Assembly: GCA_900095095.1 (NCBI GenBank)
Contig: FMBT01000296.1
Coordinates: 1 to 64,000 of the forward strand
Length of the DNA: 64,000 bases
Reading direction: 5' to 3'
Source of the DNA: Fragilariopsis cylindrus CCMP1102
Lineage: Eukaryota > Bacillariophyta > Bacillariophyceae > Bacillariales > Bacillariaceae
Both the position numbers and the translations under genes were made by a program. Within the stretch, counting starts at the first letter, position 1; every line of letters begins with the position of its first letter. The notes under the pieces were generated by a model, which was not told the DNA's origin, made no database searches, and saw nothing but the letters and a program-made list of their open reading frames with translations. Shown in pieces: positions 1 through 64,000 of the stretch.

Positions 1-660
1 AGACCTTGCCTATGCAATCGTTGAAGCGAGCGAATTGTTCCTTCAATATCAAATAACTTACTAGCATCGCAATGATTTGCATCATTTTCAAACGTATCGG
101 TATCAAGAACTCTTGCATAAGGGTTGGTAATTGGGTTGGTAATCGGATTGGTATTGACTGGAGTACGAGCAGCGGTAGAGTTTGAATCATTTTTCTGCTT
201 CTTGGAAGGTGTTGCTGCAATATCTTGTTCAATTTCTTCACTCCCAGCCATAACAGAAAGCATGTCGTCTAAGGAGGGTGGCTGAACTTGGATTGAAGGG
301 ACTGGAGGAGTTGCGGCAGCAGGAGTAACTTGGATAGCTTCATCAGCAAGACGTTTCGATGAAGAGGCAGTTCGATTTCTTGCTTCATTATTTTCTTGCC
401 ATTCTTCTCTAGAGATGCCCATTCCTTCTTCGTTAAGTCCATCCTGACGTTTCGATGAAGAGGCGGCGGGAACAACAGTCTTGGAGGCAGCAGCAGCAGT
501 AGGTGGTGTGGGCTGCGTAATGGGGATGGGTGTTGGTGGGCCATCATCATCGACATCAGATAAATAAAGAGGACTTTCGTCCCCAGTATTTACTGGTGAC
601 GGTGATCTGTAGGCTGGTTGAGTGCGCCTGGGATTGCGATCATTGCCAATGAGATCCATA
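1..660 (-). CDS. Hypothetical protein, N-terminal 220 codons, cut by left edge
   Basis: Reading the minus strand from an ATG at 658-660, the frame stays open for 220 codons to the window edge, so the C-terminus is missing. The start reads MDLIGNDRNPRR. What follows is low-complexity and probably disordered: a proline/threonine/alanine-rich stretch, two copies of a short ASSSKR motif about 40 residues apart, a conserved-looking LDDMLSVMAGSEEIEQDI segment, a lysine patch (SKKQKND) and a tandem NPITNPITNP. No signal peptide or membrane segment is visible. I do not recognise the family. The basic patch and acidic/Pro-rich composition would suit a nuclear protein or the N-terminal tail of a larger enzyme or mobile-element protein, but that is a guess. 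The unbroken frame is the main reason to believe it is coding. Confidence 0.6.
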
Positions 661-930
661 TTTGTTTCAAGTGTATTATTGTTCTTAACGTAAGTGTAAT
701 ATTGAGTATGAACTTAGATAATTTGCTTCTTTTTTCAGAGACGCAACACTTGGATACAAATGAATTTATGAAATGAAATAATGAGAATAAAATGATCGAA
801 ATGAGGAGCAAAATGCAAAAAAAGTTATCTGAAAATGCATTTTTTCATGATTTTTTCCCGACAATCAATGCGTATGCAGGATTTACAGCGAAAAAAATCG
901 TTTTTGGAGCGTGTGCGCCAGCATGCGTCG

Positions 931-1000
931 ACGTGTGGAGGCATTTGGAGGCGTGTGGAGGCATTTGGAGGCGTGTGGAGTCATTAAGAGGCGTGTGTCA
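931..1000. repeat. Short tandem repeat, 20-bp unit
   Basis: Alternating GCGTGTGGAG and GCATTTGGAG decamers form about three copies of a 20-bp unit, the last one diverged. No gene overlaps convincingly. It lies just left of the repeat cluster that leads into the telomere-like tract. Confidence 0.6.
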
Positions 1001-1004
1001 TTAT

Positions 1005-1345
1005 TTACTTAGCACATGATATTGTTTACTTAGCATGCACTTCAAGTTGGATCACACTAATTAAATTATATACTTAGCACATGCTGGAAGTTTGTCAATC
1101 ATGCATACAGTTGTGTGAATGCAGCTTCAAGTTGGATCACAGTAAGTAAATAATGTACTAAGCTAAGTAAATAATATACTTAGTGTGATCCACCTTGAAG
1201 TGCAACTGTTAAGTAAATTTTTCGATTTTTGTGTACTTAGTTACTGCTTGAAGTTACTGAATACTGTATTAAATACTTAGTGTGATCCAACTTCAAGTGC
1301 TTGCTAAGTAAATAATACACTTCAACTGTTAAGTAAATTTTTCGA
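1005..1345. repeat. Direct and inverted repeats of an acttag / gatcca motif
   Basis: The motif CTTCAAGTTGGATCACA occurs twice on the plus strand (near 1041 and 1126). Its inverse form, GTGATCCAMCTT, occurs near 1186 and 1283. All are interspersed with many TAAGTAAAT / ATTTACTTAG words. The mixture of direct and inverted copies could fold into hairpins and resembles non-autonomous or subtelomeric repeat material. No coding potential is seen. Confidence 0.6.
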
Positions 1346-1371
1346 TTATTTTTCGTTTTTAGTGACATCAC

Positions 1372-1512
1372 ATATTTTTGGGGGTTATATTTTTGGGGGT
1401 TATATTTTTGGGGGTTATATTTTTGGGGTTATATTTTTTGGGGTTTTATTTTTGGGGGTTATATTTTTGGGGTTATATTTTTGGGGGGTTTTTTTTGGGG
1501 TTATATTTTGGA
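1372..1512. repeat. G-rich minisatellite with TATTTTTGGGGG core
   Basis: About eight imperfect tandem copies of a roughly 15-17-bp unit with core TATATTTTTGGGGGT. Runs of four to six G recur on the plus strand, so the tract has G-quadruplex potential. It lies only 75 bp from the CCCTAA tract, whose G-rich strand is the opposite one. The open frames across it (GYIFGGYIFG-type) are repeat translations, not a gene. Confidence 0.8.
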
Positions 1513-1586
1513 GAAAAAAAAAATCTCTTAGTCGAAAAAAAAAAAATCTTTTTCAGTTCCCAGTTCCCAGTTCCCCGGTTGCAGTA

Positions 1587-1953
1587 CCCTAACCCTAACC
1601 CTAACCCTAACCCTAACCCTAACCCTAACCCTAACCCTAACCCAACCCTAACCCTAACCCCAACCCTAACCCTAACCCTAACCCTAACCCTAACCCTAAC
1701 CCTAACCCTAACCCTAACCCCAACCCCAACCCTAACCCTAACCCTAACCCCAACCCTAACCCTAACCCTAACCCTAACCCAACCCCAACCCTAACCCTAA
1801 CCCAACCCTAACCCTAACCCAACCCCACCCCAACCCTAACCCCCCCCACCCCAACCCTAACCCCCCCACCCCAACCCTAACCCTAACCCCAACCCCAACC
1901 CTAACCCTAACCCTAACCCTAACCCTAACCCTAACCCTAACCCTAACCCTAAC
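1587..1953. repeat. Interstitial telomere repeat (CCCTAA)n
   Basis: 367 bp of CCCTAA, perfect in long stretches and with degenerate CCCCAA, CCCAA and CCCCACCCCAA variants in the middle. TTAGGG is the usual telomere repeat in diatoms and many other eukaryotes. With CCCTAA on the plus strand, a true chromosome end would lie to the left, yet 1.6 kb of other sequence including a gene continues there. The tract is therefore interstitial, either from a chromosome fusion or break repair, or from an assembly join. Open frames through it are artefacts. Confidence 0.9.
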
Positions 1954-3130
1954 TGATGGTATTACTACCTCCAGCGAGCGCAAAGTGCCGCGCGGGCTAT
2001 CGCGTGGAAATTTAGCTAGTGTTATTAACACGTGTTCAACGGTCATCGTAAACTTGGATCTATTTCATTATTATTATTTATTACGTCCTAATGTATTTGA
2101 CCATGGTGGCTCCATTTTAGACCACTTCCAATAAATGAATAGAAACGACACCATAATCATTCGAACAAGCACCTCAAATACTTCTATTGCTCTCCTTTTC
2201 TGGTTCAAAGTCCTCCTTTTGAAGCCAAAATATCATTTCTTTACTAAACCGGGACTGTCGGCAGCAGATCGGTCGAAAATTTCATTAAATTGACTGTATA
2301 GGACCTTGTATTGCTCTAATCCAAAGTTAGACTGGTATACACTCTTCGATATTGATAGCGCGAGATACAACACGAAGCAGGAGCTTCTAACTCCATTTTT
2401 TGACCAAGAAAAAAATGAAAAGGTGTTGCTTCTTTTGCTTCTTTTCAAGACTGAAACAACAACAACAAAAAGATGATTCTTCGCCCGAATACAAATGCAA
2501 ATATCAATAATAGGACAACTACTGCTCACACAGCCAAAGCCGCAGCAACCGATCTGATCTGTATTACGGAGGAAGTGGGTGAATCAACAAACGGATCTGA
2601 TCCGGAATCTATGATCTAGGAATGGGCGACGATCTATATCACGATAACACAACAATACACATTCGAGGAATGGTACTGGGACTTGGATTAATGACTGATA
2701 TACAATCAATACACACACAACAATACACACGACCTGTAGCATTTCTAGAGTCAAAGATGGTTTATTTTATTTATTATTTCTATTCTTGTACATACATTGA
2801 TTGTTTTATCCCTCTCCTCAGGTAGTAAGTACGTAATTCAGTTATTATTTTCACCCGTTCTTTTTGAACCCGATCCGTCTCATACGTACAGTGTGAAAGT
2901 ACACGATCTTATATATCGGTATAGATGTGCGTACTACTGATGATGAAGTAGTACTACTTCTATTAGTAGTACCTTTATTATTACTAGTAGTCATTCTATT
3001 CTCGTCTTGTGGTAGCGTTGTGCGTGTAGTAGCAGCGTTATGTCTTTGTCTTTGTTTTTCTTTCTTTGTGCAGTGTTGTCTATATATCTACAGTACTTCA
3101 GGTAACGTTATACGATCTTATTGTCGTGTA
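1954..3130. other. No gene recognised
   Basis: AT-rich sequence with only short frames lacking domain character. It is the sequence immediately inside the telomere-like tract, so it would be subtelomeric if the tract marks a former end. Confidence 0.4.
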
Positions 3131-3153
3131 GTCGTCGTCGTCGCCGTCGTGTA

Positions 3154-3188
<35 letters not shown>

Positions 3189-3250
3189 TTGCTCCTGCTT
3201 CGATATATACAATGCTTCGATTTGATTTGATTTGATTTGATTTGATTTGA
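3131..3250. repeat. Microsatellites (GTC)n and (TTTGA)n
   Basis: A (GTC) run at about 3131-3188 and a (TTTGA) run at about 3217-3250. Imperfect repeats of a TTCGGAATTGATTCCGAC-like unit follow at about 3345-3410. No gene is seen. Confidence 0.8.
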
Positions 3251-3639
3251 AGCAAAGCAATGTACGTGACTAATTACCGTATTTGTCCTACGGTAGTAAA
3301 TTCCCAGTTTCCACCGATTCCCAGTTTCCACCGCGCGTAGAATTGTCGGAATTGATTCCGACTTTTCGGAATCTGATTCCGACTTTTCGGAATTGATTCT
3401 GACTTTTCGCGCGCGAACTGTCGTTAACAAATTTCAAATTCTTCACAGCAACAGTCATTCTCATTCAGTCATCGTACAACAACTCATTGCAATGGGGAGT
3501 TAAAAAGTACAAAATATACGTCAACAACGTATTATAGAAACAAGAAGACAAGATGAATGACGTGCAGATATGATACGACCGTTCATTATTTCGTTGTTCT
3601 TTATCTTGTGGAACAAAACTTCTGATACAACAACAAAAA

Positions 3640-4265
3640 CAAGACAGTGGTTCTAAAGTTAAGACAAGCAGCGTTCCTATACCTACAAGTAAGGACGACG
3701 ATGACGATGACGACGACGACGAATCGGGTAGGAAGGTGAAAGTAGCAAAGATTCGGATTCGGATTCAGAAATCAGTAGCAAAGCTATCTCTGATTGTAAT
3801 AGTACAAGAAGAAGCCTTCTAATTAACGATTCGTTAGATTCAGTTAGTCTCCCATTTGTCATGTCGAGAGAGATGTGGGAAGTAGTTGGTCAAAATCGCC
3901 ATAGATTTGATGAGTAAGTTATCAATCTGAGATTCCACACATCCTGATCTTCCTACGGATGGGCATTCAACAGTGACTATGACTATGTCAAAGGAAGAGA
4001 AGGTAATTCCTCGAAAAAAACAAGAAAGCTATTGCGTCCATACGCATAGCATTTACTTCAACATACTCTGTTGATGGTGCAATGATCGAATCAATCAACT
4101 ATCGATGAATGTACACCTACTGTCTAAATCGTCAAAAGAGTCAATTCGAAAGAAGTACCGAGGAAGAAGAACCAAACCAAACTGGAACGAGCTGATCTAA
4201 CCTTTACGGTAACAGTCTTTTAGTAGAGTATTAACAATGGTGTTTAGAGCCTTCCAGACATTCTA
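3640..4265 (+). pseudogene. Decayed gag-like copy A
   Basis: This stretch is a degenerate duplicate of the block that follows. Matching segments include AGCAAAGCTATCTCTGATTG (about 3777) against AGCAAAGCTAGCTCTGATTC (about 4597). The segment encoding the KKAIASIRI-type motif near 4021-4055 matches about 4887-4920, and the CGAGGAAGAAGAACCAA segment near 4159 matches about 5159. Copy A has frameshifts and stops throughout, so no usable frame remains. It probably derives from the same Ty1/copia-like gag ORF as copy B. Confidence 0.45.
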
Positions 4266-4303
4266 GCTAGAATAATAGAAACGTTCTGAATTGCTGGACT
4301 TAC

Positions 4304-5392
4304 ATGCAGTCCCCTTCACCGCCGGTAGCCAAGAAGATAAGTGGTCGGTCCGAAAGTAGTGGAGATAGCAACAGTAAAGCAAGTTTTGATGTTGTCAAAT
4401 CAGTAACCGATATAGAAGACAAGAAGGTAGCTGCCGATGATCTGAGCTCAGATTCATCAGCAACAACCCTAATAGAAGAGAAGAAGAATTTTCCCGAGAT
4501 CAACGGTGGTCCTAGAATTATCGAACGTGTTCCTTTACCGTAAAGTGGTACAAGTGAAGACGACGATACAAGTAGAAGTGAAGGCAGCGATATCCGTAGC
4601 AAAGCTAGCTCTGATTCCGATAGTACAGGAAGCCTTGATACATACAATTCGTCAGACTCTGATTCTGTGATTGCAAAAGAAGGCTATTATGTCATCCTCA
4701 ATGAATAAATCTCCCATCTATGTTGGTGAAAGATGTAGTTTCGAGGAATGGCACTCGAAGTGGGAAGTTTTTCGACAAGATCATCGGTTCAATGAATATC
4801 AGTTTGAAATACAATACCCTGATCTCCCGACTGATAGACATGCAATGGTGTCTATGAGCAAGGAGGAGGAGAGAGCTTCCATGAAGAACAAGAAAGCTAT
4901 TGCTTCTATCCGAATATCATTTGCCTCGACATTTCATGTTGATGCAATGATTGAAGCAACAATCGATGAAACTGAGCATACTGTTATGTGGCCGTATGGA
5001 CGAATTCATCTGGTGTTGATCAAACTCTATGATACATATCGACCGAAGTGTCGATTGAATAGAATTCAATTGGACATGGACAAGCTAACAATATAAATGA
5101 GTGATAGAGATCATCCTGATTTTTTACTCGACAAAGCAATGATGGTTCGAAAGCAGTGTCGACGAAGAAGAACCAACCAAACTGGGGCGAGTTGATCTCC
5201 AGTGTTGTGACTAGTTCATCAAGTACTTATCAGACACCCTTTACCACAAAGATGTTGGAAATGGATAAAGAAATTGATGGTCAAGTCGTACTGAGAGCTC
5301 TGAAGAAACTCGGTAATGAATTGCATACTGCCAGTTCTCGAATCGAACTAATAATGAGAGTGCTCATGAAACAAGCCTGGTACAGTTTTTAA
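4304..5392 (+). pseudogene. Decayed gag-like ORF (Ty1/copia type?), copy B
   Basis: Three consecutive open pieces lie at 4304-4543 (serine/acidic-rich leader), 4671-5096 (141 aa) and 5156-5392, separated by stops and frame changes. The middle piece has features of copia-type Gag: a FEEWHSKWEVF segment, then an alanine/lysine helix region (KNKKAIASIRISFA), then WPYGRIHLVLIKLYDTY, which resembles the gag motif before the zinc knuckle. No CCHC knuckle, protease, integrase or reverse transcriptase is visible nearby, and no LTRs were seen. The family call rests on remembered motif shape only. It could instead be a host gene duplicated and decayed in tandem with copy A. Confidence 0.45.
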
Positions 5393-6431
5393 AAGGCGAC
5401 AACGACAATATCAGTGGTCTCAAGTAATGCAGTGCTATTGGTGTTGAGAGATAGGGCATAAATCATCTGTGGTGGAGGTGGAAACTCTGGAGGTGGAAGT
5501 CTACTCACAATCAAACGTGTGATTTGTGCACTAATCGTGCTGGAGATTGTCACAGTATATAATATGATCATATCAGGAACAATGTGTATGAAACACACGA
5601 TGCACTCTATGGTTGAATCGAATGTTTTTCGATAATAATGGTAATGTGGATGCTCTACCGGATGTTTCGGCTGATGCAGCGACTGCATAGGCTATATGAC
5701 TCAAGTGCCTGAGATACCCAAGTTGTGATTCGACGTCCGAAGAAGAATCCAAAGAAGAAACTAACATTCTAAGTTCCTAATGGGGAGAATAGTGTTGTTT
5801 CACGTGAAATGCAATACAAGAAGTCATTTAAAAATCGATTTTGATGCAGGACCATCTTCCGTTCCTATGGATACAAATTTGTACGAAATATTTAAATAAT
5901 CGAAACCCCCTTATAAACATCATAGAAAAAAACATGTCGAAAAAAAAACATGATCGTAAACTCTTATCCAAGTAATTTTAAAAATACTTACAAGTACCGT
6001 TTTACAAAAATTGTAACTGGTATCGATCGTGTAAACTTTTAACTCAAGATTTGTACTTGTACACTAGTCGTACACTAGTCGTGACTCGTACCGAGTTTGC
6101 AAACGTGCATTCAGAGACAAACTTGTGTGCATGCATTATTACATACAGTACAATACGCCTCTCTCTCTCTCTCTCTCTCTGTGTGTTCCAAAGTTGCGCG
6201 GCACGAATAAAATAAATAAAAACACCGGTCTCTGAAATAAATAATGAATGTTGATGATCATCCGAACCGTTCAGATCGATTGAAAAAAGAAGGAAAGTAC
6301 TGTTCGAGTGTATGTAACAGGTCTTGACAAACTTCGTTTTTGATGTTACCTTTCCGATCATCTCATAAAATCAAATTTGAAATCATTCAAACAAACATCA
6401 AAACCAATAAATATTACCAATAAAAATTAAA
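5393..6431. other. Intergenic, no gene recognised
   Basis: AT-rich sequence with only short frames, plus a (TC)n run at about 6161-6180. The last 60 bp before the next ATG are very A-rich, as expected for a 5' leader. Confidence 0.4.
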
Positions 6432-7286
6432 ATGAAGTTATCAATCGCTTACCCAACTTTTATCGTAGCTTCAATGGCAATGTCTGAAATTGAAGCCAGA
6501 ATCGGAAAAGGAAGCCATTCGAAGAGTCATTCGAAGAGTCATTCAAAGAGCCAACACGATGATCCACCAACACCACTAAATGGAAAATACACGGTGTATT
6601 TCGCTAACCCCTGTAGCAATGAAGTTAGTGTTACGGTTGAAGATCACACTGAGGTTATTCCTCCAAATAATTGCCACGTTTTCAATGGTGGAAAACAGTA
6701 CATTGAAGCTGTAACTTACAAAGAAAGTGGTAGCGGTGAAAGGGGAGGCAATGTTTCTTGCAAAAATATTGGTAGTAGCAACAATGGTAAATGTGATTTG
6801 ATGGGAATAAGAGATAATGCTTGTGTCGTCCCTATTGAATTGTGTGGAGCTGTAACACCAATCCCGGTTACTGCTAAACCCACATCTACCCCAACCCCAA
6901 CTCCTCCAAAGCCATCGCCTGGAACTACGCCAAGGACTCTTTACTTTTCAAACCACCAAGATCGAGACCAACAGGCCGGAATTTTAGATGGAGGTGGTAG
7001 AAGCGGTAAACCAATTAACAGCCTAATGAAAAAAGATATCAAAGCAAACAGTTGTGTACTAGTCTCTGATGATTTCACAGCTCCATTGAACTCTCAACTA
7101 AACGATTCATTTTATTACTTCACCTCTGAGGCTTATCTTCCTATTACAGCAGATCCTGATTTGATTTCTCCGAAACTGGTTGATGGGGATACCTGTAATG
7201 AAAATTCAGTCAATATGATCATGTCTGGTGGTGAGTGCAATGGTTTAGTTGAGATGCCCAAAAATGCTTGTGTTGTTATTATTTAA
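6432..7286 (+). CDS. Secreted protein with two related cysteine domains
   Basis: This is a 284-aa uninterrupted frame. Residues 1-23 form a probable signal peptide (MKLSIAYPTFIVASMAMSEI). A tandem SHSK repeat follows (28-41), then domain 1 (about 51-140), a Pro/Thr linker (about 143-166) and domain 2 (about 168-284). Both domains open with a YFxN-like strand (YTVYFANP, TLYFSNHQ), contain an NxC segment (NNCHVF, NSCVLV) and a GxCxxLxxxxxNACVV element (CDLMGIRDNACVV, CNGLVEMPKNACVV). They therefore look like an internal duplication. I do not recognise the family. An extracellular or cell-wall role is inferred from the signal peptide and the linker. The ATG follows an A-rich leader and is the only one that keeps the signal peptide. 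Confidence 0.8.
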   Translation: MKLSIAYPTFIVASMAMSEIEARIGKGSHSKSHSKSHSKSQHDDPPTPLNGKYTVYFANPCSNEVSVTVEDHTEVIPPNNCHVFNGGKQYIEAVTYKESGSGERGGNVSCKNIGSSNNGKCDLMGIRDNACVVPIELCGAVTPIPVTAKPTSTPTPTPPKPSPGTTPRTLYFSNHQDRDQQAGILDGGGRSGKPINSLMKKDIKANSCVLVSDDFTAPLNSQLNDSFYYFTSEAYLPITADPDLISPKLVDGDTCNENSVNMIMSGGECNGLVEMPKNACVVII

Positions 7287-9197
7287 TCGAAACTTTTACT
7301 ACGATAATAATCCTACTTGTGACGTATCTGAGTTCCAGAGTCACAGTCTTTCTAAAGTAACAATAACTTTTAAATCAGATTCATAATATATAAAATTACT
7401 GTATTCAATAGTCTTCTGATCTATGAAATTTATAGAAATATTCATTTTTACTAACAAAATTATAGGACGGGTATATTCAATACCAAAGCTCTGCTCTACT
7501 TTGCCTTGTAGTTGCAACTTATACCACTTCATCCATATAAGACATATACTTATGAATTGTGCATACTTTCTGTGGTTATAAACAATGACACAAACATACC
7601 TACATCAGTACTGATTGACAGTTCTATATTTATTGAGTGAGAGAGCTTATATTGATCAACGTACAAACTTACATGATGACTATACTTGATTTAGACTGCA
7701 CTATTCTAAAACTCTTTCTATTTTGTGCATTCTTACAATCAACTCGACTCAGCACCCACTCTCCAAAACAACCTCATTTGTATAGCTATAAGCTTAGAAC
7801 AACAATAAACACACACACACACACACACACATACACATACACATACAAATCTATATGTACAAATTTAACATAGCCTGGAGTTTGTTGAAAGATATGACTA
7901 TAAGATCCATTTGTTGTAATTATCCTACTCGTCAATATCTAGCGTCGTATGAGGTTCCTTGTTTGATTTTGATTTTGATTTTGTGAGAAAAACATTGTGA
8001 TTCTTTGAACCAATTATTACAGTGATATCAAATAATTTAGTCATATTCTTAAAGTAAACCAACCTCTATTGTTCTACATGTACTATAAACTGGCTTGGCA
8101 TCATCTTGTAAATAGAAAGTTTGTTTCGGTCACGTCCATATACGATGATGATGATGATAAGGATGCTGATAAATACGTTCCCAGATTCTGCATCTGGATG
8201 GTACTCATCGCAGCCTTATCTTGTTTGATCGAGTGCATCGACAGGAACAAGGGGGTCGTCGTCGTCGTTTGCATCCTCATCATTCTCCGTCAGCATCATC
8301 CGTGTCATCACTTGCAGTATCTCTAGCGGATTCCATACCATCCAGGTACGATCCAAGCGGACCACGTCCACACGGGATGGATCCACCACCACCCGATGAT
8401 GATGATGATGGTAATATTTTCTTCTTTTTTACTGGTTGAAACGACGACGAACATTCCTGGTGTTGTTGATTAAGTTGATGATGCGTACTATAATCATCTT
8501 CATTATTGTTCTTGTTACCATCGCCATCTTCTTCTTCTTCGTTATCACCAATGGTATCATCATTTGTATCGTTTGGACGACGATAGACTGTCCAAGTAAC
8601 CATTCTGGAGTGCAGTTGTTGCTGTCTGTTGGTATTGGCATTGTTGCTGTTGGTGGTGGTGGTGGTGGTGATGACAAGAAGTAACACAACACACAACCCA
8701 TCTTATAATCAATCAATAATATGATCAATCAACAGAAATTATACTACTTAACATCATCGACTGTCTGGACTGGACTGGACTCGTCGAACAGAGCCGAACT
8801 TCAAATTCAATTCACTTCACTTCAGTTGCTCCATCCGGAAAATAATATAATATATATATAAATAATAACGCACACACAATTATAGAAAACAAAAGCAAAA
8901 TTGCAGCTTCTCGTATGTCATATCGTTTATTCATATTCATCAACGAATGAGAGATGCTATCATTGCAAAGAGAATAGACGTACGAGTATATGAACTATAT
9001 TTATGTATACAGTACATACTACACGCTTTTCCGTTCGATTCATTCAATTTCATTTCAAAACTGAATCTGGTAATTGTCTAAAATAGTCATTCTGCTTTCT
9101 TTCAGTATTGGCACAAAACTGATCTATTCCCACCAACACACTAGTAGACTACCACAATAAGGGTGTAGTGCTTACTACATTGAAAAATAAAGCATAT

Positions 9198-9236
<39 letters not shown>

Positions 9237-9430
9237 GATGTCTATCACATGCCTCGTACATTTTCTTATTTAGTAGATGATGTTTTGTATTCGTAATAAT
9301 ATGTATCATGGTTGGAAGGAAATTTTGTGTTATTGTTGATACGAGCATGCATTACAGTATGTGAAATTGTTAAGTGGAAAATATATAATTCCCCTTCACT
9401 TTGTCAACATATTATATTCCCCCGCCCTTT
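7287..9430. other. Intergenic with microsatellites
   Basis: Holds an (AC)n run (about 7809-7832), (GAT)n/(GTC)n patches near 8148 and 8256, and a (TAA)n run (about 9203-9236). Apart from the doubtful frame at 8280-8696, no gene is seen. Confidence 0.4.
8280..8696 (-). CDS. Doubtful acidic/Asn-rich hypothetical protein
   Basis: A 138-aa frame that begins with a hydrophobic MCVVLLLVI and becomes Thr/Asn-rich, then acidic (NEEEEDGDGNKNNNEDD), then basic (PVKKKK), then acidic again. Beyond its stop, a different frame continues with similar acidic composition (TENDEDANDDDDPLVPVDALD). A missed intron or a frameshift is therefore possible. Trinucleotide-rich DNA can produce such frames by chance, and the opposite strand also carries open frames here. 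No domain is recognised. Confidence 0.2.
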   Translation of the reverse strand: MCVVLLLVITTTTTTNSNNANTNRQQQLHSRMVTWTVYRRPNDTNDDTIGDNEEEEDGDGNKNNNEDDYSTHHQLNQQHQECSSSFQPVKKKKILPSSSSSGGGGSIPCGRGPLGSYLDGMESARDTASDDTDDADGE

Positions 9431-10273
9431 TCATTTGTCCACCGTAGCTCGTACCACAGAAAGATAGGCAATGTTTTGTGATTGTCCCAACACCCAAATA
9501 GGATTAGGACCTACTTCTATGGCAGTGGGTGGTTGAAACATCTTTGTGTAGTGGAAGTAGCTACCGACCGCGTATACGTGTTCTAGATCATTCGTTTTGA
9601 GCCATAAATTGACAGCCTTCGTTGGGAAACAACGATTCGACAAAGCAAACATCGCACACCCACCCGGTTTCAACACTCGAGCAACTTCTTGGCAAATCTC
9701 AAGAGGATTAGTGAGATAATCAATTGAAACAGCATTAGTGACAATATCGAATGAATTGTCTTCAAACGGCAAGGTTGGATCCTTATTGAGATCCTTGACC
9801 ACAAACTCATCCACTTGTTTGTTTTGTTCTAATTCTTCCTTGTTCATTCCCAATGCGACACGTCGTCCGGTATAATCGGCAACATCCTGTGGGAAATGAC
9901 TAACGTGACTTGCACATAAATCAAGAATGGCAGGCTTATTATTATACTTGGGAAATTCTTTCGAATAGTAATTGGTGAGAGCTGCTACCGCTTGGTCGTC
10001 CACATGGAAACAAAACCGTGGACTTGAATAGAAATTTTGATCGATACTTTCATCCTGTCGACTCAAATCTGTTGTTGTGGAATAGGGCCACAACGAAGGA
10101 AACTGTGCCGTAGCTAATACATCCTGTACAGTCATGCTGTTGCCTTTTGCCTTCATGGCAAGAAATTGCGCTGACAGCTGAAGCCGTGGACTTATCATAT
10201 CGCTCAGGGATGATACAATTCCCATTAGTACCGAAAATAAAATTACGCAAAGAAAGATAGTGGTAGGTGTCAT
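9431..10273 (-). CDS. SAM-dependent methyltransferase (Methyltransf_11-like)
   Basis: 280 aa. Residues 1-22 are hydrophobic (TIFLCVILFSVLMGIVSS), a signal peptide or membrane anchor that could begin a plastid-targeting presequence. The class I methyltransferase core follows. Motif I is the unusual ILDLCASHVSHFP (about 116-128), which replaces the classical DxGxGxG. DLNKDPTLPFEDNSFDIVT (about 161-179) covers motifs II/III, VSIDYL follows, and LKPGG (201-205) is the post-motif loop. The block LPFEDNSFD with SNRCFPTKAVNLW and GSYFHYTKMFQPP matches a plant/algal methyltransferase-like family I remember. The substrate is unknown. A CT-rich tract lies about 20 bp upstream of the start. It is an intronless, isolated gene. 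Confidence 0.85.
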   Translation of the reverse strand: MTPTTIFLCVILFSVLMGIVSSLSDMISPRLQLSAQFLAMKAKGNSMTVQDVLATAQFPSLWPYSTTTDLSRQDESIDQNFYSSPRFCFHVDDQAVAALTNYYSKEFPKYNNKPAILDLCASHVSHFPQDVADYTGRRVALGMNKEELEQNKQVDEFVVKDLNKDPTLPFEDNSFDIVTNAVSIDYLTNPLEICQEVARVLKPGGCAMFALSNRCFPTKAVNLWLKTNDLEHVYAVGSYFHYTKMFQPPTAIEVGPNPIWVLGQSQNIAYLSVVRATVDK

Positions 10274-10950
10274 TTTTCCTTTTTTCTACTCTCTCTCTCT
10301 CTCTCGTTTGTCGTTATAAGAACTGGGACTTTTTACTGATGGCCTTTGCTCTCCGCATCAAGCATACAGTACCGAGGATAGGAAGGTTTTGTGTTATCGC
10401 CGATGAGTGTTGAGTCGATGAGTGAGTCATAGCTACAGTGCGTAATCTTATTTTTACATACAGTACAGGCAACACAGGTCAACCTCTAATTTTGGGGCAA
10501 TTCGTTAGAAGGTGTGTTTTTAATTAACTAACTTTCAAATCCCTAGAAGTCGAATAGTTTATAATTAACTGTCCCCCAGAATTAGCATAGAGGGGGGCCC
10601 CAAATAAAAAATACATTTAGGGGTCATAAAATTCGTACCCCCCCCCCCAAAAAACTTTACTAGTATTTGTTAGTGTTATATATAATAATAACTTTAGCAT
10701 CAAGTATATACACCTAAAGGTAATTTTTCTGGAAAATCAAACTATGAAGTTTACAATTGACCTATTGGATGGAGAAATCTTATATTCCTTAGTCTTGTAA
10801 GCCTACTGGTATCTCACAATGTAGACTCACACACAGCACACATTTTAGGGATTTTTAAAATGTATGTGTACACTCAACAAAATATCTCATTTGAAAGTGT
10901 TGCAAAGGACGACACCAGATGTGTCAGGTGCACTAGCCTCCAAATAGTGT
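10274..10950. other. Intergenic, no gene recognised
   Basis: A CT-rich run (about 10289-10304), a poly-C tract (about 10639-10650) and AT-rich sequence. No coding signal. Confidence 0.4.
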
Positions 10951-11598
10951 ATGAGAACCTTGCCTTACCCTCCTATCCATTTTTTGTTCCTGTGGTCGAA
11001 GAATAAACTTGATTTTGCTGCTGTGGTATGCACGCAAATAGTGCTATTTTGAAGCAAAATTCACCAGGGAAATACTTATTCGGAATGGTTCCAACAGAGA
11101 ACTTTCTTTTCTTTGGGTGCAACAGCCTTAACATAGTATATGAGAACCTTGCTTTACCCTCCTATCCATTTTTTGTTCCTGTGGTTGAAGAATAAACTTG
11201 ATTTTGCTGCTGTGATATGCACGCAAATAGTGCTATTTTGAAGCAAAATTCATCAGGGAAATACTTATTCGGAATGGTTCCAACAGAGAACTTTCTTTTC
11301 TTTGGATGCAACAGCCTTAACATAGTATATGAGAACCTTGCTTTACCCTCCTATCCATTTTTTGTTCCTGTGGTTGAAGAATAAACTTGATTTTGCTGCT
11401 GTGGTATGCACGCAAATAGTGCTATTTTGAAGCAAAATTCATCAGGGAAATACTTATTCGGAATGGTTCCAACAGAGAACTTTCTTTTCTTTGGGTGCAA
11501 CAGCCTTAACATAGCATATGAGAACCTTGCTTTACCCTCCTATCCATTTTTTGTTCCTGTGGTTGAAGAATAAACTTGATTTTGCTGCTGTGGTATGG
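10951..11598. repeat. 189-bp tandem repeat, about 3.4 copies
   Basis: The anchor ATGAGAACCTTGC recurs at 10951, 11140, 11329 and 11518, exactly 189 bp apart, with only a few substitutions between copies. The fourth copy stops after about 80 bp and joins transposase-like sequence. The tail of the transposase-like frame reads into this 80-bp segment, so the satellite may have been amplified from sequence next to that element. Confidence 0.9.
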
Positions 11599-11890
11599 TT
11601 CCTTGAATTTTTGTTGATTAAGAAAGACTGGTTTTGGAAGAGAACGTACTGTCCTGCCTCTAACTGTGGTATGAAAAAGAACAATGTCACCATTATGGTT
11701 GATCCAGGGAGTTCCAGTGATCTGCCTCCTGTCCTTAGAACCAAAGGAAAAAACATTTAAACTTCCCTTCTGTGCCCATGTTTTTCCACTTGACGGGGTC
11801 ATCATTAGAGGAGTCTCATTCATATTGAGCAATAGCTCAGGACGAATATTTCTTGATTTTGCTTTGATTTTGCTTCTACCTACTTACCTG
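11506..11890 (-). pseudogene. pogo/Tigger-like DDE transposase fragment
   Basis: On the minus strand the frame reads (from about 11890) a basic stretch, then RPELLLNMNETPL, KTWAQKGS, SKDRRQITGTPW, GDIVLFHTTVRG and RSLPKP, ending at 11506. This order matches the first catalytic block of the DDE_1 (pogo/Tigger/jerky) family. There NMDET carries the first aspartate and a [GS]xDKRQIT motif follows. Here the catalytic position is Asn (NMNET), and no second Asp or Glu block follows, so the copy is truncated and dead. An upstream GTAAG in the same strand may be a relic splice site. Confidence 0.65.
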
Positions 11891-11892
11891 CA

Positions 11893-12195
11893 ACTAAACT
11901 AAACTAAACTAAACTAAACTAGACTAGACTAGACTAGACTAGACTAAACTAGACTAGACTAAACTAAACTAAACTCTCTTCTGGCACTGGCTGGGCTACT
12001 CTCATCTCATCTCACTATATAAGTTCTGCACTTTTTTCTTACCCATTTGTTTGTTCCTTCCTTCCTTCCTTCCTTCCTTCCTTCCTTCCTTCCATTCCTC
12101 TCTATTATTATTGCTCTGATTGATAATAATTGCTGTGCTAGTGGTGGAAAAAAATAAGAAGAAGAAGTCCATCACACACACATTGTGTAGACATC

Positions 12196-12233
<38 letters not shown>

Positions 12234-12365
12234 TCAATAGCAATAACTAAATCACCTTTCCAAAATAGAATTCCACCACCACACACACACTCTCTCTCTC
12301 TCTCTCTCTCTCATCTCAGAAGCAATAACTAAATCACCTTTCCAATTTCTGCACTCTCTCTCTCT
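11893..12365. repeat. Microsatellite cluster: (AAACT/AGACT)n, (TTCC)n, (TC)n
   Basis: A pentamer array alternating AAACT and AGACT (about 11893-11975), (TTCC)n (about 12055-12092), and (TC)n runs at about 12200-12230, 12289-12312 and 12353-12369. The segment CTCAATAGCAATAACTAAATC is duplicated on either side of the (TC) runs. Frames here are repeat translations. Confidence 0.85.
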
Positions 12366-12369
12366 CTCT

Positions 12370-13320
12370 TCAGATAGACGACAAATAAAAAGTTTTGAGG
12401 TTCTGACACCATCCCTTCCATGGATGCTCCCCCCAAATATATATGGTCCTGTCCATGTATTGATTGATCAGATGAAATCAAATCAAATCAAATCAAATCA
12501 GTGCTAGCAACACAGTAGTGTGTACACACAATACAACATGTGCACAAAGGTGTGTGTAGTTTTACCACAGTGTACAGACAGAGTGTGTATGTGGTTTGTC
12601 TTGTACATCTACCTAAATGGGATGGTCTACCTACCTACCTGCTACTTTACTATATGGTCCTGTATCAGACATATATGTTATTATTAGTTATAATGACTCA
12701 AACAGTGCTAGCAGTGGCATAGTAGCATGTGTGCCATGTATGTGTGTGTAGTGTGTAGTGTATACAGAACGAGTGTGTGTGGTTTGTTGTGCTCATCTTT
12801 TTACATGCTATGTAGTAAAACAAGTGCACAAGATGTGCAGTTCTTCTTGTTGTTGTTTCATTTTGACTGATTGATTGACAGGAATAGACAACATCATGCA
12901 TGTCCATGTGGAAAAGGAGTGGATCAGCCAAACCAGGAGAAAGCAATTTGTGAGAAATACACACCACCATGACAAGCACACTACTTCTTAAGATTTTTGT
13001 TGGTACAATGTTTAGGTAGCAACTACCTGTATACATACATGTTAGGTACAATTCAGTTTTAATGGTTGGTCATGTTAGTCTCTTGGTAGGTCATATTGTA
13101 GCCTACTGTGCCAGTCACACCATAGCCTGAAGAATATATATAACTAACACATGCACAGACCTTAACATTTTGATGCAGCAAAATCAGTAAAGTATACAGT
13201 ACTTAACACTGTGTGCTCCACTTTTACCTTGTATCTCCTTGTTTAGCTGTTTGTTGTGGTGGGTAGTAGGCACACAAAGTGACATGACAGGGCAAAATTA
13301 TTGTAGCAAGTGCAGCAACT
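12370..13320. other. No gene recognised
   Basis: AT-rich sequence with a short (AATCA)n run (about 12476-12500) and many TGTGTG words. Nothing with coding character. Confidence 0.4.
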
Positions 13321-13860
13321 TGTTTGGTGGAGGAATACGTATAAGTGTGATGATTTCTGTGTAATCAGGTACATGCTCCTGTAAATTCATAGAAAATAGA
13401 GTTAAGTCAGGTCTGCATATTATGGATTTCTCACAGTGTAAAATATTATGATGTCAACATCACAACAGGTTGAGTGACTTGACTGCAGCAACTTGATGAG
13501 TGGAGATATAAGTATGAGTCCTGTGTAGGTATGTTCTCCTGTTAGTAGTACAGAAGTTCTCCATGAGGAAGTAGATACACCAATATATTTGTAAACCTAT
13601 AAGTTAGGCCTGCATATTATGGATTTCTCACATAGTAACATCATTGAGGATCTTGAACCATATTATTATATCAACAACACAACAGGCTGAGTGACTTGAC
13701 TGCAGCAACTTGATGAGTGGAGGAATAAGTATGAGTCCTGTGTAGGTATGTTCTCCTGTAAGTACAGAAGTTCTCCATGAGGAAGCAGATACACCAATAG
13801 CATTGTAAACCTATAAGTTAGGCCTACATATTATGGATTTCTCACAGTGTAAAATTGAGT
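13320..13860. repeat. Imperfect tandem duplication, about 200-bp unit
   Basis: TATGGATTTCTCACA recurs at 13421, 13618 and 13832. Between the copies the block TGACTTGACTGCAGCAACTT followed by GAGTGGAG and AGTATGAGTCCTGTG is shared. A more diverged copy precedes it at about 13320-13385. Non-coding by inspection. Confidence 0.75.
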
Positions 13861-13904
13861 CTGTGCAGAAAAGTAGTCTTCCTGAGAAAAGGGCTATCAA
13901 AATA

Positions 13905-14290
13905 TCAAAGATAGGAATAGGACCGTGGTTTGAACACCCAGGTACATTCCATATATACATATGAACAAAGCCACTCAAAAATACCTGGAACATTTGCTGT
14001 ATTGGTGGTGTGATGGAGCGGGGAACAAAATGATAGAGACAAGTAATGGCCTAAAGTACACCTGATGGAAAGGTATTTGATTTGAGATTGTAATGTGCCT
14101 ATATACCATCTATGTATATTGATCCAAATGCAGCAGCTAGGCATTTTACCTAGTTCATAGATGAATCAGATTCTACCATAAGTTCAGGCAACTGTACATA
14201 TATGTTGGGTGTCATGGTGCAAATCCCACCACCCATACAACACAAAAAAATCTCAAAAGGGGGTGTGCACATGCACTCCAGGGCTTATTG
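13905..14290 (-). repeat. Dispersed repeat, copy 1 (matches about 55985-56450)
   Basis: GGTTTGAACACCCAG, a downstream CTGGAACAT/TTGGAACATG, GGGGAACAA / GAGGAACAAG, GAGACA, and a later TCCAGGGCTT occur in the same order and similar spacing here and near 56112-56450. On the minus strand both encode a SLSL...P...VWVFKP-like or TWVFKP frame. It is probably an unclassified interspersed element. No transposase or reverse transcriptase domain is seen. Confidence 0.5.
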
Positions 14291-14299
14291 AACCATAAC

Positions 14300-14835
14300 A
14301 GTAGCCATACTATAGACAATAAAGTATATGGAGCTCAACATTATACCTATATCTACAAGACCCACATAATGTCTAGGGATTCATGGGGATTGGGAAGGTG
14401 TAGGGGTGCAATTACTACAAAAAGTGCCATTTAGGCCCCAAAACAGGTTTTTCCACTTTAGCGTGCATACCAGCTAGATCACCAACACAAAGCAACGAGC
14501 ATAAACTCTCTTTCATATATGTGGTTAACCCCATGTGTTTATTTAGGGACAAATCATCCTTTTGATTGTGTAGTATGTCAATAATGCACCCAAAAATGAC
14601 CATTTTAGGCTGTTTTTGGGTGTGTGCTGTTGTTGAGCTGATAGTGTGAGCTGTTAGGAAGCTTGAGAGACTAAGCAATATATGGATACTTCATTTAACA
14701 TGTCAATAGCATATATAATGCCTTGATATCCGACAGAAATGACCAATTAGGTGCATTTATAAGATGTTAAAGTTAGTATTAGACTTATACTGAAATTTAA
14801 TAATTACTTAGATTATATATCTTGAAATCGCCCTA
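14300..14835. other. No gene recognised
   Basis: AT-rich sequence with no repeats or open frames of note. Confidence 0.35.
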
Positions 14836-14839
14836 ACGA

Positions 14840-15050
14840 ACAAATGTGAGGTCGTCAGATCGAGTCGCTTTTTGTCATTTGATTTTACTACAATTCTGTT
14901 TTTGTCGATTTTTGCGTCTTTTTTCGTGTCAAATATTAAAGGTGGTGCGTAGATGTGAGGTCGATAGATCGAGTCGCTTTTTGTCATTTCTTGTTTTTAC
15001 TACAATTCTATATTTTGTCGATTTCCCCCCCCCCCCCCTGTCAAATATTT
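14840..15050. repeat. Tandem duplication of about 108 bp
   Basis: GATCGAGTCGCTTTTTGTCA, followed by TTTTACTACAATTCT and TGTCGATTT, occurs twice (from about 14857 and from about 14968). The second copy is interrupted by a run of 14 C. Confidence 0.75.
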
Positions 15051-15059
15051 TTTGGGACA

Positions 15060-17150
15060 CCTAAATACGTAGTACTGTAGTTGTATAAATTAATGTATAG
15101 TCTATATCAACATCTGTTGTAAATTTATCTCCTGCTTTTATCTTATATATGGCAGACAGAGAGTCTATTCCTAGGTATGAATTTCCACGACGACGCGCGG
15201 GAGATTCTATTTTTATGTGCATCAGAATACGGTAAGAAGAAAAAATTATTCCATCTACATGACAATGGGAAAAGGATAGTGGAACCTCCATAGATTTCGA
15301 TCTATTTAATAAAAACTTATCAGACGAATCAACAATATCTATACACTTAATAGGGAGGAAGAGAGTTGCGGTTGAATTTGGTTGGTGGGGGGGAATTCTG
15401 TGAGGTTGTATAGGGATGACAGGCAAAGTTTTTCGAATCGCCACAAAGAGGTGCATATAAGAAGAGAGGAGGATTACAAATCGAATAAATAGACTTATAT
15501 ATAAAGTAGTAGTACAAAGAAGTGTCTATTAGTGTTCTATTACTGTTAAATCATCTAGTCGGTTGGTTTTATCATCAGAGCCTTTAAAAAAAGAGGATCC
15601 ATTATATATATTATCAACGGGTATGTTTGACATTGGTATGTTTGACATGTTTTTAAGATGGAAAAATAAATACCATGTATCTTTGTGTGTAGAATCGACT
15701 GACTCCCAATAAATAAATAACAGCCTGCCACACCGCTTATGCCGCTGGGTAGGTGGACCATTGTCTTCAGTGTCTCATGATATCATTGGTCTATTTTCAT
15801 TCGATCGATCAACCGAAATCGATCGGCTGTTATTGTTGTTGTTGTTGTTGTTCGAAAGAGAACAGTATTAATGGATTTATTTATCGTGTAAATGGAACGA
15901 GAAAAAAAAACATAAGCGCTACAGTACTTTAGATCCATTCGATTCGATTCATTGTCGTGTGTGTGTGTGTGTGTGTGTGTGTTTGTGTGTGTGTTTGTGC
16001 AAGCAGTGCAGTTAGTTCTCACCCATGAAGGAATACATACGGTAAGAATGTCTAGCAAACTTACGAATAATACCAGAACATTCATACTGTACACCATCTA
16101 TCTTATTGTGAGTTGTTCTGGTATTATTTGCGGTAGTTGAAAGTTGAATGTATGCATGCATGCATGCATGCATTTTTTTTCTATTATATAATTTAAAAAG
16201 GAATATATATATATATATAGTATTATCTCTCCTTTACGTCGACGACATAATCCTTTTGATAGATACCACCACCACCTTATTATTACCACTTTAGCTAAAT
16301 CAAATTCTAATTCTAATTCTAATTCTAATTCTTATTTAGATTCAAATTCAAATTCTAATTCAGATTCTGATTCTACTGTTGCTGTTGTTGTTGACTGATC
16401 GTATAATAATAATTGTTTCCGTATTAATAATGAATGAACCCTTCTTTATAACACATTTTATATATTATATGACATTGTATTATTGATACTTTAAAGTATT
16501 ATATAATGCAATACATATTAATTGGATATTATGTGTTTGACATGCATTAATTGAACGTCATTACAATTTAAGTCTAATTTGATCTTATCTAATCGTCCAT
16601 CATCTCTAATTCCACTTTTGCATTGTTTGGTCCGCTCCTTGCTGGATATTGACTTAATTCTATCATAATCATATGCCTGCCATCAAAAACCCTTGGATTG
16701 TCATGTCATGTCATTTGAACCGCACCGAACTGCACCGCACCCCATGCCATGCCATGCCATCCATATATCAGTGAGTCCCCATAAATCCAGAATGGCAAGA
16801 AGTCCATCCACTCTATTCAGTAACATCATTATTCATTGGTATCATTATCTTCGTTACATTACGTGCGTGTAGAATCATCATCGAGATCGTGATCGTGATC
16901 ATGACCATACGACGACGCCAACGTCAACGTCAACGATTTGGGGTCAACATATACTAACAGTCTTGTTCATCATTGACAGTGCCAGTGCCAGTGCCAGTGC
17001 CAGTGCCATTACCAGTGCTAGTGCTAGTGCTACTCGCTCTACCTCCTATTAAACTTCAGTACAGTACGTAAGGCAAGGTTGAGTAGAATTTGATTCTTCT
17101 TTTCATATCAAACATAAAAACGGTAACTTACTTGTAAGCTATTAGGATAT
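15060..17150. other. Gene-poor region with microsatellites
   Basis: Contains (GT)n at about 15956-15981, (GCAT)n at about 16152-16171, (TA)n near 16205, an (ATTCTA)n/(ATTCAA)n hexamer tract at about 16303-16372, and (GTGCCA)n at about 16978-17010 changing to GTGCTA. A 131-codon frame on the minus strand (15061-15456) has no domain and is left out. Confidence 0.5.
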
Positions 17151-18070
17151 CTATTTGTAGAGGTACAGTACAGTACCGGTACATACTCGCTCTTTTCGTG
17201 AGTACAGTACCGGTACTATAGAAATAACTAGTATGGCCAACGGTATCTTTAGCCGTACAGGTTTACAGACTTCCGCACTGGCTGTCAAGCAATCACACTT
17301 ACAGTACTGGTCGTAGACTACTAGCTGTTGCTGCTTGCAAGAAAAAGATTTCTGTGAAATTATTAATTGGCTGGTGTGCGTCAGCGCAGTGCTTGTGCCG
17401 TGCGTGTACAGTACTGTCGATGGCACATGATGTGCCTGGTCTGGTCTGTCCTTCACATCATGATGTGCATTTTCAGTTGCTTTCTTCACTCGCGACCAAA
17501 CAATACTCGTCTACTAAAAAAAGTGCATACGACGGAGCTAATACTAGTTCGTAAAATCCCGTCGTGCCTTTCGTCGCGGACAAATACCGTTCATTTCCCC
17601 GTACTCCGTACTGATGAATGTAACACTGCTGAAATGAGAAGTGTGAATGTATCACACAACATAATGAAGAGAGCAATTGCATACAGTACGGAAAAGAACA
17701 CAATTCTATTCGTAAAGAACAATACTGTACTGTACTCATAGTAGTAACGAAAGGGCGAATTTAGTTCGCTTCGACGTCGAAGTCGACGTGGTCGACTCAC
17801 TTGATATATATATTATTATCGAGTCATTCCTCGACTACTTGCATTACCTCTCTCTCTCTCTACTAAACTTCACTTATGTCTTGACAGTTACAACGACGAC
17901 TTCTGTCCGTAACGAATTACGAGATCTCATCCTTTATCAACTTGAAGGCGATGCGGTCATCATATTCTTTTATCTATATATATTTCAAAACATGACTAAC
18001 TTATATAGACAATAATATCAAGTACGAGCAACATACAGTATAACAATTACTGTACGGTAGTCATGTCAGT
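17151..18070. other. TACAGTA/TACTGTA-rich stretch, no gene recognised
   Basis: ACAGTAC, its complement, and CCGGTAC words are unusually dense here (for example near 17165, 17204, 17299, 17405, 17681, 17704, 18035 and 18050). Several frames of 60-124 codons overlap on both strands, but none has domain character. Confidence 0.4.
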
Positions 18071-18221
18071 TTACTGAAAGGCCCTGATAAGTTAAACTCC
18101 GACATTTAACGGACTACAGCATGCATTTAACGGACTACACTGTTCGCAATATTTTAATTGTTATAATAGAATATAATAATAATAATATTGTATATTATAC
18201 CGTAATAATATCATCATGATT

Positions 18222-18450
18222 TAAAAGAATGGCGATGCATTATTATGATAGATGACCAAGTCAAATCAAATAGTAATTAAATCAAGTCATAGTCGCGTTA
18301 CGAGTAGAAACTTATAGCCCTTCAACAACCACACATCTAAAAGAATGGCGATGCATTATTATGATAGATGACCAAGTCAAATCAAATAGTGATTAATTCA
18401 AGTCATAGTCGCGTTACCAGTAGGGGTTTAAAGCCCTTCAACAACCACAT
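18222..18450. repeat. Tandem duplication, 116-bp unit
   Basis: TAAAAGAATGGCGATGCATT begins at 18222 and 18338. The shared block runs on through GACCAAGTCAAATCAAATAG and ends at CCCTTCAACAACCACA, with few differences, so it is recent. Confidence 0.85.
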
Positions 18451-18704
18451 TACAGTATCACATTAAATAAATAATCCAGGAGTTTGCATAATAACGTCTA
18501 TCTGCATACAGTATACTGAGCGAAGTGACTTCGCCTTCATTGTTGTACAGTAAGTAGTCGCATCAGGCCCAACTTATATATTCTATTATATATTATAGTA
18601 TAATTTATTTAGCAGTGCAATTGAATGTTTTTAGTCGTTGATTACTATTGCCTTGTGTAGCTTTACTTATGGTATTCAACATTTTTTTTCTAATTTCTAA
18701 TACT

Positions 18705-19130
18705 CCTCTAACGTATATATGTTGTTGGGTCTTTTCTCTTTTCTTTTCGATTGATAAAAATGAAGCGATGACTCTACGTCTACGAGGATGTGAACACTGC
18801 ATCCCCAACGCTACCTAATAGTACGGCAATCGACTACTGGTAGGCTGGTAGCGTCGACTCAATGATACAGTACACTGTACATCATACAGTACAGCATGGT
18901 ACATTTTTTTTCCGCGAAAATAATATCGCGAACCTATATATGTTGGGTCTTTTCTCTTTTCTTTTCGTGAATACCGTACGATGAAGCGATGACTCTACCG
19001 TACAGTACGAGGATGTGAAGAAAACTGTATCCCCAAACGCTGCATATAGTACGGCAATCACTACCGGTAGGCTAATCGTATTCATTCAATGATACCGTAC
19101 ACTGTACATTTTACAGCATTGTACATTTTT
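18705..19130. repeat. Tandem duplication, about 221-bp unit
   Basis: GAAGCGATGACTCTAC begins at 18762 and 18983. Both copies have GGTCTTTTCTCTTTTCTTTT upstream, and GTACGGCAATC, ACTGTACAT and a GTACATTTTT end downstream. The second copy has gained extra CGTACAGTAC words. Non-coding. It lies about 160 bp upstream of the FAS1 gene. Confidence 0.8.
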
Positions 19131-19290
19131 CTTTTCGGAAACAACCATTAGGTCATAAAAACTTTTTTGCACAAGAAAAAGAAGAATACGAAAAAAAAAG
19201 AAGAGGAACCACTAATCTTTTTCTTTCTTCAAAGCAATCTAGTACAATTTACAGTATAAGAAAGTAGAAGAACTAGATAAGGATCGAGAG

Positions 19291-22200
19291 ATGTACGTCC
19301 CCCCTTTTATGAGAAACCGTCGTGAAGTCGAAGACGATAGAAAGTCACCACGACAACATCATGATGGCAATGATGATGGCAAGGATGATATTGATGATGA
19401 TACCGATGATGATGATGACGATGATGGCGATGATGAGGATGATGAGGATGCCGATGAGGATCATCAACAACAAGAACATCATCGAATGCGCTCTTGCTTT
19501 GGAAGTAATTCGTTGGTACTTCTATCATTGTTATTAACCTCAGTAGTTGTTGGATCTGGTTGCTTATTTATCAGCATCCTTCCTGCTGGTAAACTCAGTC
19601 GTTATTCTCCCATTACAATTGGTACCACCAACACCAACACTAATAACAATCTTGATGATACTATCACCACCGGTATCAGCACCAACACCAACGGAGAAGA
19701 TTATCTGTCCATTGATGCAACCTCTACCTCTACGACCACAGATGGAATTGCTTTGTTTGTCAAGGATATTTATCGAGAGTTGTTCCAAAAATATACTACC
19801 ATGACAAAAGTAGTCGACGGAAGTGAACGTAAACGTGAAGATGAACTTGAACGTGAAGATGGAGACGAAGATGACGATGAAGATGAAGATGAAGATGACG
19901 ATGAAGATGAAGATGACGATGACGATGACGATGACGATGAAGATGAAGATGAAGATGAACGTAAGCTAAGAAGAAAAAAAAACAAAAATAAAAAGAAGAA
20001 AAACAAAAACAAGAACAAGAATAAGAACAAAACAAAAACAAATCGTGCAAGTGTTAATGGATTATCAGCTTCACCTAAGAGTTCATTATCAAAAAAGGAT
20101 TTGATGAATGATCTTGAAAGATTTACAAAAGAAATTTTAAGTATTGATGGTGAAATTCTATCCAACAATCCTTATAAAAAGTGTAAGGTGAATGTGATTA
20201 TACCAAGAACAACAAATTGTAATAATGTATATCCCAGTGATATGGACACTCCCGACGATATCAAGAAATGTTATGAATATAAAATTAGTATTAAGGGTAA
20301 AAATGCAGTTACGGCAATTGAATTAGTGGCAGAAGAAATAGCAGCTGACAATTATTCAACTGATTTTGGTTATCGTGTTATATTAGAACCAGAGATTGAA
20401 GCAGATACTACAATTATTGAAGTATTAGCTGCCCCAAATAAAAAAAAGAAAAAGAAATTGATAAACGATCTAACAAGAGTAACAAAAGAGCTTTTAGATA
20501 TTGACGGCGATATCAAGCCATCCAATGTCTACAAAGATTCTATTGTTAAGGTTATTATTGCAGAAAAAGTAGACTGTAGTAGTATATATATTGATGAGGA
20601 CATTCCTAAAAGAGTCAAAGTATGTTATGAATGTCGAATTAGTATTACTGGTAATAATGCAGATGATGCAACTCGTTTTGTTACAAAAAACATAGCAACG
20701 ATTGATCTTGATTTTCTTGTAATTATAAAACCATCATTTGTGGCTAAACCAGCAGCAAGCGTGAATGGACTAGCTGGTCCCCCCTCGAGTGCATCATCAA
20801 AGAGCGATCTGAAAAAGGCAATTACAAGAGTAACAAAAGGAATTTTAGGTTTGGGTGGTACTCTATCCAACAATTCAAACAAAGACTGTATTGTGAAAGT
20901 CAATATTCCAAAAACTGCAGACTGTAAAAAAATATATCCTGATGGAAAAGAAATTCCAGATCGTGTAAAAAAATGTTATGGCTATGAAATTACTGTTACA
21001 GATAACGGGGGTGGAACTTGTAATACAGAAGAAGCAATTAGAGTAATTACTGACGAAATCCAAAAAGATGAATACACAGATGATCTCAAATTTGATGTTA
21101 TAATTGACCCAGAAGAGTAAGTAGCAATTCAGCAAAATGGTGCATCATTTCAATATACAACATCTAACTAATTTGCTGTTCCATTCTATCATTTATGTTT
21201 ATTTAATTTTCATTTCTACAGAAGTAAAACTTTGTTTGATGTTGCCAATGATGGGTCTGATACCTTCTCATCTCTTGCAAAATATGTTTCTATAGCAGAT
21301 CTTGCTGAGAACCTCATTAATCGAGATGGAATCACTCTATTTGCCCCTACCAATGCTGCATTTGTCGACTTTAAAAACGGTTCACCTGATGGATTGGCCG
21401 ACAAGTTACAAACCGTCCAATGGCAAGATCACTTGGAAGATCTGCTGTTGTATCACACCCTTCCTACCATTGTTCCTTCCGAAACAATCATCACTGGTGG
21501 CCTCAAAAAATCCACAACTATTAATGATGAAATAATTAGGTACACTTTATCTGATACAACAATTGGTGATACTACTATTACTGATATATTTGTTAATACA
21601 GATGCACAAGTTATTGATGCTGATATAAATATTGAAAATGGTGTCATCCATGCTATTGACAATGTTCTTTTTCCACCTTGGGTTAGCAAGAGCATAATTG
21701 ATACTGCCAGTAGCAACCCCTATAAAAAAACATTGGAATCACTTGTTGAGTTACTAGGAGATTTTGATTTGAAAGATCAATTATCTCTACCTGGTGGCTA
21801 TACTGTGTTTGCACCAACAAACGAAGCTTTTCAACAAGATATTGCAAACGGCATTAATCTATCTCCTGATCAACTTTCATCTGTCCTCAACTACCATGTT
21901 GTAGAAGGTGTTTATCCTGAATCAGTCCTAGTAGATGGCTTTACTTTGACTACATTACAAGGAGATAAAATAAGATTTACAAGCACAACAGATGGCAGTG
22001 GAACAACCATGGTCAACGATGAAACTATCATTACACCCAACATTCTTGCCAACAATGGTATTGTTCATATTATTGATGGAGTTTTGATTCCAGATGGGTA
22101 AGTAACTGTGGAGCAATGTGTTGCAGAATATACTTTGTATTATTTTCCTTCCAATGTGTTCATCAATACAGCAGAGCACACCATGAACTAACTTTGTTGT

Positions 22201-25200
22201 TCCTTTCTGCTATTCTTCTTTTACTTTCTACAGAAGTAAAGATTTGTTTGATGTTACTGACATTGAAGAGGACCTATCATATTTTGAAAAATATGTTGAA
22301 TTGATACCAGATCTTGTTGACACACTCAATGATGACAAAGAAATCACTGTATTTGCTCCTACCAATGATGCATTTAAAAATCTTGGATCTGATGTTGCAC
22401 CAGTTGTTGCATTCAACTTGCTAACTGGTCCAAATACTACCACTACAATGTGGAAGGATCACTTGGAAGATCTGTTGAACTATCATGTCCTTCCTATTGT
22501 TGTGCCTTCCTCAAATATTACTGATCCCATTGATGGCCTCAAAAAATCCACAACTCTTAATAATGAAGAAATTATCTTTACTTTAGGAGAAGCAACAGAT
22601 GAAGAAGATACTGGTATATTTGTTAACACAGATGCAGAAGTTATTGATGCTGATATTGATATTATAAATGGTATTGTCCATGTTATTGACAATGTTCTTC
22701 TTCCACCTTGGGTTAACAAGACCATTTTGGATATTGTCTCTGATGAGAACCCACCAGCTGAGTTACCTGATGATGTAAATGTAGATCTAGTCAAGTTAGA
22801 TGAGACGTTGGAAGAAGTGTTCAAGGAAGCAGGACCAGATGAGTTTGATTTGCCCAATATTTTAGACTCACCTGGTGGCTATACTGTATTTGCACCAACA
22901 TCTGCAGCGTTTCTTAAAGATGCATCTAAGCTTGAGGACTTAAATATTGATCAACTTTCATCTGTTCTCAGCTACCATGTTGTAGAAGGTGTTTACCCTG
23001 AATCAGTCCTAGTAGATGGCTTTACTTTGACTACATTACAAGGAGAGAAGATTAGATTTACAAGCATTACAGATGGCAGTGGAACAACCATGGTCAATGA
23101 TGAAACTATCATTACACCCAACATTCTTGCCAACAATGGTATTGTTCATGTTATTGATGGAGTTTTGATTCCAGATGGGTAAGTAGCTTCTTTGTGCTGC
23201 AATCTAGCAATGTTGTGTACTTCTTTATGTATTATTTTCCTTCCAATGTGTTCATCAATACAGCAGCACACCATGAACTAACTTTGTTGTTCCCTTCTGC
23301 TATTCTTCTTTTACTTTCTACAGAAGTAAAGATTTGTTTGATGTTACTGCTGATGATGAGGACGATGAGGACCTATCATTATTTGATAAATATATTGTAA
23401 TATATCCAGATTTTGTTGACACACTCAATGATGACAAAGAAATCACTGTATTTGCTCCTACCAATGATGCATTTAAAAATCTTGGATCTGATGTTGCACC
23501 AGTTGTTGCATTCAACTTGCTAACTGGTCCAAATACTACCACTACAATGTGGAAGGATCACTTGGAAGATCTGTTGAACTATCACGTCCTTCCTATTGTT
23601 GTGCCTTCCTCAAATATTACTGATCCCATTGATGGCCTCAAGAAATCCACAACTCTTAATAATGAAGAAATTATCTTTACTTTAGGAGAAGCAACAAATG
23701 AAGAAGATACTGGTATATTTGTTAACACAGATGCAGAAGTTATTGATGCTGATATTGATATTATAAATGGTATTGTCCATGTTATTGACAATGTTCTTCT
23801 TCCACCTTGGGTTAACAAGACCATTTTGGATATTGTCTCTGATGAGAACCCACCAGCTGAGTTACCTGATGATGTAAATGTAGATCTAGTCAAGTTGAAT
23901 GAGACGTTGGAAGAAGTGTTCAAGGAAGCAGGACCAAATGAGTTTGATTTGCCCAATATTTTAGACTCACCTGGTGGCTATACTGTATTTGCACCAACAT
24001 CTGCAGCGTTTCTTGAAGATGCATCTAAGCTTAAGGACTTAAATATTGATCAACTTTCATCTGTTCTCAGCTACCATGTTGTAGAAGGTGTTTACCCTGA
24101 ATCAGTCCTAGTAGATGGCTTTACTTTGACTACATTACAAGGAGAGAAGATTAGATTTACAAGCATTACAGATGGCAGTGGAACAACCATGGTCAATGAT
24201 GAAACCATCATTACACCCAACATTCTTGCCAACAATGGTATTGTTCATGTTATTGATGGAGTTTTGATTCCAGATGGGTAAGTAGCTTATTTGTGCAGCA
24301 ATCTAGCAATGTTGTGTACTTCTTTATGTATTATTTTCCTTCCAATGTGTTCATTAATACAGCAGCACACCATGAACTAACTTTGTTGTTCCCTTCTGCT
24401 ATTCTTCTTTTACTTTCTACAGAAGTAAAGATTTGTTTGATGTTACTGCTGATGATGAGGACGATGAGGACCTATCATTATTTGATAAATATATTGTAAT
24501 ATATCCAGATTTTGTTGACACACTCAATGATGACAAAGAAATCACTGTATTTGCTCCTACCAATGATGCATTTAAAAATCTTGGATCTGATGTTGCACCA
24601 GTTGTTGCATTCAACTTGCTAACTGGTCCAAACATTACAACTACAATGTGGAAAGATCACTTGGAAGATCTGTTGAACTATCACGTCCTTCCTATTGTTG
24701 TGCCTTCCTCAAATATTACTGATGGCCTCAAGAAATCCACAACTCTTAATAATGAAGAAATTATCTTTACTTTAGGAGAAGCAACAAATGAAGAAGATAC
24801 TGGTATATTTGTTAACACAGATGCAGAAGTTATTGATGCTGATATTGATATTATAAATGGTATTGTCCATGTTATTGACAATGTTCTTCTTCCACCTTGG
24901 GTTAACAAGACCATTTTGGATATTGTCTCTGATGAGAACCCACCAGCTGAGTTACCTGATGATGTAAATGTAGATCTAGTCAAGTTGAATGAGACGTTGG
25001 AAGAAGTGTTCAAGGAAGCAGGACCAAATGAGTTTGATTTGCCCAATATTTTAGACTCACCTGGTGGCTATACTGTATTTGCACCAACATCTGCAGCGTT
25101 TCTTGAAGATGCATCTAAGCTTAAGGACTTAAATATTGATCAACTTTCATCTGTTCTCAGCTACCATGTTGTAGAAGGTGTTTACCCTGAATCAGTCCTA

Positions 25201-28200
25201 GTAGATGGCTTTACTTTGACTACATTACAAGGAGAGAAGATTAGATTTACAAGCATTACAGATGGCAGTGGAACAACCATGGTCAATGATGAAACCATCA
25301 TTACACCCAACATTCTTGCCAACAATGGTATTGTTCATGTTATTGATGGAGTTTTGATTCCAGATGGGTAAGTAGCTTATTTGTGCAGCAATCTAGCAAT
25401 GTTGTGTACTTCTTTATGTATTATTTTCCTTCCAATGTGTTCATCAATACAGCAGCACACCATGAACTAACTTTGTTGTTCCCTTCTGCTATTCTTCTTT
25501 TACTTTCTACAGAAGTAAAGATTTGTTTGATGTTACTGCTGATGATGAGGACGATGAGGACCTATCATTATTTGATAAATATATTGTAATATATCCAGAT
25601 TTTGTTGACACACTCAATGATGACAAAGAAATCACTGTATTTGCTCCTACCAATGATGCATTTAAAAATCTTGGATCTGATGTTGCACCAGTTGTTGCAT
25701 TCAACTTGCTAACTGGTCCAAACATTACAACTACAATGTGGAAAGATCACTTGGAAGATCTGTTGAACTATCACGTCCTTCCTATTGTTGTGCCTTCCTC
25801 AAATATTACTGATGGCCTCAAGAAATCCACAACTCTTAATAATGAAGAAATTATCTTTACTTTAGGAGAAGCAACAAATGAAGAAGATACTGGTATATTT
25901 GTTAACACAGATGCAGAAGTTATTGATGCTGATATTGATATTATAAATGGTATTGTCCATGTTATTGACAATGTTCTTCTTCCACCTTGGGTTAACAAGA
26001 CCATTTTGGATATTGTCTCTGATGAGAACCCACCAGCTGAGTTACCTGATGATGTAAATGTAGATCTAGTCAAGTTGAATGAGACGTTGGAAGAAGTGTT
26101 CAAGGAAGCAGGACCAAATGAGTTTGATTTGCCCAATATTTTAGACTCACCTGGTGGCTATACTGTATTTGCACCAACATCTGCAGCGTTTCTTGAAGAT
26201 GCATCTAAGCTTAAGGACTTAAATATTGATCAACTTTCATCTGTTCTCAGCTACCATGTTGTAGAAGGTGTTTACCCTGAATCAGTCCTAGTAGATGGCT
26301 TTACTTTGACTACATTACAAGGAGAGAAGATTAGATTTACAAGCATTACAGATGGCAGTGGAACAACCATGGTCAATGATGAAACCATCATTACACCCAA
26401 CATTCTTGCCAACAATGGTATTGTTCATGTTATTGATGGAGTTTTGATTCCAGATGGGTAAGTAGCTTATTTGTGCAGCAATCTAGCAATGTTGTGTACT
26501 TCTTTATGTATTATTTTCCTTCCAATGTGTTCATCAATACAGCAGCACACCATGAACTAACTTTGTTGTTCCCTTCTGCTATTCTTCTTTTACTTTCTAC
26601 AGAAGTAAAGATTTGTTTGATGTTACTGCTGATGATGAGGACGATGAGGACCTATCATTATTTGATAAATATATTGTAATATATCCAGATTTTGTTGACA
26701 CACTCAATGATGACAAAGAAATCACTGTATTTGCTCCTACCAATGATGCATTTAAAAATCTTGGATCTGATGTTGCACCAGTTGTTGCATTCAACTTGCT
26801 AACTGGTCCAAACATTACAACTACAATGTGGAAAGATCACTTGGAAGATCTGTTGAACTATCACGTCCTTCCTATTGTTGTGCCTTCCTCAAATATTACT
26901 GATGGCCTCAAGAAATCCACAACTCTTAATAATGAAGAAATTATCTTTACTTTAGGAGAAGCAACAAATGAAGAAGATACTGGTATATTTGTTAACACAG
27001 ATGCAGAAGTTATTGATGCTGATATTGATATTATAAATGGTATTGTCCATGTTATTGACAATGTTCTTCTTCCACCTTGGGTTAACAAGACCATTTTGGA
27101 TATTGTCTCTGATGAGAACCCACCAGCTGAGTTACCTGATGATGTAAATGTAGATCTAGTCAAGTTGAATGAGACGTTGGAAGAAGTGTTCAAGGAAGCA
27201 GGACCAAATGAGTTTGATTTGCCCAATATTTTAGACTCACCTGGTGGCTATACTGTATTTGCACCAACATCTGCAGCGTTTCTTGAAGATGCATCTAAGC
27301 TTAAGGACTTAAATATTGATCAACTTTCATCTGTTCTCAGCTACCATGTTGTAGAAGGTGTTTACCCTGAATCAGTCCTAGTAGATGGCTTTACTTTGAC
27401 TACATTACAAGGAGAGAAGATTAGATTTACAAGCATTACAGATGGCAGTGGAACAACCATGGTCAATGATGAAACCATCATTACACCCAACATTCTTGCC
27501 AACAATGGTATTGTTCATGTTATTGATGGAGTTTTGATTCCAGATGGGTAAGTAGCTTATTTGTGCAGCAATCTAGCAATGTTGTGTACTTCTTTATGTA
27601 TTATTTTCCTTCCAATGTGTTCATCAATACAGCAGCACACCATGAACTAACTTTGTTGTTCCCTTCTGCTATTCTTCTTTTACTTTCTACAGAAGTAAAG
27701 ATTTGTTTGATGTTACTGCTGATGATGAGGACGATGAGGACCTATCATTATTTGATAAATATATTGTAATATATCCAGATTTTGTTGACACACTCAATGA
27801 TGACAAAGAAATCACTGTATTTGCTCCTACCAATGATGCATTTAAAAATCTTGGATCTGATGTTGCACCAGTTGTTGCATTCAACTTGCTAACTGGTCCA
27901 AACATTACAACTACAATGTGGAAAGATCACTTGGAAGATCTGTTGAACTATCACGTCCTTCCTATTGTTGTGCCTTCCTCAAATATTACTGATCCCATTG
28001 ATGGCCTCAAAAAATCCACAACTCTTAATAATGAAGAAATTATCTTTACTTTAGGAGAAGCAACAAATGAAGAAGATACTGGTATATTTGTTAACACAGA
28101 TGCAGAAGTTATTGATGCTGATATTGATATTATAAATGGTATTGTCCATGTTATTGACAATGTTCTTCTTCCACCTTGGGTTAACAAGACCATTTTGGAT

Positions 28201-30961
28201 ATTGTCTCTGATGAGAACCCACCAGCTGAGTTACCTGATGATGTAAATGTAGATCTAGTCAAGTTGAATGAGACGTTGGAAGAAGTGTTCAAGGAAGCAG
28301 GACCAAATGAGTTTGATTTGCCCAATATTTTAGACTCACCTGGTGGCTATACTGTATTTGCACCAACATCTGCAGCGTTTCTTGAAGATGCATCTAAGCT
28401 TAAGGACTTAAATATTGATCAACTTTCATCTGTTCTCAGCTACCATGTTGTAGAAGGTGTTTACCCTGAATCAGTCCTAGTAGATGGCTTTACTTTGACT
28501 ACATTACAAGGAGAGAAGATTAGATTCACAAGCATTACAGATGGCAGTGGAACAACCATGGTCAATGATGAAACCATCATTACACCCAACATTCTTGCCA
28601 ACAATGGTATTGTTCATGTTATTGATGGAGTTTTGATTCCAGATGGGTAAGTAGCTTATTTGTGCAGCAATCTAGCAATGTTGTGTACTTCTTCATGTAC
28701 TTTTTGTTCTGATTCCCGTGGTTCAAGTCCATTGAGCACCTGCACAACATACATGAATTAATCTTTCCTTTTCCCTTACTTTATATGTTTGATTTTTGTT
28801 TACTTTCAGTCTACCGAGCTTGCATCCAAGTGCACTACCGAGTGTCGTTCCGAGTACTTTTCCCACCTCCGTTCCTACCCTTGACCCGAGCGGCGTACCA
28901 AGTTCAGTTCCTAGTCCCCAACCTAGTGTTGATCCGAGTGGTGCCCCGAGTTCTGTCCCTAGTTTGGAGGCCAGTACTAGTCCAAGTTCCATTCCAAGTT
29001 CCATTCCGAGTTCCATTCCAAGTGGAGAGCCAAGTAATCTTCCCAGCCTGGAGTCGAGCGGCGTACCAAGTGTAGTTCCAAGTGTTGCTCCCAGTTCTGA
29101 TCCAAGCGGTCTTCCAAGTGTAGGTCCTAGTTCTGAACCGAGTGCTATCCCCAGTTCTGTTCCAAGCCTTGACCCAAGCGCAGGTCCTAGTCTTTCACCG
29201 AGTAGCTTACCCAGTTTGGAACCAAGGTCATCGCCGAGTGCTGCACCCAGTTCCATCCCAAGTCTCGTTCCGAGCGCTGCCCCTATCATATCCTCCAGTT
29301 CGGTTCCAAGTTTGGATCCAAGCGGTATTCCAAGTGTAGGTCCTAGTTCTGAACCGAGTGCTATCCCAAGTTCTGTTCCAAGCCTTGACCCAAGCGCAGG
29401 TCCTAGCCTTGACCCAAGTGTAGGTCCTAGTCTTTCACCGAGTAGCTTACCCAGTTTGGAACCAAGTTCATCGCCGAGTGCTGCACCCAGTTCCATTCCA
29501 AGTCTCGATCCGAGCGCTGCCCCTATCATATCCTCCAGTTCGCTTCCTAGTTTGGATCCAAGCGGTCTTCCAAGTGTAGGTCCTAGTTCTGAACCGAGTG
29601 CTATCCCCAGTTCTATTCCAAGCCTTGACCCAAGCGCAGGTCCTAGTCTTTCACCGAGTAGCTTACCCAGTTTGGAACCAAGTTCATCGCCGAGTGCTGC
29701 ACTCGGTCTTTCGTGTGGATACGCATGTGAATTCTGCGATTTTGAAGCTGTGCGACCCCTAGTCGTAACCGTTACTGCTGTTCCGACCGCACCAAATGCA
29801 TGCTCAATTGCATTAGATACAGCAACCACAACTGGAACAGCAGGAGATACAACAGCATGCTCAAACACGATCAATCCGGGATCAACGTCAACGTCGACCA
29901 CAACGTCAACCACAGGTACGGCGGCATCAAGCTCAAATGGGACCATGGTAGGAACTGCAACATCAACAGGACTTACATTAGCGACATCGTGCGCAGTAGC
30001 TACTGGGTTGGGGACAGGGTCAATTAGTGCTACAACAGATGCGACTGCAACATCTACCGCAACTGCATCTGCATTAAATCCAGATTCAATTTCATTAGCT
30101 TCCGCGTTCTCGCCTAAGGGAAAAAAGGCAGCAGCAACGACAACGGCAACAGGTTTAAAATCAGCAACTGCAACTGCTATTTCGTCAGCAACAGCGACCT
30201 CAACAGCGACCACATCTAATAAACCAAACGAGTCATCGATCTCCATATCGACTGCAATTGGAACAGAAAAGGTGGAATCAACATCGACTGCAACTTCAGA
30301 AACAATAGCAGAAGCTACTTCGATATCTGAGTCAAAGAATTTAGAACTACCAGCCCTCGCTATAACAGCCGCAACTTCGACGGCAAATGGGGTAATATCA
30401 GCAACTGCAATTTCAGACACAAACGCAGAATCAACTGGATCAGCAGCAGCAACAGCAACCACAACAAGAACTGGTGGGAATACGGCTGCTTTAGCGACCA
30501 CTGATGCTACAGCGACCGCGTCAGGATCCTTAGTTACTGCCGCAACATCTACCGTAACTATATCGACTTCCGCATTCCTCGGTGGTCGTTCTATAGCAAC
30601 TGCAACATCGTTGGCAAATGAATCATCGTCATCAACTGGAATAGCAACAGCAACAGTAACAGCACCATTTGCAGTAGCAAGAGCAACAGCAACAGCAACA
30701 GCATCAGCAACACCAACCGTATTCGCAACCGCAAAGGCAACTGCAACTACAACTGGAACAAATGGAGGGTGTGCAATAGCGACCGCCACAGTGACTGCAA
30801 CGGATACTGCTGAGGCTTGCGCAACTGCAGTCGTAAACTTGAAGGAAAATACAATCTGTACATCGGTAGCTGAACCAATTGTAGTAAATTGTAGATATAA
30901 TGAAGAAAATGATGGCGATTGCGACGACTATATTGATGCTCATTGTGTGAAAATGTCATAA
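19291..30961 (+). CDS. Giant membrane-anchored fasciclin (FAS1) adhesin, 9 exons
   Basis: Predicted exons: 19291-21116, 21222-22097, 22234-23178, 23324-24277, 24423-25367, 25513-26457, 26603-27547, 27693-28646 and 28810-30961. All introns are GT-AG (GTAAGT donors, TTTCTACAG-type acceptors) in phase 2, and the joined frame is 3,513 aa. Residues 1-70 are an acidic cytosolic tail. A signal anchor (LVLLSLLLTSVVVGSGC) follows at about 75-93, then acidic and lysine runs, then three related domains of about 110 aa (about 253, 388 and 502 onward). Exons 2-8 each encode two FAS1 domains with the H1 motif TVFAPTNxAF, a YHV motif and the H2 motif NGIVHVIDxVLxP, giving 14 in total. Exon 9 adds PSxxPS repeats, a cysteine-bearing join, a Thr/Ala/Ser-rich region of about 370 aa and a Cys-rich C-terminus. 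FAS1 proteins mediate cell adhesion, so an extracellular adhesin or matrix role is inferred. An in-frame stop lies upstream of this ATG. Confidence 0.88.
20047..21116 (+). other. Three related ~110-aa domains in FAS1 exon 1
   Basis: Three copies start near 20085, 20450 and 20805. Each begins with a [DK]LxxxxxRxTKxxLxxxG helix segment, then KVxI, a DC/NC pair with a IY/VY strand, then a [KV]xCYxYxIxI strand. They end with a helix and a FxVIIxP strand. The alternation of strands and helices and two conserved cysteines suggest a small alpha/beta fold. I do not recognise it. It sits between the membrane anchor and the FAS1 array, so it would be the membrane-proximal part of the ectodomain. Confidence 0.6.
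22234..28646 (+). repeat. Tandem array of FAS1 exon-intron units, about 1,090 bp
   Basis: Exon starts at 23324, 24423, 25513, 26603 and 27693 are spaced 1,099, 1,090, 1,090 and 1,090 bp. Exons and the 145-bp introns are nearly identical in the last five units. The unit at 22234 is more diverged and the one at 21222 most diverged. Units at 22234, 23324 and 27693 carry a 9-bp insertion encoding DPI that is absent from the three middle units. All exons are multiples of three in symmetric phase 2-2, so loss or gain of a unit keeps the frame. Confidence 0.93.
28811..29710 (+). repeat. PSxxPS-coding minisatellite
   Basis: The exon encodes a near-continuous PSxxPSxxP tract of about 300 residues, built on a 12-nt period. 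Higher-order copies are visible: AGTGTAGGTCCTAGTTCTGA recurs at 29117, 29333 and 29573, spaced 216 and 240 bp. The middle copy has one extra 24-bp unit (LDPSVGPS). Such tracts in stramenopile surface proteins are thought to be glycosylated stalks. Confidence 0.9.
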
Positions 30962-33595
30962 CTATTATCACACTCACTTGAAGAAAAAAGAAAAAAATGG
31001 TAAAATACATATGTATATATATAATTGATTCTATATTTTGGTTAGAAAGAGAAATCAATTAAAATTTAAATGAAGAACAACAATTTAAATTATATATAGC
31101 AAAAATTATAAGGTAAATATTATTACAGTATGATTTAATATAGTAAAGAGAAAATATTATTATTAAGACTGAGTATACTGTACTATGGAACGTATCGTAT
31201 TCATTGGTAGAGAGTCGTGCTAGCTCCTGTTGTCCAGTCGTTCCTATCTTATTCAAGTCGTATTGTTTAGTCTAGTCTAGTCTAGTCTAGTCTAGTTTAG
31301 TTTAGTTTAGTTTAGTTCAGTTCAGTTCAGTTCAGTTCAGTTTAGTTTAGTTTAGTTCAGTATAGGTTGCGATGCATATGCATGCATGGTGCATATGCTG
31401 GTGACGTTGTGATAAGCTTCCGTCCAGCATGATATAATAATGCAATTATTTCGTTTCGTGCACCAAAAAGAGTATAGTACTTGAAGTATATGTATCCGAA
31501 TCGAATGAATCGATCGTCACTCAGTATATCGGTCACTGTGTATTCTACTTTAGTTGATGGAAATAAGTAATTTTTTGATCTTGATTGCCGTCGTTGCCGT
31601 TGCATGATCGATGTCAATGATGTTTGTTTTCGCTACAATGCGTTTTCTCTTATTTTGACAAGTGCATAAGTACTATCTTATATTCATTTTCCTTCATTGA
31701 TAACACACCCATAACGCCTCGTCGCATTATATACTACACCCACCCACACAATCGGAGAAAAACAATAGTCAATAATAAATTAATCTGCGTTACAGTACTA
31801 CCTACTATTATAGTAGTAGAGCTGCGATAAGCAATCCTTTACTTTTACAATATATTTTTATTAGGTAGAAATATGACATGTAATAAGTCGTACTGTACAG
31901 TAAAACAAGAATCCTTGTTTTCTCTCTCTCTTCTTACTTTTCTCTACTAAACCGAATAGCAGGTGAAGCAGCAATAAAGAGAGTCAATAATTGGAAAGAA
32001 AGTCTTGTGTTTCATAAGAAAAACAAGGAGTGAAGACTATTACATTGCAGTAACGTCAGCTTGACTCGTGGGCAACGCTGGACAATTTGCCTAGTGTATT
32101 GATATTTTGAATATTTTCACAGTGTATTTACTAGTAGTAAAAATTTAAAATATTTTCAGATTTTCACTGTGTATTTACTACGTAGGTATTAACTTGTACA
32201 GTATCCCATGCCATAAAACACGAACGATGGTTATGATACAGCCTAAAATGAAAAGGGGATCAAAAGGAGAGAATCCTGTTTCGTCGCAGCAACAACAACA
32301 ACAACAACAACAACAGAAGCAGAAGCAGAAGCAATTGAATTTCTACCTGAATTGGAATGAATTAGAATATTCCAAGTACAGTATCCCATGCCATGAAACA
32401 CGAACGATGCATGGTTACAGCCTAAAATGAAAAGTGACCGAAAAGGAGAACCATGTTTCGTCGTCGTCGCAGCAACAAACAACAACAACAACAACAATAG
32501 AAGCAGAAGCAGAAGCAGAAGCAGAAGCAGACGAAGAAGAAACAATAATTATTGTGAAGAAGGATTATAGACCTTTTGTAAAAAAAAGGTCCTATTATGG
32601 GAAAGGATAATATTCTTGAATGTGTCGTGTTATATAATCATATATAAACTAATACAGTCGGATTAGAAGCTCAGCACCATCAGTCGGATGTTGGTGTGTC
32701 GGTGGATGGTATGTCCGTGCTTTATTGCTAGTAAAGCAAATACTGTAGAGATGAATTTAATTTGATCGATACGATACGATACGATACGATACGATGATTG
32801 TAAGTAAAAGGGTGATCTTTATTAGATGAGACAGGTGTGTACTGTACCAATAAAGGATGATGTCTGGCATATCGGATTAAGTTTATGGGCAAAAAATATC
32901 AAAGGCAACTGAACTGCTCAGATGCGGTGGAACTCAAAAATGAATAATTAGTTTGGAATTGCATGCTGTTTTTTTAAAATCGACATTTACATTTAATTTA
33001 ATCCAATTGAAACAATGTAACGTGACACGACGACTAACTTATGATTTTCGATAACAGTTTACTACCTAAAAAGAATCAGAGTAAGATTTCGCTTAAGAAT
33101 CAGATTAGAACGAAACAAAATATTTAAAAAACACTTGCAATGGTCATGGAAAAAAAAAGAAGAAGATGAACTATTTAGACATGTATGTAATGTAATAATG
33201 GGTATTTACTTTATTTTGTTTTGTTTTGGTTTTGTTTTGTTTTGTTTTGTTTTGATTTGTTTTGATTTTTTTTTTTTGTATTTTTTTTGTTTTGTTTTAT
33301 AGTGCCTTTTTTATTTTTTTATTATACTGTACCCATACTATGATTTCGTTCATTCGTTCGTTCATTCATTCATTCATTTCAAAGGTTGATTCGATTCGAT
33401 TCAACTTCGTCTTTACATATTATACTATTTTCATATTCATATTCACATTCATTATTCACATTCATCATTATCAACGTACAGTATTAGATATGTACGTACT
33501 GTACGTCGACGTCTACGTTCGTCCATTCATCGGATACTATACAACCTAGTACTGTATTTCCTCTCATGTACTGATTATTTATTATCATTATATTA
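30962..33595. other. Gene-poor region with microsatellites
   Basis: Holds a TAGTC/TAGTT/CAGTT pentamer array (about 31265-31358), (GATAC)n (about 32767-32795), (TTTTG)n (about 33214-33262), (TTCA)n near 33345-33380 and the duplication at 32196-32545. Frames are short and repeat-derived. Confidence 0.5.
32196..32545. repeat. Tandem duplication, 180-bp unit with (CAA)n core
   Basis: GTACAGTATCCCATGCCAT begins at 32196 and 32376. Each copy continues with AACACGAACGATG, ACAGCCTAAAATGAAAAG, a GTTTCGTCG box, a (CAA)n run and a (GAAGCA)n run. The Gln-rich frame in the first copy is repeat-driven. Confidence 0.8.
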
Positions 33596-34876
33596 TTAGA
33601 TGATAACATTATCAGCATTATTATCAACATCATCAACACTCATTTTTTCTGGTAGTACGAATGATGATGTTGATAGTAGGGCTCTTTTTTTACTTGTACT
33701 TGTACTTGTACTTGTGGCTCTTCTTCTTGCAGGCATCATAGTTGTTGTTGGTAGTGGAGCAGGAGTAGGTGGTAGTGGAGCAGGAGTAGGTGGATTAGTA
33801 GGTGGATTAGTAGGTAGATTAGTAGGAGTAGGTGGGTTAGTAGTTGGACTAGTAGGAGTAGGTTGATTAGTAGGAGTAGGAGTAGGAATAATGGTAGGAG
33901 TAGGTGGTGGAGTAGGAATAATGGTAGGAGTCTTTGTTGGACTTTTCGTTGGACTTTTCGATGGTTTACGTGTTGGTTTACGTGTTGGTGATCTTGATGG
34001 TCTACGCGTTGGTGATCTTGTTGGTGATCTTGTTGGGGATCTTGTTGGTGATCTTGTTGGTGATCTTGTTGGATTTTGCGTGTTACTAGACGAAGTTACT
34101 GTTTCATCACATGGTAAACGAACTAATCCTGCTACTGCATCAAATGTAATCTCTGTTGTATTTTCTTGACAGATCGGATCAAGACATAATTGTTTTACTG
34201 CTGTTGTTTCTATAGTAGTCTCAGTGTTAGTACTGGTAGTATCTGGTGCTTGTAGTAATAATCCATTATATGCTTGAATGAAATCATTTTCAGACGGACC
34301 TTCGCAGACACATGTCTTATCTAATGTGAATGCAGCAACAGATGCAGCTGTTGCACCACCGAACAGCATTGGAACACTTGGTGTACACGTTACTGAGAGA
34401 GCATTAGATCGGACTTGACTACCAATTAGAAATTGATTCCCTGTTACATTTGAGGCAAGAACAAATGAAATACCAAGATCTTTATACCCATTATCATTAT
34501 TACAATCACCAATTACACTATTATATGCTGACTGAAAATCCGATTCTAATTTCAGCAACAATGGTATACTACTAAAACTTGACAGTGCTAAGTTTGAGGG
34601 ACTATCTTCATACGCAATAGCAGTATAAACAACAGAGGTGTATGATGATGCTTTATCCCCATATTCAATACATTGATCTTTAACTTGCAATTCACGATGA
34701 TCACGGCCAGTGCCACTGCCGCGACCAGTGCTTTGACTGCTACGGAGATTACCACTACGAGGGTCGCCACTGTTAATGCCACTACTGTCGAGCGAAGACA
34801 ACGATGATGCAACTACATCAGCCGTAGCGAAAAGGAGGAGAGAAGTGGTGGTGAGAAAAGAAATAACATGCATCAT
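33596..34876 (-). CDS. Secreted protein with PTxxPT-rich C-terminus
   Basis: 426 aa, intronless. Residues 1-24 are a signal peptide (MMHVISFLTTTSLLLFATA). A Ser/Gly-rich propeptide-like stretch ends at HRELQ (about 60-64). A domain of about 220 residues follows with spaced cysteines (DQCIEYG, GDCNNDNG, VTCTPSVP, KTCVCEG, LCLDPICQENTTE) and N-glycosylation sequons (NVT, NTT). From about 275 the chain is low complexity: SPTRSPTR repeats, then lysine variants (PTRKPTRKP, SPTKSPTK), then TPTPT and NPPTP tracts. An acidic end (SVDDVDNNADNVII) finishes it. I do not recognise the folded domain. PT-repeat tails are common in diatom and oomycete secreted proteins. A GAGTT pentamer array lies just upstream of the start. 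Confidence 0.8.
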   Translation of the reverse strand: MMHVISFLTTTSLLLFATADVVASSLSSLDSSGINSGDPRSGNLRSSQSTGRGSGTGRDHRELQVKDQCIEYGDKASSYTSVVYTAIAYEDSPSNLALSSFSSIPLLLKLESDFQSAYNSVIGDCNNDNGYKDLGISFVLASNVTGNQFLIGSQVRSNALSVTCTPSVPMLFGGATAASVAAFTLDKTCVCEGPSENDFIQAYNGLLLQAPDTTSTNTETTIETTAVKQLCLDPICQENTTEITFDAVAGLVRLPCDETVTSSSNTQNPTRSPTRSPTRSPTRSPTRSPTRRPSRSPTRKPTRKPSKSPTKSPTKTPTIIPTPPPTPTIIPTPTPTNQPTPTSPTTNPPTPTNLPTNPPTNPPTPAPLPPTPAPLPTTTMMPARRRATSTSTSTSKKRALLSTSSFVLPEKMSVDDVDNNADNVII

Positions 34877-34891
34877 CGTGATTGATTCCTT

Positions 34892-34961
34892 GAGTTGAGT
34901 TGAGTTGAGTTGATTTGGTTTGAGTTGAGTCGAGTTGCGTTGCGTTGCGTTGCGTTGAGTT
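34892..34961. repeat. (GAGTT)n / (GCGTT)n pentamer array in a promoter
   Basis: Pentamers GAGTT, GATTT, GAGTC and GCGTT run without interruption immediately upstream of the start of the minus-strand PT-tail gene. They would fall in its 5' UTR or promoter. Confidence 0.8.
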
Positions 34962-35077
34962 GTGTGATTTGTTTTGAGTGAGTTGAGTGAGTGAGTTTAA
35001 AAGGTATTAATTTCAAGATTGAAAGAATAATTGTGAAGCTTTTGTGTACGATCTTTTGATTTATTTGTGAGTTGATG

Positions 35078-35480
35078 TTGTGAGCATATAGAGGACAAAA
35101 GTAAATCAACGAATATTAAATTGGTCACCTTCTGAGGTGTGTGAGCGAGTGGAAAAAGGCCCATGCATTTTTGTTTTGTCCACGACCTGATCGGCGTATT
35201 GTATATGTGGGGTGATGGATTCTCATATGATACACAGTATACCGAAGAGATGTGAGCATAGGGAACAAAAGTAAATCAAAGAACATTAAATTGGTCACCT
35301 TCTGAGGTGTGTGTAAGCGAGTGAAAAAGGCCCATGCATTTTTGTTTTGTCCAAGACCTGATCGGCGTATTGTTTGTGGGGGTGGATGTGAGCGCATAGA
35401 GAACAAAAGTAAATCAGAGAACATTTTTGTTTTGTCCACGACCTGATCGGCGTATTGAATGTGTGGATGGATTCTCATAT
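35078..35480. repeat. Tandem repeat, about 173-bp unit, 2.6 copies
   Basis: TGTGAGCATA/TGTGAGCGCATA begins copies at 35078, 35251 and 35387. Shared blocks are AAATTGGTCACCTTCTGAGG, GGCCCATGCATTTTTGTTTT and ACCTGATCGGCGTATTG. The third copy lacks the middle block. No convincing gene; a minus-strand frame through it is repeat translation. Confidence 0.85.
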
Positions 35481-37335
35481 AAGCCGATACACCGTAGAAT
35501 AGAATATAATATTATAAGACGCCGAACCACGGGTTTAGTACACTACTTTAGTATGCATAATATTTCCTTGCGTGACTCGGACGTAACGAAGTGACCAAAA
35601 CCTTCAATAAAGTAACGTTACATTTAGAACAACAGAACCGATAATGTACACTACTGTACAGCCAGTAGAGATAGTTTGATTGATTCGTGCATGTGAGTCA
35701 TGTCTTGAAAGAATTTCGGTTATAAATAAATGTACTCACAATCGTTAACCTTGAGCGGTTCGGCGACTTCCACAATTTTGATTCACACTTCTTGGCTTCT
35801 TCAATTTGCATGACACTCCAAGTTAAGAACATGATTATTATTTAATTTTTCTAGCCGCCGGGAATGAACGTAGTCATCAATTGCTTAGACTACACTCATA
35901 CCGGTAGAGAGAATATGACAATACGACACATACCTGAGCCAAAGTAGTTTTACGGACAAGCAAGGTTTCAGTCAAATGTGAAACGATTGAGTCGAGTTAT
36001 ACTCATCACGTTCTTCGACGGCGATGTTTGTCAAAGAGGACGGAAAAAGAAGATTCTATCGTGTTTTACATGTCCAATATGTTCAACAAGCATCACAGCA
36101 TGAGAGATTGGCAGGTGCATGGAATGAAAGATTCGTCATTACATTTTAAAGTCGGAGAAATAGCAAGAAGTAGGTCAGGCATCATTATCATTCCGATGTA
36201 CGTTATGTACAGGCTTTTTTGGAGTATGTGATACGATGTACAAGTAGAGATAACCCCCCCCGTACAAACATACATACATACATACACACATACATAGCTA
36301 ACACAAGTCCGTCTTGTGAAACTAATAACTAATAATGCCTGGTCCAGTGATTAGAGAGAAAACCTATTTGCTTTTCCCTAAAGTACGTGCGTGTATGTGC
36401 ATTCAATAAATTGGATGGAAAATATTATTCCATGAGGATGACAATGGGAATTCATTCGACCATACCTCAATTAATATATATATATATATCGGTTCACAAG
36501 GAAAAGTTTCGTTGTAATTTTGTCTGTGGGGGAAAATTATGTGAGCAAAAGGTGCATAATAACAGAGGAGGATGCCATTGTGAATCGAATCAAAAATTTA
36601 CAGCTAAGCCTCTATAACCAATAACAATAAGAGACTATAATCAATTATTCATTTAGCTCTTACTCTGTAATAGACTATAATCTCTTATTCGTTTCGCTCT
36701 TACTCTTTAATTCGATTGATTCTTATTTCTCCGCTTTTATGTACCTCTTGTGACGTTTCGGAATTCGACTGACTCCATATATATTCATTCACACCTTCAC
36801 AGCAAATAACCCCGACCAAACCAAATTAGACCGCACCTCTTTCTCCCTCTTCACAAGAAATATGTCTTCCGTTAGTTCGGCATCTCTCTTGTAAAAATCA
36901 GACCAGTACCAATTGAGGTTAGTTCGATTAGTTAGTTACATTCCCATTGTTATGTCACTTTTTGAAAATTATTATTTTCCATTTCAATTGTTACTGCATA
37001 TTGTTGGCTTCAAGTAGTAATTTCCCAAGAATTTTTAAGTAATTTCTCTTTGAGACGTGAAGGAAAAATAAAGGAAAAGGTAGCGCGTTGAAACATCTCT
37101 ATCGTTTTGCATAAGAAAAGTACAACGCGCGATTGGATATCGCTCTTCTAAGCAATACCAAGTTCTTTGCTCATGCTGCACTGTATATAGCGGCGTTCTT
37201 ATTCTAGCTACAGTATTGACGTAAAACAAGAATCGAATCATCCTACAATCTCAGAAAACAAAGAGAGAGAACCAAATCAAAATTTAACCAACATAGCAAA
37301 GAACAACGAAAGAATAAATCAGACACAATACTACC
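35481..37335. other. No gene recognised
   Basis: AT-rich sequence with a (CATA)n run (about 36268-36296) and a (TA)n run near 36475. Frames of 60-76 codons lack domain character. Confidence 0.35.
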
Positions 37336-37735
37336 ATGACCATGATAACTTTAAAATCACTAGTAGTAGCATTTACATGGCTTATTACAAGCATGAACTG
37401 CTGCGCACATGCATCTTTATGTTATAAGAAGAGTGAGTTGTAACTACTAGAAATCACCGTGGTTTATTAGGCGTTATTATAGCCACCGCAACAGCAACAG
37501 CATAAGCTGGCACTAGCGCTACTGCAGTCGCTTCATCATCGACTGCAGAAGCTTCGACTGATGGACAAGTGCCTTATTCTAGTAGACCTCATCAGTTAGA
37601 ACCTGACACAAAACAAAAGAGGACGATGAAAAAGAAACGAATATTACTATTGAGCTTTTACCATTTTCTATCCTTATCCACGGATCACTTGCTGACTAAC
37701 GAAACTGGCTTTCGAATGTAGCTAGAAGAATATCT
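37336..37735 (+). pseudogene. Remnant: signal-peptide exon plus decayed Thr/Ala-rich region
   Basis: 37336-37443 encodes a 35-aa signal-peptide-like peptide (LKSLVVAFTWLITSMNCCAH). A GTGAGT that could be a donor site lies at 37433. About 40 bp further on, one frame reads ATATATA, a TAA stop, then AGTSATAVASSSTAEAST and continues open to about 37733. The composition resembles the Thr/Ala-rich region of the FAS1 gene. I infer a degenerate relative of that gene, but similarity of low-complexity sequence is weak evidence. Confidence 0.3.
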
Positions 37736-38273
37736 TTTACTAGATAATTTTTCTACCTAAACTATCAGCAGTTTTGATCTAAGATCCGGGGGGCATCTCC
37801 GATATATTAGTCTACCCCCAGATAATGCAACTGTTATAACTAATAGCGAACGGCGGTCGCTTAGCTTCGACGCAGATTACAACAAGATCGAGTTACTTCA
37901 ACAAAAAAGGCTACTCTCTTTGACTATACGGGCAGTGTTCGTCCTCGGATAGATTTCAATATGATGTTGACCAAACTTATGATACTCAGTTGAATTAAAG
38001 GCATTGGAAGAGATAACAGAAAAGCTACAAAAGTTATCTGTTCGATTTTGGTGCACGCATGAAAACAGACGAAGATAAACGGTGACAAATTCAATTTACA
38101 ACGTCGAAATAAATAAAAAATCAGGTCTAAGATAAAAACGGTGACAAATTCAACTTCAACGTCGAGCAGAAGGTCGACCTACCCAATCATCTAATGAAAA
38201 TTTTAGCCGGTATGCATATCGCTGTGGATGTTGTCAAAGTGCAATACAATACAATTCAAGTCCATCTCTGCTC

Positions 38274-38750
38274 ATGATGGAAAAGATGACAAACACCGAA
38301 AATGGAAATGGATGCGATTCATTCGTCCTCTACGACCAGACGAAAGTTATGTTATGTGCAGATAATATTGAAGACGATAATACTGATAACGAAAAGGACG
38401 AAGAGGAAGATGAAAAACCAGCTCGGATCAAGATAAGGAAAAGGTCGAAGAGGAAGAAGAAAAACCAGCTCGGATTAAGATGACAACAAAACAGATAAAA
38501 AGGACGAGGACGAGGAAAAACATAGTGAAAATGATGGTATACCGACGAATCAATCGGTGGGAAGGAGGAGGAAAAAGAGGAAAACAATAAACCAAACGAT
38601 GAGCAGGAAGGGCAAGAAGAAGAAGAAGAAGAAGGGCAAGTAGAAGAAAGTACCAAAAACAATGGACTAACTGAAAAGGAGGTGGAGGAAGAAGAACAAG
38701 ATAACAATGACTTCCGGTACTTTACAGTACACGACGTACATATTATATAA
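38274..38750 (+). pseudogene. Decayed acidic/lysine-rich gene
   Basis: An acidic and lysine-rich composition continues through three successive frames. 38274-38483 ends DEEEDEKPARIKIRKRSK plus a basic tail. The next reads DKKDEDEEKHSENDGIP (about 38490-38555). The last reads KEEEKEENNKPNDEQEG through EEEEEEGQVEEST to a stop at 38748-38750. One original frame broken by two frameshifts explains this best, although small introns are possible. The antisense Ser-rich frame is a shadow. Function unknown. Confidence 0.35.
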
Positions 38751-39590
38751 GCCTGTTTTTAATTCGAAGGCCAAAAAATACCTGTAATGATGTAAAATAA
38801 ATAATGTACTAGTATGTATGCATTTTTTATGTTGTTGTCGTACTGCGTTGCATGTCATTGATTATTCCTGTATGCATTTTTTATCTGCTTCATGTTTTTT
38901 TATTCAGATACGGTAATGGAGACTCTAGAGTTGCGCGCTTCATGTTGTCGAAAAAACACATGCATTCATGCATTCACTTTTACTACCAACATCTGTCAGA
39001 CCATACCATACCATACCATACCATAATATCCTACTGTACTGTACTGTACTTCCTCTCCTGTACTGCAGTATCATATCAATCCATCGTTTTTCTCGTACGT
39101 CTCCTGGCTTTCGAACATCGTTCATCGATCGTTGTTCGTCGTCAATCAGCATCATCAATCATCATCGTCGTCGTCAGATATAATAGTATCTTAGACGACC
39201 TCTGAATCAATAACAAAATTAGTAACAAACAACTTAGATAAAGCAGTAGGATATATTATCATTATCATTCTGCCTGAATAGTGAGTCTGTCTCCTTCCAT
39301 ATCTATTGAATATATTATTATTATATAATAATAATAATTATTATTTATTATTCCCATCTCCATTATAATATCAATTCAATCCAACGGCACAACAAAATAC
39401 TTTTCCTATATACAGAATAACAATTAATGAGAAAGAGAGACAAATAGAAGCAGGTAAATAGTACTTTCGCTCTCACTAGATAGCTACTCGCTCTCTTTCA
39501 CAAACACCAACGCGCTCGAATTATCAAGATACCACCAACTTTTGCTACGAACAAGCGGCACGTCTTATACTTATACCAGCATCATCGACA
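38751..39590. other. Intergenic, upstream of the LRR gene
   Basis: (CCATA)n at about 39002-39025, (CTGTA)n near 39035-39050 and AT-rich sequence. Presumably contains the promoter of the LRR gene, but no motif could be assigned. Confidence 0.35.
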
Positions 39591-42500
39591 ATGAGTCTTC
39601 CTCAAGATAAAAACGACTACATTGATGGTAGCATTATTGGAATTAGTGGAATTAATGATGATGATGATGAAAACAACAATAATGGAGGGAGCAACAAGAA
39701 CATTGCAGAACAACCAGTACTATACACTAACGAAGATGATGGTAGTAGTAGTACTTTCAGTAGCAAGCCGTATCCTGCAGATACCTACTCGCTTTTATCT
39801 CTTCATGGTCCTGTTGGGAATCCTGGTTTTTTTCATATGGTTTAATGGTGTACCTGTTCCAGATGACATTCCTTGTACTGATGGTACTAAGTGTAATCCA
39901 TCCAAACTGGTCCAGTAATGGTGACGGGGATAATCCTGATGGAGATAGTAGAGGATCTCTTTTAGAAAGACTTGCAGAATTTGTTCCATCAAATGTTAGT
40001 CCACTAGTTAGAGCTACCCAAATTACAGCTACATTGTCTTATATTATTTTTGCAGATTCAACTGTGCTTGATGTTGTTACAGCTGTTGAATTGTTTCCAC
40101 GCTTTAATCAGGCAACAAGTGACGATAAGCTTGGGTGCATGGTATTTGCTTCTATTCTACGTTTAAGTCAGGGTATTCTTGCAATAACTGTAACACTCTT
40201 ACTAATTGTCACTTCATCCACTACAATTGAAATCATCTTAAATTTCACAGCAATTAATTTTATTTCAACTCTTGATAATGTTGGATTTAAAATTATTAAG
40301 TGGGGAAAGTATGGACCAAAGTTTGAAGAGGAAGCAAAACGCATTGAAATGCTACCACTTCCCAGATGCATTTACAGGAAATACAAGCATGTTCGATATT
40401 TGTGTACTATCATCCCCATTGGTGTGATATTGTTTTCAATGATATGCTCTATGATTATTCTTCAAGAAAGTAATAATCATTGGGTCACCAAGATATTTAG
40501 GGTTCAATTTCAAGACAAGGAACAAGGCCTACAGGTATACAATGGCTGCTACAATGAAACTGCAATTGATAGGAAGGAAGGATCTAGAAGAAAGCTATAT
40601 GAAGGTTCTGGAAACAATGCTGAAAGTGCTAAATTTATCTATTGTATTGCTGATCGTCGCTGGATTCTCTTCAAGGGTAATATCACTAATGCTTGTGATT
40701 TAGGCGAAAATAATAATACATTAGCACGTTCTTCAAAAACAGATACATTTGATGTTGCAACGATGTTTGGTCAAACATGGTATTCTTCTAGTAACACACC
40801 TCTTGATGTGTACTTTACTGAAGAAAATGGTGATGATATTGAATTAAATAATAATACTTGTTCATCGTTTATAAATGATGGCAATTGCGATTCATTTTTT
40901 AATAAGTTTGATTTTCAATATGATGGTGGAGATTGTTGTGCTGCTACTTGTTCTAGACCCAATTGTGGAATTGGGTCACTCAAGAATACCTTTAATACAA
41001 CTAATGCTACTGGAAATGGTTTTCCGAATTGTTCACATCCTGATATGGTCCCTATAACTATTCGTCTTGACAGTATTGAACCTCAATTCCAAGATACTGA
41101 TTATTTTATTCCAGATGGGTTTAATAAAAGTTCAACTATTAATGACATTCTTAGGAATAGTGGTGGTGATGATGACTCCTTTAGAATAGAAATTTTAAGA
41201 AAGGATCCAATAAAGCCATTACTATTCATTGACTGTGATGGAAGTAATGTTTTGAACATTTATGTTGATAAGTCCATGGAAAATCAAACAGAAACAATTA
41301 TGGTTAGTGATGGTGCTGATTGTACCATGACTATTAGAAATGATGGTAGGGATGATGATTCAATTTGGTATCCAGACTATACAATTTTACATGGAGACAC
41401 ACAATCTATTGAAAGCAATTCAATTGTGGTTGCTCAGTCTTCTAGTGCTGAAGAAAGTACTCATGTCTTTAGAAGGATACCAGAATGTTATTTTGATAAG
41501 CTTTCTGATTATATTGATAGATCAACTGTTTATACTGGTATTGATTATGACCCAACAGCAAAAGCAATTAATTGGTCAATGAATGATGGATCAGAAAATT
41601 CAGTGTGTGAGGATCCTTTTTTTCTTGAAAAATATGCATTAGCTGTAATTAACTTTGCTGCTCCCTCCAACTCTACTGATTCCACATTGATTAGTACTAC
41701 AAGGCAATGTATTTGGCCCGGCATCATATGTGATGAAGGAACTGTAATAAGTTTAGATATGAGTAAGTGATCAATGCGTTATTCTGTTATTCAATTTCAA
41801 TATCTTGTACATTATATTCTCATAAAGATCTCTTCTTTCTGATAATAAATGTCTGATACAGGCAATATAAGTCTTACTGGAAGCATTCCCAGTGTGATAG
41901 GATTGTTGACCTCACTTGAAAAACTTTTCTTTGGTAAGCAATTGAATTGAGTATTTTTCTGCTTCCATTTACTGTTATTTTTATTGATTTCTCACAATGC
42001 CATTTTTATACTTCTAACATTTTACTACTAAATGCATTTAGCTTCAAATGCTCTTAACGGTACCATTCCTAGTGAGATTGGACTGATGACCTCACTTGAA
42101 GATCTTGCTTTGGGTAAGCAATTGAATTGAGTATTTTGCTGCTTTCATTTACTATTACATCTGTTGTTTCCTCACAATGCCATTTTGATACTACTCACAT
42201 TTAATCACCAAATGCATTAGATGACAATGCTCTTACTGGTACCATTGCCAGTGAGATTGGAGTGATGACCTCACTTATCAATCTTTATTTGTGTAAGTAA
42301 TTATATTGAGTATTGTTTTGCTTCCGTTTACTGTTATTTCCATTGTTTTCTAACCATGCCATTTTGATACTACTCACATTTAATCACCAAATGCATTAGA
42401 TTCAAATGATCTTACTGGTACCATTCCCAGTGAGATTGGACTGATGACCTCACTTACAAGTATTTATTTGTGTAAGTAATTATATTGAGTATTGTTTTGC

Positions 42501-43369
42501 TTCCATTTACTGTTATATCTATTGTTTTCTAACCATGCCATTTTGATACTACTCACATTTAATCACCAAATGCATTAGATGACAATGATCTTACTGGTAC
42601 CATTCCCAGTGAGATTGGACTGATGACCTCACTTGAAATCATTTATTTGGGTAGGTAATTGAATTGAGTATTTTTCTGCTTCTATTTACTGTTATATCTA
42701 TTGTTTTCTAACCATGCCATTTTGATACTACTCACATGTAATCACCAAATGCATTAGATTCAAATGATCTCACTGGTTCCATTCCCAGTGAGATTGGACT
42801 GATGACCTCACTTGAAATCATTTATTTGGGTAAGTAATTGAATTGAGTATTTTTCTGCTTCTATTTACTGTTATATCTGTTGTTTTCTCACAATGCCATT
42901 TTGAAACTTCTTATATTTACCACCAAATGCATTAGGTGGCAATGCTCTTACTGGTTCAATTCCAAGTGAGATTGGACTGATGACCTCACTTGAAATCATT
43001 TATTTGGGTAAGTATTTGAATTGAGTATTTTTCTGCTTCTTTTTACTGTTATATCTGTTGTTTTCTCACAATGCCATTTTGAAACTTCTTATATTTACCA
43101 CCAAATGCATTAGGTGGCAATGCTCTTACTGGTACCATTCCCAGTGAGATTGGACTGCTGACCTCACTTGAATATCTTTATTTGAGTAAGTAATTGAATT
43201 GAGTATTTTTCTGCTTCCATTTACTGTTTTATCTGTTGTTTCCTCACAATGCCATTTTGATACTTCTTACATTTTATCACCAAATGCAATAGTTGAAAAT
43301 GAGCTAACTGGTTCAATTCCAAGTGAGATTGGACTGTTGACCTCACTGTTGAGCTACGATATTTGTTGA
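39591..43369 (+). CDS. Multi-pass membrane LRR protein with LNR module; one frameshift
   Basis: The ATG at 39591 opens an acidic, Asn-rich N-terminus (MSLPQDKNDYIDGS) ending SLHGPVGNPGFF. At a run of seven T (39827-39833) the frame must shift by one base to enter the long frame that continues to 41762. That part has membrane segments (LFQMTFLVLMVLSVI; TQITATLSYIIF; ILAITVTLLLIV; TIIPIGVILFSMICSMIIL). An extracellular stretch follows with an LNR/Notch-like module at about 40857-40945 (CSSF..DGNCD..DGGDCC) and many N-sequons. Nine LRR exons come next: 41862-41933, 42042-42113, 42221-42292, 42400-42471, 42579-42650, 42758-42829, 42936-43007, 43114-43185, and one from 43293. Each full exon is 72 nt in phase 1, one 24-aa repeat of consensus LTGTIPSEIGLMTSL. 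The last exon meets an in-frame TGA at 43367. Diatoms carry many such membrane LRR proteins; ligand unknown. Confidence 0.8.
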
Positions 43370-43380
43370 GCTACGATATA
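41862..43380 (+). repeat. Tandem LRR exon-intron array, about 179-bp unit
   Basis: Exon starts are spaced 180, 179, 179, 179, 179, 178, 178 and 179 bp. Each unit is a 72-bp exon plus an intron of about 107 bp. The introns are also similar (donor GTAAGTAATTGAATTGAGTA, acceptor CACCAAATGCATTAG). One donor is GTAGGT (42651). The array arose by tandem duplication of a whole exon-intron unit. Confidence 0.92.
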
Positions 43381-43497
43381 GTAAGCTTTGGTATTAACTA
43401 TTGTCTAAAGTTGTTATGAGCATCTATCTTAGCGTCTAACTGAGTGTCTGTTTCCATTACAACTGGCTAACTCACTCCGTACGCGTAACGAATATAG

Positions 43498-43868
43498 AAA
43501 ATGGTACACTCACAAAAGATCCTAAATTTGTAGCTGTATTGGCAGGTGCTTCAGACTTGACTTACGTACCAACAGCAGAACCAACGGCATCCGCGGCAGC
43601 TCAAGCACAAGCCGAAGCTGAAGTCAAGGAGCAAGCTGATGCAGACGCTGCTAAATCTAATGACAATAATGATGATATTTCTAATAATGATGACGATGGT
43701 GAAGATGATTATAAAAATGATGACGACCATGATGATGACAGTTATGACGACGATGATGATGATGATGATGGCTATGGCTATTACTTTGACGATGATGGTG
43801 GCAATAATGGTAGCAGTTGTAAGTGCAAACAAAGTAAGAACAAGTCAAAATGCAAGAATAAAAAATAA
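43498..43868 (+). CDS. Acidic C-terminal exon of the LRR gene, possibly orphaned
   Basis: After an acceptor AATATAG, the frame from 43500 reads NGTLTKDPKFVAVLAGAS, then an Ala/Glu-rich helix (AAAQAQAEAEVKEQADADAA). An Asp/Asn-rich stretch of about 70 residues follows, then a Cys/Lys tail (CKCKQSKNKSKCKNKK), ending at 43868. The N-G-x-L-T start resembles the next LRR, so it is probably the last exon of the LRR gene. The preceding exon ends in a 15-bp direct duplication with a stop codon, so whether it is still joined in frame is unclear. Confidence 0.55.
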
Positions 43869-44028
43869 TAAAATGCTTTTATATACTTATTCAAGAGGGG
43901 ATTTTAAGTAATTAAAACAAAACATAATATAATTACATCTCTACACAATTAAAAGATTGTAGTCTTGCAGTAATAGTGACGTTGCTATTATTATTATTAT
44001 CGCTAGTCTTCTTTCTAAACTCAACGAG

Positions 44029-47000
44029 TTAGTCAACAACAGAAGATGCTGCTGCTGCTGTATCACCTTTCTCCTCATCGTCGTTATGACCAGCACTGCT
44101 GTCTTCAGTCACGTGTACTGAACATGCTTTGTCGTTGTTATTGTGACCTTCAATATTATCGATAGAATCATCAGTCGTCTCCATCAACGATAACGACGGC
44201 GATGATAACGGGTCGTCGTCGGTTGGTATTGAATCATCATCACCAGCACTACTACTAATACCATCACTCATATTCATAGTCACATTGTTATCAACAGAAT
44301 AGTTATCATCGTCATTATTGTTGCCGTCCTTCATCAATCCATTGTCTATTATCTCTTCTGTTATAGAAGAAACTATACCAGTGTTGTTGTTGTTGTTGTT
44401 GTTGTTGGTACTGCTGTTTTCCATTTTTCGTTGCTTTTTACGCTGAATGCATATAATACAAGTCAATATCGAGATCAAAACAATCACACATGATAATCCT
44501 ATTAAGATCCCTGGAGGAAGATTTAATTTATTATTACCTGAGGAGGAAGAAGGTTTTGCGGGATCAGAGTAGGCATCAGTATCATGAATAGTTTCGGACG
44601 AGTCGGGGGACGAATCGTAGTCGACGATACATTTGTTTGATACACAATATAATCCATTACAGCATGGTAATTCATTTTCTTTTGTTGTATAATCATAATC
44701 TTCATAACATTGTTGACCGGTATTACCACAGAAATAAGCCGTAATCGTTTGAACACTCTCCGTAAGTTGGATTGTTCTTTCTGTATCAGTATTACCATCG
44801 GACCATCCAATAAAGGTATATGCTTCGTCGTTTTTCTTTTTGTTGTTCGCGCCGACGTTGTCATCTACATCAATCATCAAATTAAGTTCATGATTCCTCC
44901 ACGATTTAATCAATGATGACGATGAATTCGTATTTGTATTCATTACTATTGGAGAATCATCCACAATAATAATCATATCATTGGCTGCTGCTGCTTCGTG
45001 ATCTCGTGAAAGTAATGGAAGATTACTTGTTACATTCACAGTAACTAATGATGGTTGTACAATTCGATTCACAATTGTCGTTAATCCATCAGAATCGGTT
45101 GCATACAAAATAATTTGTAGATAACTATTTGTAATTGCCGAAAAATCTTCTGGTTCTGGTGCCGGATACAAAAATAAATTATTTCCGGTAGTTGGATCCA
45201 TAAATGGATGAAAATGATCCGCATGATGTTTCCGTACTTCCCATTTTAATTGTGTATCGTCGTCCAATACATTACCATTATAATCATATGCTTCACCATG
45301 TAATTCAAGTATCTCACTAACATAAAATACATCATTGTTATTTGGACTTAATATTGTTGCTGTTGGTGGTATACCAATTTGTACAATATTACTTTTTTGC
45401 TGTGTTTGACCATAAATATCTACTACACTCAATGTAACAATATATTCACCTCTTTTTTGATAAGAATGAATTGGATTTGACATTGTGGATATTTTTTCAT
45501 TACTATCACTACTATCTGTACGATTATTAGCCAATGATAGGACATCTGTATTGTTGCTGCTAGTATTACCAAACTCATCATTGCCATCATCAACAATATC
45601 ATCGTTACTGCTATCACCAAAATCCCAAGAATAGGTTAATATATCACCTACACTTTCATCGACGTCACTACTGATACTACCATTGAATTGTATATCCTCT
45701 CCAATACTAAGAAATGTTTGTGTTTGATCAGAATCAGAATCAGAAGCATAATTCTCGGATAATAATCCTACAAATGTAAAATTAGCAATGGGGGGTGTAT
45801 TATTCACAATACCATTATATCGTATACGTATAATAGAATCATGTGTACCAAATTTTAATACATATAATGCTTGTGTATCTTTATATGGACCTATTGGTAT
45901 GGTATCAAAACAGAATGAAAAAGAGAAAGTTGAAGCAAAGTGACGGGTGAGATTTGGTGTGTATTGGATCAATCGATAAGTGTGTGTGTGTGTGTATGAG
46001 TCTGAAGTGAATTTTGAATTACAATAAATTTGAATTACAATAAATTGAAACGAAATAAAACGCACCAAAAAACATTTCGACCAATCTTGCATTGTTAATA
46101 TGATCTTCTGGACGTTGGATACTGGTATAAAAGGATTCATTTTTATATCCACTAATCGGTGGTAAGCATGTACGACATTCTTTTGTTGGATCTTCGATAA
46201 GGTTATAGATTTCCAAAAAAATAAAATCAATAAATAAATATTTATATTGTGGTGGCCTGTGTATGTGATTTTATATAAGTCAAGTTAAGTTGTGTTGAGT
46301 TGAGTTGTTTTCCATTGGGTTGATTGATTATTTACAAAGCACAATAGATAGACACGATACGATGCGAAAGGACAAAAATAAGAAAAAAAGAGAACAGTCA
46401 ATATTGCATTTGTGTACATACGTACATACGTACGTACGTATGTACGTATGTATGTATATATTAGTACGTACCAATTTGCAGTAGATGGTACAAATACTTG
46501 TCCAGCAACTGCACCACCTTCCCGCTTCGTACGATGTTGATAATAATGAAATGGTTCTACTATTATTGCATTATTCGTATTCGTCTTCGTTTTATTACTA
46601 CTATCACTATTATCAGGTGGTATCGGACAATCCGAAAATGAATCCTTCCGACATGGTCCTTCCCAATCTGGCCATCCATAATTCATACCAGCATAATCAG
46701 TACCACCATAGGATAATTCTTCCCAAAAGGCCCCGCCAACATCACCAACAGTGAATCTAACTGTACTAGTAGTACTATTTTTATTATTTGTTCTATCCAT
46801 TTCAATCCTATATGAAAGGTAAAGGTGTGGAGGTTAAGGTGAATAAAGGGAAAGGTAAGTTTGAGGTGATGTGGTATAATCGAATCGAATCGAATCGAAT
46901 CGAATCGAATCGAATCGAATCGAATCGAATTGGATGTCATGGTGCATTTATTTTGTCAATTAACAAACAAACAAACAAAAAAAGGGACAAAGACAAGATC

Positions 47001-48436
47001 CACAAAAGTTCGTGGAACGGAACGGAAATACGCAAATCGCAAATTGTATCGCAAGCGCAACCGCAGTCGTCATTGCATTGCATTGCATTGCATTCCTTCA
47101 TACGATACGAGTCGAGTCGAGTCGAGTCGAGTCGATCATTATGCAAGGTATAATATAATTAACAAAACAGACCAACGACGACGATAAAAATGACAGATGA
47201 CAAATGACAACAACAACGCAACTGACTGACTGACAACAACAACAACAACAGCGACTGACTGAAAACAACGACTGATTGCCTGTTACAACTGTGTATCATA
47301 TCATATTGAAACTGTCAAAACTTATATGTTATAAACTTTACTTACCTGAATGGATTACGAAACCCATATGCATATATTTCACTACACACTGCATTATCAT
47401 TATCATTATTTTCATTTTCATTTTCATTTTCATTTTCAGTAGGTATAATTATACCAGTAGGATCACCACATTTCCTACTCTTTTGATATCCATACATTTT
47501 GGTATAGGGATTATCATGGGGTATCGTACCATCATCATTTAAACGTATTAATTTCCCAAAAACAGTTTGTAAATTGGAAGCTGTTTGTTTTTTACCCGAA
47601 TCACCGGTCGTAATATATAATTTTGGTATATCTTCATCACTACTAGATGAACTAAAATCCATACCACCACCATTATGTATAATATCATATAATGGACTGG
47701 TACGCCATATTTCTTCTTTACTCTGATAATCAATTTCCAGTGTTGTAGCATTCATTCTAAAACGATTTACAACATTCCAGGTACCATTAGTAACTTTATC
47801 TTCCTCCTCTGGACAATTTTCTAAATAATTAGTATAAAATAAATAAACATAATTATAATTGTTTTGATTTTCATCATCAGAATGCAACCCAAATTTTGGA
47901 TGCACGGTTATTGATTGTAATCCCCTCTCGCCGTTCGTACAGATACCATCATTCTCTACTAGAGCAAGATCTAAACTCAATGTTGATTTGGCAGCATTTT
48001 CATCACTATCATCCGGATTTTCAATGACATTCACTTGTCCATTTTTAGAAACAAGTATTAGAATTTGTGATTTTGTGGTATTCCCAGATGGATGAGGTGC
48101 AAATTTCCCTGTGATACCACGTACATCATTGCCTGATGTTAGAACAGTTTCAGCAATAAAACCATTTGGCAATGACGATACGCCTGTTATTGTGAACGAT
48201 GACAACAATGCCATCAACATTATAACTGTCATCAACATTATAACTGTCATCATCGTTACTCCTGCAACTGACGACGACGACGACACTGATGACGAGTATG
48301 AGTATGAGTAGTATAAACGTCGACTACGACTTTGTCTTCGCCTTAGTAGTCGTAACGGTCTCGGTATCGTTGTTGTTGGTCTTGCTTTCTTCGTCATCTT
48401 CGTCAATTTTGTCGTATTAATGATAGGCAGGATCAC
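44029..48436 (-). CDS. Glucose/sorbosone dehydrogenase-like, PKD, transmembrane protein, 4 exons
   Basis: Predicted exons on the minus strand: 48436-47346, 46807-46472, 46256-46066 and 45890-44029, with GT-AG introns and phases 2, 2, 1. Together they give 1,159 aa. A basic N-terminus precedes a hydrophobic segment at about 60-85 (VTMMTVIMLMTVIMLMALL), a signal or anchor sequence. The GSDH beta-propeller follows with ERGLQSITVHPKF, HNGGGMDF with LYITTGDSG (the HNGG histidine is the usual catalytic base in soluble glucose dehydrogenases), AYGFRNPFR, VGDVGG and YGWPDWEGPC. Exon 3 carries EIYNLIED. Exon 4 holds KFGTHDSIIRIRY, an enlarged PKD domain (PPIANFTF ... LTYSWDFGDSS ... RGEYIVTLSVVD), an HFHPF segment, a membrane helix (ILIGLSCVIVLISILTCIICI, about 1000) and an acidic cytosolic tail. 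It is probably a cell-surface PQQ-type sugar oxidoreductase or a sugar-binding relative; the cofactor is not proven. The start could be 13 codons later at MTKKARP. Confidence 0.85.
46820..47275. repeat. Pentanucleotide arrays inside a GSDH intron
   Basis: The first intron holds (GAATC)n at about 46880-46930, (CAAA)n near 46962, (TTGCA)n at about 47071-47094, (GAGTC)n at about 47109-47135 and (AAC)n at about 47226-47250. The second intron has a (TACG/TATG)n run at about 46416-46457. Frames seen here are intronic. Confidence 0.85.
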
Positions 48437-49484
48437 AATTTTTACTTTTTTTATTCTATTCTATTCTCGTCTTATTTTCTATTTCCTTTCTACTCCACAA
48501 CGGATCTGGAACTGGAATTGGAATTGGTTTGATTTGAAATGAATTGAGTTATATTGAAGTAAGTGTATGTGTGTGTTTGTGTGTGTGTGTGTTTACAACA
48601 GATATATCAATACTAGAATTTCTAAAAATAAGATCAATCAACCCACCAACAAATCATTTCAAGAGAGAGAGAATTAATGAAGTTTTTTGCACGTTCGCAT
48701 TTCCTGCTCGCTTCATTTTTTTTTAAATTGGCATGTGCTGTGTTGTGCTCGACGACCTCTGCTGTACTGTTTTACCGTAATTACTTGCGGGGCTACAGTA
48801 TCACTGACTATTGGCAGCAATCGATTTGATTTACATCATGACATTGACGTTCGTTCATATTTCCATTCTTGTGAAGGTTTTTTGATGCTTCCGATACAAA
48901 AAGGCGCGCTTTTCTTATTAAAAAGTCTCATTTGTTTAAATAAAAGGATTTCCGTTCAAAAAAAGAAATGACATGACAGGCGTTTCTTTTTTTTTTTGAA
49001 CGGAAAAAAAGATTATAATATATAATTAGAGTATATTCATATTATGTATAGTATGTAATAACATATGTATTTGATCTATGTCCTATATACTGTAGGTCTG
49101 TATGATGTGCGTGTTCGTACTTCGAAGTACTCTACTAGTAGTACTCAGTACTATTTCTCATTTTCAGTTGCGATTGTCCACGATTGAGAGAAAGAGTTAG
49201 CCCAAAAATAATTTCTCCACGATTTCTCGATTAGATATGATTAGATATGATTAGAGATGATTAATTTTCCCCGTATATTTGTGTGTCAAAATAGGACTAA
49301 TCATAACTAATCATCACTAATCATTTCTAATCATTTCTAATCATTATTGCTGATGGCCTTTTCCTAGTCGATAGTGTCGAAGTAAGAAAAATTGAATCAA
49401 TCGTGTGTTTGCCAGATGTTCGTGACTGACTATCTCTATCATAAACGTTTGCTTATTGCCTTGTTCATGACAATCATGAATTTT
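48437..49484. other. Intergenic with a GATTAG inverted repeat
   Basis: No gene recognised. At 49229-49267 GATTAGATAT-type words are repeated on the plus strand, and at 49296-49343 the inverse CTAATCAT is repeated about five times. The two arms could form a hairpin around a 30-bp loop. Confidence 0.5.
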
Positions 49485-50085
49485 CTTCACATGAAGAATT
49501 TTACACGGATCGTGAAATTGAAGCATGCTGGTACAGTACATGCAGCCGTATAAGGAATATATATGAAAATTGGAATAGGGATTGTGTATGACACTTGATT
49601 TGATGAAACTATTGAAAACAACAATATCAATATCAATATCAATATCAATATCAATATCAACATCAACGTCGTCATTGTGTACGAGAGGGGTCTGGAGGAT
49701 TTTTTCACTATCAGATGAAATGGGGTTACAATTATCAACGCGGATACGTCGAATGAATGCTGTTTAGGATATACGATGATGTGTTAGAATCAGAAAGGTT
49801 TCTATCTATTGCTCGGATCGCTGAAGCAGCAGTTGCGGCAGTGGCTGTGTCTACAATCAAAACGCCGGCGGTATGGAAGTCTTCATCATCGTCGTCATCT
49901 GCATCATCATCGTCTCCTACTAATAAAATGGAAACAATTCAATAATGGCTATTACATCTCCTTTTGTACGCACTCCTTCAATTTATTACGTAGAGGTGAA
50001 AAGGGATGGAGTTTCACAAGAGTACAAATCGTGTTTTATGAACAAAATCATCAACAACAACCAACGCAACCATTGTTAAGTCATA
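49485..50085. repeat. Inverted duplication, left arm (pairs with 60540-61158)
   Basis: Read on the plus strand, this segment matches the minus strand of 60540-61158 over its full length. Shared words include CTTCACATGAAGAA (near the start), GGATCGTGAAATTGAAGCAT, ATTGCTCGGATCGCTG, AAAACGCCGGCGG and GAGGTGAAAAGGGATGGAGT. Frame pieces such as SIARIAEAAVAAVAV and YYVEVKRDGVSQEYKSC are shared with the other arm. Stops and frameshifts break them, so both arms look like decayed copies of one gene. Confidence 0.75.
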
Positions 50086-50103
50086 GGTTTAAGAGTCTGA
50101 ATT

Positions 50104-50724
50104 TTATTCATTCGCGAGCATATTTTTCACCCCTATAGGATCAGTTCCGATATTCAACAATTGAAGTGAATCATTGTCGTCACCATTTTCGTCGTATTCA
50201 ACAGAGATACGGACAGGAACGGGGAAATAATCGAGAAGGCCAGATGCAGTAAGCGTTGCCTTAATGGGTAATGAAGATGTTTGCCATCCATCATGATCAC
50301 ATATGTACCATACTATAGCATCTTCATTGTTAGCTACTACACGAGGTGTGACATATTGGCCAAAATCTGCACCATACTCCAAATTCATCAAATGGATGAT
50401 TTCTTCAAATTCCTATGGGCTGCACATGCTGTCTTCATAACCACCCACCTTTTCTGCATCACACAAATTAGAAAGTGCTTCGTCCCCGCAGATAACAGGT
50501 GGATATCCATATGTGCATTCTTCGTATTCATTGGGTTCATCAATTATGAGTTCAAGGCAACGCTCAGGATCAAAACCAGCTTTTTCTGCTAGGCAAATAT
50601 TATCAAATACATGAGGCGCAAATTGCCCACAGTCCACTGGCTTATATTCCTCTGAACATGGTTCAACAGCAGTTGCGGTGTTGAGAATTGCTACGAGTAC
50701 GATAGAGGAGAGAATGAAATCCAT
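50104..50724 (-). CDS. Secreted Kazal-like cysteine-rich protein with in-frame TAG
   Basis: From the ATG at 50724 the frame encodes a signal peptide (MDFILSSIVLVAILNTATAV) and two related cysteine modules: CSEEYKPVDCG...NICLAEKAGFDPERC and CTYGYPPVICG...NLCDAEKVGGYEDSMC. The PVxCG...NxCxAEKAGF pattern resembles Kazal-type inhibitor domains. After CSP comes a TAG (50410-50412), and the same frame then continues open for another 102 codons to 50104 (EFEEIIHLMNLEYGADFGQYV...). This suggests a nonsense mutation in a gene of 206 codons. A 36-nt GTGGGT...CCATAG intron would also remove the stop, but is implausibly short. The second half is unrecognised (VVANNEDAIVWYICDHDGW). Confidence 0.6.
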
Positions 50725-52066
50725 TTCACTTCCTTAAGATTTTGGGTCTTTTTTGTTTTGTTTTTGTCCAGTTTTTAATTTGTGAGTAAAGTATTCGATT
50801 TTTGTTATACATTGACGTATATTATTATTATTGCGGCAGTCAGCATCAATATTATTTTTGGTCACTCGTCAATATTAGATTTTCATTTCGTCGAACTGCT
50901 ACAGTAAAACACGCGTTTTATGCGCGTCGTCGGGCGTACGTACTACTTTCAGAGAGGAATAAAAGAATTCAAAGAAATGCCGCAGATAAGGTTAGTCGCT
51001 TTTCAATCTTGTCAACGAAAATATTATGATGATAAGAATATTATAATTTCAAAACCCGTACAGTACTAGAACTTACTTACTTTTTAGCTTCAACGCTTTC
51101 TAAAGCAAAAAGAACTTCACGTAGGTAAGTTACATATCTTCGTATGATACATATATATTATTAGAAATTTACAATAATAGTTTCCTTGTTTTTAAATAGC
51201 TAGTTATAGCTTGCTCGCTAGTGTAAGGCTGTTAATTTATCAGTATCTAAACTTTTATACGAAACTTCTACTAAAAAGCCTCTATAAAAGTAAATACTAT
51301 ACCTACCTTGACACCTTACAATTCCTAAATCCATGTCTCAGGAATATAGTATTGATTTTTACATTATTTCCGCTGAAATAAAAATGCTAACTGGAAATTG
51401 TAAAATCGGAAGAGAAGGGGAAGGAAATAGAACTAGCGTCCTTGAGGTAGTGGCGTCGTCATATCACGCTAAGTATAATAAAAACTGTAGAGATGAAGAT
51501 GGGGTATATGGGGGGATATGTCTTAAGAATACTGTATACTTACTTACATATCCATTCAAACAAATGCTAACGGAAGGAGAATAGGGAAGAAATTAGAACT
51601 AATGATCCTGTAAGTAGTCGCGTCGTCCTATCACGAAAGTCGCGTCGTCATATCACAAAAGTATCAATCAAAAACCGATGTCAGCCATTATTCGCTATCA
51701 AAGCATCATCGAGAATATCACTCAAAAAATGTACAATTGTTCCTAAAGCTTCGTGACATCTTGAGTTAAGTTTTACCGGAAGGAAAAGTCCAGATTAAGG
51801 AGATCGCAGTCGATCGTTCCGGTAATAGTGTGGAAGAATCAGAACAAGCGAAAGCCTGCACGAGATTCGTGAAAGTGCATGCATGCAATTGCCTTATCTT
51901 TCTTATAGACATCCTCCTCAACATCCTCATCGATATTCAAAGGAAGAAAATCGCTTTTAAGTAGTGTGTGTGTGTGTGAGTCGAACTAGAGAGAGATAGA
52001 GAGAAACGTACACATAATATTCTTGATTGATCAGGATTACTTTATCATATCTCAATATACAAGATC
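50725..52066. other. No gene recognised
   Basis: AT-rich sequence. A short duplicated segment with GTCGCGTCGTC and ATATCAC words lies at about 51430-51660. An 83-codon frame at 51333-51584 has no domain or repeat support. Confidence 0.35.
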
Positions 52067-52588
52067 ATGTCTTATTACTTTGGATCGTCTACTATCTATT
52101 GTTATAACGGAGAATCATTTGATGACTACGACTACAACGATGACGCCGACGATGAAATAGGCCGCCATTGTAATCTTTTACTATGGCAGTGGCTTATATT
52201 AGTGGTCCAAATTCCTTTACTAGGATTATGTTTATGTTTTATATATCGACTGCAACAATCATCATCAACAGATGTTTTACCATCTTATATTAGTTCTGGA
52301 CTTATTACTGGGGATGGGCTCGCTGTTGCTGAAACAGAATGTTATGATAAGGATGATGACGATCAAGATGATCTTGATGAAATGAGAAGGCTCGATACTG
52401 TTAATAATGCGAATGATGAAGACTACTACGATGATGATATCGACGATAAAAACAGTATCGATAGCGTTCACGATAACAATAATGATGACGTTGGCATTGG
52501 CTTTGATCTTAGCCAAGACCTTGCCCATACCATTACCGTTGTCCTTGACGCTGCCCTTGATGTTGCCCTTGATGTTGACGAGATTTAA
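52067..52588 (+). CDS. Small single-pass membrane protein, acidic tail (family member A)
   Basis: 173 aa. A short acidic, tyrosine-rich N-terminus (YDYNDDADDE) precedes one membrane helix at about 37-60 (LLLWQWLILVVQIPLLGLCLCF). The segment TDVLPSYISSGLITGDG follows, then VAETECYDKD, then an Asp/Asn-rich cytosolic-type tail. The helix motif P-L-L-G-L-C-L-C and the VAE-[ST]-EC box are shared with the genes at 54335-55048 and 58112-58741. No known domain is recognised. Function unknown; the topology suggests a membrane adaptor or a cation-binding tail, which is inference only. The C-terminal LDAALDVALDVDEI comes from a short DNA repeat. Confidence 0.65.
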   Translation: MSYYFGSSTIYCYNGESFDDYDYNDDADDEIGRHCNLLLWQWLILVVQIPLLGLCLCFIYRLQQSSSTDVLPSYISSGLITGDGLAVAETECYDKDDDDQDDLDEMRRLDTVNNANDEDYYDDDIDDKNSIDSVHDNNNDDVGIGFDLSQDLAHTITVVLDAALDVALDVDEI

Positions 52589-52729
52589 GTTCCTGACGAG
52601 GAAGGTGCTATATTGACAACGACTTGACCAGTAGTTGAAATAGTAAAAATTGTAACAATTTGAATACTTAATCCCCCCCCTTCTGGATCGACCTACTGCT
52701 AGAGACACAAACAAGCGCACTACTTATAG

Positions 52730-53045
52730 TTCTTTGTTGAATCTAGCTTTTGGTATATATACTGCAGCGTGTAGTCGACGGTGGGTTGATTCGGCTTTCC
52801 TTTTCCCTGTCGTTGACCATTCGGCTTCTCTGTCTCGTGTGAATCGTTGCCATTTCTTCATTATTTTCACTACTTAGTTCTTTGTTAAATCTAGCCTTCG
52901 GTATCCAATATGTAGCGTGTGGATGGTCGACGGTGCATGGGTTGATTCGGCTTCCTTTCCTTCTTTCTTTCATTCTCCATGTCGTTAGCTTTTCGGTTTT
53001 CCTTTCTCGTGTGAATCGGTGCCATTCCTTTATCATCTTCACTTC
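52730..53045. repeat. Tandem duplication, about 148-bp unit
   Basis: TTCTTTGTTGAATCTAGC starts at 52730 and a close copy at 52878. Both continue with GTAGTCGACGGTG / GGTCGACGGTG, GGGTTGATTCGGCTT, TCTCGTGTGAATCG and TGCCATT. Non-coding by inspection. Confidence 0.8.
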
Positions 53046-54334
53046 CTCTTACCCAGAGTAGAATCGTTGCTGCATGCTCGTGCTTTTTGCTTTGTTCTTT
53101 GCTCTATTTACGATTGATCGTCGATGGATACTGCATGATACTGTTCTATTTGTGCATCAAAATCTTCGTGGAAGAGGCATACATGCCATCACTCACTTAG
53201 TCTAGCTATGGTCCTCATAGCATTCAGCCTTCGTAGTTCCATATTACAGAGGTACGCTCTCAAATTTTTTTTGCAGCTCTTCTATTTTTCAATGTACTAC
53301 TTCAGTTTTTGAGTTCCGATAATAAATCTACGTATAATGTGTAAATGTTAATGCAGCAATTGATTGATTCTCCTCATATGTCGCTCTATTTTTCGTGTCC
53401 ATCTTTTCTTTTCTCGCTTTTCTTTCCTGTGATATATATATTTCCACCGAAAAAATATCTCCTTTTCTGATGATGCTGTGATCCATTTATTGATTCGTGT
53501 GGGCTGTTTCCAACTTAATCTGTGATCTATTGTCTTAGATATCGTTGCTTACTAGAAAGTTAGAGAGGGCGTCACCATTTTTATTCGTTCTATTGCTAAT
53601 GAAAGACATTTCCATAAGATTCTTTCAATTGTATCCTACGTATTATAGCTCTATGTAGGCTCGGATATCAGTTGTTTGTGGTAGTTATTTGTTGCATCAG
53701 TCGTTACTGCATGTTGGCGAAGAGAATTTAGCAATATAGGAAAAGGATCTTCTATAATACCTGGTGGAAAATCTGTTGTTGAAGTTGTTAGTAAGTCTTC
53801 TGTTGGACTATAGAAAAAAACGCTAGAATTATAGAGGTGATAGTTCAAAATGGGTATATTAACTTAGATGGTGGTGGTGGTGGTGATGCGATGATGATGG
53901 TATATTATCATTTGTAGAAGATGATGATGGTCAATTCTTCTGAGTCAATGCAAAATGTAAAACTATACATTCCAAATTTTGGAAAGAAATAAAGAGGATC
54001 TTATTATTCAGATCAGATTCCAGAAGACAGACAATATATTCAAAATCTTATTGATGCAATTACTGTAGAGAATACTTTATAGTAGAGAACTCGTTTTCCT
54101 ACTAACATAACAGTAGTAACTCTACTCTACTCTACTGTACTGTACTGTACTGTACTGTACCTGCTTGTACAGTATTCATTCATTCATATTCATCCTCGGT
54201 CAGGTAGTAAGGTCAGGTCAGGTAGTGAGGTCCGATGAGGTGAGGTCCAGTCAGATGAGGTACAGTCGGGTCAATCGATGAATATTTGTATGTGAGCTTT
54301 TTTGTTTCTGTTTTTGTTTTTGTTATTATCATTA
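53046..54334. other. No gene recognised
   Basis: AT-rich sequence with (GGT)n near 53870, (CTGTA)n at about 54133-54160 and GGTCAGGT/GAGGTCC words near 54200-54250. No convincing frame. Confidence 0.35.
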
Positions 54335-55048
54335 TTATTGTTCTGTGATATTATCATTATTGTTTGTTTTTGCTTTTGTTGTTTCATCTTCATCATCCTC
54401 TTCATCATTATTGTTATTATTAGTTTTTCGATTGCTCTTCATCGTCGATCGTCGTCGTCGTCGTCGTCCTTCTTCTTCTTCACTTATTTTAGCACAACAA
54501 TTAGTATCATTCTCTTCAAGTTGACAATGTTGCTGTTGCTGTTGCTGTTGCTGTGGCTGTGGCTGCTGTTGTTGTTCGATATCATTATTATTATTATCAT
54601 TATCATTATTATTGATATCATTATCATCATTACCGTAGTAAGATAAGGGTGCAACTGATCGTCCGTTACTGATCAGTCCATTCACGTTATAATCCAAATC
54701 GTTCCTACTAGTAACATCATTACCATTATCATCATCGTTATTACTAACATCATCATTGTCATTATCATCTTTCTCATCACCATAATCGGATTCACATTCA
54801 GATTCAGCAACAGTTCGTTCATCGCTACCATTTAAGTAGTAAGCTGGATGACTCGATGGATGTAAGACATCAGCTGGTGCTTGTGGCATTGGATATTTTT
54901 TAAATATACAATAAAAACAAATTCCCAATGTAGGAATCATAAGTAATGCAAAATATTGCCATAATAAAAATGTATCAATACTAAAATTTCTCTCATCATC
55001 GTTGTCTAATTCTTCTTCATCAAAAAAATAAGGAGATGCATAATCCAT
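54335..55048 (-). CDS. Small single-pass membrane protein, acidic/polyQ tail (family member B)
   Basis: 237 aa. It starts MDYASPYFFDEEELDND, with one membrane helix at about 27-49 (FLLWQYFALLMIPTLGICFYCIF). ADVLHPSSHPAYYLNGSDE and TVAESECESD come next. A long Asp/Asn-rich tail follows with a polyglutamine stretch (QQQQPQPQQQQQQQQ), an arginine run (GRRRRRRST) and an EEDDEDE end. It shares with the gene at 52067 the order LLWQ, P-x-L-G-[IL]-C, ADVL/TDVL-P, and VAE-[ST]-EC. It is therefore a paralogue on the opposite strand. No domain is recognised. The helix position and absence of a cleavable signal suggest a type II or III single-pass protein. Confidence 0.65.
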   Translation of the reverse strand: MDYASPYFFDEEELDNDDERNFSIDTFLLWQYFALLMIPTLGICFYCIFKKYPMPQAPADVLHPSSHPAYYLNGSDERTVAESECESDYGDEKDDNDNDDVSNNDDDNGNDVTSRNDLDYNVNGLISNGRSVAPLSYYGNDDNDINNNDNDNNNNDIEQQQQPQPQQQQQQQQHCQLEENDTNCCAKISEEEEGRRRRRRSTMKSNRKTNNNNNDEEDDEDETTKAKTNNNDNITEQ

Positions 55049-55984
55049 TATACAGTATATACTATTATTTATTATTTGTTAAGGATTTTCGTTTTCGTTT
55101 TCGTCTTAATTTTATTTTTATGAAGATCGATGGCTGGCTAGTGGATGCAATGAAGAGAAGTGTACAGTATTAGCAGGCTGTCTGAGTCGAATCTGAAGGC
55201 AAAAAGGGAAGATTCTGCTTGAGCGAAGCGAAATATGGTAAGCAAATATCACATCAATCATGCGTGATACTTATACTTGATGCGTGATACAACTAACTTA
55301 CTTACAGTACGTGAAGCAAATACTGCACTGCTGCTGGCTGTAATTATTTACTTAAAGTTATCGAACTAAAATGCCGGAATAATAATACATGCTGCCTGGG
55401 CTGATTGGCTGAGTGGTTGTCAGTGAAAATTGATACTGTAGTTCAGTCCACTACTCCAAAGTACGCGAAGCTGTTTTCAGATATTATTGTTATATCTTCC
55501 CCAATTCATTAATAGAACATACCGTACAAATTATATCAATAATCGCTACTTATGAATCAAAACTCATATTTTACAATACTGTACTACTACCAGTAGCTAT
55601 AGTGAATGAAGGAATTTGAAGAAGAATAAATAATAAAACAACCTCAGCACGGGTTCACGAGAAAAAAATATTTAATAATAAGCTTTTACTACATACACTG
55701 AAGTCTTATATTCATGTGTGTAAGCACAGAAGCCAACAGCAGGAGCGACCAGCTCAGTCCAAAACAGACAAGACAGGAGCAAATTGCTCAAATTCAACCA
55801 TTGATTGCTAAAGCATCAAATGAAAGTAAACTAGCAATAACAATAAAGACTGATATAATTGAGATATAACACAGTTAATGATAAGAAATAGATCTCTCTC
55901 TCTCTCTCACACACACACTCTCTCTCCGTTATACTTTTTATGCTCAATGTAGGATCTATTGCAATATCCTAAGCTAGCACATAC
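55049..55984. other. No gene recognised
   Basis: AT-rich sequence with TACAGTA words and a CT/CA run near 55892-55925. Nothing coding. Confidence 0.35.
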
Positions 55985-56460
55985 CAAACCCATTGGGGAA
56001 ATGGGATAAATGATGGCTGTGATCCCTCGTATATACTGCTGCCACATACCATAAGCTTGCTTTTGTCAGCAGTATCACAGAAAGTAGCCCAGAGAGATTG
56101 GCTGTTAAAACAGGTCATGGTTTGAACACCCAGACACCTTCTGTATATTGTATACATACACGATGACAAACATTTAACCAATAACACTTGGAACATGTAT
56201 CATAATAATTCAAAACTAAGTGCTTTGGGTGAGGAACAAGAAAAAGAGACAGGGATGAAATTATGTTGAGATGTTTCTTGATCCCAAATTGGGTAGCAAA
56301 GCATTCACCTATGGCCTGCCTCATGGAGGCTTGATCATATATCATCTTTTTATATATACAACCATCTAGATCATATTTTGGTTGTCATAGATAGGGCATA
56401 TGGTGTGTGAGACAGTTGTGCATGCTTCATGTACTCTCCAGGGCTTCATGGTAGGTACAC
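55985..56460 (-). repeat. Dispersed repeat, copy 2 (matches about 13905-14290)
   Basis: Contains GGTTTGAACACCCAG (56118), TTGGAACATG, GAGGAACAAG, GAGACAGGGATG and TCCAGGGCTTCATGG in the same order as the copy near 13905. Frames of 75-76 codons on the minus strand carry the shared VWVFKP-type motif. The element type is unknown. Confidence 0.5.
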
Positions 56461-56996
56461 CATTATCAAAATGATGATCTTATTGACAAGATCCTGGAGT
56501 CCCTAGCAAGCAGGACTAACAGCAAAGACACCGTTAGACTGTTACAAGCCAGAACATTTAAGACTAGAGCCCAGTATGACAGTTGCAACCAGGCGAGTCA
56601 CACCAAGTCACAGATAGTTCCCTCTGACAGTAGTAATGGGAATAGACACCCGGTTGAATGGAAGCTAGGTAGGATAGACCTCATAATAACTTTAGAAATT
56701 AGTTCAATAGCAAAGTACATTATATTGTAGCTTAACACTTATTATCACATTTTTTTATTTTCTTGACAGTATATATGTCTCAAATAGATCCAAATAATGC
56801 TTAGGTTGGGTTCTAATATGAAGGGAGGCTAGGGAAGGTATCAGGTAGGGTTAATAACCGCTGGACAAAAAGAGGCAGTTTTACTATTTCAGTGTGTGTG
56901 CACACACCTACCTGAACTGGATCATCAATCAAGAGGGTACTTACTTACTTACCTACCTGAGCTGGATCATCAATCAAGGGAGTATTTACCTACTTA

Positions 56997-57046
<50 letters not shown>

Positions 57047-58111
57047 TTACAGTATATGTGAGAGAGATTACAGTATGTGTGAGATCTCAGAGAAAAGCTT
57101 GATATAAAAAACTATATAAGGAATATATTATACTATAGGGGTATTATTTATTTCAATTAACATATCATACCATAACATACCATACCATAACAACAAAGTA
57201 TTCAAGTAGCATGCCATTATGCCACTCCATGTCATGTCAAATGTGTACCACAGTAGAAGCTAAGCTAAGCAAAGCAAAGCAGAGTAGAGTAGAGTGAGTG
57301 CCGATACTCTACTGTACTGTCTGTATAATAGTGTATATGTTAACATATGTTAACAAAAGTTAGGTAGTTAGTTAAGATTTAATTTAATGTTAATGTTATG
57401 AATTGAATTAGATTGATTTGAATTGACCGAAATTGATTATAAACATTTCCGACGTATCGTACTATACATAATATTCTGCTACGCTACTGCTGTATTACGA
57501 ATTAATCAATCAATCAATCAATCAATCAATCAGTGCAGTTGCAGTTGCAGTTGAGTTACAGTGCAGTGCATGTCATGTCATGTAGCTGCTTGCTTGCTTG
57601 CTTTCACTGCGTATTGTACTGATAGCTACTAATAGGTAGCTGCAGAGGCGTGCGCTACCTGCATGTAATGTTGATAACCACAATCACTTGCCGTGCTGCT
57701 GTTGTACCATACGTTACGTTCGTGATGGTTCGGTTGGTACCCGAAGTAACAAACAAACAAAAATAAAAATTCCGCATTATACCCGTATGGAACCATTACA
57801 TCTTGCATTCCTCTACTACTATTGCATGCATTGCATGCATGTATGCATGCATGATTCCATTCCTATACGTCAAGTCATGTCAAGTCATGTCATGTCATAT
57901 CATGACATCCCCATTTCCGTACAAGTACACAGTACAAGGTACGAACTACACACACATAATTCTGACATGGTCTTATATTTCTCCTATCATTGATATACTG
58001 TCGTGTCATGCCGTAGTCGTAGTTTGTTCTTTCTGTCCATACAGTACTGTTTTTGTTTTGTTAGATTCGATTAGACGTCATCCATTAATCTTCATCAGTT
58101 CTAATTCTAAT
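56461..58111. other. Gene-poor region with microsatellites
   Basis: A short duplication (CTGGATCATCAATCAA at about 56917 and 56963), (GT)n and (GA)n at about 57001-57045, (AATC)n at about 57503-57530, and (TGCA)n/(GCAT)n words near 57824-57855. No gene recognised. Confidence 0.45.
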
Positions 58112-58741
58112 TCAAATATGACCTTCTTCGAGATCACTATCATTATCGTCGTCATTATTGTCAGTATCATCCTTGCTATCTACGGACATCTGAGAACGAT
58201 GGCTCCTATAGGAATGATTAGAAGAAAATCCCAAGAAACTACTTCCCCTTGATAACTGCCTCTTGAAACTCGGTCGTCTCGGTTTACTACTGGCTGCTTT
58301 GTTGCTACTAGCTGATATTTCGTTTTTGCTGCTGTTGTCATCATCCTCCAGAACAGAGGTATCATCATCATCAAGAACAGATGTGTCATCATCATCGTCA
58401 TGTATTATGTCATTTATAATGTCATTCTTGCAATCATTATCCTCTTTGTGGCAATCGTCTGTTTCAGATTCTAAGTCATCATCACCATCCTCATCCGAAT
58501 CAGTATCATATTGTATATGTATTCGTTGTCTCTTTTTTGGAAATATACTATTGCAACAGGTACAATATAAACATATTCCTACTAATGGTAATAATAATAA
58601 TGCTGTACCATTCCTTAAAAGTAATAAAATGAAGTCTCTACTGAAGTTCTGTATATCATATTCAGTATCATCCACGTCAAGGATAATGAATTCATCATCA
58701 GTAGAGTTAGTAGAGTTAGAGTAGTCAGAGGAGTAATCCAT
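58112..58741 (-). CDS. Small single-pass membrane protein, acidic tail (family member C)
   Basis: 209 aa. The N-terminus MDYSSDYSNSTNSTDDEF contains N-sequons, and one helix lies at about 37-62 (FILLLLRNGTALLLLPLVG), continuing ICLYCTCC. A basic KKRQR stop-transfer segment follows, then an Asp/Glu-rich tail with a duplicated DDDDTSVL, and a basic Ser/Arg region (PRRPSFKRQLSRGSS). It ends with NNDDDNDSDLEEGHI. The MDY start, the helix motif P-L-V-G-I-C-L-Y-C and the acidic tail match the genes at 52067 and 54335, but the VAE-EC box is not obvious. It is a more diverged paralogue. Function unknown. Confidence 0.65.
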   Translation of the reverse strand: MDYSSDYSNSTNSTDDEFIILDVDDTEYDIQNFSRDFILLLLRNGTALLLLPLVGICLYCTCCNSIFPKKRQRIHIQYDTDSDEDGDDDLESETDDCHKEDNDCKNDIINDIIHDDDDDTSVLDDDDTSVLEDDDNSSKNEISASSNKAASSKPRRPSFKRQLSRGSSFLGFSSNHSYRSHRSQMSVDSKDDTDNNDDDNDSDLEEGHI

Positions 58742-59655
58742 ATTTGTATTGTATACTTGTAATTTCGTGATCGTGTGTTGTGTTGTGTTGTGTTTGCCTT
58801 GTTTATTACTATTCGTAACTTTATTAATTTATTTATTTTATTTGTATGATTGATCGTAGAATGCATGTGAGGTGGCTGCATGGAACGAACGAACGAAGGA
58901 AGCGAAGAATGTAGCTACAGTATTTTATTTTAACTTGTGTAATGCTGTTACTGCACGAGACAAGACTAAAAGTTAGTGAGGAGGCAGTGACAGGAAAAAA
59001 AAAAGAGAACAGTTATTTTTTAACTTCAATCACACCGTGTATACGGTATTGGTATATAAATATAATATATACACTGTGCGGTTTATGCTTTGAAACAAAA
59101 AAAATGACACATAATGTCAATAATGATATATCTTTTTAATACTTGAAGTATTGTTTACCGTATTGATTGCCACTTACAGGCATGTGCGATACTGTACTAC
59201 CGTTGTACGACAGATGTACTTAGGAGAGATAGAGGACGGGGGAAAATGTCTTTAGTGTGTAAAGTTTTTACAACATGATTTTTTTCTGAAGTATGAATTC
59301 TCGACACTACAATATCTTATCAAATTATTGTAAAAAACTTACACCCCATATTTACTTTCCCACGACTTCATATTGAAGTAAGTCAAATACTGTAATCTGA
59401 GCGACCACCAAAAATTATCATACATGTATGTTGTGGTGCATGCATGTGCGAGACATGTGTCGTGAATAATGCACGGTTTTTTCTATTGGATGATATTTTA
59501 TTATGTGATGTTTTTTCTGTCGAGGAAACAATTCCATATTAATACTGTGTTGTGATGTCTTGATGTCATGAAGTGCATGAGGAAGGCAATAACGTTTCAT
59601 AACGTAGTCAGTCACGAATCACCTCTACTATTACTACTAGTATGGGGAGCATTAT
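58742..59655. other. No gene recognised
   Basis: AT-rich sequence with TGTGTTG and AACG short runs, and no coding signal. Confidence 0.35.
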
Positions 59656-59729
59656 ATGGGTAACGGCTGGTGTCGACACCGGACGATTTCAATGACAGGC
59701 TTACCACTGGAAATCAGGGGGTGTTCGAT

Positions 59730-60085
59730 ATCAGGATGATCCAGGTAACTCCCACCGGAATGCACAGCGTGCTATCAAATTTCGGCACGCAACTGCAATT
59801 ACAGAAAATGTGGCACTTGCTTGCTGCACAGGTTGCGACGTGCATGCCTACCGACACACAAACATACTACGATAGCAGCTCTAACGATAGCAGCAGCTCT
59901 GATGGTTGTTATATATCCAGGCAGCCCCACCTGAATTCACAGGATGCTATCAAATTTCTGCACGCAACTGCGATAACGGAAAATGTTTGGCACTTGCTGC
60001 ACAGTTTGCGATGTTCATGCCGACACATAAACATACTACGATAGCTCTAGCGATAGCTCTAGCAGCTCTGATGGTTGGTAAAAAA
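59730..60085. repeat. Tandem duplication, about 174-bp unit
   Basis: GCTATCAAATTTC starts at 59771 and 59945. Both are followed by GCACGCAACTGC, GAAAATG, GGCACTTGCT, CATACTACGATAGC and CAGCTCTGATGGTTG. In one frame both copies encode AIKFxHATAITENV, so it may derive from a gene, but flanking frames are broken. Confidence 0.7.
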
Positions 60086-60539
60086 AAGTCCACCATAAGT
60101 CCCCGACGTCAAACGAAAATCATTTTACTAATATAGAAAGTTGTGATCCATAATAATCCAAATTATTAGTATTGGAATGAGAATTAAAGAATTAGAACTA
60201 ATGAATGCTGTAATGAAGAATGATCTATCGAACAAAAACAAAACAAAACAGCATTTAACAGTAAATCAATATAAATAATAGGAAATGACTTGTCAGAAGG
60301 ATTATACTGTACTGTACTGTACTGCACTTTACTGTAGTTCGTACTGTACGTGATGACTTGGGATGGCATGGGATTTTATGACGTAAGAATGGAATAAAAT
60401 AAAATAGTATATCAGAAAAATTAAAGGAGAATTTTTTTCTCCTATCATACAGAGACATATTAAGGTATTAAATTAGATAATAGATACATATATAAATGCC
60501 CTCGACGTGTTTTTAAAGTCATTTCTATCTCATCTCTTC

Positions 60540-61158
60540 TAGCTTAGCAATGATTGCGGTTGTTGTTGTTGATCTTGTTCATAACACGATTTGTACTCTT
60601 GTGTAACTCCATCCCTTTTCACCTCTACGTAATAGATTGAAGGAGTGGGTACAAGGAGATATAATAGCCATTGTTGATTTCTTTTCATTACTAGTAGGAG
60701 ACGATGACGATGTTGACGACGGTGTTGAAGATGATGATGAAGACTTCCATAAACCGCCGGCGTTTTGTCTGTAGCCACAGCCACTGCCGCAACTGCTGCT
60801 GCTCCAGCGATCCGAGCAATAGAATATGCAATATTTTCAGAAATAAGTGAATAATTCATATAAACTTTTCTGATTTTAACATCATCATCGTATATAGCAT
60901 TCAGTCGACGTATCGCTCCGCGTTGATAATTTTAACCCCTTTTCATCTCTGATGGTATCTTCCAGACCCTCTCGTACACAATGACCACGTTGATTTTTTC
61001 TTGATGTTGATATTGATATTGATGTTGAAGTTATTGTTGTTCAATAGTTTCATCAACTCAAGTGTCACAATCCCTTTTCCAATTTTCATATATTCCTTAT
61101 GGCTGCATGTGCCAGCATGCTTCAATTTCACGATCCGTATATAATTCTTCATGTGAAG
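60540..61158. repeat. Inverted duplication, right arm (pairs with 49485-50085)
   Basis: The minus strand here matches the plus strand of 49485-50085. It includes the frame IRRLNAIYDDDVKIRK to SIARIAGAAAVAAVAV (through about 60780) and YYVEVKRDGVTQEYKSC near 60590-60640. An internal (ATTGAT)n tract differs in length. A 2-bp indel near 60650 shifts the frame relative to the other arm, so neither arm is an intact gene. Confidence 0.75.
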
Positions 61159-61925
61159 AATTCGTATTACCATAGAGAGTTTCATTTTGTGAAACCGGAT
61201 AGACTTCTTTTTATGTTTTTTGTGATTGTTGTCTTGATCTTTTTATATTTGTGTTCCTGTGTGTTTGCATTTTTGTTGACGACGATGACGACGACGAAGA
61301 CGACGATGATTGATTGATATTGTATTGATAACGGTTCTTTCTGTATATTCAACACACATATTATATTCTTATCGCTATTTAAGCTTCGAAGGACTTCTTG
61401 GCTGTTCGGTTGATGTTGATTCGGGCATAAGTTTTAAATTGAAGCATGCTTCTTTTATAAGATTATTACTGTAAATAGTAAATAATGATATAATAATAAA
61501 CAATAATTAAACAAGTCCCGAGTTGAGATCTTGCTTCGAACATAGCTTCATGGCGAGTGAGTTATCATGCATTTTCCACTCTGTGCGTACCGTACGCAAT
61601 GATTTGAATCTTTGTTTGCCTTCGAAGCAAGAGTCAGTCTGATCTTGATTTATGAGGGCTTATGCAAAACATGTGTCACGAATGAATTAATCAATCACTT
61701 GATCACTTTTTGGGTGCGTGCGCCTTGGCTTCAAAACGGCATGAACTTTTTCGGTTCGTTAAGCACGACTCCTACCTACGATGTATATTGTAGTCGTTGC
61801 AATCGCTAGAAAATAATAATAATGCGTATTAAAGTAAAGTGTTTCTCATAAATTATAAATCAGCAAAAGCAGGACAAACAACAACAAAAATAAAAAAGGC
61901 AAGCAAATACTACTCTAGACCAAAG
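61159..61925. other. No gene recognised
   Basis: AT-rich sequence with a (GAC)n run near 61275-61305. It leads into an A-rich 5' leader before the next gene. Confidence 0.35.
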
Positions 61926-62855
61926 ATGCTAACAATGATGAAATCTACCACAATGATCATGGCAGTATGCTACATGTATGCAACAACAGCAGTATTTGTA
62001 TCTGCTAAGGAATCATCTCTCCGTGGAGGTCGAGACATGCAAGTAGTAGTCGACGAAGACGCCTGTAGTGTGAATGTAGAATTAACTTGTCCTATACCTG
62101 TACCAATTGCAATTGATAATGGTTGTATAGACCCATTTCAGGTAGTGCATATCAGATACAATGGTGGAGATTGTAGTCAGTCAGATAATCTAGAGACTCG
62201 TCAAGAATTTAATTGTACGGATAGTATAGGCAATGAAGGCCTTGATCTCACCAATAGTACAGCAGAGGGCTATGAAACTTATATTGTTGTTACTTCTCGG
62301 AATAGTAGTGAAGAAATCTACTTTTCAGGCTCCGTGGCTGTTGGAGAAGAATACATATTGAATGCAAATGAACAATACAGTGTACTTAATGGTGAAATGA
62401 CTATCACTATATTTGATACAGAAGGGGGAGACATTCTGCAGACAACTGATTTGCTTTTGGATTGTACCAATCCATTATTTCTTTTTGATAAGTTTGGATC
62501 CAATCAAGTTACAGCATGGAAAGAAACAAGTGGACGTGAAGTCTCTCCTCCTGAGTTGAACAGAACTGGCACTATTGGGGTAGTTGTCAACAATTTTAAT
62601 TCAGATGAACCAATCCGCTTAGTTGAAATGACATTACTTTCCAACATTCAAGATATGCCAATTGAATACACTTCTGAGGTTCAAGGCCAGGTTCTACAAC
62701 CGGGATCAGAACTCCTTCTTCCCGGATACGAGTTCAATTACGACCTGACTACAAGAACTCGCTACACATTTTTTACTACAATTATTGCTGAACCATTTGA
62801 TGGAGACGAGACTAAGCAATGTAATGGTCATCACTTCATTGAATGTATCTTATAA
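61926..62855 (+). CDS. Secreted protein of a diatom RYNGGDCSQSDN family
   Basis: The preferred start at 61926 gives 309 aa with a clear signal peptide (MMKSTTMIMAVCYMYATTAVFVSA). An upstream in-frame ATG at 61839 would bury it behind a basic stretch. After a short SLRGGRDMQ segment comes a domain with CSVNVELTCPIPVPIAID, GCIDPFQVVHIRYNGGDC, SQSDN, and a NCTDSIG turn. YETYIVVTS, EEIYFSGSVAVGEEY, MTITIFDTEGGDILQT and CTNPLFLFDKFGSNQVT follow. I recall this order of motifs from a recurrent secreted domain in diatoms and other algae (possibly Pfam DUF7467; unverified). The C-terminal part (about 220-309) is probably another beta-rich region ending KQCNGHHFIECIL. Role unknown; extracellular location inferred. 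Confidence 0.8.
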   Translation: MLTMMKSTTMIMAVCYMYATTAVFVSAKESSLRGGRDMQVVVDEDACSVNVELTCPIPVPIAIDNGCIDPFQVVHIRYNGGDCSQSDNLETRQEFNCTDSIGNEGLDLTNSTAEGYETYIVVTSRNSSEEIYFSGSVAVGEEYILNANEQYSVLNGEMTITIFDTEGGDILQTTDLLLDCTNPLFLFDKFGSNQVTAWKETSGREVSPPELNRTGTIGVVVNNFNSDEPIRLVEMTLLSNIQDMPIEYTSEVQGQVLQPGSELLLPGYEFNYDLTTRTRYTFFTTIIAEPFDGDETKQCNGHHFIECIL

Positions 62856-63657
62856 TGATTCGAACTCGACCGACCAACCTCAATTAAGTATCAATATCTG
62901 TAATAGTAACCACCGCATTTGCCATAAAAAAGAAAGAATAGAATTAAATAGATAGATAAAATAAACAATTGTATTACTATTGAATTAATGATTATGAATA
63001 GACTAGTGCACCCCCCTATATTGAATATCTCCTTCTAGCCTAAGTAATTGTAGTACGTAATGCAAACAACAGCATTCCTGGTGATGCGTTAGTTCTCCTC
63101 AAAATGGATCGAAGGACTTTCGCACCGGCGGAATTGCGTCTACAACTAGTTTTAATAGTAAGGAACGCATGCCGATAAGGAGGAAAATGTGGAGTGGAAA
63201 CGAAACGTGGCTGAATGTCGACTTGACGTTGATAAAATCATGCCAAAACGTACATTTATATTTTGCGTATCATCATTTGCTTCCCATTGAACCAATTATT
63301 ACAATGTCGTTCTATACACAATGATAGACTTCGATTAGTGGTAACGGCAATGGCAATGATCGCTATTACGATGGTAACAACAAACAACAACAACAACAAT
63401 AGTAGTAATATCACGATCGGTAAATGTATCCGTATGGACTTTTTGAAGATAGATACATTGTTGAGATACAACCATGCGGTGATGAGGACGTTGACCAAAA
63501 AATGGCAGCATATTTTACATTATGTGATTGAATTTAAAGTAAATAGGATTACGATGACAACTACAGAGCGACAACAAATTTTAAGATAATTGTACTCTCG
63601 TCATCCTTATTCAAGTCAAAAAAAGTTGACTTGATGCACTACGATTGTCCTAATCCC
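62856..63657. other. No gene recognised
   Basis: A frame of 109 codons at 63263-63589 has no domain and overlaps an antisense frame. An (ACA)n run lies near 63379-63400. Nothing supported. Confidence 0.35.
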
Positions 63658-64000
63658 TCAAGGTGCTATGATCTTGTTGATAAGAGTGCGTACTGTATTT
63701 TTTGCCGCTTCGTTGGTATCATTCGATTTCAATAGAGCTCCAAGAACTTCCACCGCACCTGATCTTTCAATAATCTTCTTGTCTGTAACCAAAGAGCACG
63801 CACCATCAAGCATATCCATTACCTCATTCCGAATCCTAGAATTCGATATATATTCTTTTAGAACCACGATCAGCAAAGGCAAAATTATTTCGTAATCGGA
63901 AATCCTAACCAATAGATTTTCCACGCAGCACGAGATGAAGAATAAGGTTAAGCTTCTCAAAAATTCTTCATCTTGCCAAGTCCACGCATCATCCTTTTTG
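63658..64000 (-). CDS. C-terminal end of an ARM/HEAT-like helical-repeat protein, cut by right edge
   Basis: The frame runs open on the minus strand from the window edge (KDDAWTWQDEEFLRSL) to a stop at 63658, about 114 codons, so the N-terminus lies outside. It is built of amphipathic helices. IILPLLIVVLKEYI, IRNEVMDMLDGACSLV and ERSGAVEVLGALLKS, followed by EAAKNTVRTLINKI, resemble paired helices of armadillo repeats, in particular the GAVEVLGALLKS helix pair. Such repeats form binding solenoids. The specific family cannot be named from this fragment. Confidence 0.6.
   Translation of the reverse strand, partial: KKDDAWTWQDEEFLRSLTLFFISCCVENLLVRISDYEIILPLLIVVLKEYISNSRIRNEVMDMLDGACSLVTDKKIIERSGAVEVLGALLKSNDTNEAAKNTVRTLINKIIAP

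Follow-up and report, generated by a model that had tools for sequence, protein, structure and literature searches.

Does the run of tandem FAS1 modules in this stretch belong to one gene, how did the run grow, and where did its introns go? The stretch analysed here (the window) covers the initial 64 kb of contig C108 (735 kb), in a genome of 67.9 Mb distributed over 818 contigs. The genome contains 27 matches to silicon transporters (best E 1.1e-226), which mark it as a diatom genome. Taken as a whole, our analysis makes it probable that the window holds a spliced surface-protein gene in which a FAS1 exon was shuffled and multiplied, and that an intron of the resulting array was copied to a WDR59-like gene.

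A predicted single spliced gene and its product

Nine exons and eight introns between positions 19291 and 30961 of the forward strand (Table 1), joined in silico, yield one frame of 3,513 aa with no internal stops, as the first-pass annotation had proposed. In this joined frame all eight introns have GT...AG ends and lie in phase 2, and the length of each of exons 2-8 is divisible by three. The start at 19291 is backed by two paralogues, on contigs C439 and C770, whose acidic tails open alike. The annotation had relied on the consistency of splice sites and phases. This consistency is real at all eight introns, but the eight junctions are not independent proofs, since introns 3-7 were copied from one another and no difference at all separates units 5-7 (100% identity). 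More independent support is provided by intron 1, by intron 2 and the array type of intron, by intron 8, and by the C439 paralogue with its identical phase-2 layout. From these features we infer a single spliced gene, presumably read as one transcript. Opposite exon 9 there is an antisense open frame of 734 aa (window 28723-30927, reverse strand), probably a by-product of repeat codons.

Table 1. Features of the FAS1 gene (positions in the window)
Feature	Position	Strand	Remarks
Acidic N-terminal tail	19291..19485	+	65 aa, 37% Asp; beginning alike in C439 and C770 paralogues
Hydrophobic signal-anchor segment	19486..19599	+	by hydropathy; sole hydrophobic segment, aa 68-103
Three related N-terminal domains	20080..21114 (20080-20436, 20437-20796, 20797-21114)	+	about 106-120 aa each
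Exon 1	19291..21116	+	acidic tail, signal anchor, low-complexity linker, three N-terminal domains; by joined frame and paralogues
Intron 1	21117..21221	+	105 nt, phase 2
Exon 2	21222..22097	+	FAS1 pair; the most diverged unit
Intron 2	22098..22233	+	136 nt, phase 2
Exon 3	22234..23178	+	FAS1 pair
Intron 3	23179..23323	+	145 nt; T at position 20, as in the copy in the WDR59-like gene
Exon 4	23324..24277	+	FAS1 pair
Intron 4	24278..24422	+	145 nt
Exon 5	24423..25367	+	FAS1 pair
Intron 5	25368..25512	+	145 nt; query that retrieved the C441 copy
Exon 6	25513..26457	+	FAS1 pair; same sequence as exons 5 and 7
Intron 6	26458..26602	+	145 nt
Exon 7	26603..27547	+	FAS1 pair
Intron 7	27548..27692	+	145 nt
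Exon 8	27693..28646	+	FAS1 pair
Intron 8	28647..28809	+	163 nt; initial 59 nt resemble the array intron (95%), remainder aligns poorly
Exon 9	28810..30961	+	PSxxPS stalk (28811-29704), then the Thr/Ala-rich tip (29705-30958; 12 Cys) and the stop

A whole-genome Pfam search placed 14 FAS1 matches in the gene, with every exon from 2 to 8 contributing a pair. Each of the 14 exceeds the curated cut-off of the family (Pfam PF02469, 22 bits), which agrees with the number of domains claimed earlier. The other parts that had been described (acidic tail, signal anchor, three N-terminal domains, PSxxPS stalk and Thr/Ala tip) could each be located in the joined product. The N-terminal domains are about 106-120 aa long, and two of them are 43% and 47% identical to the third; no Pfam family scored over its cut-off in them. 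Exon 9 encodes a Ser/Pro stalk of 298 aa and then a Thr/Ala-rich, Cys-containing tip of 418 aa.

A charged tail followed by a lone hydrophobic segment near the N-terminus, a layout also present in the paralogues, is the arrangement of a Type II signal anchor, and we predict this topology for the product. Most likely the product is a signal-anchored surface protein, a long adhesive tether; an adhesin role is plausible given its membership in the FAS1 family. FAS1 proteins were found in the adhesive trails of two diatoms, according to the available text of PMC10939406.

Estimates of dN/dS range from 0.64 to 0.92 in four exon pairs containing exon 2 or 3; in comparison with the C439 paralogue they are 0.85 for exon 2 and 0.75 for exon 6. 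The exon pairs 4-6 and 8-6 have merely 4 and 2 differences, too few for dN/dS. These values argue against strong constraint on the FAS1-array protein.

Stabilins, with seven FAS1 domains, and TGFBI and periostin, with four, are likewise extracellular proteins with tandem FAS1 domains (as far as the available part of PMC6032426 lists them). The window protein differs from them in its 14 FAS1 domains, twice the largest number given in that source, and in its N-terminal domains, PSxxPS stalk and Thr/Ala tip. In addition, its anchor is N-terminal, whereas stabilins are described there as membrane proteins of type 1, whose cytosolic tail is at the C-terminus. Judged by its sequence, the gene is real and unusually long, and of a kind that is already known.

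Several other elements were noted in the window. Three small look-alike open frames, each coding for a single hydrophobic segment and an acidic tail, lie on both strands (52031-52585, 54338-55078 and 58115-58828). The segment 39676-43350 has several 3.7-kb relatives at 85-86% identity on contigs C635, C47 and C70, as well as shorter relatives in other places. At 43363-43485 lies a dispersed element, about 120 nt long, with 20 matches at 82-91% identity in the rest of the genome; we considered it as a possible introner and rejected it, since the ends of the similarity lack GT and AG.

Paralogues and growth of the array

The repeat search gave a unit spacing of 1,090 or 1,099 nt. The units 5, 6 and 7 are 100% identical in both exons and introns, and the pairwise identity of introns 3-7 is 98-100%. 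Compared with exon 5, there are 2 substitutions and 9 gap columns in exon 8, 4 and 9 in exon 4, 19 and 28 in exon 3, and 118 and 163 in exon 2.

The C439 paralogue consists, from N to C terminus, of the tail, the anchor, a Cys-rich segment, one FAS1-pair exon, a second Cys-rich segment and a long PSxxPS stalk; we take the Cys-rich segments to be ShK-like. Its single FAS1-pair exon is flanked by phase-2 introns on both sides. The C770 paralogue includes the N-terminal domains (66% and 73% identity, in two pieces), the stalk and the tip (57%), with frame breaks. No FAS1 was seen in the frames read there, and none of the 150 scored matches of 222 FAS1 candidates lies in this gene. Matches to the N-terminal domains at 36-49% identity were found in further genes on C108, C807, C587, C680, C337, C131 and C129. 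A separate FAS1 array was observed at C551:8210-11998, in a single frame of 1,359 aa with eight FAS1 matches and partly a 972-nt period.

Thus phase-2 introns flank the FAS1 module at either end, in the window gene as well as in C439, and C770 appears to be a FAS1-less relative. This combination is the mark of exon shuffling and suggests that the cassette was shuffled as an exon and expanded in tandem. In the simplest history compatible with these sequences, a phase-2/phase-2 FAS1-pair exon would have been placed in a C770-type gene (N-terminal domains, stalk and tip) and would then have multiplied in tandem, its intron included. Intron 8 keeps 59 nt of the array intron and then diverges, which is the pattern expected at the edge of such an insertion and expansion. 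The similarity between intron 1 of the window gene and the array intron has a score that was reached by none of 500 shuffles. The similarity between the array intron and introns of the FAS1 paralogues is weak: its score was reached by 25, 3 and 15 of 500 shuffles (C439i2, C439i1 and C778i, respectively).

Two alternatives concern the array itself. The nine exons could be separate FAS1 genes or pseudogene pieces, in keeping with the tandem, near-identical units and the weak constraint indicated by dN/dS. However, inspection of the frames by eye found no ATG near the start of any of exons 2-8, all nine exons join in one frame and the phase-2 layout recurs in C439, so we regard this explanation as highly improbable. 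A duplication in the assembly might have produced the three 100% identical 1,090-nt units 5-7, and the true number of FAS1 domains would then differ; the variation of adjacent units by substitutions and by 9-nt length steps makes this unlikely. The single spliced gene with a multiplied exon is therefore the reading that we follow below.

The array intron recurs in a WDR59-like gene

The 67.9-Mb genome was searched with the 1,090-nt unit and with the 145-nt intron alone; the latter gave eight matches at E <= 10, seven of which fall within the array. Among the matches of these searches, the eighth is the only full-length copy of the intron outside the array. It lies at C441:95327-95471 on the reverse strand and is identical to the query at 143 of 145 positions. 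The copy begins and ends precisely at splice sites, in phase 2, with the junction CAACATGG/GTAAGT...CTACAG/CGGACATT. The preceding exon matches 9dx0_D (E 1.9e-11) and the WDR59 chain 7uhy_D (E 2e-8). The 88 residues that span the junction match the same two entries at E 1.6e-17 and E 3.3e-17, respectively; in this comparison the top match, 9dx0_D, has the aligned letters of 7uhy_D under a different label. WDR24 entries match these residues as well (best E 1.4e-16). The continuation of the WDR59 alignment through the junction supports the splice ends of the intron. We found no flanking or target-site duplication at the insertion: the exon bases add up, with nothing duplicated.

The copy differs at two positions from intron 5 and at two from intron 3. 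It has a T in common with intron 3, where introns 2 and 4-8 have A. In a tree the copy falls among the array introns, grouped with introns 2-5 with support 77 and with intron 3 with support 60, the latter tie resting on one base. Since the copy is nested among the array introns, the array is the likely donor, and the direction of copying was likely from the array to the WDR59-like gene.

A second copy of the WDR59-like gene is located on C683. The two contigs are collinear, in inverted orientation, over about 21-23 kb, with the main pieces 87-96% identical; because of this collinearity they are probably two haplotypes of one region. Among the 150 FAS1 matches scored of 222 candidates in the whole genome, several occur as equal pairs on two contigs, hence some regions seem to be present in the assembly as both haplotypes. 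A second copy of window 33000-36000 was not found in the genome search.

The exons of the two WDR59-like copies are 97-100% identical per 200-nt window up to the intron, and third codon positions differ in 35 of 1,377 codons. The intron of the C683 copy is unlike the array intron. It has 174 nt, is in phase 1 and lies one base away from the C441 intron site, with the junction CAACACG/GTGCGT...CATAG/GCGGACATT. Removal of either intron leads to the same zinc-finger end, with one residue different between the copies. The C683 copy has a TAG 272 codons upstream of the intron, within a stretch resembling a small ordinary intron. The alignment of C441 and C683 (about 9 kb) contains nine low-identity blocks, among which the WDR59 intron was the sole one recognised by eye as GT...AG between matching exons.

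The C683-type intron is itself present elsewhere, on C72 (95% identity over 134 nt) and C175 (87% over 166 nt), at sites that look like two haplotypes of one gene, where by the sole open reading it is in phase 0. A pattern search with its first 35 nt, allowing at most three mismatches, returned the same three places. The C72 copy (C72:407137-407270) contains CCCGGGTTCGAAC, which resembles a tRNA B box.

As a background control, we used a 20-kb DNA query (window 36001-56000) at E <= 1e-8. Among the 39 of 283 candidates scored, with the self-match not listed, none of 76 matches was both at most 200 nt long and at least 95% identical.

How the intron may have moved

What the sequence itself shows is the open frame across the joined exons, the two paralogues, the copied intron and, in the second, collinear copy of the recipient gene, an intron of another kind. 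The intron is near-identical to those of the array, has exact splice-site ends, resides in an unrelated gene and is absent from the other copy of that gene; on this evidence, intron transposition appears to be the best reading. We propose that, after the growth of the array, a copy of one of its introns, with exactly the original ends, entered the WDR59-like gene. In its new place it would have replaced, or arisen parallel to, the likewise copied intron that the other gene copy carries one base away. One route would be reverse splicing into an mRNA, after which reverse transcription and recombination would return the sequence to the genome. Reverse splicing fits both the precise ends of the copy and its position beside an existing junction, as anticipated in a 2012 review that, in its available part, calls definitive mechanisms of intron gain elusive and considers that sites already holding introns may be where reverse splicing chiefly operates (PMC3443670).

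A transfer at the DNA level would instead bring a short tract of the array (the last exon bases plus the intron) into the WDR59-like gene by break repair that uses about one base of microhomology per end, and the resident intron would be replaced. The bases before the junction are CATGG in C441, CACGG in C683 and GATGG in the array exon. The exonic T of C441 is thus that of the donor exon, and with third-position changes being rare this favours a DNA tract with exon bases in it over plain reverse splicing. Moreover, if the 3' junction is read as donor ...TACA followed by recipient GCGGACATT, the one-base shift would be accounted for. Yet two breakpoints at splice sites would need chance or selection, and the C683-type intron shares just one G with its other location on either side. 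We consider a DNA-level transfer quite possible, though clearly short of an even chance, and between the two mechanisms the RNA route is slightly more likely. A true introner, i.e. a mobile intron family with many copies, would account for one site with two unrelated introns that both have copies elsewhere. However, the array type occurs in only one gene outside the array, and the C683 type in the WDR59-like gene and one other gene (on two contigs). Thus neither type reaches the at least four similar introns in unrelated genes at which families were kept in a 2022 introner survey (PMC9860276; the word "diatom" is absent from the available main text), a count in which strongly diverged members could be missed. 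The target-site duplication of DNA-transposon-type introners is also absent, and we think an introner very unlikely.

The transposition of an array intron has several partial analogues. Like the introner elements of Micromonas and the introner-like elements of fungi, it involves near-identical spliceosomal introns in unrelated genes, and parallel gains at occupied positions, as at the WDR59 site, are described for fungi in the available texts of PMC3879977 and PMC4457414. Those elements have tens to thousands of copies, whereas here the copies are few and the likely donor is an ordinary gene array. Low-copy near-identical introns are also known in Oikopleura, with four pairs among about 75,000 introns, for which reverse splicing was suggested (as told in the available part of PMC3879977). 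The Oikopleura pairs lie within the same gene; in our case the genes are unrelated and the second copy of the recipient has another intron. In Daphnia populations, as in our case, different alleles carry different introns at homologous sites; these parallel gains have been linked to double-strand breaks and to direct repeats inside the introns (PMC4202315, available text). Unlike in Daphnia, both introns here have identified copies elsewhere in the genome. Within the accessible parts of the literature searched, we found neither a description of this FAS1 gene or of the intron copy, nor an intron copied between genes from an identified donor to a site at which the second copy of the host gene has a copied intron as well.

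The window gene would be an example of a diatom surface protein lengthened by the copying of a phase-symmetric exon. It is the intron copy that deserves follow-up. The origin of spliceosomal introns is an old question, and here the likely donor, the recipient and the second copy of the recipient are all in one genome, which makes the route testable. We suggest tentatively, with a little less than even confidence, that in this diatom ordinary spliceosomal introns move singly between unrelated genes and land where splicing already occurs, with two unlike transposed introns, one per haplotype and one base apart, at the WDR59 site. If this is true, an array that releases five near-identical intron RNAs (introns 3-7) per pre-mRNA would have raised odds of a jump and may act as a source of introns.
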